From NCBI RefSeq assembly GCF_040807025.1, contig NC_090946.1, forward strand, positions 3,018,001 to 3,082,000: 64,000 nt of DNA, read 5' to 3'. The position numbers were made by a program, and so were the translations under genes. Positions within the stretch are counted from its first letter, which is position 1. Each line of letters opens with the position of its first letter. Below the pieces are notes generated by a model. It had not been told where the DNA came from and searched no databases. It was given only the letters and a program-made list of their open reading frames with translations. Shown piece after piece: positions 1 through 64,000 of the stretch. The DNA is from Struthio camelus (lineage: Eukaryota; Chordata; Aves; Struthioniformes; Struthionidae).

Positions 1-920
1 ACCTTCTCAAGAGCAATTTTGACAGATCCCCTGAACCTGGACTTTCTGTAGCTCCCGACTAGGACATAAATAACTGGATTGATGCTGCTGTTGATGGATG
101 CCAGCAACAGGGAGCTCTCCAAGACAAACTTAACATAGACAAAGAAGTTGAGGAAGATCTGAGCACTAAGTGGAATGGCAAAGAGAAGGAAGAAGAAAAC
201 AGCGAGGAAGATAACTGTGTACAGCCTTCCCGGGTGATGTTGCCATGAGCTATACCTAAGCTTGATGAGCAGGATCACATTAGAAAGAACCATAAAGGGA
301 GTGAAAAGGCAAAAATTGAGAAAGCACAAGGTTGCGAGAACCATCCAGCAGTGTTTGGAGTGACCCAAATCACATACAAAGTACACAAGCCCAGAGAGCA
401 TGCAGGCGAGGGCCCAGAGCAGGCCACAAATGACTGCTGACAAGAGCTTTGGGCGGTGACATCGGCACCAAAAGGGCCAGAGGACACCCAGACACCTCTC
501 CACACTGATGGCTGTGAGGAGATACAGGCTAGTGCTGTATGTGAGCAGAACCATGGAGTGAAATGGCAGGAGCACATGCAAAAGCTCTGGCTGAAAACAG
601 CTGAGCATGGGGACATGGTATATTATGAGGAAAACAGATGTGCAGAGGAGAAAAAAGGTATCTGCAATGGCCAGGTTCAGGAAGTAGGCAGTGAAAGGGT
701 TCCTCTTGATGCAGAAACCAAGGAGCCAGAGGATGGCCCCATTCCCAAACAGCCCACACAGGCAGATAAGCAGTGTAATGCTATCAATGATAATTTCAGG
801 GATGTGGTCTGTAAAGCCTCTAGTCCCGTTGTGTCCATCCCCACAGACCAGGTTGCTCTTCACAGAAGATGGGGACACTGTAGTCAAATCAAGCACCATG
901 TTACTGGAATGCAGGTCCAT
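1..920 (-). CDS. MRGPR-family G-protein-coupled receptor, 3' end cut by window edge
   Basis: Reading the minus strand from 920 gives an uninterrupted frame of 306 codons that is still open at base 1. The product is a class A seven-helix receptor of the Mas-related family, expected in the plasma membrane. Visible landmarks are TM1 with GNGAILWLLGF, TM2 with LNLAIAD, the family-typical ERC in place of DRY after TM3 (ISVERCLGVLWPFW), the ICL2 stretch CRCHRPK, TM5-ICL3 (SNVILLIK, then SSWQHHPGRLY) and TM7 with SINPVIYVLVGSY. Two in-frame ATGs, at 920 and 899, are possible starts. A pyrimidine-rich acceptor ending in CCCAG at about 947 lies just upstream, so the coding exon probably begins at 946 after a noncoding exon, as in the paralogues at 19716 and 25615. 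Only the last few residues and the stop are missing. It is clearly diverged from the identical pair further right. Ligand unknown; the subfamily (perhaps MRGPRH-like) is not certain. Confidence 0.88.
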   Translation of the reverse strand, partial: MDLHSSNMVLDLTTVSPSSVKSNLVCGDGHNGTRGFTDHIPEIIIDSITLLICLCGLFGNGAILWLLGFCIKRNPFTAYFLNLAIADTFFLLCTSVFLIIYHVPMLSCFQPELLHVLLPFHSMVLLTYSTSLYLLTAISVERCLGVLWPFWCRCHRPKLLSAVICGLLWALACMLSGLVYFVCDLGHSKHCWMVLATLCFLNFCLFTPFMVLSNVILLIKLRYSSWQHHPGRLYTVIFLAVFFFLLFAIPLSAQIFLNFFVYVKFVLESSLLLASINSSINPVIYVLVGSYRKSRFRGSVKIALEK

Positions 921-1106
921 ATTCTTCCTTGTCCTCTTGTACTCACCTGGGAAAAGGGAAGAGATGAAGGGAAAATTAGTGACACAGTCCCAGTACTGTG
1001 CTCCTCTGGTCGTTCAGTCTTTCCCCCAGCTTCATGGGCTAGAACATCTGCAACCCAAAGAACACAAGTATGAACTGAGTAGAGAAAGTATGACAAGGGT
1101 GGGTAC

Positions 1107-1123
1107 AAAAAAAAAAAAAAAAA
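1107..1123. repeat. A17 homopolymer
   Basis: Seventeen A residues, followed by an A/G-rich stretch to about 1300, lie just upstream of the left receptor gene. The minus strand here is T/C-rich, which creates spurious open frames. Confidence 0.9.
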
Positions 1124-4100
1124 GAAGAAGAGAGAAATCAAGAGAAATAGGGAAAGGAGGAAAAAGCCTGGGCCTATGAAGAAATAAGACAGAGAGCTGA
1201 AAGAGAAGTATGGAAAAAGAAACAAAAGGCATGCAGGAGCCGTTTGCCCCTTAAGGACTGAAAAGGTTTGAGGAAAAGAGAAAGACAGAGAAAGGGAAAA
1301 ACTGAGTGCCTTAGTGATAGGAAAGAACCCAAGCACTGGCCTCCCTCTCACCAGGTACGCAGAGGATCCAACGAGGGCAGATTCCTTGCGCAGTCTTGAT
1401 AGTCCAGAGCTGCAAATTCCAGCCGTCTCTGTCAGACTTGCACATGAAATTTTAAAAGGCTGGCATGCCAAAACCCTCGCAGATATGATCTGACCACCAG
1501 GACCAAGGTAACTCCATGCTAAAGTTCCTCTGATGGTCCTTGTGCTGGGTCTGACACCCTGTCGCTTCCTCAGCTCTAACCTGAATGGGTGTAGGGACTA
1601 CAGCCCCTGTGTTTCTCACAGGGGCGGGTGACGTCTGGGTATCTGGACATGTCAGGGCTTGGTCATCACTTCTGAGAGCAGCGGAAGCAGCTTGCCAAAG
1701 TATCACCCTCACAAGACAGACACTGCAGACAAATCTACTCATTGCTTCAAACACTTCCTGTTTCTTGTGTTGTTTGCAAACTGGCCGTCATGTTTAGCAT
1801 GAAATTTTCATCTTCTTTTTTGGTCTTCTCTTCTGTGCGTGACTGCAGTGTCCCTGAGATGTGCTTTGGTTCCTGCCTGTGTGCATATCTACTCATCACT
1901 GTTAAATAAAAACCCACTGGACCTCATATCCCCTCGAGAACCCCAGGGAAATTAAATTAAACACAGCCTGCTGCTCACTGACTGTCATGCCCCACTTGCA
2001 AGAACTGAATAGCCAGGCTTAACAATCCAATGTTTTGTGAAGGTTGGGGAGGAAAACCGTATAACGTGCCGTACCCAGCAATCCACTTTTCAAAGTACAA
2101 CACAAACTCTGTATGGTCTCCTTCTCTGATGTCCAGACAAGGTGGCTGCCGCAGCAGGTAGCTGGCTGCTTCCATACTCTGTCCCGTACGTCTCATCCAT
2201 GCTTTGAGTTGCAGAGACACAGCATGAGTTATCAGAGGGGATTACTGCTCATGACTCTAAAAGCCTGATTTCTGTGGGGTGGAAGCCTCCTCCTGCCAGT
2301 GGTGCCATCCCTTTGCCCTACTTTAGACTAATTCTGGACCAAGAAGATCTGTCCTATTTCATTTTTTTTGCTGTAGAATGAATTTAAACAAATCGGTCAG
2401 AAGAAATAGGGAAGAAATCACTGTAGACATGCATAGCAGGGGGAGGCAAATGCAGCCCAAGAGGAAGGAAAAGGGAAGAACCATTGACTAGAGCGGAGAA
2501 GAGAAGGGAAGAACAGCCACATCTGTGGCAAGGTACAGGGCTTTTCCTAAGCATTCAAGGCAGCCAAGATGAAGCGGCCTGGATGTAAATCCTGATGTCT
2601 CTGTATCAGCAATGCCAGTCGCACTGGGAGGACGTCAACTCAAAATGCCCCAGGCTACAATCTTCCATACCTGCTGTAAGCATTTTTGTGTTGGCATGTC
2701 CCTGTTTCTCCACAGGCAGAAGGAAAGGATGGGAGGTAGAGTTATCCTGAATGCTGATGTGATGTTGCCTGCTTCAAATGCAGCTTTTCTCTGACTTTAA
2801 TAAAATGGGAAGTAAAATATTCATGACATTAGTTACCATAGTCATAATTTGACATGAAACCTGGACCTCTCTGAATTCTTTAGAAAATAACTTTTGCTTA
2901 AACAATAATGAAACTAGAACAAAGGAGACTTTCAATACCATAATCTAGTTTGTTAGGCTCCAGCTTTCATCTCATCAGCCACTCCAAAATCTGCAAGTTG
3001 TTCCGGCCACAGGCTGGTTTTGAGAGTTATTTTAGCTCTCCCACGGGTCACAAGCTTACAGCACCGCCAAGAAAGGGGCCACACTACACCACTTCATTTT
3101 ATTTTTAGAGGGAGGATGCGAGATAAAATAAAATAAAAAGGGGATTAAGGAGGGAGTAGAAGAACTCATAAGCAGGGCAGCAAGAGAAAGGCCAAGTCTA
3201 ATAGGCTTTTGATTTTGCAGAGAATGGTGTGGAGATAATTCTTCCTGACCCCTCTTTCTTAGCACGGTGGCACTGGAGAAGCATGACCCTGTGGTGCAGG
3301 GAGGGTGTGCTGGGCACCAGTTTCCCAGAACGTGCCATTTTGTTTGCCCAGTTGACACAGCTTTGCTCTTTCAGGCCAGGCATTTCCCTCTTGCGATATA
3401 TCCAGACTTGTGTTGGGCAAGGGAGAAGGCCACAGCGCTGCACATCAGTGGCAGAACCATGCTGGGCTCCTAACTCCCAACTCCTTGGAAAAGTGCCTCC
3501 ACCAGGTAGGGTGCATGCTGATTTCCCAACCTATTTCCCCCCTTTGTTCATCTCACCAAAATTTTAGCATTGACCTTGCATGTCTTTGAGAAAACTTTCT
3601 CTCTGCACCATTTTGTTCTTCCTGTCTCCCAGCCCTTAAGCCTTCCTCTAAGAAATTGTGTGCAGCTGGCTGTATGGGATTCTTCCTCCTCTGGATTAGT
3701 GAATGCCCAGACCCTTGGGAAAGGACGAAAAGTTTGGATTCATTCATTACTATAGCCCTATCCACACACATCTCCATTTATTGTAATTATTTGGCTAAGT
3801 TCCTAAATTATTTCTAAATAATGTTTAAAATTGTTACTTGACGAAGGCTATCAGATCCCTCCTGCTGAACAGTCACACACAAGGTTATGTGTGTGTTATG
3901 TATATTAGGCTGGAGGGGCATATTCCCTAAGCGTGATTCCTTACATGTGAATTCTACTCACCCCAAAATAACTAGAGTACTTACAACAATGATTATTTGA
4001 ATTAGCACCCATCTCTGTATCGCACCTGATGGCAGCCACTTACGAGTCAAAATCTTTGATTCTTCATAAACTGCTGGTTAATATACATTTAATTGGGCTT

Positions 4101-7100
4101 TTATCTTTATCATTCTCTACTAAATGAGAACCATTTCATTTTGTTCTTTTGTTTGTAATAAAGTCGTAATGGCAGGTTTATGCCAAAAAAGAAAAAAAAA
4201 AAAGAGTACTTGTTTATCTTGACTATCAGGAAATGCATAGCAACAAAAAAGTCACTTTTTCTGTGGAAGCATCCCTCTCAGCCAGCTTCCCTGGAAAATC
4301 ACGCAGAGCAGTGAGCTTACTGCTGAGCCAGGGATGTAGGGACTGGGACACAGTAAAACTCCTCTTTGAGTGGTGACAGCCGCACTGAGGGTGAAATGTA
4401 ATAATTTCCCAGTGTGCTGCTGTCCCTAAAGGCATCTTTTAACATCAGTTTAAAAGTTTAACTTGAGTTTCTTCCATTTACCGTAAGAACAGCGAGAAAG
4501 GGACATTAAGAAATTGTTTTTAAGCGAGTTTTCCTCACTCTTCAGCCCTGTGATGCTCTAGAAATAATCTCTATGGCAGATCCACTAGCTAGTTCTTTTC
4601 ACAGACATACGTGTTTTTTCTGGTCATTGTCACAACTATTTATTTATCTCATTTTGGGTTTCACTGAACAACATAGGCTATCACCTCACAAGCATCTCTT
4701 CTGAGTCACCCTTTCTTTTCCGAGACTAGTGCACAAATGACTTAATCAGCTTATCCCTGTAAGAAGCCATGGATTTATTTTCTATCCTGTCTGTTTCTGT
4801 ATAGCATTGCAATAGCGTTCCTCATTTCTTCCAACATGCCTTTCTCTGATCGCCATGTCAGTTCTTTCTCTAACCCCACAAATAAGAGGCTGATAGCAAA
4901 TCAAAAAAAAAAAAAAGTGTTGGAAACAGTCTTTTACCATCTCTGCAATATCCAGAGCCAGCTGGACAAAATTCCAAACCACAGCAACATATGTATGAAC
5001 TGAATTTAATTAATCAAAATTCCTCCAACTGAAACTCACATTGAACCACTGGGAAGGATTTCAGCAAAGATATACATACACACTGCAGTCTTCATCTCAT
5101 TGGATTTATTTAACAGCAGAAACATCTTATTAGGACCTACCTAGAAATCAAAGAGAACTCATAAAATTATATGAAATTATAACAAACTTTGAAACAATTC
5201 TAACAGAGTTGTAACAAAAGTGTATAATTCATAACAAAGGGCAATCCTTTCACCTGGGATTGTTTAAATAGCCTAAGTAAAAGTTAAGCGTCTTACTATT
5301 GAGCTTCCAAATGTCTAATTGAATAACCATTACCATTTCCAAGTCTCTAGCCATATTTGCCCCAAATGTCCTTTCAATTACAAGTCCTTTGGGCTCACTA
5401 ACTCCAAATTTCCCTTTAGTACGTTCCCAGCATCTGCTCTGGCAGTGGCTGAAATGCAAAGGATGTCCCAGTAAGACATTCCATGCCCCCAGAGGAATGT
5501 CCCTGGGCTGTCTCAGAGTTGTCGCCCTGTTATGGGGTCTTAGTGATTAGAGACAACAACTTAAATGGGAATATGCATTGCTAGCTCCAAACCACCACTA
5601 CTGCAAGGTTTACCCTTCAATCCCTACAAATATCTATCCAAAAGTAGGTTTTTAATTCTAAAGCAATGTTACTATTAGCTAAAAATGTCCTCCTGCATGA
5701 CTAACAGACTGGGTTAAAGGTAATGCAGCTGCATTGCAGCTCTGCCTCCCCATAGCTCCAAAAAGCTTCTGTTACATCAGATTTCCGTGGGCCAGAGGGA
5801 AAGCATCATGCTATAGTTTCTTAATTCATCTTTTAATTCTCCCAGTGAGTGTGAATCAGCACTGATTTACAGATTGGTACTTCCCAGCTTCTGCAATTAC
5901 AGAGAATTGCAGGATGAATTTCAGCTGCCATTGTTGTCCTTCCAGACCTCAAATTTTATAGGCAGAAGAGCTATGCTTCTCTCTAATTCGGTAAGACCCA
6001 TCCCAGAGTTCGTATCCATGAACTGCACAACAGCATCCCAACATCTCTAGCTTCCCAGGCATTTTTCTCACTGAAACTTGTCCAAATGCATTTTTGCTTT
6101 TATTTTGGGTTTCCCCAGGGTAAGAATCATGCAGGTGCAACCAGATCCAGTTAATGTAAACCCTCTGCCCTGAGAAGCCCCTAGCATTGTGCAGCAACTC
6201 TGTTGAAGCAGCTGGGGAGCAGTGAACTGTGCTATAACTAAGGGGCTGAGCAAATCCTAGTGTTTTCCAGTGGTTTTGCCTGATTCCCTGAGCTCTGTTT
6301 TGGTCACCCGATCCATTTGCTTTGCAAGGAATATGTTTTTTCTTTGCTGTACTCCAGATATGGACCTTCCTCCTGATGCTCCCAGCTGTGATGTCTGGAC
6401 AGGCAGGCAGTCTGCTGCCCTTGGCTTCCACAAGGGAAACCAGGAGGAGGGACTAAGGAGAAAGAGGTGTGTGAGGACCAGCCTGGATAGAAAAGGAAGA
6501 GAGGGAGGGAGGGAGAAAGAGAGGCGGGGAGGCCAAGTCTATCCCAGCTAGGGGAAATAACCAGGGAGAAGAACTGAGGGATGAGGGAGTGAGCAGGAGA
6601 GAGAGCAAGCCACATATCACTTATGAGAGGAGAGAATAGAAAGAGGTCCTTCCCTTCTCTCCTCACACACTGTGAGGCGGAAATGAGGGTTCAGAGGAAC
6701 CAGGCAGGAACAGACAATTTCTCAATGTCTCACAGATACCTAGGACTGGGGTTACCCATGGGAGGGTCTTCAGGGCAATATCCACAAGGAATAATTAGTA
6801 ACTCAGTATTTTCTTGTTCAGTTCACACTCCCATAACCCCATCCAGATGCTATCAGCAGAGGCATGGCTTTTCCCTTGAGTGAGTGGGATAGCTGGCAGC
6901 CTCAGGGTTTCTTTGTGATACACAGTGCCACGAGAACTCTCCTCGCTGCTTCTGCTCTCCTCAGGCTAAAGGAGAACCCTTGAAAAGGCCAAACTCCACT
7001 GAATAGGATATGCAATAAAAAGCGTCTTTTTGTGACTTGTGAACCAGTGATGGGAGTTCGCATGGCAAATAGTTCACTCCTAACTGGTGGATTCTTCTCC

Positions 7101-8536
7101 ATGCCAACAAATCTCTGCGTCTTTCTGTTAGGTAAATGCTTGGAGATGCACCTCTGCCTCCTGGAGGGCCTATATCTCTCCTCTGACTACAGAAGAAACC
7201 TAAACTTTTGGAAGGGTAAAGGGAGAGCAGAGGAGTCCCCTCCTTGGTCTCCCACTGTGGAAATGTCAGTACTGCAAGGAAAAGTTCTGGAATACTAAAA
7301 CCAGTAAAATACTGGGAGAGCCCACGAGAAGCAGGAGTAAGAGAGAGCAGTGGACAACAGCACAAGGGAAGATTAATATAGCTGGGCTGAGAGGCTAAGA
7401 AATGAAGCTGACACAGCTGCCAGAAGAAGAAACCACAGTGTCCTCTGCCAGTGACCAAAAGCCAGCATGGAAATTTCAAAACAGGAAATGGGCCCAACAG
7501 ATGCAATAAGAGAGAAAACGCTGTCATGCAAGGGAGAAGAGCAAAACATAAGGGCAGCTCACTGTGCAGGTCATCTTGAGAAGACCTAGTCGCACCCCAC
7601 ACTTCAATATTTGAAGAAAACATGCACAAGACAGGCATGATGCTAACATTGGCCTGTCTGAAATACTAGATATTGAATACCCCAACACTAAGGGCATGGC
7701 CTCATGGAAAGGGAAAATAGCTAATTTCATCCATTCCCACCCTCACCCCATGCACTTCCCAGCACCAAAATGTGCGTAGTCCAGGACGTGGCCAGGGTCA
7801 CTGGGTGACATACAGGACAAGGAGCGCTGGCTTTTGAGACCTCATTACAACACTTGGGTTTGTCTTAGCTGGTGGTAACAAATTTGAACTGATCTTTTAT
7901 GCCCTGTTTCTGAGTCACCAAAAGGAACTGGGGAGATCCTTTTGCCTCTCAGTCTTGCTTGCTTCTGTAAATTTTAAGCCAGTTTGCAGCCTATTGCCTG
8001 TGTTTCCTCATTTTGGATATCTTTGTGGCTATAGTTTCTCTCGCTCTTGGAATATTAAGACTAGTGGGTCACCAGACCTGTGTCCAGGAATAGCTGCTTT
8101 AATGGAGCCCCCAATCTATGGCACTGTCACTCGAATTTCTACTGTGTTTCCTTCCACCCCACCCCCTTTTCTTCTCCAGCTGATGTGAGGGGCTGACTTC
8201 CTGGTAAATCACATTAAAAAAAAACATAACTTCTTGTAATAAGCAATAAGCCTCTGAAGACAAATAGTGCTCTGTAAGAACAGTAATAGGTACCATCAAG
8301 GAAAGAGAGGAAAAGATGTTCTTAAGAGCTGTTCTTATTGTTAGCCAGAGAACCTGGGCAGGGATGGTAAGGAAATACAGCTGAGGAGCAAAAATAATAC
8401 GCGGCAGCCATCCTGGGATGGAAGAATACTATGCCAGACCCACAGAGCCAGCAGGTTATGAAGCTTGGGTTGATATGTTTTGGACTTGGTAGTGACCCTC
8501 ACCTGACCGTGTCATCTAGATGTTCGTTATAGGCCC

Positions 8537-8555
8537 CAGAGAAAAATAGGCACTG
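8537..8555 (+). repeat. Copy 1 of a recurring AGAAAAATAGGCAC motif
   Basis: The string AGAGAAAAATAGGCACTG occurs here. Close relatives lie at 10711 and 10894 in the same orientation. The flanks are not obviously alike, so this may be the surviving core of an old dispersed repeat of unknown class. Confidence 0.35.
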
Positions 8556-10710
8556 CTTAACCATGGTTCTTCTCTACTTAGAGCAGATATCTGCAAGAGG
8601 AGGCAGGAGGGATGCAAGTCAGCTGCCCTCTGGCACATGGGTAGTGACATTTGAGAAGCCTGCAGTAAACTTCCTCAGCCCTATTTGCCCTTCCAGAAGG
8701 TCATGAGGTCCTAGCAGATCCTGTCTGCTGCTAGCACTCTGTGGCCGTCTCAGACACCCTCAGATGTCTCAAACGGTGTGAGATGATTACTTGCAGAGAA
8801 CTAAATGGAGCCCTAAAAGTGGGTCTTTCTCTCCTGTGGATGCAGAGGGAGCTCAGCTGAAGGTGTTTGCACTGTTGGTGTCCAGGCATAGGACAGGCAC
8901 ATCCTGCTGCTGACTGTGAAAGTTGTACATTCATGAAGTTCATTTGCAGAGAGCGAATGGAGGATGAAGCTATTCCAGCAAAAGGCTGAAGACCTTCCAG
9001 GATACCTGAGAGAAAAACCCAGGTTGTTTAAGGTCTATTTTCTTAAGACAAAAATATACATCTGGAGGAAAAGTCTCCATGTCAGCTGCAAGATTCTACC
9101 AAACAGTGTTAATGAGACATCTCTGCCCCTGCAAGCACCGATGTCTACACCTATACAAGAGCTCTGCTGGTATCAGAGCGATAAGGAAGATCCTGAATGG
9201 CAAAGAAGATGCCAAGAGCGATCCCACCCTCTGCATCGTCAGGAAATCCATGATTGATTCCCAGACTTCCAAAGCTTCAGGAAGAATAGGAGCTCTATTT
9301 GGGGGGCAGGAGGTGGGGGAGTGGTTGTTACTTGGGGTGTGGGGGCTGTGTTCATCTTGCCTCTTCCTCCTCCCCTGAGTTTTTACTGGTAATACTTTGC
9401 AGTTTTCACACATGGTACAGCCTTGATTGAAAATAAATGGCACAGATCCTTTTGCATTTACACAGGAAGAAAAAATCAAAACCCACTAAGTCAGGAGATA
9501 AGGCAAATGTTCCCTGGAGCTGAGAGGATGTAACACTGTCAATTAAGAATTGGCTTGAATTACATAAAACAAGAGGACTAGCTATTTTGTACAAAGGGTT
9601 CTTCCTTGAGTTATAAGAGCACATTAAGTATGATTATAGGTTATGATGTTCACACTTAATTTTGCTGTGTTATGTAAACATTGCAAAAGAGATGTTATAG
9701 GACAGGCCCTTTTGCACTACACTATCTTCATGTCAAGAATTTTATTACAAGGAGAACTCCCCTTTCCAAAAAAAGTCGACATGAGGATTGAACATACTCC
9801 ACAAGCCTCATCTTTCTCCTGGAGCTACACCATCTCCTGATGAATCACCAGTTCCACCACCTGCAAAGAAAATACAAATAGTGGGGCTTGTAGTGCTGTT
9901 TCTGTGGAATGAGTACAAGATGAAATGTGTTTCTTCTTTTACCTTAAAAAAAGAAAAAAAAAATCACCCACCACCCCTTCCAGAAAAAAAACAAGAAAGA
10001 GGGAACAGAGAGTGGCTAATAATGAAGTGGAGAAGCACTGTCTCTAGAGGGACATCTCTGTGATGGTGGAGCTGAAAGAAAAGGTCGTCTCTGACCTGAG
10101 CTTTGAGGGTACAGAAAGATGAGCAATTCAGACTCATTAGGATCAGCTCTCTCACAGCCTTCATGGATTATGCAGGCACCACAATCAAGAAGAGATTTAA
10201 GGAAGGATGTGAAGATAAAGTGTGAAAAGGATACCTACATGTCCTGGAGGTGTTTCTTGAAAGGAGAGAGAGCATGGGAGCATTTGCTTTATGCACTGAC
10301 ATAGCAGGCAATGGAGGCTGGTGTTCAGGGTCACCCATGAGTCGATATGGGAACGATGGTGGGCAGGAAAGGGGCATGCTCTGAAACCCTTCAAAGATAA
10401 GTTACTTGATGTGGATGAGACAGACCAGGCAGAGGAGCCAAGGGATCACATGCGGGGTGAGACACAGCAGCTCTGCTGTTTAGGGGCTTCTCCAAGCAGA
10501 ACAAGAGCTGCCTCAGGTCATAGCGTCGGAAATACTTACCTGAGTGAAGACAACAGGTCTGCATGATCAAGGACAGAGAAAAGGCTTCAGCAGAAAAAAT
10601 GGATATGATGATGGGGCTCCATCCCACCTAATGCAAGGGTGAGGTTATTCTCATTTTATTGTATGTTTTTACATGTGAGCTGCGGTCTGTTGCTTTTCTT
10701 ACAGGTATTA

Positions 10711-10725
10711 GAGAAAAATAGGTGC
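10711..10725 (+). repeat. Copy 2 of the recurring motif
   Basis: GAGAAAAATAGGTGC, one or two substitutions from the copy at 8537. It follows a splice-acceptor-like pyrimidine stretch ending in ACAG. Confidence 0.35.
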
Positions 10726-10893
10726 TATTCAGCTGAGATTCACCTATCCTGCGACAAACACCTGTTGTAGGACAGAGAAGTCAAATAAATTTGAGACCAG
10801 TCCTCAGGCAGGCTCAAGCCATGTAATTTTATATGTCTAATAAGTAGTTATCCTAGTCCAAGCTCCTCACTTTATGTTCCCTCTCAAATACTG

Positions 10894-10909
10894 AAGAAAA
10901 ATAGGCACT
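10894..10909 (+). repeat. Copy 3 of the recurring motif
   Basis: AAGAAAAATAGGCACT, about 180 bp downstream of copy 2 and in the same orientation. Confidence 0.35.
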
Positions 10910-11837
10910 TCTATAGGTTCCTGTCTGTGTTAGATTCCCTACAGAATAAACCACCACCTTTGAGTCCTCTCTCCACTGATTCTAGAGGGAGCCTCCCTGG
11001 TAAACTTAATGAGGGTTTAAGGTTTGTTAAGTTAAGCTAGATAAATCCCATCCTTTATTGCAAAAAATACTTCACAGAGAATCCTGAAACACCAAAGATT
11101 CAAATTAATGAAGTTTCCACTTCATGTGCATTTTATCAGATAAACTAAAAAAATTAACAACAGAAAGGCAGAAAACAAGTTCATACCACATCCTCAACTA
11201 ACCTCTCCATCTACTTTACTGAATCTTACTAGAAAAAGATGACCATTTCTTTATGAAATCGGTACACTAATTTGAAAAGACAGTGATGTTTTCAGCTGTC
11301 CTTCCCATATGCAGGAGGGAATTCCCAGTCTCTCTGCTAGTTGATATATATTTATCTATATAGCCCAGCTGAGTGGCTGAAGGGAGATGGATGTAATCAC
11401 TTCTGAGTTGAAACTGGGGTTGAGGCTACAGGTCATATCCATTTCAGCCAGCCTGCCCAGGTAATTGGTGGCTAGGGAATAGCCTGCCTCCTTCCCACTC
11501 CAGCAGATCATTATTGCAAAACATTCCAGTACAAGTCAAGATGATTCAGAGTGCTATATTTAGCCTTCAAATTAAAAAAAAAAAAAAACTTGAAGTTAGC
11601 ACACTAATCTCTCAGGAACAAACATGTAACTTCTAAGAAATCAGATGTATATGCATGTAACAATTTTGTAAGACAGCGAGTATTTCATTTCTGGATGATT
11701 AAGATATCTGAAGAATGACTGGAAGGCTTCATTCACAAATTCTTTTGCTTTGTTGATACACAGTCTTACAGACGCACATACACGTATGCCTGCTCCCAGA
11801 CTGTCCCTGGTTCATCCCCACCTTAAGTTCAATGTCC

Positions 11838-14288
11838 ATGTCTCATGGGAGACTTCAAGCACCCTGACATCTGTTGGGAAGACAGCACAGCTAGGCACAA
11901 ACAGTCAAAGAGGTTCCTGCAGAGCACTGATGATAAGTTCTTGACACAGGTGGTGGAGACACCAACAAGGAGAGGAGGAGAGATGCAATGCTAGACCTTG
12001 TACTAACCAACAAAGAAGGTCTAGTTGGAGATGTGAAGGTTGGGGGCAGCCTTGGCTGCAGTGACTATGAGATGGTGGAGTTCAGGATCCTGTGAGGAGG
12101 GAGCAGGGCAATGAGTAGGATTGCAATGCTGGACTTGAGGAGAGCTAACGTTGGCCTCTTCAGGGACCTACCTAGGGGACTGTCATGGGGTAGGGCCCTA
12201 GAAGGAAGAAGGGTCCAAGAAAGCTGGTTAATATTCAAGTATCACCTCCTCCAGGCTCAAGATCGGTGCATCCCTCTGAGTAACAAGTCCAGCAAAGCGG
12301 GCAGGAGACCTACATGGATGAGCAAGGAACTCCTGGCCAAACTCCAGCAGAAGAAGGAAGTGTACAGAATGTGGCAAAGGGGACAGGCCACTTGGGAGGA
12401 ACATAGGGGCGTTGTCAGCGTGTGCAGGGATGCGACAAGGAAGGCTAAAGCCCCTTTGGAATTAAATCTGGCAAGGGATGTCAAGGACAACAAGAAGGGG
12501 TTCAGCAAAAGGAAGCCTAGGGAAAAAGTGGGCCCGCTGCTGAATGGGGCGGGTGCCCTGGTAACAAAGGATATAGAGAAGGCAGAGTTATTGAATGCTG
12601 CCTTTGCTTCAGTCTTTAGTGCTAAGGCCAGTCCTCAGGAATTCCAGACCCTGGGGACAAGAGAGGAAGGCTGGAGAAAGGAAGACTCTCCCTTGGTGGA
12701 GGAGGATCAGGTTAGAGATCTTTTGTCCAGACTTGACATCCATAAATCCATGGGCCCTGACGGGATGCAGCCACGAGTGCTGCGGGAGCTGGCGGATGTT
12801 ATTGCTAGGCCACTCTCCATCCTCTTGGAAAGGTCCTGGAGATCGGGAGAGGTGCCTGAGGCCTGGAAGAAAGCCAGTGTCACGCCGGTCTTCCCAAAGG
12901 GCAAGAAGGAGGAGGCAGGAAACGCCAGGCCTGTCAGCCTCACCTGCATCCCGGGAAAGGTGATGGAACAGCTCCTCCTGGAGGTCCTCACTAAGCATGT
13001 GGAGGACAAGAAGGCGATCAGGAGTAGTGAGCATGGCTTCAGCAAAGGGAAGTGATGCTTGAGCAATGTGCTAGCCTTCTGTGCTGGAATGACTGGCTGG
13101 GTAGGTGAGGGCAGAGTAGTGCCTGTTGTCTCCCTGGACTTCAGCGAGGCTTTGGACGCTGCCTCCCATCCCATCCTCCTAGGGAAGCTCAGGAAGTGTG
13201 GGCTAGAGGAGTGGCCGGTGAGGTGGATGGAGACCTGGCTGGATGGCCGAGCTCAGAGGGTTGTGGTGAACGGCGCAGAGTCAAGTTGGAGGCCTGTAGC
13301 TAGTGGTGTCCCCCAGGGGTCAGTCCTGGGTCCAGTCTTGTTCAATGTATTCATCAATGACCTGGAGGAAGGGACAGAGTGCACCCTCAGCAAGTTGGCT
13401 GCTGATACTAAGCTGGGGGGAGTGGCTGATACCCCAGAGGGCTGTGCTGCCATTCAGAGGGACCTGGACAGGCTGGAGAGCTGGGCGGAGAGGAACCTCA
13501 TGAAATTCAACAAAGGCAAGTGCAAGGGCCTGCACCTAGGGAGAAATAATGCCATGCAGCAGTACAGGCTGGGGGTTGACCTGCTGGAAAGCAGCTCTGC
13601 CGAGAAGGACCTGGGAGTGCTGGTGGACAATAAGTTAAGCACGAGCCAGCAGTGTGGCCTTGTGGCCAAGGAGGCCAATGGTCTCCTGGGGTGCATTAGG
13701 CAGAGTGTTGCCAGCAGGTGGAGGGAGGTGATCCTACCCCTCTCCTCAGCCCTGGGGAGGCCTCACCTGGAGTCCTGTGTCCAATTCTGGGCTCCCCAGT
13801 ACAAGAGAGACATGGCACTCCTGGAGAGAGTCCAGCGGAGGGCTACAAAGAGGATGAGGGGACTGGAGCACCTCTCCTCTGAAGAAAGACTGCGAGAGCT
13901 GGGCCTGTTGAGCCTGGAGAAGAGAAGACTGAGAGGTGATCTGATCAATGTGTATAAGTATCTGAAGGGGGAGTGTCAAGAGGATGAGGCCAATCTCTTC
14001 TCTGTGGTGCTGCATTTGGAAATCCCAGGACAAGAGGCAATGGGCAGAAACTGAACCACAGGAAGTTCCACCTAAGCCTGAGAAAAAACTTCTTGACTGT
14101 GAGGGTGACAGAGCATTGGAGTAGGTTGCCCAGAGAGGTAGTGGGGTCTCCTTCGCTGGAGATGTTCAAAACCCGCCTGGACGTGATCCTGGGCAACATG
14201 CTCTAGAGGACCCTGCTTGAGCAGGGGGATTGGACTAGATGATCTCCAGAGGTCCCTTCCAACCTAAACCATTCTGTGATTCTGTGAA
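11838..14288 (+). mobile_element. CR1 LINE, 5'-truncated
   Basis: A long plus-strand chicken-repeat-1 non-LTR retrotransposon. It begins inside the C-terminal part of the endonuclease domain (MGDFKHPDICW-like, then LDLVLTNKEGLVGDVKVGG), continues through reverse transcriptase and ends in the CR1 3' UTR, with the family hallmark GATCTCCAGAGGTCCCTTCC and the terminal octamer repeats ATTCTGTG ATTCTGTG at about 14271-14288. The 5' UTR, ORF1 and most of the endonuclease are absent, as usual for CR1 copies truncated on insertion. It lies between the left MRGPR gene and the MRGPR pseudogene at 15 kb. The 5' border is judged by loss of similarity and may be off by some tens of bases. Confidence 0.93.
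12111..14054 (+). pseudogene. CR1 ORF2 remnant: reverse transcriptase
   Basis: Two open segments (12111-13055 and 13059-14054) in one frame make up most of the CR1 reverse transcriptase. Recognisable parts in order are QDRCIPLSNKSSKAGRRP, the finger motif [58 protein letters not shown] (usually YLDFSKAFDTVSH), [20 protein letters not shown] and the thumb [24 protein letters not shown] at 13053-13055 separates the two segments. The catalytic FADD box reads LAADTKLGG, so one of the two essential aspartates has been lost. The copy cannot encode an active enzyme and is an ordinary dead LINE. Confidence 0.9.
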
Positions 14289-15019
14289 TGATGCACTAAA
14301 GATATTTGTTCACTACTAACTCTGCAAATTGGAAGCCATCCCCCCCTCCAAAGGCTAATTAGGGTGGTTGTGGTGACCATTGTGATTTTGCTTGTCTTCA
14401 GGAAGCTAGGATGTGGCTGACAAACTTAGCTGGGGGAAGCAGAAGAAGAATGGAGGCTGCCAAATGTAGAGAATGGACCATATGACCAGTTTTACAAAGG
14501 GGCCACTGGGGCAATCAAGGGTAAGATACAGAGATTTTCATCTGGAGCTGAACAGGAGCTATGGAGAAGGAGAAAGCCTGGGAACAGGAAGGAGCATGGT
14601 AACTGTGCATGAACTGAGACATATGAGAAACTGCAGAGCCCACCATGCCTCACTAAGTCCAGGATGAAATGTGTCAGCAAGGGTACAGGCCAATGAAGGA
14701 AAGGGACGAGGGTCTGAAGTCCTACGATCTACCCTTGCAGTATCCATGGAGAGCAAGGAACTGGAGTACTAGCTTGCATTAACTGTGTGCCACAGGTCCT
14801 CCTGAACGACCTCATAGGGTGACCACAAGGTCCATGAGGAAAAGGGACAGGGCAGGTGACCTCCTACTATCCTCTGACCCATGGTGCCTTCATGCAGAAA
14901 TAACACTAAGACATCTGTAGTGCTAGGCCACAAATGCACAGAAGCAGCTCCCTTCCCATCTGATGAATCTGTTAACACCTCAGAGGTGCTTAGGAGGGTG
15001 ACCAGGCATGGCGCTGAAG
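14289..15019. other. Intergenic, no gene seen
   Basis: Between the CR1 3' end and the MRGPR pseudogene I see no coding signal. The right-hand part may hold the decayed C-terminal tail and 3' UTR of the pseudogene, which is read leftward, but I cannot align it by eye. Confidence 0.5.
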
Positions 15020-15740
15020 AGCCATTCGTTGTCACTTCTGACTAAGATGTAAATAAAGGGGTTGATGTTGCTTCTTACAGAGGCTGGCAGGACAAATACA
15101 TCAGTGGGTTAAACCGAAGCAGGTCACAGGCTGGAGAAAGTTCTGAGCAGTGACTGGAACAGTGAAGAAAAGGGAAAAGTACTTACATAGAGAGCTTCCC
15201 AGCCAACAGTGCTCAGAACCATGTCAGACCTCAGAGAACAGGATCATGCTGGAAAGGACCATAAGTGGGGCAAAAATGAGGAAATTGGGAACATACATGG
15301 AGATTAGAGCCAGTCATCAGATTTTTGGCATGTCAGAAGCACATGGGAAGTGCACTAGTCCTATGAAAGAGCAAGAGAGATCCTGGAACAAGGCATGGTC
15401 CTAGTGGTTCTTGGTCCTAGTTCCAAGAAGGAAAGGAGACAGACAAGCACCTCTCATTGCCGGGGAGCTACAGACCCATGCTTTGTGACCACAAAGAGCA
15501 GCTCAAATGACATCTCAATGCTGGAAGTGTTAATATCTTAAGAACACACAAAGAATTGCACACCAGAAAAATGTTGAGGAAATCAGCTTTGAAGGGGAGG
15601 AAGCCAGACCTGACAACAGCCACATTAGGGTCCCAATGGTGAAGGAATTCCTTCTAACGTGACATAAGTGAAAACACACTGTGATCCCATTTTCCATCAG
15701 TCCACATAGGCACATTAGCCAGTTCCAACAGAGAAATACG
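15020..15740 (-). pseudogene. MRGPR receptor pseudogene
   Basis: Minus-strand remains of a Mas-related receptor in the same order as the intact genes. Near 15680-15720 a TM1 piece reads CLCGLMENGITVCFHLC, followed by VRRNSFTIGTL (TM2 entry). Near 15440-15460 the end of TM3 survives as GAGAGGTGC (the ERC codons) with a small deletion before it. At 15220-15290 the TM4-TM5 region matches the intact genes closely (compare 25010-25080). At 15020-15070 TM7 reads SNINPFIYILV. The pieces lie in different frames with small deletions, so no full receptor can be made. This is a host gene copy that decayed in place, not a processed copy: there is no poly(A) tail. Confidence 0.8.
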
Positions 15741-16448
15741 CAAGTGATATAGGCAAAAAGCAGGAGAAAAAAGGGAGAAAGGCAGGTTGGGACATAACAA
15801 CAGTTTGGACTATGGAAGGGAAAAGTAAAAACCATAAGAAGAGATGGTAACAGCCTGGGGAGGGGACTCTGAAAGTGCCCTTGTCCGGTCTTCCATCCTT
15901 CCCTGCCTTACTTGGCCTTCCAGTTTGTTATGCAAGACTGGAATCATGGCAAGAGCTGATTTGTAGGCCATGTGTCTGAGCAGGTAGGATCAGCAGGCAA
16001 AGCTGAACCTTGGACTAGAATGGCATTGCTGGTGTAGCCCTATCTATCTTGTCACGGCTTGTTATTGCTGCTGTGAACTGAGCTGAAGCAAGAAATATTC
16101 TGGATCTGAAACTCTCCTGATAGTGTGAAGCAACAATCAAAGGATGTCAGAAAGATCAACCACAGCTATATGTCCCCAGCTTTGCATTTAGTTTAAATTT
16201 CATGAAGGTGGAATAGCTAAAACCACAGCTGATAAGGTAGGCCTGTTGTTCCCACCAACATTTCTATGATTCAACTGATCTAGGGCTTGCAGGCCTAATG
16301 GCAAGGACTCAAATTTAGGCTCAAGTTGAAAAGCAATCCGTATTCGAAGTGCAAATCCCCTCCACATTCAGTGTCAAGAGGGTAGTTCCTTCTCAGGGAA
16401 GGAGCGTATCCTACTGCTCAGAAGACCTGTCAAACAGCGCTTCATTTT
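15741..16448. other. Intergenic, no gene seen
   Basis: This stretch lies between the minus-strand pseudogene and the plus-strand receptor fragment. It may include the former 5' region of the pseudogene. No repeat or gene recognised. Confidence 0.5.
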
Positions 16449-16537
16449 GTGCCTCCCACCCACAGAGCCCACACCAGCGGACAATGGAGATTACAAATGT
16501 GTGATAGACATCTCTGATGTGGCCCTGGATGGTGCCC
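16449..16537 (+). pseudogene. MRGPR N-terminal fragment
   Basis: About 90 bp matching codons 9-32 of the gene at 19716. It encodes EPTPADNGDYKCVIDISDVA against QPTPADDGDYKCVIDVSDVA, and similarity stops abruptly just after the codons for LDGA. Only the extracellular N-terminus is present, with no TM1 or later helices. It is in the same orientation as, and 3.3 kb upstream of, the intact plus-strand gene. It could be the edge of a partial tandem duplication or the scar of a deleted receptor copy. Confidence 0.75.
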
Positions 16538-16810
16538 ATGTGGGCCCCACAAGGAGATGGTCTAGTAAATGGGACAGAAGCAGGGAAAACAAAGTGTATC
16601 TTTGTGCTTGATTATCATCAAGGAATGTTTGACCTTTTCAGTATTTATCAGCCCAGCAACTAAGTCAATTTAAAGATGTTTCCGTCTCTAAACAGGAGAA
16701 AACTTGCTTCTCTCAGTGAGGATGAGTGTACCTCCTATAATTAATAGTCATCATGTTTAATAGATTACTAATATATGAATTCAATGTCTGAATATCTAAT
16801 ACAATATAGG

Positions 16811-16876
16811 TATGTGTATGTGTGTGTGTGTATGTATAAATATATATACATACACACACACACATACATACACACA
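16811..16876. repeat. Hairpin-forming TG/TA/CA microsatellite
   Basis: A TATGTG-type run is followed by an A/T core and then its mirror in CA. The left 28 bases pair with the right 28 bases with about two mismatches, making a long stem with a short AATATA loop. Confidence 0.85.
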
Positions 16877-19536
16877 TGGAAATTTGTATATTTATAAAAC
16901 ATGATATTTGGAGCACAACAAGAAGCTAAGGTGCAGAAATGCTTACCATAGTAAATTGAATGTTAAAAGGTATCTTGCCTTTAAGTACAATGCAATTAGA
17001 AAGATTGCATTGTTTGGAAAGTTTTCTGTAAGGAATATTTTTAAAGGATTATGTATAAACTGATAGGTAGGAAATAGCACATGCTCAAAGCCAGAGGTTC
17101 TTGAATCGAGAAGATACACTGATAATCAGAACATTACATACGTGTATGAGATGTAAAAGTTCCTTTGTTATACAGGAGCTGTCCAGATAATTTTAGAAAC
17201 GTACAGCAATAGTATAGGAAAAAAAGGTAACACCAGGGCCATACATGCTCAAGTCCACGCACTCACTTAGGGAGCATAACCTCCATGTTTCCTGTAGTAA
17301 CCTCAGTCGCTCTGAGGTTAGCACCAAGTACCAAGATCACTGGGTTATCGAACTAGATGGGACTTTCTGAATAATTTTCATGAAGGATGTCAACAAAGTG
17401 CAAATCAACCTGCAAGCTATATCTCCAAAGACCTTCCCCTGCAGCCACCAGGTGATTTTAGCTTAATAAATTGGACTTAAACATCATTCCTCCTCTTTCT
17501 AATCTACCTATAACTGTATATGTGGGATCCAGCTGTTTGTGTGCCCGCTGTATGTGCACAAACCATGGTTAATCTTTATTTTAATACATAAAGAGACTGA
17601 TAATATGTGATTTTGTAATATAACCTGAGATGAAGAAAGTGATGTTAGTGACACAAAATCCTTAGACATTACTCTGATGTTACAGAAATCATTGAAACCC
17701 GAATTATTTGATGAGATAACTCTGGTGCCTTTAGGGGCAAATTTTACACATTTACAAAATGTTTTAGAACACCCCAAGGCTACTGCAGCAATTTTAAACA
17801 GGTAGTCAGTCTGGCTACCAGGACAGAAATTAACAGTACCTCACAGTAACAAAGACATGACAAGCTGCCAAGGTAATAGAAGAGGCAAGGCACTACTCAT
17901 GATTGGGAATCCTTCCGAGAAAGGTCTTCTACAGCTACAGGCACTTTGAACCTAGCTTTACATCCCACAGCTGTCATTTTAATCATCATAACAATGATGT
18001 TAATGGGGCGAATCATATTGCCTATAAAATTAAGCCCTTGGCAAACGGATCAGTGGCTATACACCAAAGTGAAAAGCTGCAAGCCACCCACAGACCTGTC
18101 CAGGTTATTGTGAGACAAGGCCAGGTAGGGGAGGGTGAATGCCTCCAAGAAGAGCCATTGCTCAGTCCTCATGCATAGGAGAGTTTGCAACATTTTTGCT
18201 GAACTCAGTACCAACTGCCCGTGGTAGGTGGACTACCAGAAGGGTGGGATTGAACAAAAATAACTGTTAGCATACGCAGGAATGAGGAGGAGGAAACTCC
18301 CACCACCAACATCATACTTCTGGTAAAGAACTGGGAATGCTTACAGTTCATCCTAACAGCATGTTGGAAGGGTGAACATAGCACCAGAGAAAGAGGTAGA
18401 CACTAGAAAGCTGGTGTCTAATAATTGTAATTGTATTATTAAGACAAATTATCAATAACTAATCTGGAATATAAGTGTTAGTATAGCTGTAACCTGAGAC
18501 TGAAAATAATGGTTTGTTGTACTTTGATTATGCTGTTAATAGTCTATCAATTAGACTAACAACAAATGCTAATCCTTGGCTCTGCTTTGAACGTGTGTTC
18601 CCTTGTGCCCGTAGGAGATTTTAATGATAACCCCCCCTACTCTTCCCAGAAGGGTAGAGTTGCTTCTGAGAAGCACACAACCACTCCTCTGATATCTGCT
18701 TCCAGAAGTTTTTGTGCTAGAGGATTCCTCGAGGGGTGTGTAATATTCACGCTGAGGTATCAGATGCTGTGGGGCTGAGAAGTCCTGCAATGGACAGAAA
18801 GAGGAATGAAGAACCACAGAAACCTGTCAAGTAGGGGAGGAAAGGGAAGATGATACAAGAGAACAATTAGCAGGACAGTCATTGCAGCTAGTAGGAGAAC
18901 GTTTTTAATCAGATGTGTGCCAGGAGCCATTCACAAAATCCTGCTTGCAGAATTTCTGGCAGCAGTCACTTCCTCTATGGCAAAAGAATCAAGATAAATA
19001 AAAACAAGGAAGCAGAGCTCTGACGTAGACCATAGTTACAAAACTGTTCTCTGCTCCCTTACAACCCACACTGTGATTCTGGAAAGCTGGCGTGCATGCC
19101 ACAGAGAGGACTTACTGGGGACAAGACAAGAGGAAGATCAAGAGTAATAATATTGGGGATCTCCTGGCACCCCGGGGAGCACATTCTTCCTCACACATCT
19201 TTCCTGGAAGATCAGAATAAAGACATGGATTTGAAGGGAGCATGAGATGTGGAGACACTAACGCTCATCTGCCCAAGCCAAGCTAGTAAGAAAGCCCTTG
19301 TCTGCTGCTTCACCAAAGCTAAGTTAAATGCCATGTTTTTCTTCATCCCTATCACACTTTTCTTTCCTCTAGCTTCCGCTGCCAATAATTAAATCCCTCC
19401 CATGCGCTCCTGGCAACTTACAGCACTCCTTCCTTTTGTTCTTTCATCCTACCCTGCTCTTCCCTTCAGTGCCTCTCTGAGAATCAGTCCCTCCCATCCC
19501 ATATGTCTCTCCCATCCCCATGGTACCTATAACTTT
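16877..19536. other. AT-rich intergenic DNA upstream of the receptor palindrome
   Basis: No gene could be supported. GC content is visibly low from 16.7 to 18.6 kb and then rises. The last 150 bp before 19537 show weak, diverged similarity to the mirror flank right of 25794. The open frame at 17903-18178 has no recognisable motif. Confidence 0.5.
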
Positions 19537-20605
19537 TGTCCCCTGGACATGTCTCACTTGCCTGCCGGGGGTCCTGCGTGGACCTCCCCCTCCAGCGTGG
19601 GGAGCAGGCAAGAGGCTGCACGGCTCAGCTCCCAGCATCTCGGAGTCACTAACCCAATTGTCTCTGATCACAGCCGAGAGACCAGATCCCGCCACCCAGC
19701 CCAGCCTTCCTGGGGATGGAGCTGAACTACACGTACCTGCCACCCACACAGCCCACGCCAGCGGACGATGGAGATTACAAATGTGTGATAGATGTCTCTG
19801 ATGTGGCCCTGGACGGTGCCACACTGCTCATCTGCCTGTGCGGACTGGTGGGGAATGGAGCCGTCCTCTGGCTCCTCGGCTTCCGCATCCGCAGGAATCC
19901 TGTCACCGTTTACATCCTCAACCTGGCCTTTGCAGACTTCACCTTCCTCCTCTTCATGCTCACCTCCGCCCTGTTATACATCGTGGAGAATGTCTCCTGT
20001 TCCACTTTAGAGCTCCTGAACTATCTGAGGCCACTTTTCCTGCTGTCTCTCTTTGCCTACAACATGGGCTTATATCTCCTGGCAGCCATCAGCATTGAGA
20101 GGTGTGCATCCGTCCTGTGCCCACTCTGGTATCGCTGCCGCCGCCCTAAGCGCTTGTCAGCCATTGTGTGTGCCCTTCTCTGGGCTCTCTCCATCTCTGT
20201 AATTGCTACAGTGACTTTTCTCTGCATATCTCACCACCATGAGCACTGCCAGCTGGCTCTCATCTCCATGTATGTCCTTAATTTCCTCATCTTTGCTCCA
20301 CCCATGGTCCTCTTCAGCACAGTCCTGTTCATTAAGGTCCAATGTGGGTCACAGCAACATCACCTTGGGAAGCTCTACATCGTTATCTTCCTCACAGTCC
20401 TCTTCTTCCTCCTCTTTGCTCTTCCCCTCAGCATCTGGAACTTCTTACAGCAGTTTAACTATGTCGCCGGGCAGTCCCAGATTGTTTTCTTGCTAGCCTG
20501 TATCAACAGCAGCATCAACCCATTTATCTACTTCCTGGTGGGGAGCTACAAGAGGCATTGCTCCTTGGTCTCTTTGAAGGTTGCCTTCCAGAGGGTCTTT
20601 GAGGA
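19537..20605 (+). repeat. Inverted-repeat arm A (1069 bp)
   Basis: This block matches the reverse complement of 24726-25794. Both arms are exactly 1069 bp, so there are no net indels. I find no differences outside one patch (20279-20421) with about 31 substitutions. The arm covers the probable intron end, the acceptor at 19673, and the coding sequence up to codon 297. Confidence 0.9.
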
Positions 20606-20669
20606 GTTGGGAGATAATGCAGCATGTAGTGAGGATACTACAATGGACACACTAGCCTCAGTCTGTTAA
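19716..20669 (+). CDS. MRGPR-family G-protein-coupled receptor, copy A (317 aa)
   Basis: An intact single-exon coding region for a Mas-related class A receptor, a plasma-membrane sensor by family. An extracellular N-terminus of about 30 residues carries an N-glycosylation sequon (NYT at residues 4-6). TM1 has LICLCGLVGNGAVLWLLG; TM2 has LNLAFADF; TM3 ends in AISIERCASVLCPLWY (ERC replaces DRY, typical of the family); ICL2 has RCRRPKRLSA; TM7 has INSSINPFIYFLVGSY. The ATG sits in GGGGATGG, 42 bp after a good acceptor (TCTCTGATCACAG, exon from 19674), so a noncoding first exon is likely. The gene faces its near-identical twin at 24698-25615 across a 4.1 kb spacer. Residues 1-297 equal the twin except for 17 changes between residues 189 and 236. 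The tail (LGDNAACSEDTTMDTLASVC) is unique. The exact orthologue name is not certain. Confidence 0.95.
   Translation: MELNYTYLPPTQPTPADDGDYKCVIDVSDVALDGATLLICLCGLVGNGAVLWLLGFRIRRNPVTVYILNLAFADFTFLLFMLTSALLYIVENVSCSTLELLNYLRPLFLLSLFAYNMGLYLLAAISIERCASVLCPLWYRCRRPKRLSAIVCALLWALSISVIATVTFLCISHHHEHCQLALISMYVLNFLIFAPPMVLFSTVLFIKVQCGSQQHHLGKLYIVIFLTVLFFLLFALPLSIWNFLQQFNYVAGQSQIVFLLACINSSINPFIYFLVGSYKRHCSLVSLKVAFQRVFEELGDNAACSEDTTMDTLASVC
20279..20421 (+). other. Diverged TM5-ICL3-TM6 patch between the twin receptors
   Basis: Within otherwise identical arms, about 31 of 143 bases differ: 28 of them at 20279-20371 and three adjacent ones at 20419-20421. They change 17 residues. Copy A reads LFSTVLFIKVQCGSQQHHLGK where copy B reads ISNVILFIKILCGSQRRQPR. 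The third intracellular loop and the ends of its helices contact the G protein. Confidence 0.88.
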
Positions 20670-21285
20670 AAGCCTTTCCACTGTTCTGCTTCATGCCCCC
20701 TGGACAAAGGATGAGGGTTTTCTTCGGTAACTGGATTAAATAAATTCGTCTATATTAATTCCCCTAAAGTCACCCATCAGCAGTGCAATTGCGTTCCCTA
20801 GAAGAAATCAGGGCTGGGCTATGTAGAAGATTGATATGGGGAAAGAAGCTCTATGGGGAGAAAGTGTGTTGGTGCACAGCATTTGCATCCCCATCAGCCC
20901 ACACCAGTTCCAAAAGTACTATTCCCCCGCTAACAGAAATATGTCAAAGAGGACCATGTTCCCATCTCACACACTATCAAATAATCCAGCGTCTGCTGAC
21001 TGGGGTGGACATTGCATTTGGGAAACCCTGACCCATATTCAGACTAGAGGGTAAAACATAGTCAATATCCTGAGCTCTTCTCCCCCATCTCACCTCCAAC
21101 CTGACACAGGTTGTCCCAAGTTCTGCTCCCCTTCTATTTCTAGAAATGCTGATTGGGGAGGATGGAGGGGTCATCACCCCCTCACAGACACTCTGCCGAT
21201 GCCTCTCAGCCCTTCCCTCGCATGGATACTCCCCTCCTGTATCTCACTGCTGCTTGATATCAATAAACAGCATTGCGCACACCTG
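20606..21285 (+). other. Copy A tail, 3' UTR and poly(A) region, homologous to the copy B 3' side
   Basis: After the stop at 20669 the sequence can still be matched, with many substitutions and gaps, to the reverse complement of 23850-24725. A shared anchor is the stretch TATCTCACTGCTGCTTGA followed by T-ATCAATAAACAG just before the poly(A) site. Divergence is far greater than in the coding arms. Confidence 0.75.
21262..21267 (+). terminator. Poly(A) signal AATAAA, receptor copy A
   Basis: A canonical AATAAA lies 593 bp after the stop codon and is preserved at the matching place in copy B, which supports real use. Confidence 0.7.
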
Positions 21286-23049
21286 AGCTGCCTTCGATTT
21301 CTGTCCAAGCACTTGCTGGATATCTGGAGCTTGTTCTGGGTCCTGCTTTGAGGTTCAGGGTCCTGGTGGAGGGAAGGAGAAATATATACATTGCTCTAAT
21401 TCTCCATAGCAAAAATATTACTAGCTCCCCTTCAGATGTGACTGCCTTGCTTCACACTGAATTTGAGGAGGCAGAATAGGGGCTAAGGAGTTAGACCATG
21501 CCTCCAGGCTGTTTTACTAGTTTCACAGGAAATATCTCCCCTAATTTTTCTTTTATTTTTAACTTTGCTAGACGAGTCGAAGGATAATGTGTTCTTCTGA
21601 AATTCTCCCTTGATCATGGTAGGCTGGAGTATTTCTTTTTCTTCTCTAATGGGGGAGAGTGGGAGGGGAGAGTGGCAAGTGGAAGAGAACGGAAAGTCTG
21701 CTAGCTACCCTTTCAAAACAAAGAGTACTCTGGTTTCCCTTGAAACTGCCTGTAAAGTCAGCTATGAAAATCACTGTATTTTCTGAGGGAGCTATGGTAC
21801 ATAACATAAAGTTATGAGTCCTCACAAGCTGTATATAAAATGTGTCAGGTCCCTTCCAGTCCTCACTGAGGAGGACGTGCTCTTCTCAAGAGCAGAGCAG
21901 CTTTCATGGTCAGGTCTTTGCAAGAGCAAAGGAAGGATGAGTCCACTGTCACAGGCCTGGCCAGGACCTTCTTCAAACATGGTGCAATGTTTTATTGTCA
22001 CTACGGCCTCTGCCTGGTATGACACATGTCTCTAGGTTGTTGTTAAGCTCTAAGCTGGTAGCAAAGTCTCCTGTAATAGGGAGAGCCATAGGTGCCCAGG
22101 GTTAATTCACAAAGGAAAGTTTTCTAAAATGATGTGGGAGGACTCTGAGCATGGCCACCCTGCCAGACATGTAAGTCATTTCAGAGCATAAAGTCAGGTA
22201 GGGACCTCAGAAATGAGCTGGGAACATTTAAGAGGAGAAGGCCATAAAGCAAACGACATACTCCCTGCAGACACGTCAGGTGGGGCTGCAGGGAGAATCC
22301 TTTTACAATACCAGCTCCATGACCCACCTATCTCTGCCCTAAAAATGCAGAGGAGCTGCTTGGAAGCGTCAGTAGAGAGTGGACATCTTCTTGCATACCG
22401 CAGCCTGACGGGGGAGGGCACTGAGACAAGAAGAGCAGGGCACTGAAGGTTCATCTCCCTTGCTGTGAGGGGGTGCTCTGCAGCCAATAGGGACTTCTAT
22501 CAAATGGAGGAAAGTCCTGTGGCGTTTCTCACCAGCTGGACACTTCATGCTACTCAACTGCAGGCCAGCACAGTAACAATGTCAGCACCCTTTCCAAGGC
22601 AGCTGATAGAAACTGAGGTCTTCCCGGAGATTCTGGTCTCCGCTGGGATCCAGAGGAGCCATGGATCCAATCTCACTTTGGTGTCTCTGCAATAAAGTTG
22701 GGTGGGCTGAGTTGGGGCTCCCAGGGTAGGCAGAGAGCTGCTCTCAACCCTGCCCAGGACAGCTGGCATGAGGAGCAGACAGCACAGGTGTCATTCAGAG
22801 GCTTCTGAAGCTAGGCAGAGGGGTGAAAGTATATTGCCCACAGCTGTGCAGAGGTGTGTCAGATGGCCTCTGAACTAAGCGCCATCATGCCATGACTTGG
22901 TTTCCCCCATTGCCATTTAAGGGGCAGAGGGGAGGGACATTGCTCCTTCTCTATCTGCCATGCAGACACTCCAGAGCTGCACTGCTTACCCTCCTCGCTT
23001 CCTGCCCCTCCGTCGCAATCAGGGCTGGCAACTCATCAGGTCCCACTGA
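21286..23049. other. Spacer of the receptor palindrome, no gene seen
   Basis: This is part of the central spacer between the converging receptors. It shows no recognisable coding or repeat content. Several short frames are not supported by any motif. Confidence 0.5.
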
Positions 23050-23215
23050 GTGCCAGCCCCACCATGTCCTGCACTAGCCACCCTCCATGATAATCACCAC
23101 CACATCCTGCATCTCGACCACCCTCCTTGAAAGCCCCACCACATCCTACTCCCTCCACTCTCCATGATACCCCTCCATGTCCTGCACCCCATACCACCAA
23201 CCCTCCATGAGAGCC
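23050..23215. repeat. Minisatellite, about 40 bp unit, four imperfect copies
   Basis: Repeated units of the form CCACCATGTCCTGCA followed by CCACCCTCCATGA recur at roughly 40 bp spacing between the two receptor genes, each copy differing at several bases. Confidence 0.75.
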
Positions 23216-23849
23216 CTTGAGGTTCTGGTGCTGTCCTGTGGCCTGCTCATCCTAAGCTGCTGTACTGGGGTTTTCGGAGGGGGCCGCTTCTCTCCCAGCT
23301 GGGGAAATCCTCACACTGGCTGGAAGAGGAGCCACCCACCACCCATCTCAGGTCTCCCAGGTGCTGTCTTCTTCCACTGGGCTCCCTAATTGGGTCAGTG
23401 TTGGTGGGGACAAGCAGCCTCCACCTTGCTTCCCACTGCAGTTGCCCCACAGGGGCCACAATTCAATGCACCCAACATGATGCCAATGAGACAGCTGGCT
23501 GGCCCCAGGGTGCCCCTCAGCCCCCTTTGTCAGTGCCTCTTCTCAGAGCAGAAGGGCAAGAGAATATGGAGATGTGGGCCCTGCTGCAAGCCTTGGGCGA
23601 ACCAGGCACAGGGTTGCCTTGCCCTGACAAAACGTGGCTCCTGAACAAGGTGACAGGAGGATTTAGGCTGTACCTATACCCTAGCCTGGCGTCCCTCAGC
23701 CTGCTGTGCTCCCGGTTGCAGGTGACATCTCAGAGATGCTTCAGGTACCCACACCATTTGGGGGATGAGGCTGGATAGATCCCTGGCCACACAGGGAACC
23801 CCCAATGAACCCCCCAATACCTAGTGAGCCCTTGGACACAAATAAAATG
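23216..23849. other. Palindrome spacer, right part, no gene seen
   Basis: A GC-richer stretch up to the 3' end of receptor copy B. Open frames at 23398-23778 have no recognisable domain. Confidence 0.45.
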
Positions 23850-23872
23850 CAGCTCAGGGATGCACGACACTG

Positions 23873-23878
23873 TTTATT
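23873..23878 (-). terminator. Poly(A) signal AATAAA, receptor copy B
   Basis: TTTATT on the plus strand is AATAAA on the minus strand, in the context ATCAATAAACAG, the same as in copy A. It lies about 820 bp after the copy B stop. Confidence 0.7.
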
Positions 23879-24697
23879 GATGTCAAGCAGCAGTGAGATA
23901 TAGGAGATGGGGATTTGGGTGAGGGGAGGGCTGTGGGCATCAGCAAAGCATTGCAAGGGAGCAGCAGACCCCCTGCCCTGCAGGTGTTTCTGGTAATAGG
24001 AGGGAGAGCAGAGTGTGGGAGACCCTGTGCAGGTTTGGAGGTGGGATGGGGGAGAAGGACTTAGGACATTGCATGCATTTTATTCCTACTCTGAACATGG
24101 GTCTGGGATTTCCAAATGCAGCATCCATCCTGGGAAGCAGAAGCTGGGCTATTTGACAGCATATTTGACGGTTCTGGGGCACATCTGTGTTCAGGGGAAC
24201 AGTATCTCTGGAGCTGGTCTGGGCCCATGGGGCCATGCCGCAGTGTTGCAGAGAGCCCCTTCACCACCAAATCTCAAAACATCCCTTCCCCGAGAGACTG
24301 CTCTGAGTGACAAATGCATTGTCTCAGAAGAGCTTCTTTGAAATCTCCGATTTCTTGTTCTCACACTGGAGGGCAGCAAAACTCTTTGTATTCCTTCCTG
24401 CTCTCCTCAGAGCTGGGCTGCCGGAGGGAAGCAGCAGAGTCCCAAACAAAACAAATCTCGTGGAGAGCCAGGTTTCTTGTGCAGAAGAGCACGAGAGAAA
24501 ACGGAAGGAAACAGCTGCTGGAAGCAGGACAGACATTGCTGCTAGTCCAGACCTGGGACAGGGAGGCCTCCTGACACTCCAGCTGCAGGAAGGTAAGCTG
24601 CATTCCCTGGCACCAGAGAAATCGGCCACAATGACACATTGCCAACTGAGCATGAAGCGGGCGTAGGTAGCACAGCTGATGTGGCCACAGCGGTCTC

Positions 24698-25615
24698 TTA
24701 GCTGGAGATGGTGGTAACCACCGTTTCCTCAAAGACCCTCTGGAAGGCAACCTTCAAAGAGACCAAGGAGCAATGCCTCTTGTAGCTCCCCACCAGGAAG
24801 TAGATAAATGGGTTGATGCTGCTGTTGATACAGGCTAGCAAGAAAACAATCTGGGACTGCCCGGCGACATAGTTAAACTGCTGTAAGAAGTTCCAGATGC
24901 TGAGGGGAACCACAAAGAGGAGGAAGAAGAGGACTGTGAGGAAGATAACGATGTAGAGCCTCCTGGGTTGACGTCGCTGTGAGCCACATAGGATCTTAAT
25001 AAAGAGGATCACATTGGAAATGACCATAGGTGGGGCAAAAATAAGGGAAGTGAGGACATACATGGAGATGAGAGCCAGCTGGCAGTGCTCATGGTGGTGA
25101 GATATGCAGAGAAAAGTCACTGTAGCAATTACAGAGATGGAGAGAGCCCAGAGAAGGGCACACACAATGGCTGACAAGCGCTTAGGGCGGCGGCAGCGAT
25201 ACCAGAGTGGGCACAGGACGGATGCACACCTCTCAATGCTGATGGCTGCCAGGAGATATAAGCCCATGTTGTAGGCAAAGAGAGACAGCAGGAAAAGTGG
25301 CCTCAGATAGTTCAGGAGCTCTAAAGTGGAACAGGAGACATTCTCCACGATGTATAACAGGGCGGAGGTGAGCATGAAGAGGAGGAAGGTGAAGTCTGCA
25401 AAGGCCAGGTTGAGGATGTAAACGGTGACAGGATTCCTGCGGATGCGGAAGCCGAGGAGCCAGAGGACGGCTCCATTCCCCACCAGTCCGCACAGGCAGA
25501 TGAGCAGTGTGGCACCGTCCAGGGCCACATCAGAGACATCTATCACACATTTGTAATCTCCATCGTCCGCTGGCGTGGGCTGTGTGGGTGGCAGGTACGT
25601 GTAGTTCAGCTCCAT
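24698..25615 (-). CDS. MRGPR-family G-protein-coupled receptor, copy B (305 aa)
   Basis: Minus-strand twin of the gene at 19716-20669: an intact single-exon Mas-related receptor with seven predicted helices, ERC after TM3 and SINPFIYFLVGSY in TM7. The N-terminus, TM1-TM4 and TM6-TM7 are the same as copy A at both protein and, as far as I can check, nucleotide level. The differences are a cluster in TM5-ICL3 (PPMVISNVILFIKILCGSQ), two residues in TM6 (VVPLS against ALPLS) and a shorter C-terminus ending FEETVVTTISS. The exon probably starts at 25657 after the acceptor GATCACAG. The gene converges on copy A. Ligand unknown. A collapsed or duplicated assembly is unlikely because spacer and flanks differ, but long reads would settle it. 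Confidence 0.95.
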   Translation of the reverse strand: MELNYTYLPPTQPTPADDGDYKCVIDVSDVALDGATLLICLCGLVGNGAVLWLLGFRIRRNPVTVYILNLAFADFTFLLFMLTSALLYIVENVSCSTLELLNYLRPLFLLSLFAYNMGLYLLAAISIERCASVLCPLWYRCRRPKRLSAIVCALLWALSISVIATVTFLCISHHHEHCQLALISMYVLTSLIFAPPMVISNVILFIKILCGSQRRQPRRLYIVIFLTVLFFLLFVVPLSIWNFLQQFNYVAGQSQIVFLLACINSSINPFIYFLVGSYKRHCSLVSLKVAFQRVFEETVVTTISS

Positions 25616-25794
25616 CCCCAGGAAGGCTGGGCTGGGTGGCGGGATCTGGTCTCTCGGCTGTGATCAGAGACAATTGGGTTAGTGACTCCGAGATGCTGGG
25701 AGCTGAGCCGTGCAGCCTCTTGCCTGCTCCCCACGCTGGAGGGGGAGGTCCACGCAGGACCCCCGGCAGGCAAGTGAGACATGTCCAGGGGACA
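24726..25794 (-). repeat. Inverted-repeat arm B (1069 bp)
   Basis: Mirror of 19537-20605, including the upstream noncoding stretch with the acceptor. At both arm ends identity drops abruptly to weak similarity, as expected for the ends of a gene-conversion tract. Confidence 0.9.
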
Positions 25795-26912
25795 GAGGTC
25801 CTGTGTGACAGGGGAAACAGTGATGGCTGAGGACACGAAGGCAAAAGGATGGGTGGGGACGTGGCCAGCTGGAGAGGCTGCTTTGCCACTGATGTTCAGG
25901 GAGGCGAATGTGGAAGAGAGATTGGACAGGCTCCAAGATGTCCAGAGGAAGGATATGTGTGGGAGTGGGTGAGAAGGGCTAGGGGCTGGAGGGAACTCAG
26001 AAGAGAAACGGAGAAAGACTGATGCAGCTCGTTATAGCTTGGGCTGCAGTCTCGCAATCCCCTACCTTTCCAGGCAGCAGGCTGGAGCTGATCTTCTCCC
26101 ACATCCAAGCAGGGCACGCTCCCTCCTTTTGGGTCTCCTTGCTTGATCTTTTCAGATAAGGAGAAATCAGGTCTCTGAGTCCTGAGAAGACTTGGGTAGA
26201 CAATCACTTCTTGTGTCCTTCCAAATAATGCTGCTCTCTGGGGCGTTTCTGCAAGATCAGGTGGTGAGAGAGCACTGGGCAGTTTCAGAGATACAGACTA
26301 CATCACTGAGCCTCTTCCCTCATCGGATTTCTGTTGGTCTTGCTGGAACGGAAATGTTTTGTCCAAGAGAATACCCCAGAGGACCAATATTGCAGCAGTT
26401 ACATCTGTCTGTGAAAGAATCTTGGTGCTTTTACGATTCAACCTGATATCTCCTTAGACTGATAATTACCACCTTCCTAATTGTTTTATTGTGCCCCAGT
26501 CTTCTCCCCCTTCCATCCTACCCTGATTCTGGCATGCTTCTGAGATTATTCATTACTGTTTGCATTTGTCTTCCAGCCTCCCAGCATGTGAATAGGTGCT
26601 GTATCACATCCACATTCCTCTTGCAAGCAAGCCTATTTAGGAATTTGCGCTGTTTCAGGTGTCTCCTAAGTGGTACGGGGCCTGCAGGGAACAGCTACCT
26701 GAGGCACTATGTTTCTGCAGTAGCACTTTAAGACTACTTTTCCCTTCCTAAAAGACTCCCCAGGGAACTACATACTCTGAAAATTCTCCATGACTTGAAG
26801 ACCCTCTGCAGACACATCTGCCTTCACAGCATGATGACCAGCCCTCTCCCTTCGGAGTAACAGATCTAGTAGGAGGTCACAGCACCCCAGATTTCTGAAG
26901 ACCAAAATAACT

Positions 26913-28127
26913 ATGACCAGAGCCTCACTACTGTTCTCTGAGATATTCTCCCCCTCCCAGATGGAATCACTGCTGCCCTCCAACAACTGTATGGCCTGGC
27001 CGCAGCCCTCCTTGCCCAGCGTCAGGGCCAAGGGCCCTGCCGTGCACCCTGCTAGCATCGGATGGGCTGAGCTGCTCCTGTGCAGCACTGGGAAGGGAAA
27101 CATGCGCTTCCACTCTCTGCAAGGAAAGAGCCCTTGTGATTGCAGGCAGGAAGCCATGGTCATCAGGAGGGGAATGGTAGATTGGCCTTATGGGGCTGCA
27201 GGAACCACAGCAGAGGGGGCAGCAAAAATGGGGGGGGGGGGGGTTGCCACTTACGGCAGGGCCTGCCTGTGCCAAGGGAGAAGACTTCTGGACCTTCTTA
27301 CAATCTTCCATGGCCCTGGCAACAGGCAATTCATCCTGTGTGACCACAGTGACAGCACCTCCCTCTTTAGAGATCCCACAGAGGAGCACTGGGGAAGGAG
27401 GGAGCTGAAGGGCAGGAGGAAATGCGGCGGGAACAGGAAGGACATCAGGATGTGGAGCTGTGCTGAACAGCAAAGACTAGTGATGGATTTGCAGGGAGGA
27501 GGTACCAAGGGGAGCCAACAGAGTAGCGTGCAACTCATGGCGTGCAGGGCTTTTCCTTCCTCTGCTGGGGAGCTGTGGGCACCAAGAGGTGGAAGTGGGG
27601 TGGGAGATGGAGTAAGGGGAGCCGCAATTGACTTGATGAGCATAGTGAAGCTGGAAGCACCTTTGGCAAGCTTTGGAGGGCTTGTGGGGAAGGACAGATG
27701 TCTCTATTCTGCTTCTTGCCCACCCCAGACTATGTCCTCTGTCTCCATCCCTCCTGGGATACAAGATCCCCCCTTCCATGTCCCTCCCTGCTCCTCTATA
27801 CCCCTAGACGCACCCACTCACCCCCTCCTGCCAGGACCCGGAGCAGATATGAGGAAAGGGAAGGTTTGTAGGTGCCCAGCTGAGAAAAACAACCTCCAGA
27901 AGGAGGCAGCTGAGCTGGGAAGCAGCAGAAGTCCCTACGGATGTCTCATTCTTCAGCATCCAGTCAGAGCCTGCAGTGAGGAAGAAGAGAAGCAAATGGA
28001 GGCTGGGAGAAAGGGAGCAAGAAGTGGTGCCTTAAAAGGATCCTCCGCCCTGGGGTTACCACCACTCATCAGAGGGTGCGTCCAGGCTCCTGACCAGGGG
28101 GTGCAGGTCCCCAGGGGTCTCCACTGA
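26913..28127 (+). other. Open reading frame of 404 codons, status doubtful
   Basis: An unbroken plus-strand frame, long for noncoding DNA. I recognise no domain, signal peptide or repeated motif in it, and it runs through a G14 homopolymer (27230-27243), so its length depends on that run being correctly sequenced. Low T content on this strand explains much of the lack of stop codons. It could be part of an unrecognised exon or simply chance; I favour chance. Confidence 0.15.
27230..27243. repeat. G14 homopolymer
   Basis: Fourteen G residues in a row, prone to sequencing error and able to form a G-quadruplex. Confidence 0.85.
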
Positions 28128-29571
28128 CCTCAGAAGCCTGAAGGGACCCCCTTGGCCCAGCCCCACAGCACAGCCACCTGCAGCACAGTGGGACACCTCC
28201 CTGGGAAAGGGCTGGGCTTGGCAGGCACCCTGGCACCCCAGAGGAGGACAGGGATCCCAGAGGAGGGCAGGGACCACACACAGACATGCACACAGCTGCA
28301 GGGTAAGCAGGGGTCCCTGCTTGGTCCAGCTGATCTCCTCTGTGGGGCTCAGAGTGGGGATATCTGGGCCCAGTGACATGGGACCCTGCCATCGCCCGTT
28401 GGCACACAGGCCAGCAGGGCCAGGGCCCCATAACGTTGCTGAGCCCTCTGCTCCTCCAGCAAGGGCAGAAGGCTGCTTTTCCAGCTCATTAAGCTGACTA
28501 ATTGTGGCTTGGACAGCTAATGCCCCTTCCCAGCTCACCTGGGCTCCCAGTGCACTTTGCGGCATGGCTGGGAGAGTAGGTGGGGGGGACGTCAATGCAC
28601 ATGGCTCCCCCAAGCCTTGCCATGTCCATAGGCCCCTCCCAGAAACACCCCAAATTGGTTGCATCTGAGCATCCTCCAAGCTCCTCCTTCCCAGACCAGG
28701 GGAGTCTCTGTCTCAGGGGAGATGAGCAAGGATCGCTATGGGAGGGTCATAGGCAGGTGGTCAACCTATGGGGGTCCATGCCACCGTCTGGGGTCCCGGA
28801 GACAGCACTGGGCTGGTGAGTCCCCGAGCAAAGCTTAATTTTGCAGCCAGTCCCCGCTAGTGTGCCAGGGTTACTGTGGCAAAAACCATCAGCCCAGCAC
28901 TGCCCAGGCTGGCTGGGTCGCCACCGGGCTGGGCGCTAAGGACAGAGCTGCCCAGCACGTCACCTGGTGTGACAGGAAGAGGTGGCACCGCACTGTGAGT
29001 CAGGCCCCACCACCTCCCGCCACCCTGAACTTTGCCTCATGCAGATGCTCCAGGGCAATAAAAGCTGGGATTCGTGGGGGTTGCCCGGCTTGGACAAGGG
29101 GCAGGGGTTGGGGATCTGGGGATGGCCCCCTACATTGCAGCAGAGACATGGGTAAGCGGGAGACCTCTGTGACCGTGGGAATGCCCCAAGGGTGGCAGTC
29201 AGGATCAGGTCCTTGGTGTGGGGCACGATCTGGGGGGCTCTGAGGGGTGCCAGCGTGCTGCAGTGAAGTCTCATGCCCTCCAAATCAGCTGGTGCTCAGG
29301 GATGGAGAGCCTTTTCCCAGGGCTAAATTCTCAACCTACTCCAGCACCACCCTTGACTGGCAGCTGCCAGATATTTCGGCTTCACCGGTGCCTTCTCACA
29401 CCCTACCAGTCCTCCCACCCATGCCCAGGGCTAGGTCAGCCCCACGATGTGCCATTGCCCCGGGCTCGCTCTGGGGCCCTGGAGACCGAGAGGCATCGCT
29501 GGAGGGGCAGGAGCCACGGGGCGGGTGGGCTCACCATGCGGAGGGAGCGTGGAAGCTGCACGGAGAGCTGT

Positions 29572-29890
29572 GCTAGTGTGTGTGCGCGTTTGTGTATATG
29601 CGTGTGTATGTGTGCAAGGAGGGGGAGCCGTGCAAGTGTGTGCACGTGCGTGTGTGTGTGTGTGTTTTGTGTATAAGCATGTGCATGTGTACAAGAGGGA
29701 CCCTGAGTATTACATGTGTGCAAGGAGGTGTCAGCCGTGCACGTGAGCACGCCTGCATGTGCAAGAGGGATCCATGCATACGCAAGATAGACCCACGCAC
29801 ACCTGGCAGGGACCCCCGCACGTGCGAGAGGGCCCTGGGCGTGTGCAAGAAGGGCACGTGCGTGTGCCAGAGGAGCCCTGCCTTGCCTGC
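29572..29890. repeat. TG-rich simple repeat grading into a CACGTGCG minisatellite
   Basis: TGTGTGCG/TGTGTATG runs up to about 29690 are followed by loosely repeated units such as CACGTGCGAGAGGGACCC and GTGTGCAAGAGGGA spaced about 30 bp apart. The repeat ends at the GC-rich region before RHOD. Confidence 0.75.
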
Positions 29891-30239
29891 GCAGCGGTCC
29901 CCCGCAGCCCGCACCATGAGCCCCTCCACCCGCATCCCCGCTCCTCCCAGCGCCCCTGCATCCTGGCACCCCAGCGGCACTTCCCAGCAGAGCAGCGCAG
30001 CGCAGGGTGGGGTGGGTGGGTGGGACGCCTGCAGGTGGGGGCCGCACCCAGCGCCGGGCCGGGGCAGCAGGCGGAAGCAGGTGCCTCCCGCTGCCCTGTG
30101 TCCCTGAGCCAGGGATCTCCCAGCAAGCCCCGGCAGAGGCTACGGGGCCCGAGGAAGCCGGACAGGCTGGGACAGACACCCGCCCCGTGGAAGGGTGCTC
30201 CCGTGAGAGCAGCAGGACCCCCTCGCCGGGTGCCCCCCG
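29891..30239 (+). promoter_or_regulatory. Probable RHOD promoter and 5' UTR, CpG-rich
   Basis: This GC-rich stretch with many CpG dinucleotides lies immediately before the RHOD start codon. I see no TATA box. The transcription start cannot be placed from sequence alone. Confidence 0.4.
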
Positions 30240-32493
30240 ATGCAGCAGGCGCCCAAGGGGCACAGCCCGGCCCGGGCTCCCCCGGCCGAGGCCAAGGAGA
30301 CGGAGATCAAAGCTGTCATCGTCGGGGACGGGGGCTGTGGGAAGACATCGCTGCTCATGGTCTTTGCCAGAGGGGACTTCCCCAAGGTAAGGACCCCCCC
30401 CCGGCTGCCCCCATGCAGCTCCAGGGCTGGGGGTGTCCCTGCACTCTGCTCCTGGGACATCTCAGCCCCCATGCAGAGGGACCCTCTGCTCCTCCGGGTC
30501 CCCATGAGACCCTGCGCCCCCCACCAGGTCCCCTCTGAGGCCACATCTCCGAGGTGGTGGTCACCACTTCCCAGAGCAGCCCCCAAGCCCCAGCCCTCCC
30601 ACAGCGTCTTTCTCCCCACCCCCAAAAGAGTTGCCAGGGTTGGAGAACAGCTCCCTGGGGGCCCAGAGAGGGTTAAGGGAGGAGGTTTAAGGGAGGAGGC
30701 CGAGGGAACCCGCCGACATCGCCAGCAGAGGCTCCACTTGCAGCCTGAGGAAGAGCAGTGGGATGCAGGGAGGTGGGGGAGTCCCCACCCCCGGCTTGGG
30801 GAGGCCCTAGGCCAGTGGTGGCCCTGTTCGGGGCTGAGCAGAGGGCTCCTGCTGTGGGGCTGATGGCAGCCCTGGCCAGGTGGTAAGCACCCACCGCAGC
30901 TGGGCAGCAGGTGCCAGAGGGTGATGGCCGGCATTTGCTCGGGTCGGAGGCCGCTCGTGCTCTCTGATGCCCGGGGGCCAGCACGGGGTGTCCGTCCTGG
31001 AGGCATGGGAGCAACCTGGCACCTCTTCGAGGACACCCTTTGCGCGCCCGAGCTCTCCGGCTCCCTGGGACCATCTCACACTCGCCCATGCCCTGCCAGG
31101 TCTACGTCCCCACAGTGTTCGAGAAGTACACAGCCTCCTTCCAGGTTGGCAGCAAGCCTGTGAAGATCCACCTCTGGGACACGGCAGGTGGGACAGGAGG
31201 GGACAGGAGGGGATAGGGCAGGCAGTCATGCCCAGCAGGGGCACCGGATGGTCCCCCAGCCCCAGGCCACCTCTGGGACTTGGGGTGTCCCACAGACATG
31301 ACACTGCATGCTGTGGGAGCTCTGTCTCCTCACGTACAGATCCACAAGAGACTGGGCTTTGACCCACAGCTGGCCAGTCTCCCGTCCCCAGAGGACGTCA
31401 CCGTGTGGACTGTGGGGAAACAGAGTTGCCCTGTCCATCCCTGGACCCCCCTCCAAGGTGGAGGGACAGGACATGGTCCTCAGGCTGGGTTGGACCAATA
31501 AATGCAGGTTGGGATGGGGACCCAGTCCAGTAGGGAACTGGTATTTAATGGTGTGCTGCTCTGCCTGGCAGGACAGGAAGATTATGACAGGCTTCGCCCA
31601 CTGTCTTACTTGGATGCCAATGTTATCCTCATGTGCTTTGATGTCACTAACCCCAGCAGCTATGACAACATCCTAACGAAGGTAACACCACCACCAGGGT
31701 GGGGACTGGCTCCTGCCCCACATGTCCTCCCTGAGGAAAGGGGAATAGAAGGAAAAACTTCTTTCCTGTGAGGGCGACCGACCCCTGGAACAGGTTGCGC
31801 AGAGAGGTTGTGCTGTCTCCATCCTTAGAGATGTTCAAAAGCCATCTACGAAGGATCCTGGGCAACGTGCTCTAGGTGACCCTGCTTGAGCAGGCGCATT
31901 GGGCTAGATGATCTCCAGAGGTCCCTTCCCACCTCAACCCTTCCATGGTTCTATGAAGGTGGCACCAAGCTGGGGCTGCCACCTCCCTTTTGGGCCTGGG
32001 GTGGCCCACATCACCTTCCCCATGGTGCCATGCCAGCCACATCCAGCTTCCCCTCTCCTGCCCCATGCAGTGGTGCCCGGAGGTGAACCACTTCTGCAAG
32101 GGTGTCCCCGTGGTGCTGGTGGGCTGCAAGACCGACCTGCGGAAGGACCGGGCCGTGCTGCATAGGCTCCATGAGGACCGCCTGGAGCCCATCACCTTCC
32201 AGCAGGTGAGACCCCCAGCCCCATGCTGAGGAGCCCTTGTGGGGCACCCCGCAGGAGAGCTGGGGTTCCCCCCAGGAGGGTGGCCAGGCCAGCGGGGGAC
32301 TCACAGCCCCCTCCACCCCGTGCAGGGGGAGGCCATGGCCCGGCTGGTCCACGCAGCATTCTACTTCGAGTGCTCAGCCAAGTACCAGGAGAACATCTCG
32401 GCCATCTTCGTGGCAGCTTGCAAGGCCGCACTCAGCACCGTGCGGAGGACCCAGCGCCGGAGGCGACCCAAGCGGGACTGTGTGCTCTGCTGA
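30240..32493 (+). CDS. RHOD: Rho-family small GTPase RHOD, five coding exons, 215 aa
   Basis: Coding exons 30240-30386, 31100-31187, 31572-31681, 32071-32205 and 32326-32493, all with GT/AG borders and matching phases (648 nt). The product is a GTP-binding switch of the Rho family; RHOD acts in endosome movement and actin-based protrusions. Motifs: P-loop GDGGCGKTS (residues 29-37), switch I VPTVFEKY with the key Thr at 54, DTAGQ (76-80, catalytic Gln present), GCKTD (133-137), ECSAK (175-179), a basic tail [12 protein letters not shown] and CaaX box [25 protein letters not shown] and CPEVNHFCK resemble RHOD; EKYTAS, SYDN and the basic tail resemble RHOF. The place just before KDM2A in the same orientation decides for RHOD, since RHOF lies near KDM2B in mammals. 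Its N-terminus before the P-loop is somewhat long. A CR1 tail sits in intron 3. Confidence 0.9.
31747..31956 (+). mobile_element. CR1 LINE 3' fragment in RHOD intron 3
   Basis: About 210 bp of the CR1 3' end: GGAAAAACTTCTTTCCTGTG, GAACAGGTTGCGCAGAGAGG, GATCTCCAGAGGTCCCTTCC and a decayed terminal repeat TTCTATGA. It is in the sense orientation to RHOD, between exon 3 and exon 4, and touches no splice site. Confidence 0.92.
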
Positions 32494-32853
32494 GCTCCCC
32501 GAGCACCCGCAGCGGGGGGATCCCACCGCTCGGCAGAATCCCACCTGCCCCCTTCGGAGCAGCGTCTCTCCGGGCCAGCGCCAGAGCCGGCGTGCCCGGA
32601 GCTGCTCGCTCCGTGTCCCCCAGCAGCACCGTCCCAGGGGCATCCGTGCAGCGCGAGCCCCGCACGAGATGCGAGGAAGCTGCTCCGCAAGGAGAGCCCA
32701 GGCATCCCCCCTGCCCCGCCCCGCAGGTCTGGGTGCAGAGGACTGATTTGCCAAAAGGGATGGCTCCCTTTCTGCTGCAGCCCGAGCACCGCTGGCAGGC
32801 TAACGAGGGCGGCAGGCTAACGAGGGGCCCGGGTTTCACTGCACGGCTCCGTT

Positions 32854-32859
32854 ATTAAA
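32854..32859 (+). terminator. Poly(A) signal ATTAAA of RHOD
   Basis: The common variant ATTAAA lies 361 bp after the stop codon and before the simple repeat that separates RHOD from KDM2A. Confidence 0.6.
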
Positions 32860-33084
32860 GCACGTAACCCAGCAGCATGGCGTGGTCACTGCACTCCCCC
32901 GTAGGGACGGCGATGGAGACATCCCCTCTGCGTGCTCCCACCGCCGCCCCTCCACCCCGCCGCGGAGCTGAGAACTACCCCAGCTCGGTGCATGCCCGGA
33001 AACCTGGTGCAGCCAACACCCCAGGGTGGCCTGTGCAGACCCCCAACACCCACATGGCTGGGATTGGGGGGGGGGTGCCCTGCT

Positions 33085-33735
33085 CATGGCTATATACACG
33101 CATGTGCATGTGTGTATACATATGGGTGTTTTGTATACAGGTGAGTATATACGTGTGTCTGTGCATGTGACTATAGGTGTGCATCTATATGTGTGTATGG
33201 GGTTATAGACATGTGCATGCCTGTGTCCTCTAGGTCTATGTGCATGCATATATGTATGCATATGAATGGCTATGTATATAGATGTGCCTTTGTGCACATG
33301 CAAAAGTGTATGCATACATGTATGTATATGTGCCTCTATATATGTATGTCCTTGTGTGCATGTGTATAGATTTGTAAACACTCATGTATGAGTGCATATG
33401 TGTGTAGGTGTGCATATGTATATGTATTTGTTTACATGTGGGTCTATGTGTACCAAGACATATTTGTATGTCTGTATATACATGTACACCTGTATATAGA
33501 AGTATATACATGTATATATGTAGATGCACTTGAGTGCCTTTACAGATATGCAGGTGTGCATATATGTATATGTGTGTGTGTGTGTGTATAGGTTTGCAAA
33601 TGTACAGATATGCATACAGGTATATAAAGGTGTGCATTCCTGCATACAGGTGTGTGCGTGTATATATGTATGCATATATATACACAGGTGTATGTATATA
33701 CACACCTGCCTCTATGTCTCTATAAATGTAGAGAG
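33085..33735. repeat. 650 bp degenerate TG/TA simple repeat
   Basis: Nearly every word is a variant of TATGTGTG, TATATGTA or GTGTGCAT, with no fixed unit. It fills most of the gap between the RHOD 3' end and the KDM2A CpG island. The alternating purine-pyrimidine pattern favours Z-DNA. Confidence 0.9.
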
Positions 33736-33906
33736 GGCTGCACATAGGCGAACCGGTGGGCGCACTCACGTGCACCCCGGTGCCAGCACGTCTCTATAGG
33801 GGCACAGGTCTCCATAGGTGCACACAGGCGCGGCACTCACGGGCGGTCACGTGTCTCTCCATGCGTTCCCCCCACCCCTCCCGACACGGCCGCGGCCCTG
33901 ACCCAG

Positions 33907-33916
33907 GCGCATGCGC
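33907..33916. promoter_or_regulatory. NRF1 site 1
   Basis: A perfect palindrome GCGCATGCGC, the core of the NRF1 consensus. Confidence 0.75.
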
Positions 33917-33988
33917 GGCCTGCGGGGGCGCGGCCAGAGCGGGGGGCGTGGCCCGTCCCGCGTCCTTCGGGCGTGTGTGCTCGGCCTG

Positions 33989-33998
33989 GCGCATGCGC
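33989..33998. promoter_or_regulatory. NRF1 site 2
   Basis: A second perfect GCGCATGCGC, 82 bp after the first. Confidence 0.75.
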
Positions 33999-34013
33999 GT
34001 GCGCTTCCGCTCC

Positions 34014-34051
34014 GGCGGGGCGGGGCGGGGCGGGGCGGGGCGGGGCGGGGC
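34014..34051 (+). promoter_or_regulatory. Tandem GC-box array
   Basis: GGGGC repeated about seven times in a row gives overlapping Sp/KLF-type sites and a strong G-quadruplex candidate. Confidence 0.75.
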
Positions 34052-34132
34052 CCGCCGACGTGCGTGCTGTGCGCGCGCGCCCGCGCCGTGCCCGGCGTCG
34101 GGGGCGGGGGCGGGGGCGTTGGGGGGGCGACC

Positions 34133-34142
34133 GCGCATGCGC
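34133..34142. promoter_or_regulatory. NRF1 site 3
   Basis: A third perfect GCGCATGCGC, about 100 bp before the YY1 site. Confidence 0.75.
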
Positions 34143-34242
34143 GGCCCGCGGCTCGAGGGAGGCGGGGGGGTCAGGGGAGGTTGCGGGCGGCGCAGGCGCA
34201 GTGCGGCGGCCGAGTCAGTGTGTATGTGAGACTCTGACGGGT

Positions 34243-34255
34243 TCAAAATGGCGGC
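34243..34255 (+). promoter_or_regulatory. YY1 site at the probable transcription start
   Basis: TCAAAATGGCGGC matches the AANATGGCG core of YY1. In this orientation YY1 sites are usually found just downstream of the start site, which suggests KDM2A transcription begins within some tens of bases upstream of it. Confidence 0.7.
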
Positions 34256-34271
34256 GGCGGCTCCTGTGTGA
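34248..34271 (+). other. Short upstream ORF (MAAAAPV) in the KDM2A leader
   Basis: The ATG inside the YY1 motif opens a seven-residue frame closed by TGA. If the leader starts upstream of it, the frame would be translated before the main start at 36258. Confidence 0.4.
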
Positions 34272-34701
34272 GGAGAGGAACGGTGTCCCGGCCGGGGGGG
34301 CGGCGGGGCCGGCAGCGGGCGGGCGGCGAGGCGGCGGAGGCGCGCGGCGGGCGGCGGCGGCGGCGGCCCGGCCGCGGGGCGCCTGGCGGCGCGGGGCACG
34401 GCGGCGGCGGCGGCGGCGGGACGTGCCGCCGGGCCGGGGAGCGGGGCCCGCGGGGCGAGCGGAGCGGCGGCGCGGGGCGGCCGGCGGGGCTGTCAGCGCC
34501 CGCTCGCCGCTGCCCGCCGCGCCGGCGGCTGCGGGGGGCGGCGGGGCCGGGGGCGCGGGGGGCGGCGCGGCCGGGCCGGGCCCTGGGCCGGGGCCGGGGC
34601 CGGGGCGCGATCGCTGCCTGACTTGGGGGTTCCTCCTCCGTCTCTTCTGTTTCTTCCCCCGCCTCGGCGCTAGAAGAGGACAAAGGCGCAGGAGAGACCT
34701 G

Positions 34702-36194
34702 GTGAGCTTCTCGCTCGGGGCGCGGCGGCGGCGGCGGGGGGACCCCGGTGCCCGGCCCGCTGCCCCCGCCCGCAAGTTTCCGCAAGTCCCCCCAGAGGGG
34801 CGGCGCGGCCCAGCGGGAGCCGGCTGTCGCCCCCGGGGGCCCGGTGGGGAGGGAGCGGGCGGGTCGCCCCCTCTGCCCGGGGCTCCCCGGGAGGGCGGGC
34901 GGCGGGTCGGGTCGGGTCGGGCCGGCCCGAGCCCCCTTCCCGCGGCGGCAGCGCGGGGAGGGCTCCCCGGGGCCGGGTGACAGCTACCCGGGCACTGACG
35001 TGCCGAGCGCCTCTGTGCTGCCGCTTTGTTCTGCCCTGCGCCTCGGCCGGGCTCGGGCAGCCGCCCCCTGCCCTGGGAGGGGGTCTGGGGGCACGGCCGG
35101 GGCTGCGGGGTCGCCTTTGGGACCGGCCGCAGGCGGCGGGGTGGTGAGCCCGGCTGGCAGGTGAGGTTGGCCATGTGTCGTGAGCTGGTTGTCTTGAGCG
35201 GCTGTGTTGCGCTTTGGTTGTCCGGGTGTTTACAAACAGAGTTCAGTCAGTGTAGTGAAACTGTGTTAGCTGAACTGCAAAGCCGGGTCCTTCCTGTTAC
35301 TGGCAGTGGGAGCTGGGGGGAAGCGTTAGTGGGCCGTGAACTACTGTGCTGTCAAACCTTGCTTGGAGGAGCAGGGAAGAGTTCGGGGTAAAATAATTTC
35401 TCTCCACACTACCGTAGCGGTTCTGTAATGCTACACGGGGTGGCAGGTTCCTTCCCTGAAACTCTGGCATAGGCAACGTTGTGGGGATTAAGAGCTGCAA
35501 TATATCTAGGCTTTGGTTTCTTTCTGTTCCCTTTTTAAAAAAAAAAAAAAAGTTTAGATGCCATCCGACACCTTGGGAGGTTTTCCCGTGCTAGTGTAGT
35601 GGTGTCACAAGGTGGCAGATTTTGAGGTCTGAGAACTTAGGTCCTCTCCAAACAGAAGTTAATCCTCTACCTGCAACTATGTTGAAACGCTGTATGTAGG
35701 AGAGATCCCATATGTCTTCACTGTACATAGGAACCATTCTGTATGTGTATAGCTACTCCTTCCGAGTACCGTGGTACAGGAAATCCAGAGAACAGCAATC
35801 CTGTCATTTAGACAACTTGATTCTTTAACGTATAATCTTGTACTCTAGCGAAACCAGACTGCTACCCTACTGCCATCAAATGTTTTGCAGCAGGTGCACA
35901 GTTTGCATGGTTCATATCCCCTGTGTGGGCCAACTTAACTGCCACTTGTGCTAGAAGTAGTGCAGAGCGGAGGCCTTTTCCTGATCTGAGACCTACAGCT
36001 CAATGTCGTGTTACAGAACAGCTGGTAAAGTCATTTACCCTGGGTCATGCCTAAAGTTAGAATGGGAGTGTTAAAGTTGAGGTGGGCTCGTCCACTCTTT
36101 GCCTGCACCATTTTCAAACTGAGTGGAGAGACTAGGGGTGGTAGGAGTCTCATGTCTGTGTGCTCTGCTTCACTATTTCCCTCTGATTTCAAAG
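34702..36194 (+). other. KDM2A intron 1
   Basis: It begins with GTGAGC and ends in a pyrimidine-rich acceptor TTTCCCTCTGATTTCAAAG. The first 450 bp belong to the CpG island; the rest holds an A-run near 35537 and no recognisable gene. The acceptor position is inferred from sequence and could be shifted. Confidence 0.6.
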
Positions 36195-36257
36195 GAGGAA
36201 GAGGAGGAAGACAGCAGCCCTGGAGTGTCCTTCTCGCTCTCTTCAGAAGAGTCGGAG

Positions 36258-39200
36258 ATGGAACCCGAGGAAGAAAGGATCCGTTACAGCCAAAGACTGG
36301 TCAGTATTGGCCCTTACCCACCAAATTCTTAGTGTTGTTTCAGTTGAAGAAAGAAAAGGCTTTCCTAGCAACAGGTTTAAAAACCTTAAAAAAAAAAAAA
36401 AAAAAAAAAAAAGCATTCAGGTGGGTAGTTACAGCCTGCCCAGAGGTATAAACTTAGCTGGCAGTAAGTCAGATGGCTTGGTGGCTCCAGTTTGTTTAGT
36501 AAAGTTTGCCTGAATGGAAGGCACCAGCCCAGCACATGGCAACTGAACTTGAAAAGTGGAGGGTTGAGGGCTGAGTCTGAATAAGAGGCATTGGGAAGCT
36601 GCTGGATAGAAATGTAAAATGAGTGTCAGTGTTGCTTCTTGCACAGCAGGTTTTCTCCATGTATTTGTAACAAGCAGAGAGGCTGAAATACACTGTGTGT
36701 GTGTGTGTGTGCGCGCACATTATGTTGGCCTGGACTTGATGTGAGCGTGCTGCGAAATCTGAGAAAACCAGCTTCAGCTTAAAGCTCAAATGTAACTTGT
36801 GCTTGTGCACATGTGCATGTGTCTTCTCCTGGTATTTTCTTTTGGAGGGAGCTGTTCCAAAAGTAGGGTCCTAATGAGGCTCTGTCAGGAACTTGGGCTT
36901 GTTTGATGTTTGTGCTAATGTTCAGGGGTTGCTCAAAGCTGCCGGTCTGGAAGTTGGGCCACAACTGTGAAAAGTTTGGGAGCAGCTGCTCTGAGTGTCT
37001 GAGATGATATTCATGGTAATTATGAGCAGGACAGTGTTCCCACTGGGGAAGCAGTAGAAGCTGGTATGTTTTCCTCAGGTCAATTCCTCTTTGTTTTGAG
37101 GAAGTTGTAAACTGTCTGAGAAGGCTGGGTGTCAGCATTGTGATAGTTGAGGTTGTGATGGGGTTCATCTCTAAGTCACTGTGGTAAATGTACCCTCACC
37201 TGCAAGCTGCTGTCAGTAATAGTTAAATCCTTATCCTTTAATGCTCTGAAATCATTTGGTGTGAGGCAGCATGATACTCTTTGCATTAAGCTTTGCCCTA
37301 GAGAGTGAACAGTTCCTATTGCTCTTCTGTTGCTGCTCTGTACCTTGCCATAGAAAAGGTCCTGAGGAGTTGTAGCCAGCGCTCACCTTGTAGGTGGCCT
37401 AGGGATAGAAATCCTCTAGCGAGAGTAGAAGTGGTTATTAAGCAGTAGTTCCTGTGGAGGAGAGATATTGTGTAGCCTGTGGTTGGTCCACAGCCCCGAT
37501 TTACTGAAGGTTGTGCTCCTTTTTCTGGTGTTTCTCCATATCTGTTGCATATTTACATTTCACAGGCAGGATTGTCACACTGGATGATAGTCAGGCTTCT
37601 TAGTCTGCTTCAGGAAACCAAAGTGACTCTGATTTGGAATGGTTTTTAATCTCTTCTTTTTGGAGAGATTTCTTTAAACAAAAAAAAAGTTCAGTATGTC
37701 TGGACCCTTCAAGATGGCTTGTGGGATCCCCAAGTGCTTTGGTGGATGCTTTGGTTTAGCAGACTGCTGAAAGCAGCAGTCCCACCTCCTCCCTCATCCT
37801 GATGTGCTTGTTCCTGCAACTGTGCAGCATACAGTTCAAGGTGTCGATTTGATTGGAAACTAACCATTTCTATAGCCAGTGGTTGGGGCATCAGGGTAGT
37901 TTCTTTTGGAGGCAATGCTAACTTCAAGTTCTAGTTAGACTATGACCTTATCTATGCTGTGGCCCTGCTGAAGTAACTCAGAATGGCTGGACAGAGACAA
38001 GGCTGTGCAGTTGAATGGAACTACTGACCAGGACGCCTAGCAGTTTAAAAATGCTCTCATAAATAAAAATTAGTGGGAGGAGTTGCTGTCCTAGCATAGG
38101 TGGCCTTAACTCCAGCATAATATGCTAAGCTGGATAAATGGCTACACACTGATGAGCTGCATGCTTAAGGGGCTTGGAAAGGCACATGGGTAGCAAGCAG
38201 AGGATGCAGCTCACCTAGGCTTCTTTGGCCTCATGTGTGGTGTTGTGTCCCTGCTGGCCTGCAGCCCAGAGGAAGAGGGATGACTGTTGTGTGGTAGGTG
38301 AGGCTTAGTTCATGCCTCCTGCTTCACTCTTCCTGGGAACTGCCAACCTGTTAACCTGTCTCATTGTGTCAGTGGAGCTCCATTGTTGATGGACCTTTAG
38401 AAGAGTGGTTTTTCAGATATGTGCTCGCAACAGTTCATCCTGCTGAGGTTTGGTGAGCTGTTCCCTTAGTGTTTCCAGCCCTTGCAGAACAAGGTATCAT
38501 AGGTGAATTATCCAGGAAGGTGAAATGATCTGATTATGATTTATTTGAATATCCTACTCCCACAGATGCATTGGGGTTTTTCTTTGTTTGTTTGTTTGTT
38601 TGTTTTTTAGGGGAAGGTTTTAATATGACTACATTTTAGGGTAGAGAAACAGGTAGTTGGTAGTATAGTATATGTTTCTGCTGCTGTGGCAGTTTCCCTT
38701 GTGCGTAACTGGCCATCAGTGTGGGTGTGTTAGCAAAAGAATATATATATATATTTAAAAAAATACACCAGCAGAGTCTTCCTGGTATGTAATCCTGGCC
38801 TTAAAACCAGTCAGGATGTAGAGCAAGTCTCAAGTTTTTTTTGCTTGTTTATTTTGCTGTGTCCTGAGCATTGCACTTACCTTGCATTGGTTCAGCAAAG
38901 ATCTGATCTATGAATGTTTTTTAAATGGATTTGTCAGTATTGGTTAAGGATCTGGGTTGTAATGGGAAATTCACCTCTGCTTTGGATGTAATTGCGCTCC
39001 TACAAGTGTTCTCTGCCGGTTCACACATTTCTCTACAGTATAATGATATTCACATTAGATGGGTCACACAGCTCTAACTGCGCTTGCTTCTCAGTTCAAA
39101 CCATACATCCGTGACTCCCGAGGTGATAGAGGTCTGGCTGAGTTCGTCTGGACACAATGTTATCAGCGTTAAGGGTGTCTCACTTCCATCTGAAGCGATT

Positions 39201-42200
39201 AAACCAGGGAAAAAGCTGTGTGCCGGCAAATTCTGGGAGGCCAACATGAGTAGGGGAAGACAGCCTATGGGCAATGCTGCTTAAGCAGGGGAGAGCGCAC
39301 ATGGCAATGGAAAGGGGACATCTGTGTTCCCCACATAAAGGTTGAGCTGTGTCTCCCTGCTCCGTGAGTAATGGAGGATGGGACTCATCAGATGCTGTGG
39401 GATAGTCTTCTACTAAGCCTGTGTATATGTTACTGCAAAACTTCAGAGACTGGTTTGAAGTACTGGCTTTATAAGCCATGGATGCAGGTTTATAAGCCCT
39501 TAATCAAGGATTTGAAATGCTCTGTTGTATTCTGATGCCTGGGTGACAGTCCAGCCCCTGGCGCTGTAATGGTAATGTAATGGTCCCTCTCTCTGACTTG
39601 GAAGTTTGTTAGCTGTCACTTGGTGGTTTCACTCAGCCCATGTCACAACAGTCTGTCCAGCTCCCTGCAGAGACACCAAGGACATACTGGCACCTGGAAC
39701 CTGAACTCCTTAAAGGCAGGAGTGGCAACGTGAGCAGCTCTGGCTAAGGATTAACAGTCCTGGGGGAAGAAGTTCAGTTGATCTGGTACTGCAGTGCTCA
39801 GATACCCTGCCTGGTTCAGGCTGTCCAGACTGTCTTCTCACAGAGTATGTCTTCTCCCTTACACCAACTGTGATATTCTCCAGGCTCTCTGTGAGCTGAT
39901 TTGAGACACTAAGGAGAAACTGTTGTATGTTGTATGTCACTAGCCTTCTGGTAAGGCTAGATGCGTGTCAGGTCCTTGAGTGTGAGGAGGGGTAGCAGGG
40001 AAGGAATCACCTAGTGGTGCTTGGGAGCCGTTAGATAGACTTACCAGTACATCTCTAGGCTGTCAGAAGGGTGGTTTGACGTAACATTTTCTAATGATGT
40101 GCATGGCTCCTTTGAGTTGAGGTGTTCGTGCCTTCTGGTAACAGCATTGACTGATTTCTCGTTTCCTCTAGTGATCACCACACATGAAGCCAATTTACCC
40201 ATCCAGAACTATGTGAATTCATGAAGCTGAGGAGTGATTTCTCAGACTTGGCTGTTATCTTACTGGCACTTTTGTTCTTCTGCAAGGGAGTTCTTGAAGC
40301 TGGCTCTCTACCTCCAGATGAATGAATCTCCAGCTAAACATATTGCTGCCCTCTAAATTAGTATCCGATGTGTGTGTTTTAGAGCCACATTGCAGTACTG
40401 CCAAGCTGGGAATCTCTTTCCATTGGTAGGGTGCTGGGTTGTTTTTTTTCTGTCTGCTCAGACCAACCCTCCCGCTTCCCTAGATAAGCCAGTAGTATAG
40501 TCATAAAGGCTCTCTGAGAGACTGCTGGTAGTACAGGAATGTTGGTGCTGGCCAGTGGATTTCAGGATGAGAGGGGAGACTATGCTGCTTTTGGCCTTGG
40601 CATGTCTCATATCAGTGGGAACATCTTATTGCGGCAGGGGGCAGACTCCCAAGAAGCACAAGCAAAAAATTCCTCCTTTGAACCACAGGCTGTTTGCTGA
40701 CAACCAGTGCCCTTAGCATAGATGCAGGACTGAGTTGGTTTTCCCCAAATGATGGGTGTGTTGGCTATTGGAAGCGTCAAGAAATCTCACCTTCTGTCTC
40801 CACCGGGGCTAATTCTGTGAGGCCTATATTGTGAGTTAAGACTAGCGTACTCCATGAGTCGAGAGTTGGGATTAGCTCATCACTGAATTGTTGTTACTGA
40901 AAGATTACAGCACCACTCAGGGCAGGGAATGAAGGGCAACAGTGCTGGATCACTTCAGAATGGCTTGGTGGGGGAAGCATAGCAGGTGAGTGTATTTACC
41001 TTAAGGAGAAAACCTGCAGATTGTGGTCTCTCTGATGCTGTCAAGTCAGCAGGCTTTATCTCAGGGTGCGATTCCAGTTTGGAATCTGTCTGTGTGGCAG
41101 AGCTGGTTTAAAAGTTCCCTCCCTCTGTAGTTGCCTCAGGAGCTGATGCCCCTGAGACAAGTGCTGCTTCCAGAGGATTGTGGATCATACCCTAGACGAA
41201 AGCTGGCAGGGGGACACCTAGTTCAAATTGTTTTCTGTGCTGGATTAGTGGAAGAGCTGCCCCACCAGCAAACCTGACAAGAGTGAAGAGGTGGCAAGAT
41301 GGGGAGACAGGGTGGGGTAGGAACCTCTTAAACTGGCTCTGCTGCTAGAGAGGTGGGATGGCGGAGCCACACCCTCGATGGGCCTGTGCCAGGCAGGCTG
41401 GGGCTCTGCTGCAGCTCCTCTGCTGAGGTGTTGGGGTGTGGAGGCAGAGAGTGACCATCCCTGGCTGGGCACAGTGGCACCCCTGTTACAGCTGTTGGAG
41501 GTTGTGCCACCCCCCTGAAGGGAAACGAGCCTTTTTAGTATGAGTTTCACCCAGCATAAAGGCTCTGGATGCTCAGGAGTATTGGGAGGGGAGGCAGGGA
41601 AACGCAGAGTGAAATACTATCTCTCCCTTTGCTTAGGGCAGTCTATGTCCAGTCTTTGCACTGGCCTGCCCTGCCCTCTGATCAAATCCTTATGTGAAAT
41701 TTGAGAGGAGGCTTATCCCCACCAGCCAAAAACTGAGGCCCCTTCTGTAAACAGCAGGGTTAGCAAACCTGCCCCTACATGTTGGTGTCCACACTATTCC
41801 TCAGGCAAGAGTTCAGGTGAGCTTTATGGTATGTGGAGTCATCAGCTGAGGGATGAGACTCTGGGAGCGTGGAGAAGCTTTCTCTTGCAGCAGTGTGTAC
41901 TGTGGTATGCACTGCTACAAACATGCTCAGATGTGTACTGCACCTGCTCGAGGAGCAGCAAGGCTAGCACTGACCAGTGCCCAGAGTCACAGGGGCTCCA
42001 GTTTTGTGGTTTCCAAGTCATCTGTATCAGCAGTGCCAAACTCTCCCTGCAGGATGGGGTGATGAGCAGTCCTGTCAAACAGCAGGAGACAAGCCAGGAA
42101 GGCTCATGCATGTTGGTGTTCATGTGACAGAAGCATGACAAAGTTCTAGCCCTTATCCTCACGTGACCAAGGAGAGAAATGGCGTCAAAGCTGTGCAGGG

Positions 42201-45200
42201 AAGGCCAGGAGGTAACAGGCTGCAGGCTGGTGGGATGCTGCCCATGTCTGGAAAGATGGGGAGAGGAGAATGCAGGCTGCCTGCCCTCTCCTGTGTTGGT
42301 CAGGTGGCTGACCTTGCTCTATCTTCAGAGGTTCATGCTATCCCAACAGTGGGATGCAAGGGAGTAATGCTTTCCTATCCGGTTCAGCCGGGCTTGTTGT
42401 TTGTGTCCTCGTAACGCTGCCGACTAGCAAGTAGTAATCCTTTGCTCTGGCTAGTGCTTGTCATCTTTACTGGTCTTCAGAGGCCAGTCCTGCTTGATAC
42501 TGGCTTTTCCAGGGCTGGTCCCAGTGACTCTGGACTTGTACGGATGTGCTGGGGCGGGAATCCCAGTGTGGGCAGCTAGAGGTACCAAAGCATGGGAGGA
42601 GCCACGTGCACTGGGGTGAGAATCTAGGTAGTTGTATCACTCACACACACACACACTCTTGAAATTGGACACTGGCAATTACTTACCCTGTCAAACAGTG
42701 CTTCTTCATGTTGCCTGAAAGGACTAAGAACTTGTTTCACTTTGGGCTTTCCAGCAGACCTTGTCTGGCCAAATGTTGCTCATCTGGTGCCATAACCTCA
42801 TCTGCTGGATACACCTCAATTTCCTAGTCTAGACAGGACCTGTGTGAGTAGGGTAATTAATCTCTCCTGCACTCCTTTGCCTCAAACTGGAGACACCACA
42901 AATGAGTCTTTCCAAATGACCCAGGTGTGGTGATTAATCTCTAAATAATTTAGGGACTCTGGTCAGATTTGATTTGGGCAGCTGCAGGGGCTGGGAAGGG
43001 GGAGATTTGCTCTTTGGTGGAAGCTAATAGTTACCAAAGGTTATTCTTGGGAAGCTTTATAAGTCCCTGCGAACATGTGGAGCCTGAAAGATGCAGCACT
43101 CTTCTGGTCCCAGGGAGAATACATCCCCCAAAATGGACTGGATTATGTTTCTTGTCAGCGGGGAGGAATGCAGGAGGTAAATATCTTTGCTGATTTCTTA
43201 CTGTCCCAAGCCTAGCTGTCCTTTAATGTGACCTGGAAGCTGCAGTGCTGGCTGAGCTATCAACCAGACAGCAGAGGAGCACTTGCAGTTGCTTGTGAGT
43301 TACTAGACAAAACTTCATGTTTCATTGTGTCTCTTGTTAATGAGCAGGCATAGGTTTTTATGGAGTTATCCTAGTTGGAGGTGGTGCTAACAAGTTAGGA
43401 GATCAGTCCCTACTGCCACTTTGTTGTTGGATAATTATGTCAAGTGCCACCTAGGCAGGGGTCTTCAGTTTACCAGGTGATTTTCTGGGAGAAACGGGGG
43501 CGGTGGTGGTGTGCTCAAAGTGAAGAAATGAGTGGGTGTGCCAACACTATCCTCAGGCAAATGCTTCCCCTCATACATTTTCACAATCTTCAGGGTGAGC
43601 TGCCTGGTGCTGTTGGTGACTGAAGAATTTTGCTGATTCCAGAGAGGGAAATGGGTAGCCTGAACTCTGGAAAGCCCATTTTGCTGCCAGGGTTGACTTC
43701 TTAGTTTACAGGCTTTCTTACACAGTGTCTGGTCTGGTTTTATTTGGGTTTGAAGAAGTTAAAGCCTGGGATGGCACTGGGATGACCAGACCTGGTCATC
43801 TCTGGGCAAGTGGAAGAGGTAAAGGGTAGGGAGGAACATGGCATATCACACTAATATGGCAGTTGCTGAGCTTCATTGCCTGGTTGTGGCAGTGGACAGC
43901 ACACCTGCACTGTGGTCCTGTGCCAGGAGTTAGTAGGGGACAGCTGCACTAAAATATGTACCTGTGTGCTCAGAGAGAGCAAGAGTCGTCATAGCTGAGC
44001 AGATCTACCTCATTGGATATCCTGCCTGTTTGTGGTCCTGGTTGGGAGGAAGATGAGAACAGAAAGGGATCCTGTCTGGTGGTCTTGGGAAAAGCAAAAG
44101 AGCAAAGTGGAGGAACAAAGCCCACAGTTGAATGTCAGGGTCTGTAATTAGGTATCGAAGGCACTAGCTGTCGAAAGCACTAAGAGGCAAGAAGGGTGGG
44201 GAGCACCTCTCAGAATCACGAATGTTTCTAGTCCGCTCAGAGAACCTGGTATCTTGTTGGGATCTTGATTTAGGTTAGTTATTCTTGCGGTGGGGGGATC
44301 AGACAGAAACCTGTGCAGAGAGTGATCTGCTGGGAGGGAAGGGGGAAGAACAGATAAGCCACGTGCCCCTATTTGAGAAATGGGACATGACTGTTTAGCT
44401 GAAGCTAAGAAAGTATCTGCAATTGCACTTGTACAAATGCATTATCAAAAAGCCTGTCAATAATTTAAAAAAAAAAAAAAACCTGAAACCAATATTGTGA
44501 TTAACTTGTGCCTTGTAGCTGAGGTACAAGCTGAACTCTACTCTGTAAGTACTCGTGCTAATCTAGGCTTGGTTCCTTTTTTGGAGGGCTTAGGGCAGGG
44601 TGTTAGCCTCTTGGGTGCCATAGGGCACTTTGAGTTCTTCTTCCCTGTTCCTTGGTCATCTCGACTCCTTGTACTAGTGCTGTCCAGCTTCAGGTAGCTG
44701 CATACCTTCCCTGGGAGGGACACTAATGACATCTGATTTTTGAGGGCCAAGGAGGAGGAGTATGTTCTTCCTACTCTCTCACTAACTCGGTGACCTCTCA
44801 GGTCCCTTCAGTGTTGACAAGTAGCAGGTCTAGGAGCAAATGCTCTGCCATCTCCCTGCTGTGTCTCGGGCAGTAAGGAAGTGCTCTCTGCCATGCGACC
44901 CAGACCCAGCTGGAGGGTCTACATGCGAACAGTTGGACCACAATGGCTAATTTTCCCTTGGAGAATGCATGGGTTCTCCCATCACTGTCCCTGCTGGTCT
45001 GATGGGGAAACCAAAGGCTCCAGGGTGTCATAATGACAATGAGCTTGAACAGCTGTGGATTACTGATGCTAAAAGAGCTCTGCTTATACAGTCTGCAGCT
45101 TAAGTTGGAAAGACCTGAAGGGGTAGGATGGACTCATAAGATTTCTGTGTGTGACAACTCTCCCTCCTCACCTCTTCTCCCTGTGAATCAGGTGACAAAG

Positions 45201-48200
45201 ATGAATAGCTGTCCACAGGAGTTGCTTGTTGCTCTGTGTCTGCACTTGAGGTGGTTCAGACAAAACTGGGGACTGAATCGGTCATGAGGAAGAAGAGATG
45301 AGTCCATTTGACCAGATTTCTCTCTCTTCTGGCTCTGCAGGGCCTTGTTTTGTGCGTCTGTGTCACTGTTGCTGTAGAAACAATACTGGTGGTAAACAGT
45401 GTGAACTGGCTGTCCGGGGACTCTGAATCCCTGTGGAAATTCCAGGAACCTAAAGAAACTGAAGAAGGTTTTGGGCTGGGATCTGCCCTGGAGTTGTGGG
45501 GTAGTAAGAAAAGACAGGTGGGTTTACCCTTGTGCAGCAGCAGTTCAAAAGAGAGGTGTGCTCCCTGTAGTGCTTCCACACAGGTTGGGTTCCAGGAAGG
45601 ATGCAGATCTGAGTTGCATCCTTGCTGCCAAAAGAGCTGAGGGGTATGGTTTACAGCACCGTATGTGACGTACTTATGTATGTGTGAGCAAGCTGTTGTG
45701 GGGAGGAGGGTAGAAAGGCACAGGCAGCTTTTATTGCTGTTAACTAGAACAGGTCATATCCACAGCGAGGTGATGGGTAGAGTGGAGACCTCTCCTCCCT
45801 GTAGCACACTAAACATGGACTGCGTTTTGTCTTTTCCCAGCTCTTACATGTGTTAGCTATCACACTGTACACAAAAGCAAGACTATAAAAAAGCCCCCCG
45901 CACACGCACCTTTTTTGGCAAGGAAGAGGCTCGGCGCAGGATGTGATTGTCGTCTGTGGTTTGTTAGTACCAGTCCTAAGGGTTGGGAACCGACTGCAGA
46001 ATCATGTTGTTGTATCTTAGCCAGTCCTGGGAGAGTTTGGAAGAGGAGGAGTTGCTTGATAAAAGGCACCAGGAGAAGGATCAGGAAGTTACTTGGCAGG
46101 GATTGTTATCTAGAGAAGCAGATCCCAGCTGGTGAGGCACATTCTTGCTACAAGTGAGACATGGAGAGGGGATGATCCTTTTTGATGTTGCCTCTTACCT
46201 TGCCTTAACTTTCAATGGGATGGTGCTGAGAGGGTAGGAGAAGGTAGAGGCAGTGCTGCAGGACTTGGGGAGAAAAGCTGATGGGGGAGCAAGGATCAGA
46301 AAGGGGAGGAGCAGAGAAGCCTGCCAAAAAAAAGGCTGGCCTGTGCTGTTCCAGTCCTGTGGTGCCCTGCCTCCCTCTTGTTCTCCCATGTACCCCTGGC
46401 TCCTGGGAACTGTGATCTTATGAGCAAACTGCAGCAGCTGGAAGTGGAAATCAGAGGGCTGGAAACACATGCTCCTTTAGGGTTAGACTGCCTAAGTGTC
46501 TCTAGCATGCTACTGACACACAAACGTTTCCGTATGTCACCGAACTCCTAATCTCCTTTGCCTTGTTTGGAGTAAGGAAGGGGAAGGTACTGGACATCTT
46601 GTGAAGCAAAGAGGGAAGGAGTGTGTGCAGTGATAGTACCCCTTTGCAGAGTTCAGGGGGAATCTCCTTCCCAGAAGAGGGTTTCACAGGCTGACCATGT
46701 ACTTCCCAATGACCGTGTGCTGTTTTTCTCCTTCATCCTAGGCCCTTTAGCCTAAAGTTCAGACAGCCCTTTACTAGTACCTTTAAAAGACAGGGTCAGC
46801 TTAGCAGGAATGCAGTGCAAACCCGAACACTTCCTATGCTTTTGCTGTCCAAGTACTCCCATGATCTGGCCTTGTTCAGTTTGTGTGATGGGACAGAAGT
46901 GCAGTAGCACAAGGCTGTAGATTTCAACAGAGCTGGATTGGGACAGTAGGAAGTTCAGAGGATCAGTTCTTCCTCACTGAAAAACCTGAGCTGGTCATCT
47001 AAATGCTCACCACATTATGGAGAGCTGGAGAGGTGCTTTGCCTCTCCGAGCAAGGTGCAAGTTATGCAGAGCAGATCTACAGTTAGATCAGCTGCACCCC
47101 TGTCCCTGAATGCAGGCGGTTCTGTTTTCCTCCCTTGTGCTAGCTCTGCTATCTCTGCCTAGTGATTCATTTAGGCTCACCAGCCTGGAAGAAAACTGTC
47201 CATTCTCTTTCACAAGATTAATTCTTGCCAGGGGTAACAAGCTGAAGTGATTCACCAATGTGTGCCAGAAACAGAGCAAGGAAGGGAGAGGTGAGGTGTT
47301 ACAGCTGCGGATGGTCCTAGGGAGGATGAGGGCAGAGGAGAAGTGCCCCTTTTGGCAGGGTGAGATTGACTCTTAGGTCAGGTCAGCTGCTCTTTGAGCC
47401 ATATCTCAGAACTGAGATAAATACTTCTCTGGAGGTGTTGTTCTCTTTCCACCCTCAGCAGAGGGAGCCTAGAGAGCAAACTTGGGCTCTCTTCTGAAGT
47501 TAGTTGTCTAATAGGAAGAATGGTGATTCTCCCAGCTGGCATAGGACACTGTTCCTCAGATCAAGGAATGGAAATGCTGTTTCTCGCACACCTAGCATAG
47601 CACCACAAAGCACTGATGGATACAGATCACTGAATCACAGAATGGTTGAGGTTGGAAGGGACCTCTGGAGATCATCTCGTCCAATTCCCTGCTCTCACCA
47701 AGAGCACGTTGCCCAGGATTGTGTCCAGATGGCTTTTGAATATCTCTAGGGAGGGAGACTCCACTACCTCTCTGAGCGACCTGCTCCAGTGCTCCATCAC
47801 CCTCTCAGTAAAGTTTTTCCTCATGTTCGGACGGAATTTCCTGTGTTTCAGTTTGTGCCCGTTGCCTCCCGTCCTGTCAGTGGGCACCACTGAGAAGAGT
47901 CTGGCCCCATTCTCTTGACACCCTCCCTCCCCTCTGATACGCATTGATCAAATCCCACCCCCCTCGGTCTTCTCTTCTCCAGGCTGAACAGGCCCAACTC
48001 CCTCAGCCTTTCCTGATATGAGAGATGTTCCAATCCCTTAATTGTTTTAGTAGCCCTTTGCTGGACATGCTCCAAGAGCTCCATGTCTCTCTTGTACTGG
48101 GGAGTCCAGAACTGGACCCAGTACTCCAGGTGAGGCCTCCCCAGGGCTGAGTAGAAGGGCAGATCACCTCCCTCGACCTGCTGGCAACACTCTGCCTAAT

Positions 48201-51200
48201 GCACCCCAGGAGACCATTGGCCTCCTTGGCCACAAGGCCACACTGCTGGCTCGTGCTTAACTTATTGTCCACCAGCACTCCCAGGTCCTTCTCGGCAGAG
48301 CTGCTTCCCAGCAGGTCAACCCCCAGCCTGTACTGCTGCATGGCATTATTTCTCCCTAGGTGCAGGCCCTTGCACTTGCCTTTGTTGAACTTCAGGAGGT
48401 TCTTCTCCGCCCAGCTCTCCAGCCTGTCGAGGTCCTTCTGAATGGCAGCACAGGCTTCTGGTGTATCAGCCACTCCTCCCAGAAATGCCTAGTTGGACTT
48501 CTTGAGAACCTGTTGCAAAATATTTCCTGTGGGAGGAGAGAAGTATAGGATTTTGCATTTCTTGAGTTTAAAGTCCTACTGTGACTGAAGCAAAATCCAG
48601 CCCGAGTCTGGAGGAAATTGAAGTACATGTAATCTTTAAGCCTTCCTTTTTGGAGAAGCAAAGCAAAAAGGGGTAGGAGAGTTGATAATGCTCATCTGCC
48701 TGACTGTGTAGCACGTGTGCTCGGGAAACCCTGACAGGGGAGCGGCTCTACACAGTGTCTTGTACCTCCCACCCCTTCCGAACCAGAAGAAATCCAAGGA
48801 AATTAAATGGATTTGCTCAAATTAGTTGAGAAATACAAGGCTGAACAGCAAAGAATGGCTTTTAACACAAACTATGAGGATTAGTTTTCAGTCTCATACT
48901 TTGCGTGGTGGAAGATTTGATGGTCCTTCTTGAGCTTCCTCAAGCTCTTAAAGAATCCAGGTAGGGTTTGTCTAGAGACCAAGGTGCAACTGCTGGTGGT
49001 GAGGATCAGCAGTCTGAGGGTTAGTAGTGCCCAAAGAGATAGTTGGGAAAGTGGCTGCATGTGAAATACATTGCAGGTGACTGGAGTAAGAAGCCATATC
49101 CCTTGCTAGGAGCAGTGTTTTCTTATTGGAACTGTTGCCAGAGTTGCCCATCTGTGATCTGATCTAATAAATTCACTCCATCTCATGGTTTAACTGCTGT
49201 AGCTGGTCAGTGTATAGTCTAGCAGCAGCTGCTGGCATTCTTCTTGGCCTGTTGGTGCTGCCTCCCCACCTGCCTCTCAGCCTTGCTCGAATTCCCTGGT
49301 TACTCCTTGTGTACATCCAATTTTATAACCCAAAAGCGCAAACCAAACTGCTCTCCCAGCTTGTTCTGAAAGCCTGCCAACCCTGCTCGTGATAGGAATC
49401 CCTCCTGGAGCTGTAAACCCTGGAAGGGCTCCAGGTCCTGCCTAGATTCCTGTTCACTCCTGAGCCTGGTGTTTTGAGCCTGTCTTTGTCCAGGGAACGG
49501 GCAGCCTGGGATATGCCAGTTCTGTTCTTCAGGTCTTGAGAAATATCAGGAGGTGATTAGGGGCATTAAATGTGGGTCAGACCTGCTGGGTTAGTTCTTG
49601 GGGATCTTCTTGTGAAACCAGGCAGCAAAAGAGTGAGCTTCATATGGCTCTCTTGTCCAGATAGTCATCTCTGGTGGCAAGGGCATGCAGTGCTGCTAAA
49701 ATTAGACACCTGCTAACTTGCACCAGCATTGGGCTGGCCTCCAGGCTTACGGTGAGACAGATATGGTCACTGACAGGTTGTCCGGGTCTCTTGCTTAGAG
49801 GGTCATGGCATTCTCTTTGGATCTTACTGCAGTGCCTCTTTCTAGCTGGTGTGGGAGCCCAGTACCACTTTGGGCTCTGGGGCATTGGCAGTTACTTGTC
49901 AAAGCAAATGACTATGCAGAGCCAGGCTGTTGTACAGATGGGCTCACATCACTTGGTCAGAGCCCTTTTCACCTCTTCTTGAGGGTCACAGGAGGTATTG
50001 GGGTTTAGCTATTCCTTCCCATGCTGGGGAGTAGTAGCTGAGGTGATCACTGAAGCGATTCAAGGTGGTAAAGCACAGAGCGAAGCATGCTGCATCTCTA
50101 CTACCAGAGAAAACACAAGGAATGTGCTGGTTATGGAGCAGAGCTTGGAGCCAAGACCAGGGACTGAGGTTGGAGGTGTAGGGTTGGAGGAGCACAATGT
50201 AGAAAGAAAAAGCTCTTGCACTTAAGATAAGCAATGACCAGGCAGACTGCTGGCTCTGTGTCATATAATCTCTGTGCCTCTGTTCTCCATACTTTATCTG
50301 AAAATACTTGCAAGGGAGCGTCTTCCCCGCATAGCTAGTGGACTTCGGCATCTGTACTGCCCTGAGTCTATCTGGCAATGGCCTCACTGTTGCTCTGCTC
50401 GTCCATGCTTCTGGCAGGGGTTACTGTTCCCCTTGCTCCTTCCCAGAGAAATGGGATCCTTTCCTACTGCTGTAACATCTCACATGGCCTTTTCAGGGTG
50501 ACTGTTAATTGCTCGTGGCTCTCAGCCCAGAGTACCTCAGAGTCTGAATTTTAGACACTGCCTTTTGCCACAGGTATTCACTGAAGCTTAAAGTACCTGT
50601 AAAAATATTTGTGTGGATATTGGAGGTTTGGAGACTTAAATCTAGACAAGGACCAAAGTTTTATTTGCTATAAAAGCATCTGAGAAGAAGGTGAATTCAT
50701 AGACTGGGGAGAGTTGGGCTTGTTAGTGTATTAGTCGATTGGATGCGTTTCAGCAGAGTAAACCCACAAAGGGATGGATGTCTAGGAGGCACCCAGCTGT
50801 GAGTGCATGAGATTAGCTGGTAAAATACACTGCTCTACACGTATGTTGGGAGCCAGGTAGTAGATGCAACAACTGCAGTGAAAGGTGTTTGGAAGGAGGG
50901 AATTCAGAAATGGGAGTGAAATGTCTACGTTCTTCATCTGAACGTCTTTCCCCCAAAGGAATAAGGGAGGCTTATTGGAGGCTTGAAACCAGGCAAGCTG
51001 CTCTGGAAGCCCAACAAGCAAAGGGAAAGAGGCCCAGGAGGAGGAAAGGTGAGGGGCAGTCTGGTCTCCTGAAATGGAAGGCGCTGTGGTATGGCGGGCC
51101 GAAGCCTCCTCAGGCCTGGCATATGGAGATGTTGGGAAGTCAGGGTGGGAATGGCAGCAGACAGGACAGGAAGTGACTAAAACGTTGTGGTGTGTGTTGG

Positions 51201-54200
51201 TTTCACTCCTAAAATATGTGAGGTTGTTTCAGCAAAAGGACAGTTTGTTCTGTTTTCAAAGGTGACCTTGTACTCATTCGTGTCTCAAAAAAATACCCCA
51301 GGAGAATAGTCTTCTGGTTCTCTTCAGCCAATTGTTAGTTCCATTGCCCATTAGATGTAGCTGTATTCCTGGAGGTAGATGTCCAAGGAAGTGTTTTGAA
51401 GAGTACTGCTGTGGAGATGGTGTAGGGCACTTCCCCTTGGCATCGCTAGGAGAAGTAGATGATAGGTGAAGGGATCAGAATAGAAGGGATAGCAGCAGAG
51501 TTGTCTGCAGGATTAATGTTTGTGCTTTCTACTTCCTACACTAATTAAATGGTACCCAAGAGGGCCAGAAAGAAATGGGAAGGGCAGCTATCTCAGATGA
51601 GAGTTGCTGGCTCTCTGGTGTTGGAAGGATGAATAAACTGTCTTTATTTTGACCCTCCCTGGTACGGGGAGAACAATTTGGGGCTGCTTGTCAGCTCTTC
51701 CTTAGTTGATCTTTCATCAGGATGCGAAATGCCTGGAACCTAACACAGATCACAAAACTGAAAAAGCAATGTTTAGATATCCCTGCTTAGGACAACCTCA
51801 GCATTTGGCATTACAGTGACACATAATGTGTGCCTGACCAGTAGACTCTTACTCATTTCTTCGTGGGGCTGAGCTTTGTCTGGACCATTGGGGTTTCCTG
51901 TGGGTGGCAGTTTTGGAGATCTTTGCTGATCTCCCTCGCTTGCCCTATCCCTTTGGTCTGACATGAGGTATGTTGGTATAAGCTGAGCATTTGCTGCTGT
52001 GGAAGCTCGGGAAGTTCAGAGAGGCTGATCCTCTGTAAAAGTGGAAGGGGAAAGACAGTGGGATTTGGGCTCAGCAAATTTGAAAGTCCCATATTGCTGG
52101 CTGAACTGACACTGGGGGGGAAAAAAAAATTCCCAGTCGTGGAGCTACCCGCAAGGAGGAGTAGTCTTAGCTTAAGAGCCCAGGGCTGTAACATGCTGGG
52201 GTACTCTGGCAAGGCCTGCCTGGATGGGGTTGCACCAGGAAGCAGAGAGAGGCTTAGGAGGACTATAGCAATCTGCTGAGGAGGGTACTCAGTCCAGATC
52301 CAGTCTCTCTTGACCTTGCCCTGAAGTGGGCTGTGGGACAGAGGTAGCTGGCTCCTTCTGGGAAGAGATCTTCTGTGCTGAGGGAAGGATTTGTGCAGCT
52401 CCTACAAAATGTATGCTAGTGGAAAAGTGAGAATGGCATTGGCCTGTCATGGCTTTGCCTGCGTCTCTCACCCTTTGCAGGTACTACCCAAAAGCCAGCT
52501 ATTTACCTTGGTAGCAATTCCCTATATGCCAAGTGAGGATCAAAGCACATCAGAGTAGAAAGAGGTCCTGGAGCGTCACTACACAAGCCTGAGGCCTGGA
52601 GAACTGTATACTGACATCTCTCCTGCTATGGAGACCTGATTTGGGGGGCTGAGGGTTCAGGGCTTGTCCAGCTGTACCATGGGGAAGCTGCAGACTTCGG
52701 GAGGGGAGCATGTGGCTACAGAGTTGTCTGAGGTCCTAGCAGATATTGGGTGTCCCAAAACACCCTTGGAATTGCAGAAGCCTTTCCTCCCTCCTGTCTG
52801 CTCTGCATGCACTGAAATGTTGTTTTTCCCCACCCTCCCAAGACAACAATGACATGAAAGCGCTGTGGCCCAGGCCGAGTACATGAGAGGCATTGTAGGA
52901 CTGATGAGAGTTATTTGTATTGTGGAAGTGCTTTTGGGTCGTCTGCCATGACTGGGATCCTTTCCTCCTACGTACTGTGTAAATTAGGAGGAAAGACTCT
53001 TCCCTACCCACAGGAACAAGCAAAGGTGGGGGGGCCAGATTGCAGCTGATGCTGTATTGATGACAGCATGAGAGTTAGACTTTGGAATTCCATTTGCTGG
53101 AGGAGATGGTCCCCTTCTTTCCGTGTGCCGCAGCTGTGGGTTCCCCATTGCAAAGTGATTCTGGTTTTAGGTGTTTCTGCCCTTATCTATCCTCTTTGTC
53201 TTTTTTTTACCTCTGTGGTGTGGCTGCCTTTCACTTGCCTTGGAGGTTGTGCAGCAAATGAGATTGGGGAAAAGAGTCAGAACGTTTCCCTGATCCCACA
53301 ATACAGCTCCATCGATAGATCTAGTTAGACTGAAGTTAAGCTTCTATTGCTGCTGCTTCACATAGAGTGAATTCATGGCAGGCTGAGCTGGTGGAGTGAT
53401 ATCCTCTGAAACGTGTCACGTTTCTTCATTGGTCATAAAGCCCCCAACTTTCTCTTAGTGAATGATCAAATTATTCATTGCACACTCCCTGGGTGAACAG
53501 CATAGGATGGCAAGTGAGATCTGTCTTGGGCGATGTAATTAGCTCAGGATTAACCAACACAAAGCAAACTGATGATTGAATTGCCAAATGGGGCAAATCT
53601 CAACTTTTCAGCCAGACCTAAACCCTGGGGGGTTTATTAGCATAGCTGTTTTGGTTAAAAACATGTTTTTATTGCACACAAATAAAAGTGATAGAGGTAC
53701 ACGTGCACTAGTATAGCTGGTCCCTGTTCCTGTAGGGGACTAGACAAAGGACACAGCTATTTGGCAGCAGAGCTGATCTGGTGGCTACCTGCTGCAGGAA
53801 AGGGGGAAGGTTCCCTCTTCTCCCAGTCTGCTCCCTCTGGCAATCATCAGTTGCATCTGTGAGTTGCCTTAAAACGGTTGCAAATGATCACAGTCTTCTG
53901 CTGGCTTGGTCTTGTCCCATTTTAGCAAGCTCTAGCTGCTCCTAGAGGAGTGCTCTGAACGCTGGCGCTAGCACCACGCAGGCAGCAGCAGAGTGACCGG
54001 GCGCAGGGAAGGGGCAGCCACATGGGGAAGGGAGCTCTCTGCTAGTATATCCCCAGCTCAGCCTGAACCCTTCAGTCCCGGTGGGACTGCTGTCTTGCTT
54101 GGACTGTACCACCGGCCCTAATACAGCATCCTCCAGGGAGAAAAACAGGATCTGGGTCAGACCTGGCCATGCAGTCGCATTTCTGTCAGATTAGCTGGAG

Positions 54201-57200
54201 TGTAGAATCCAGAGTCTGTGCTGGCTCGGTGCCGCTTCCAGAAGGACAGACAATGCCTGATCTGGCGTGCAGTCTAGCAGGGCCGTAACTGTGTCTGCTC
54301 CAGAAGGAGATCTTAAAGTGAACTGTCAGAATGAACTTGTGCTGGTTTAGTGCTCTGGCTGCAGAGCGCACTGGCTAGGATAGGCTCCCAAAGGCTCTTG
54401 TGCAGCTGTGGTCGTAGCTGGACTTAAACCATAGAAAACTTCCCTGTGTCGTCCTGTTTTTCCTGTCCTGGCAGGAGCCGTAGGAGAACGTTTGGGGGCA
54501 AACCGGTTAACACGATGTAGCTTTCCGCCCTCGTGTCCTCTGTTAAGGAAATCCAAGTGTATCAGCCACACCAGGGTCTCTGCAAGGTGACAGCAGAGAA
54601 GGGGCTTTTCCCAGTATGTCGGTTGTATGGCACTTTCATGCTGTGCCTCGCTGCTACCTACTTTTTTAGGCTTCTCTTGTCCTTTGTCAGCTGGCCTAAA
54701 CTGTTTGCTATGACAAATGTCTGCTATGAACTAGGTTGCAAGTCACCATGCTTGTGACTGAAGTTGCATTTCAGCCCCGGTCTCCTGAGGTGAGAGGTTC
54801 ATGGTCAAATGTGACATGCCTGTGGTTGAGCCCAATTTAGTAGCCACTGTTCTGCAGCTTAACTAGGAGCCCTGAAATTCTTGCATCCAGCCTGGGAACC
54901 AAATATGGGTTATAAAGGGACTAGCTTGAATGTAGCCTCTTCTTGCCAGCATTTGGCATGCTGGACATTTTTAATCTCTTCAGGTTTTACCTTCCTGGGG
55001 TGGGGGGGGTGGGGGGGAAGTGTTTTTTGGTGTAATAGAGTGGCTTTTCCCCAAACCTGCCAACTAAAAGCAAGTGGCTGGAGTAAGGCAGCTAGTCAAA
55101 ACACAGGCCACAGTCTGGCCCTGCAGTTTGCCACCACCCACCTGGTTCCCCAAGCAGGAGACACCCACAGACTACAGGGCCCAGCATGCCCTGCTTCATT
55201 GTGCCCAGGCTTTAATCAGCTTAATAACAGAGAACTGCATGCTGGGACCTGTAGTTGTAAGCCTTGTTTCCAGGATTGGCTAGGAACAGGGGTAAGTGAA
55301 AAGCTAGTGATGGGGGGGGGGGGGGGGGGAGGTCGTTGGCATGCTTGCCTGGACTTGGCATGTCCTGGATTTCCCTGGTGTGCCTTAGCAAGGAATAAGA
55401 TACCTGACAAAATCATTTTGAAAGTCTCCAGCAGTTGCTGTCTTTACAGCTGTAAGAGCTGTCAAAGCTGTCCTAATAGAAACTGCAGCAGGCAGCTGAT
55501 GCCTCAAACCCTGAGCTGCAATTGCTATCGGACACGTTTCAGGCTGGGCAGGGCATATGCAGCTAATGGTCCGAACAAGTCAGAGGAAATGTGGTTACCT
55601 CCACTTCTTTCTCTGAAAGTGCAAAATGATAAAAGGGAAAGCTCCAAGTCAGGTTTCCGTAGCGTGTTTGCCCCTTTAACTTAAGCCTTCTGCACTCTTG
55701 CATGCACCTCTTCAGGGCAGAAGCAATTGTGAGACAGCCCCTGGATGCAAACTGTGGTTGTCCAAAATCGGGTTGTTTAGGTCTGCTGCCAAGATGAGGA
55801 AGGATCTCTTGGTGTATGTGGAGCTGGAATAGGCTGGGCTGGCTTCTCGTGTTGGCTTTGAGAGTGTTGCTCCAAAGGCTCCAGATCGGCAGGTTGTCAG
55901 CAAGTGAGAAATCAACCTTCCAGGTCTGAGCTCTGGGGCGTCTGCTCAGCTGGAGATGCTGTGGGTGGTTAGCATCCACAGACCTGTGACCGGCGTGCTG
56001 GCCTTCCAGGGAAGCTCTGCGTTTGCACCCTGCCTGCCAGACTTCTGAGCCTGTTTGGTCAGGGCTTTCCCTCGGCTTGGGCAAATGCAGTGATGAGAGG
56101 TGCGTCCTGCAGCAGGAGCTGAGCTGGGCTGATTAACAGTGGGGAGAAGGGTGGGTGCTCTCCCAGCACCTTATTGTGCTCTTGGCTCCAGAGATCAGTG
56201 CTTCACAGCTGGCTTTTGAGCTGCTGTTTGTGTGCCTCCTTCGGGAGTTAAGCAAGGTGTCAAAGGGTTAATGGCAGCTGAGATCTGCAGGGGTTGGTTG
56301 TTTAGGTTCTTCCCCCACCCAAAAGGTGGAGCCAGCATAGCTCCGCCTGCCCTATACATGTATATAAATATTTACATATAGGGAGTCCAAGGCACCCAAG
56401 TTAAGTCCTCAGTTAAACAGCAGAAGTACCTACTCCCCCCTTTCCCACCATGGGCATCTTGCAGTGCGGCCGTGCCAGGGCCTACCAGCCCCATCCCTCC
56501 CAAGCAGCCGTTTTCGACCGCCAGGTTGTGGACCACCAGCACAGAGGTGAGATGCAAGGCTTGGCTGTGGGGGGAAGGTTGTTTTGGGCAGAGACCACTA
56601 GAGACTAACCAGCCCCTCCAGGTAGCTGGAAATCTGGCTTGGCCCCTCATAGGAAGTTAGTTTCTTCTGTTCAGAAGAAGCAGAGCGTCAGGGGACTGCT
56701 TCCAGAAACCCTGGCCAGCAGGGGAGGGCTAGTCTGCTGGGAAGTGAGCCTGCCTGAAGGAGATATGTTTGAAACGGCTCTCTCCCAAAATGCTGGGGCT
56801 CTTCAGCCAAGCCAGAGTATGTGGCTGTCTCTTGTACAGCTGTATCTGTAAATCCTGCACAGGGCAGGCCTCCTCTCTGCTGCACTATGCTGACAGTTTA
56901 AAACTGGACACAACAAAGTGCTAACTGGTTCGGTGATTTTTAAGGAAAAGTGCTTTATAAGGTGATCTGATCCTCCACTATACCACAGCCAGGTACTCTT
57001 CCCCTGGTACCACCTTTACACCTTTAACTTAAACCTGTGGTGCATCTCCTAGAAAGAGCTGGTCTTGATTTAAAGATTATGAGTGACTGAGGATTTGGGA
57101 GTTTCAGGCACTGGGTTTGTGCTGTTGAATGGTAGCAGGAATGGCCCCAGCCCCCAAGAGCTGCGGTGAGTAGGTGCTATTCATGGCAAGTAGTCTTCTC

Positions 57201-60200
57201 ACTGAATTAGTGTTGCAGTCTAGCCCTAAATGTGTGAAATTTGGTGCTCCACAGGAAAACGTCGCTTGATTTCCACTACTGGCACCTCCATTTGTCATTT
57301 TTTTAGGCATAGTTAGAAGTATATCCACATGCCTCTGGAAAAGCTCGTGGGTAAAGTGAGTTCTATCTCATTGTATTGTTAAAAATCTTCAGTGAAAGCA
57401 AGTACTCTTGTTTACTATCCCTGCTTAATAAGTGACTTAAGATAAAAGATTTCAAACATATAACCATTTTCCAGACTGCTGAATCGTCTGGGGGGCCGTG
57501 CAGAGAGGCTCCTTTGAGAACGCTTGTTTTGGGATACTTAGTCAGGGAGCTTTTGAAAATGCCCCCAATGCATACGCTATTCAGGAGTGGCCTGTTGGTG
57601 GTGCCTTGCAGATAAGGTGGCTATGCCTCTATTGTGTTGTGGGTATTGTGGGAAAGCTTTTCTTTTGGAAAGCTGAGCAAAGCTAATGAGGTGTTAACAG
57701 CAGGGAGAGGTAGGCTTCTCTGCACTGATGGGAGGGAAACGATTTGTAAGTGATCCGCCTTCTTGCAAGCGTGAAGTTAAAACTTGTACGTTACTGGCAA
57801 GTTGAGGTAACAAGAAAAAAAGCCCCTATTTTTGAATCCACTGTCCCCCACGCAGTCCTGCCCTTGTTTAATTAGTTAAGGAGGCACCTTTAAAGTAGTG
57901 CATCTGCCTTAGGAAATCCTTTCTCTCTTCCCAGTGCTGTCTGAATAGAGAAGGCCAAAAAGAAGAAAGCAAAAGTAGAGCAGTGTGGCGATCAGGCTGA
58001 TGATGATACCAGGCTATAACTGACTGGAAGTTATCCTGGATTAGTTTATGATTGAAGCTTAGTAGTGTGATGGGCCGGAGAAGTAGATGGGTGAGATGAG
58101 TTAATAGGAGGAAAGCGATTGAGGAGAGCAGTGTTGGCACTGCAGAGGGGCAGGCAGGACCAGGCTGGGCTTGGTGGCAGGCTGCTTGGGAGCAAAATGA
58201 AATCTTCCTTCTCCCAAGTCTGGGTGGACTTGTACGTTCTGTAGGACCTCACATGGACAGAGCGAGCCCTGCTTTACCCATGCCACCTCATTGCTGAGCC
58301 CTTCTGGCTGGGCAAGGATGGCAAAGGTGAGTGAAGTATGGCCTTCAGGTTAGGTCTGAACTGGCACTGAACTCCAGGGGGAGGTCTGCAGCTTGCTTCT
58401 GTAGAGAGATGTCCAAGATGCATGCTCTCTCCCAGAAAAAGGCACTCTTATCTTTTCCAGGAGATCCTGAAGTAGGGAAGAAATGAGGTATTGAAGGTGT
58501 TCAGAATGAGACATTAGGAATGCAGGACGCATGTCTCTGCTCCAGACAGTGGAAAAGTGCAGGAAAAGACATCAGCAGGATGTCTTGCAGGGACTATGAT
58601 ACAAAGTGTACCCTGGTCACATCACTGGCAACAGTGAATGTCAGCATTACAGAGGGAGCTGTGGCTGAGCCCTACTCTGAGCACTGGGCCTAGGACCGGT
58701 GTCATTGCTGGGGACGTGACCCTGTTACCAGCTCTGCCGTGCTGCTGGGCTGCAGGCAGGTGCCAGCTTCCAGACCCTGATGTATGGCTGGTTCATCACC
58801 TCCTGTCCTGGGGCTGTCTGCTGGCAGAGCAGCTGATGTGAATGCTCTGGAATGGGAACTTCCCTAATTGGGGGAAGTCAGCTTGGCTAATTCAGACCAG
58901 GTTGACTTTTATCTGAAGGGAATTAGGGAGCATTCCCATGAACTGCTCTTCCAGAACATGATCAGTCTCTGGAGGGGTGGCTAACAGCTGGGGACAGTAA
59001 TTTCTTCCAGATCTAGCTATCATCAAATAGGATGTCTATCAGGAATCTGAGTACAGATGTAGTTACAAGACCCTCTAAGAACAGGGTTATTCTTTCCCCC
59101 ACACACACATGAGGGAATAAATCAATTTTTGTGTGCAAGCATGGTCAAAGATGAATACTAGAGAATCCTTTTCAGCATGAAACCCTCTATCACGTGGCAT
59201 TTTGGCTGGGATTTAAACTCATAACTTTACCTGAAACATAGTAAAATACTGATGGTTTTGGATTTTTTTTAAAGTAAATCTGATAGTTGTTCCTTTGCCC
59301 TGGTTTTACTGAACCTTACTTTCCTCTCCTCCTGTGTTGCTGTGCTATAGTTAGCACTTACTATGAGTGAATTATCTGTATCCTGTACAGCTCTACATGC
59401 AGCAATCTGTTGGCTCTAGGAAGAGGAAATCATGTTTCAGTAGTACGTTTGGGATCCAGAACAGATTGCCTAACTAGATTTTTCTCTTGCATGTCTCAAA
59501 TCAATGCCCGCAGTGCTCACTGAGCAAGATGTCTAGGAGATAATATAATACAGTAATGTAGTGTCCCAGCTCTCTCTAGGAGTAGAAGCCTGTAGGCTTC
59601 CCAGAGACACCTGCTGCATGGTGAGGGTCCCTCAAAGCCCCTGGCCGAGCTGTGCGAGGTTGAGATGAGATTCTGCAGACAGCTAGCAGAGGAAGCAAGC
59701 CAGTTATTCCTGCTGGTCCATAGTTCTTACCTTCCTGTTTTGTTTTCCTCAGCGTGGCACGATGAGGAGACGTTATGAGGATGATGGCATCTCCGATGAT
59801 GAAATTGAAGGGAAGAGGACATTTGACCTCGAGGAAAAACTCTCCACCAACAAGTTTAACTCCACCTTTGTGGTCTTCATGGAAGGCAAAGGTCTGTGTT
59901 TGTCCCCTTTGGGGCCACTGTGCTGCAGCGTATGCTACTGGTATCTGTGACCAGACAGTTGCAGTGGTTAACTGTTTCTTCAGTGAGGCATGGTGTGTGA
60001 GATGACCTTTCCCTGAGTCTTTAGAAGCAAGCTATCAGTGATCATAGTCAGACTGTTCTTGTGCATCTGACTACACACAAAGCCTCCCTGACCGCCAACT
60101 TGAAGGGTGATTATCCTACAAGGGTAGTTGTGATGATAACCCTTCCCACTGTCATACATTTGGCTGCTTTTTACTCTCCACCCTTCTTCTCCAAACCTGT

Positions 60201-63200
60201 GGTAACTCTGACAACTGTTTCCACTCGCTCTGTGTTTTCCTCTTCTGTAAACCAGTAACCCAATGGTAGCAGAGGAGACAGGGACACTTCTGCTTGCTCT
60301 CCTCCAAGCCTTGTTTCAGACCCCAAGCAGCTGGAGGCAATGTGGAGTATATTGATGGAGGTATGGCTCCAGCCTACTATGCCCTTGGGTCGGGGGGCTG
60401 GTACCAGTGAGCAAGTGTGAGAAATGGCATGGAAGCTGCTCAGTCTGGAGTGCAGTGAGCCAGTCTGCAATGCTGCAGGCTTGCTGGGACACATGGCAGC
60501 CAGGAATGAGAGCGTTTGCCTGGGTCAGCACCTGTGATTGCAGCCACATGTCTGCTAGATATTTAATTCGGAATACGTGGGATCTCCCCCCTTCCTTTCA
60601 CCACACGTAAGCTCAGTGGGATGTTTTTTCATCACACAGCCAGTGTAAGCCCTCGTGAGGATTTACTGTGAAGGAGGGGCATTTGGTTAAGGTCTCTCTT
60701 GCTCAGTTGTGAGCTTCTTAGGGAAGTGAGGACCAAAAGCCTCACTGCTACCCTGTCTGGCCCAGTCCATTAGAGCGAACCCCCCCTTCCTGGGGTGTCT
60801 GTCTCAGGGTTGTCAGTAGTACACACCATGCCGCTTACAAAACTGTCACAGAGAAGTTCCGGGATCTCCGAAGGAGGAGAGTAGCACCTTGTACTCTGCC
60901 ATTTCTCTTTGACTGCTTGGGTTTGACACAAAGACATGAAAAGGTTCTCAACTGGACAGGGCCCCAAACAGTCTGATCTAACTCTGAAGTTAGTTTGGAA
61001 GCAGGGTTGGACTAGAGACCTCCGCAGATTCTATCCAACCTCAGTTTATCTGTAATCCTCTGAAGGAGTCTTCCCTAATGCTTCTCACTTCTTTTCTCCC
61101 CCCACCAGATTTCACAGTTGAATACATCCAGCGGGGTGGCCTGAGAGACCCTCTCATTTTCAGGAGCTCCGATGGCCTGGGGATAAAGTAAGTGTCGGGG
61201 CACAAAGAGGTGGGTGTCTCCAGCCTGGTTTCTCAACTTTCTCCACATTGGTGGGATCTGATCCTAGTAGCTAGATCTGTGCTCTGTCCAGCTGATAGGA
61301 CTGTGTCCTGCCCAACTTCTTAATGTGTAGTCAACAGAGAAAAGTATCTTCCATTCGCTTACCCTGTTCTTGCTACTCTTTTTATTGGGCTTAAATGAGA
61401 GTACTGAATTGGCTGTAGGTGATCATAGATCAACTGAATGACAGGCAGATCTCACTGCTGCTCAGATGCAACCCCTGACTTGGTTTCTTGCCTCGTTTGG
61501 AGATGAGCAGTTTTTTTGTTCCTCTCCTTTTACGTTCACTTCTTACAAGCGTGCAGTCTGTGCCAAAGTAACAATCAATGTGGGCCTCTATTGCAAGGTA
61601 CCCTACAATTTGTAGGGTGGCTACACTAGTATTTCTGGCATTTTCCAGACGTCCAACCTGGTCTGCACAACTTGTTTAGTTCTAAACCGTCATAACTTTT
61701 TCTGGTTACAATTAAGCCAATTAAAGTTTACTGCTCTGAGTGCAAACTCTTGCAATCAGTACAACTTTATACTGTTCTCTGCTGTTTGTAGAAATATGCT
61801 ATGGGTGGTAGACCTAGTTTGAGGCATTTAGTACTGCATCAAAACATCCCAGCTGTCTTGTACAAAGAACTGAATCGATTCAGAGTCTGTGGGTCAGTGG
61901 TTTTTGTTTTTTAATAAATACAAACATTGGAGGAATAAATTTGTCCCAGCAAACTTTGTCAGAGCTGGCATCAGCAGCACTGCTCTTAACTTCCTCCACT
62001 GGCAGTGAGCAGATGGGCAACACTGAATCCAATGCATGCTGTATTACTGCAGTCCATAAATTAGGCAGGAGATTGTGCCAGGCCCTGTTTGAACTGCTGG
62101 GTGACTTGGGAGGGCATAGATCTGGTACTGAGGATTGCAATGTGGGTGAAACCGAATTTCTCCCAGATTTTGGTTCTTTCTCAGGGTCAAGAGCTGCTTG
62201 AATGGCCGCCTTCTCATTCTGCCTGTGGCAGCAGTGTTTGTACACATAACTGTGCCAATATAAACAGTTGGAGTAGCTATGCTGTGTCAGTGAAATACCC
62301 TGCTTTTACTGGTCTGGCTGTGTCCTTTATATTGGGATAACTCATACCATCAGTCTTTAAAATGAGAGCTAGGATTGTTTAGCTCAAGGCCTGCTCATTT
62401 GCCAGAAGTCACTGTACAGCAGCTCATGCTCTGGAGATGGTATATACTATTCCCAAATCACCTTTGTTTCCCCTGGCCAGAAGCTGGGCCCAGTGTTTCA
62501 CCCCACTGTTCAGTCCAGATGTGTGCCCCAGAGATCTGATTGCACATTCTGGTTGGCCTCTTCCCTCCAAGAGGCAGAAAGGAGCACAGTGGTGTCTTCA
62601 GAGTGCCAGTTCAGGGGTTACAGGTGGGAAGGGTCTGCAACCAGAGGTGCTTCTTGGTTTTTTTTAGCAAGGTGTTTGTCCTGCAGGATGCCGGATCCGG
62701 ACTTCAGTGTGAATGATGTGCGGCTGTGTGTCGGTAAGTGCCTCCCATTGTCTGGGGACTACAGCCCACCTCAGTTGCGCCCTGGGCAACTAGAAATGGG
62801 GAGAATCATCAGGCTTATCAAAGCTAGAAATCTGGCTTGGTCGCTCCCCCATTGTGCAGCTGGTTGAACCTAAGCTGTCCTCCTTTGTCAGTGGATCACA
62901 GCTCTTACCTGCCTGAGGAGTCTAGTTTGACCTGAAGCAATTTCTCTTTCAGTGTGGGTATAGAGGAAAGTGAAGTTATGGGAGAGGCTGGGGGGAGGTA
63001 GGGGGGAGTGGTTCTTTCGGGAAGGAACCACGTCTCCTGGAGCATCTCTTCTGGGTGGCCTGTTGCGCACAGGGACTGCTCCAGTGATGCCTGTCTGTCC
63101 TGGCAGGGAGTCGACGGATGGTGGACGTCATGGATGTGAACACGCAGAGGGACATCGAGATGTCCATGGCACAGTGGGCACGCTACTATGAAACACCTGA

Positions 63201-63285
63201 GGCTGAGCGAGAGAAACTGTACAATGTCATCAGCCTGGAGTTCAGCCACACCAAACTGGAAAACCTGGTGCAGAGACCTGCTACG
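36258..63285 (+). CDS. KDM2A: KDM2A, histone H3K36 demethylase: first five coding exons (N-terminal 162 aa)
   Basis: KDM2A removes mono- and dimethyl groups from H3 lysine 36 with its JmjC domain and binds unmethylated CpG by a CxxC finger. Coding exons seen are 36258-36299 ([14 protein letters not shown]), 59753-59891 ([16 protein letters not shown]... to FMEGK), 61109-61187 ([11 protein letters not shown]... to GLGIK), 62687-62733 ([15 protein letters not shown]) and 63107-63285 ([13 protein letters not shown]... to VQRPAT), with matching phases and GT/AG borders. The noncoding first exon ends at 34701 (ACCTG/GTGAGC) and exon 2 probably starts at 36195. This start is the one known for vertebrate KDM2A. 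The window stops just after the JmjC domain begins; JmjC iron ligands, CxxC, PHD, F-box and leucine-rich repeats lie beyond the right edge. Intron 2 is 23.5 kb. No damage is seen. KDM2B is excluded by [10 protein letters not shown] and by the neighbour RHOD. Confidence 0.96.
36388..36412. repeat. A25 homopolymer in KDM2A intron 2
   Basis: Twenty-five A residues, 89 bp after the exon 2 donor. No retrocopy or SINE body is recognisable before it. Confidence 0.9.
36694..36716. repeat. (GT)n / (GC)n microsatellite
   Basis: A GT dinucleotide run passing into GCGCGC inside KDM2A intron 2. Confidence 0.85.
38581..38608. repeat. (TTTG)n microsatellite
   Basis: About five TTTG units ending in a T-run, inside KDM2A intron 2. 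Confidence 0.85.
47627..48484 (-). mobile_element. CR1 LINE, 5'-truncated, antisense in KDM2A intron 2
   Basis: Minus-strand CR1 of about 860 bp. It starts in the reverse transcriptase just after the catalytic region ([20 protein letters not shown], then [18 protein letters not shown]) and runs through the C-terminus and 3' UTR to the terminal repeat ATTCTGTGATTCAGTGAT. Its translated pieces lie in more than one frame, so the copy is dead. It is very similar to the matching part of the copy at 13.4-14.3 kb, so the two probably belong to the same or closely related subfamilies. Confidence 0.93.
48485..55170. other. KDM2A intron 2, middle part, no nested gene seen
   Basis: No coding region, RNA gene or classified repeat recognised in this 6.7 kb. 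Confidence 0.5.
55171..55190 (+). promoter_or_regulatory. ZNF143/STAF-type site, plus strand
   Basis: ACTACAGGGCCCAGCATGCC matches the extended ZNF143 (STAF) pattern ACTACA-N-N-TCCCAG-N-ATGC, apart from the base after the two-base spacer. Such sites normally mark promoters and some chromatin-loop anchors. Confidence 0.6.
55237..55256 (-). promoter_or_regulatory. ZNF143/STAF-type site, minus strand
   Basis: Read on the minus strand: AACTACAGGTCCCAGCATGC, a full match to the ZNF143 pattern. It faces the plus-strand site at 55171 with 46 bp between them. Confidence 0.65.
55312..55329. repeat. G18 homopolymer
   Basis: Eighteen G residues, 56 bp after the second ZNF143-type site. Its length may be uncertain in the assembly. 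Confidence 0.85.
56361..56370 (+). promoter_or_regulatory. TATA-box-like element in KDM2A intron 2
   Basis: TATATAAATA lies 90 bp before an ATG in CCACCATGG context (56450), which heads a frame reaching a good splice donor at 56547. Just upstream is an inverted repeat GGTGGAGC ... GCTCCGCC (about 56323-56346). Confidence 0.3.
56450..56546 (+). other. Candidate alternative first exon inside KDM2A intron 2
   Basis: From a strong Kozak start (CCACCATGG) a frame of 32 codons ([20 protein letters not shown]..., ending VVDHQHR) runs to CACAGAG/GTGAGA, a good donor. Joined to the KDM2A exon at 59753 the frame would be out of phase and stop soon, so it would act as an upstream ORF while KDM2A could start at the ATG of MRRRYEDD. 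I recognise no homology. It may be chance. Confidence 0.2.
56547..59752. other. KDM2A intron 2, last part
   Basis: No nested gene seen. It ends in the acceptor TTTTGTTTTCCTCAG before CGTGGCACGATGAGG. Confidence 0.55.
60999..61062 (+). mobile_element. Old CR1 3' end fragment in KDM2A intron 3
   Basis: GGTTGGACTAGAGACCTCCG and CTATCCAACCTCAGTTTATC follow the order of the CR1 tail (TTGGACTAGATGATCTCCAG..., TTCCAACCTCAACTATTC) with many changes. It lies 46 bp before the start of the exon at 61109. Confidence 0.55.
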
Positions 63286-64000
63286 GTCAGTAGAGCTCGC
63301 TCTTCTGCAGGAGTGTCCTTTCCCTTGTGCTTCTGATCCTCTGTAGTCAAGGTGCAGTCTGGCACTTGAATGCAAGAGGAGAGTGGCTGCTCCTAATGCT
63401 CAAGGGCTCAGCCAGGGATGTTACTACTGCACTCTGGACGCTGCAGGAGATGATCCTGTGTTCAATTTGGACCTCATCCGCCATAGCTGATCTTGCAGTC
63501 AGGCTGGGGCTGCTCAGCCTGTGCATCCCTCAGCTATAGTTATCACAATTAAAAGATATTCAATTCCGGAGATGACTTGTTCACTATCTGCCAGCAATTA
63601 GAGAAATGGAAGTGACTGCTGAGGAATATTAGAGTGAAGTAACCTGCTCATGCTGGCCAGGGATCAAGAACAGGCTTGGAGTTTGAACAGGCACCTGAAC
63701 TTGAATAGAGAAGGCAAATTTGTCCCCAGCCGCAGTGAGGGTTGGGGACAGGATGGGGCCACTGACTCTCCCAGTTAGCCGATTCCACTGTCTGCCAAGA
63801 CCTTGGCTGTCATCCAGTCTGGGCCTCCTTTCCCATTCAGTGCTCTGCACTGAACTACTGTGATGCTTGGTGCAGAGCCCTCTCCTGCATCTTGTAGCAG
63901 GAATGAGCTCTATTGTAACCAAAAAGTCTGGGTGGCTGAAGGAGGTGCGGGGCAGGAGCAGCTGGCCGGAACATGTGGCCAAGTTGTAAAACTCCAGCAG
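63286..64000. other. Start of KDM2A intron 6
   Basis: It begins with GTCAGT after the ACG codon. No further exon is recognisable before the window ends. Confidence 0.6.

Follow-up and report, generated by a model that had tools for sequence, protein, structure and literature searches.

Near-identical segments within otherwise diverged genes have been described for the avian TLR2A/TLR2B and TLR1A/TLR1B pairs, where they are attributed to gene conversion; in TLR2A/B two converted regions flank an unconverted middle, the boundaries did not move when the 3′ UTR was added (cattle excepted), and the dates given for birds are 0–20 My (PMC3125219, PMC8788240). Clustered GPCR paralogues of mammals, CCR2/CCR5 and CCR1/CCR3, are described as swapping coding segments and becoming mosaics (PMC2880985). 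Concerted evolution over more than 100 My is reported, from phylogenetic evidence, for BMP8A/B, DDX19A/B and TUBG1/2; these pairs arose by old duplication, are inverted (in BMP8, with the copies 235 kb apart) or direct, and carry homogenised segments that include introns and have raised GC (PMC2720389). In the CEACAM paired receptors, conversion keeps the ligand-binding part alike while the signalling part differs, and the inverted arrangement of the cluster is discussed as a possible promoter of conversion (PMC2832619). Finally, gene conversion is described as holding the inverted arms of sex-chromosome palindromes alike, at more than 99% identity (PMC3723533, PMC8981503).

Here, we describe two inverted MRGPR genes of Struthio camelus, A and B, that compare with each of these systems in part. 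Like avian TLR2A/TLR2B, they are bird receptor paralogues with an identical-diverged-identical layout; the TLR genes, however, belong to another protein family, and conversion was shown there across species, whereas our comparison covers a single genome of one species. The CCR pairs share with A/B the clustering of GPCR paralogues and the mosaic coding segments, but they are mammalian and not MRGPR. A/B resemble BMP8A/B, DDX19A/B and TUBG1/2 as probable old duplicates with homogenised segments; the long duration is established for those genes by phylogeny. The CEACAM receptors are Ig-type, while here the private parts vary by pair, being TM5-ICL3 and the C-tail in A/B and the N-terminus in a second pair, C/D. 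Unlike the arms of sex-chromosome palindromes, those of A/B are about 1 kb long, lie inside diverged sequence and contain a patch, and their orientation seems immaterial. Our search of the open-licence PMC literature found no paper linking MRGPR to gene conversion; a match to "mas-related" concerns, by its listing, pituitary tumours.

Results

The sequence studied, which we call the window, comprises 64,000 nt of Struthio camelus DNA (assembly GCF_040807025.1, NC_090946.1, positions 3,018,001–3,082,000, forward strand); all coordinates below are positions within the window. Gene A (19716–20669, plus strand) encodes a MAS/MRGPR-like receptor of 317 amino acids that matches PF00001 with an E value of 6.5e-16 and has MAS and MRGPR as its best solved relatives. 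Gene B (24698–25615, minus strand) encodes 305 amino acids (PF00001, E 1.7e-17), and all 17 distinct PDB sequences matching it (E up to 1e-40) are MAS or MRGPR. By these matches, both gene products are predicted members of the MAS-related receptor (MRGPR/MAS) family with a class A 7TM domain. A putative splice acceptor AG, read by eye, precedes the coding exon of gene A at 19672–19673 (plus strand). When the genome was searched with a 2.4-kb query consisting of gene A and its flanks, arm B was, besides the query itself, the sole long match above 90% (97%) among the nine matches listed; an 88-bp fragment reached 91%, and the others were weaker.

The arms were paired, ungapped, at a position sum of 45331, and differences were counted along 1069 bp. 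Arm A (19537–20605, plus strand) and arm B (24726–25794, minus strand) are each 1069 bp long, with zero indels. The first identical tract (19537–20278 in A, 25053–25794 in B) has no differences in 742 bp and includes the likely 3′ end of an intron, 42 bp of 5′ UTR, codons 1–187 and most of codon 188. It is followed by a 143-bp patch with 31 differences (20279–20421 in A, 24910–25052 in B) and by a second tract with no differences in 184 bp (20422–20605 in A, 24726–24909 in B). Repeat detection returned the same inverted pair (19517–20605 and 24726–25814, separated by 4120 nt). Immediately beyond the arm, 9 of the 20 positions in 19517–19536 differ in the ungapped comparison of A and B, and farther out 35–39 of the 50 positions differ in full 50-bp bins, also ungapped, which is the level of unrelated sequence. 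The first-pass annotation had thus correctly described inverted 1069-bp arms that lack indels and are identical except for one patch, and its estimate of a spacer of ca. 4.1 kb agrees with the 4120 bp measured (20606–24725). As can be seen, near-identity in A/B is abruptly bounded inside diverged homologous sequence, as in a mosaic. The uniform arm identity above 99% that characterizes large palindromes is not found, given the patch and homologous 3′ flanks at 74%.

The outer parts of the spacer consist of coding tails and diverged 3′ UTRs. The 3′ UTR of gene A extends from 20670 to an inferred end at 21285 (plus strand; AATAAA at 21262), and that of gene B occupies 23850–24697 (minus strand; end likewise inferred, AATAAA at 23878). 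The homologous, diverged part, 20889–21360 on the gene A side, contributes to 3′ flanks in which 330 of 448 aligned positions are identical; the strict local alignment score of 158 compares with a shuffle mean of 13.3, and none of 500 shuffles reached it. The same annotation had proposed 3′ UTRs ending at 21285 and 23850 that are homologous but diverged, and both the identity and the AATAAA positions fit this proposal. Spacer segments 21361–22260 and 22880–23780 show no mutual homology. The claim of the first-pass annotation that the 5′ flanks are homologous held only for a distal island: 18760–18935 (plus strand) upstream of gene A matches 26410–26591 (minus strand) upstream of gene B at 118 of 168 positions (70%), and for the 980-bp 5′ flank that contains this island 0 of 500 shuffles reached the A/B score. 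In the nearest 380 bp beyond 19517 and 25814, homology was undetectable (97 of 500 shuffles reached the score). The JC distances between A and B are 0.32 for the 3′ flank, 0.38 for the 5′ island and 0 for the identical tract.

The identity extends to synonymous and noncoding sites, as is expected of gene conversion. There are no synonymous differences at about 178 sites of the identical codons and none at 179 intron and 5′ UTR positions, against 11.8 synonymous differences at 23 sites in the patch core. Since synonymous sites differ in the patch core and not in the tract, protein constraint fails to explain the identity. The Fisher test of tract against patch core (entered as 12/23) gave p = 2e-13, a post hoc value, the patch having been chosen for its differences; against the 118 of 448 differences in the 3′ flank and the 50 of 168 in the 5′ island, p was 4e-20 and 2e-18. 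All 31 coding differences fall inside 143 of 888 bp, an arrangement matched by none of 20000 random placements. Equal divergence of flanks and arms, which would have spoken against homogenisation, is the opposite of what was found: the homologous flanks are 26–30% different and the tract 0.

The cluster contains a further pair of this kind, genes C and D, newly observed in this analysis. These genes lie in direct orientation at 2988–2998 kb of contig C5 and have 0 differences over 907 bp, with abrupt limits on both sides; the identical tract starts in codon 17 and ends two bases past the stop, and the N-termini are separate. The upstream acceptor region of D resembles that of gene G (z 12.6). 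The C/D flanks align no better than shuffles, so the case against recent copying of these 907 bp to a second locus is weaker here than for A/B. Conversion in direct orientation is the probable source of the identity in C/D, and, since a direct pair looks alike, the palindromic arrangement seems unnecessary. A general rule that private parts are intracellular was considered and dropped, because C and D differ at the N-terminus instead. Judged by eye, the splice acceptors of C and D differ too. A downstream similarity of C and G is weak (z 3.6, equalled by the best shuffle).

The patch differences are clustered, 28 in 20279–20371 and 3 in 20419–20421. We take the patch to cover lower TM5, ICL3 and part of TM6, a placement made by alignment to MAS together with the topology of such receptors; a structure predicted for A from an alignment with B alone had a mean pLDDT of 39.2, and the TM5/ICL3 placement does not draw on it. 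Within the 93-bp patch core, A and B are 69.9% identical, while neither exceeds 62.4% with any of seven other aligned receptor genes; of 128 aligned patch positions, A and B match at 98, and pseudogene P matches A at 87 and B at 82. We therefore rejected a third donor among the tested family members, the A and B patches each being nearer one another than any other copy. The same counts argue against a history in which all 1069 bp were converted once and the patch was later replaced from a third donor, now lost or unsampled; the abrupt patch edges would suit such a replacement, and a donor may have been lost, but we regard it as unlikely. With divergence about that of the flanks and no tested copy closer, the patch reads as an unconverted island that escaped homogenisation. 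It bears no sign of positive selection (dN 0.26 and dS 0.87 for codons 188–219; dN 0.19 and dS 0.48 for codons 188–236).

Three further explanations concern the identical tracts themselves. In an assembly, polishing or gap filling may overwrite one copy with the consensus of another, and the fact that both identical tracts, of A/B and of C/D, are ca. 1 kb long and lie in a single cluster would suit this. However, the 104 kb examined are free of N, the 1.45 Gb in 262 pieces are compatible with a long-read assembly (though the pieces may be scaffolds), a patch with 31 differences persists in the middle of the arm, and a fold-back chimera should have copied the flanks, which differ; we consider an artefact very improbable. 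A recent duplication of a ca. 1-kb piece, by retrocopy or transposition, is less probable again. It would account for C/D flanks and nearest A/B 5′ flanks that align no better than shuffles, but not for what A and B have in common, an upstream island and diverged 3′ UTRs that each carry a polyA signal; the A/B flanks, being homologous, speak against a recent copy inserted at an unrelated site. Nor are the tract limits mRNA ends: in A/B the tract starts in a likely intron and ends before the stop, and in C/D it starts in codon 17 and ends just past the stop. C and D also differ in their N-termini, and the acceptor region of D is G-like. Strong purifying selection on the exon, to which the cluster-wide conservation of some receptor parts (e.g., ca. 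0.8 identity in TM1-TM2) might point, can practically be set aside: the identity takes in synonymous sites and 137 bp of likely intron. Moreover, whole-gene pairs CE, CG, EG, FG and EF have dS of 1.6–2.3 and dN of 0.52–0.62, and A compared with C, E, F and G by segment gave dS from 0.83 up to saturation, so synonymous sites of the receptor family are free to change.

Discussion

On the evidence of the sequence, it is very probable that A and B stem from an old MRGPR duplication and that interlocus gene conversion recently homogenised their coding exons. The process itself is already known, and A/B is a further example of it. The first-pass annotation had proposed an old duplication with a repeatedly or recently homogenised core; the old duplication and the recent homogenisation are both supported by the contrast between tract and flanks, and C/D have a tract of the same kind; "repeatedly" is more than is needed: one recent event per tract suffices. 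The mosaic, the lack of synonymous and intronic differences, the old flanks of A/B and the second pair are direct observations, from which we deduce the mechanism (conversion), what limited the tracts, and the dates. An ancestral MAS-related receptor gene would have been duplicated in inverted orientation long ago, giving A and B, and recent non-crossover conversion would have transferred the coding exon of one gene to the other. The copied piece would reach some 137 bp into the preceding intron but stop short of the coding tail (the last 20 codons of A and the last 8 of B). Three histories may account for the old divergence of the patch: transfer of two separate tracts (742 and 184 bp), transfer of a single discontinuous tract, or restoration of the patch by allelic recombination afterwards. 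That conversion kept to the exon and its edge is probably a matter of strand invasion, for which the exon alone remained similar enough after the noncoding flanks had drifted.

Exon-confined conversion misleads coding-sequence trees of such clusters, as duplicates with old flanks then appear young. If the same is true in other birds, MRGPR receptors would join avian TLR1/TLR2 and mammalian CCR2/CCR5, and one cluster with an inverted pair, A/B, and a direct pair, C/D, allows conversion to be compared by orientation. If selection keeps the patch, TM5-ICL3 would be the part where twin receptors must differ. A broader idea, which we hold to be unlikely, sees in the MRGPR cluster of birds a lasting hotspot of conversion where selection favours pairs that share the body sensing the ligand and keep regulatory parts of their own (in A/B, TM5-ICL3 and the C-tail), at loci perhaps 65–100 My old or more that are repeatedly rewritten exon by exon.

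A column-permutation test also flagged the pairs A-E, A-F, B-F, C-F and D-F (p 0.002–0.02). An older A/F conversion in TM1, suggested by this flag and an 80% match, was rejected in favour of conservation, C and G resembling A to much the same extent in this part (0.80 and 0.79). Since sliding identity traces the A-F signal to conserved TM1-TM2, the permutation test by itself proves little.

GC3 of the homogenised segments (0.70 and 0.78 in A/B; 0.80, 0.91 and 0.70 in C/D) is higher than in the same segments of genes E, F, G, H and I, and the intron part of the tract has a GC of 0.63, higher than upstream (0.46 and 0.56), both being comparisons of raw values. This is the pattern that biased conversion would give, and the total GC of tract 2, just 0.49, runs counter to it.

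Results

Identity and Limits of the Arms

The window corresponds to C5:3018001-3082000 in a 1.45-Gb assembly of 262 pieces. It contains two converging open class A receptor frames, gene A (19716-20669, + strand) and gene B (25615-24698, − strand), whose nearest solved-structure relatives are MAS and MRGPR. Base-by-base comparison of arm A (19537-20605) with arm B (24726-25794, − strand) revealed 1069 bp without indels, made up of 742 identical bp, a 143-bp patch in which 31 positions differ (28 within its first 93 bp) and 184 identical bp. The claim of the first-pass annotation that the arms lack indels and are identical outside one patch is thus borne out. Similarity breaks off sharply: immediately outside the 5′ end, 9 of 20 positions mismatch, and in an ungapped comparison each full 50-bp bin beyond both arm ends contains 35-39 mismatches.

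The 3′ UTRs had been described as homologous but diverged, and the 3′ flanks are indeed homologous until just past the polyA signals (330/448 aligned positions identical, Jukes-Cantor distance 0.32); past these signals, homology was not found. The 5′ flank homology claimed in the same annotation holds for a distant island, 18760-18935 and 26410-26591 (118/168 identical, distance 0.38), but not for the first 380 bp beyond the arms, where none was detectable. The alignment score of the 980-bp 5′ flanks was reached by none of 500 shuffles.

Constraint and Age

According to the Nei-Gojobori method, codons 1-187 and 237-296 of A and B show no differences at ca. 178 synonymous sites, versus 11.8 differences at 23 synonymous sites in codons 188-219 (dS 0.87, dN 0.26; post hoc Fisher p 2e-13, with the latter entered as 12/23). 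The non-coding part of the tracts (179 bp: 137 bp likely intronic, 42 bp in the 5′ UTR) also contains no differences. Among other receptor genes of the cluster, whole-gene dS is 1.6-2.3 for pairs CE, CG, EG, FG and EF, and segment-wise dS of A against C, E, F and G ranges from 0.83 up to saturation. To judge from these sequence comparisons, constraint alone does not account for the identity of the arms.

At an avian substitution rate of 1.9e-9 per site and year, the A/B flanks would be roughly 85-100 My old. None of 303 nearly neutral sites (124 fourfold and 179 non-coding) differs between A and B, which at this rate would limit the age of their last homogenisation to about 2.6 My (95% bound). 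For the second pair, genes C and D, the absence of differences at ca. 151 fourfold sites gives a bound of 5.2 My. With rates from 1.0e-9 to 2.5e-9, flank dates become 65-190 My and the bounds 2.0-5.0 My (A/B) and 4.0-9.9 My (C/D). The gap between flank age and homogenisation age exceeds one order of magnitude independently of the rate.

A Second, Probably Homogenised Pair

The receptor cluster (C5:2989437-3043615) comprises seven open genes, A to G; four belong to homogenised pairs, with E, F and G outside them. Gene C (C5:2989437-2990390, + strand) and gene D (C5:2995274-2996209, + strand; its start codon was picked among several in frame) start 5.8 kb apart. No position differs between them over 907 bp (C5:2989486-2990392 and C5:2995305-2996211). 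This tract begins in codon 17 of C and runs two bases beyond the stop, where alignment is lost at once. Their 1-kb flanks share no homology above chance (scores reached by 463/500 and 374/500 shuffles), and each gene has its own N-terminus and, as judged by eye, its own splice acceptor. The D upstream region resembles that of G (z 12.6); for that of C, z stayed below 3.5 against all six other genes. When C with its flanking DNA was searched against the genome, D was the only near-identical sequence other than C itself among the 10 matches listed. Since C and D are in direct orientation, a palindromic arrangement seems needless for homogenisation.

The Patch

Alignment with MAS places the patch in lower TM5, ICL3 and two TM6 codons, a naming that partly assumes the usual receptor topology. 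Its 93-bp core is 69.9% identical between A and B, a divergence close to that of the 3′ flank, and all seven further receptor genes in the alignment stay at or below 62.4% identity to either version. An MRGPR pseudogene remnant (14967-15395, − strand; ca. 62% to A), with an associated translated match to 15125-15718 containing seven stops, is about equally distant from both versions (matching at 87 and 82 of 128 positions). Because the core diverges to about the same degree as the 3′ flank and no closer gene was found among those aligned, the patch looks like old A/B divergence left unchanged; a lost donor is a possible alternative source. Old divergence may have been spared between two tracts or within one broken tract, or restored by allelic recombination.

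Mechanism and Comparison with Known Systems

Non-crossover recombination between similar exons, in which a break in one copy is repaired from the paralogue, would account for identity in all site classes and for the sharp tract edges, as well as for the surviving island and the second pair. The tracts approximately coincide with the coding exon, most simply because the exon would be the sole part similar enough to pair. In the homogenised segments of A/B and C/D, GC3 is nominally above that in the unconverted genes E, F, G, H and I. GC of the tract's intron part is also nominally above that of the DNA upstream, but total GC of the 184-bp tract is 0.49. Column permutation gave p 0.0002 for both A/B and C/D and also flagged five other pairs (p 0.002-0.02). 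The A-F signal was rejected as conversion, being conserved TM1-TM2, and we therefore do not rely on this test.

In avian TLR2A/B (PMC3125219), an unconverted middle separates two converted regions. TLR2A/B, CCR2/CCR5 (PMC2880985) and BMP8A/B (PMC2720389), the last an example of old mammalian pairs, are systems of the same kind as the A/B mosaic. Sauropsid MRGPR genes are presented as a large locally duplicated group in PMC6504862, and PMC3899309 reports the cloning of a predicted MAS-related receptor from adherent blood mononuclear cells of chicken. A search confined to open-access literature found no account of gene conversion in MRGPR genes. CEACAM paired receptors (PMC2832619) prompt a functional reading with a shared sensor and private signalling parts. 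We give it little weight here, since the private part of C/D lies at the N-terminus and the A/B patch has no surplus of amino-acid change.

Other Features of the Window

An 88-bp fragment (16449-16536), which matches 19733-19820 in the N-terminal coding part of A/B at 91% identity and has no arm homology reported beyond it, is either a stray piece or a remnant of a third copy. A degraded LINE-like element, possibly CR1, lies at 12111-14054 (+ strand), and its second ORF carries an RVT_1 domain. Similar DNA at 47627-48482 (− strand) is an 85% identical, oppositely oriented copy of 13413-14287. Diverged internal repeats (ca. 61-65% alike) occupy 33094-33743, where histidine/tyrosine/isoleucine-rich ORFs are probably spurious. 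An exon-like ORF at 30240-30863 (+ strand), possibly part of a Rho-type gene, matches the start of the Ras-family GTPase domain (22.2 versus a Pfam cut-off of 21.6 bits).
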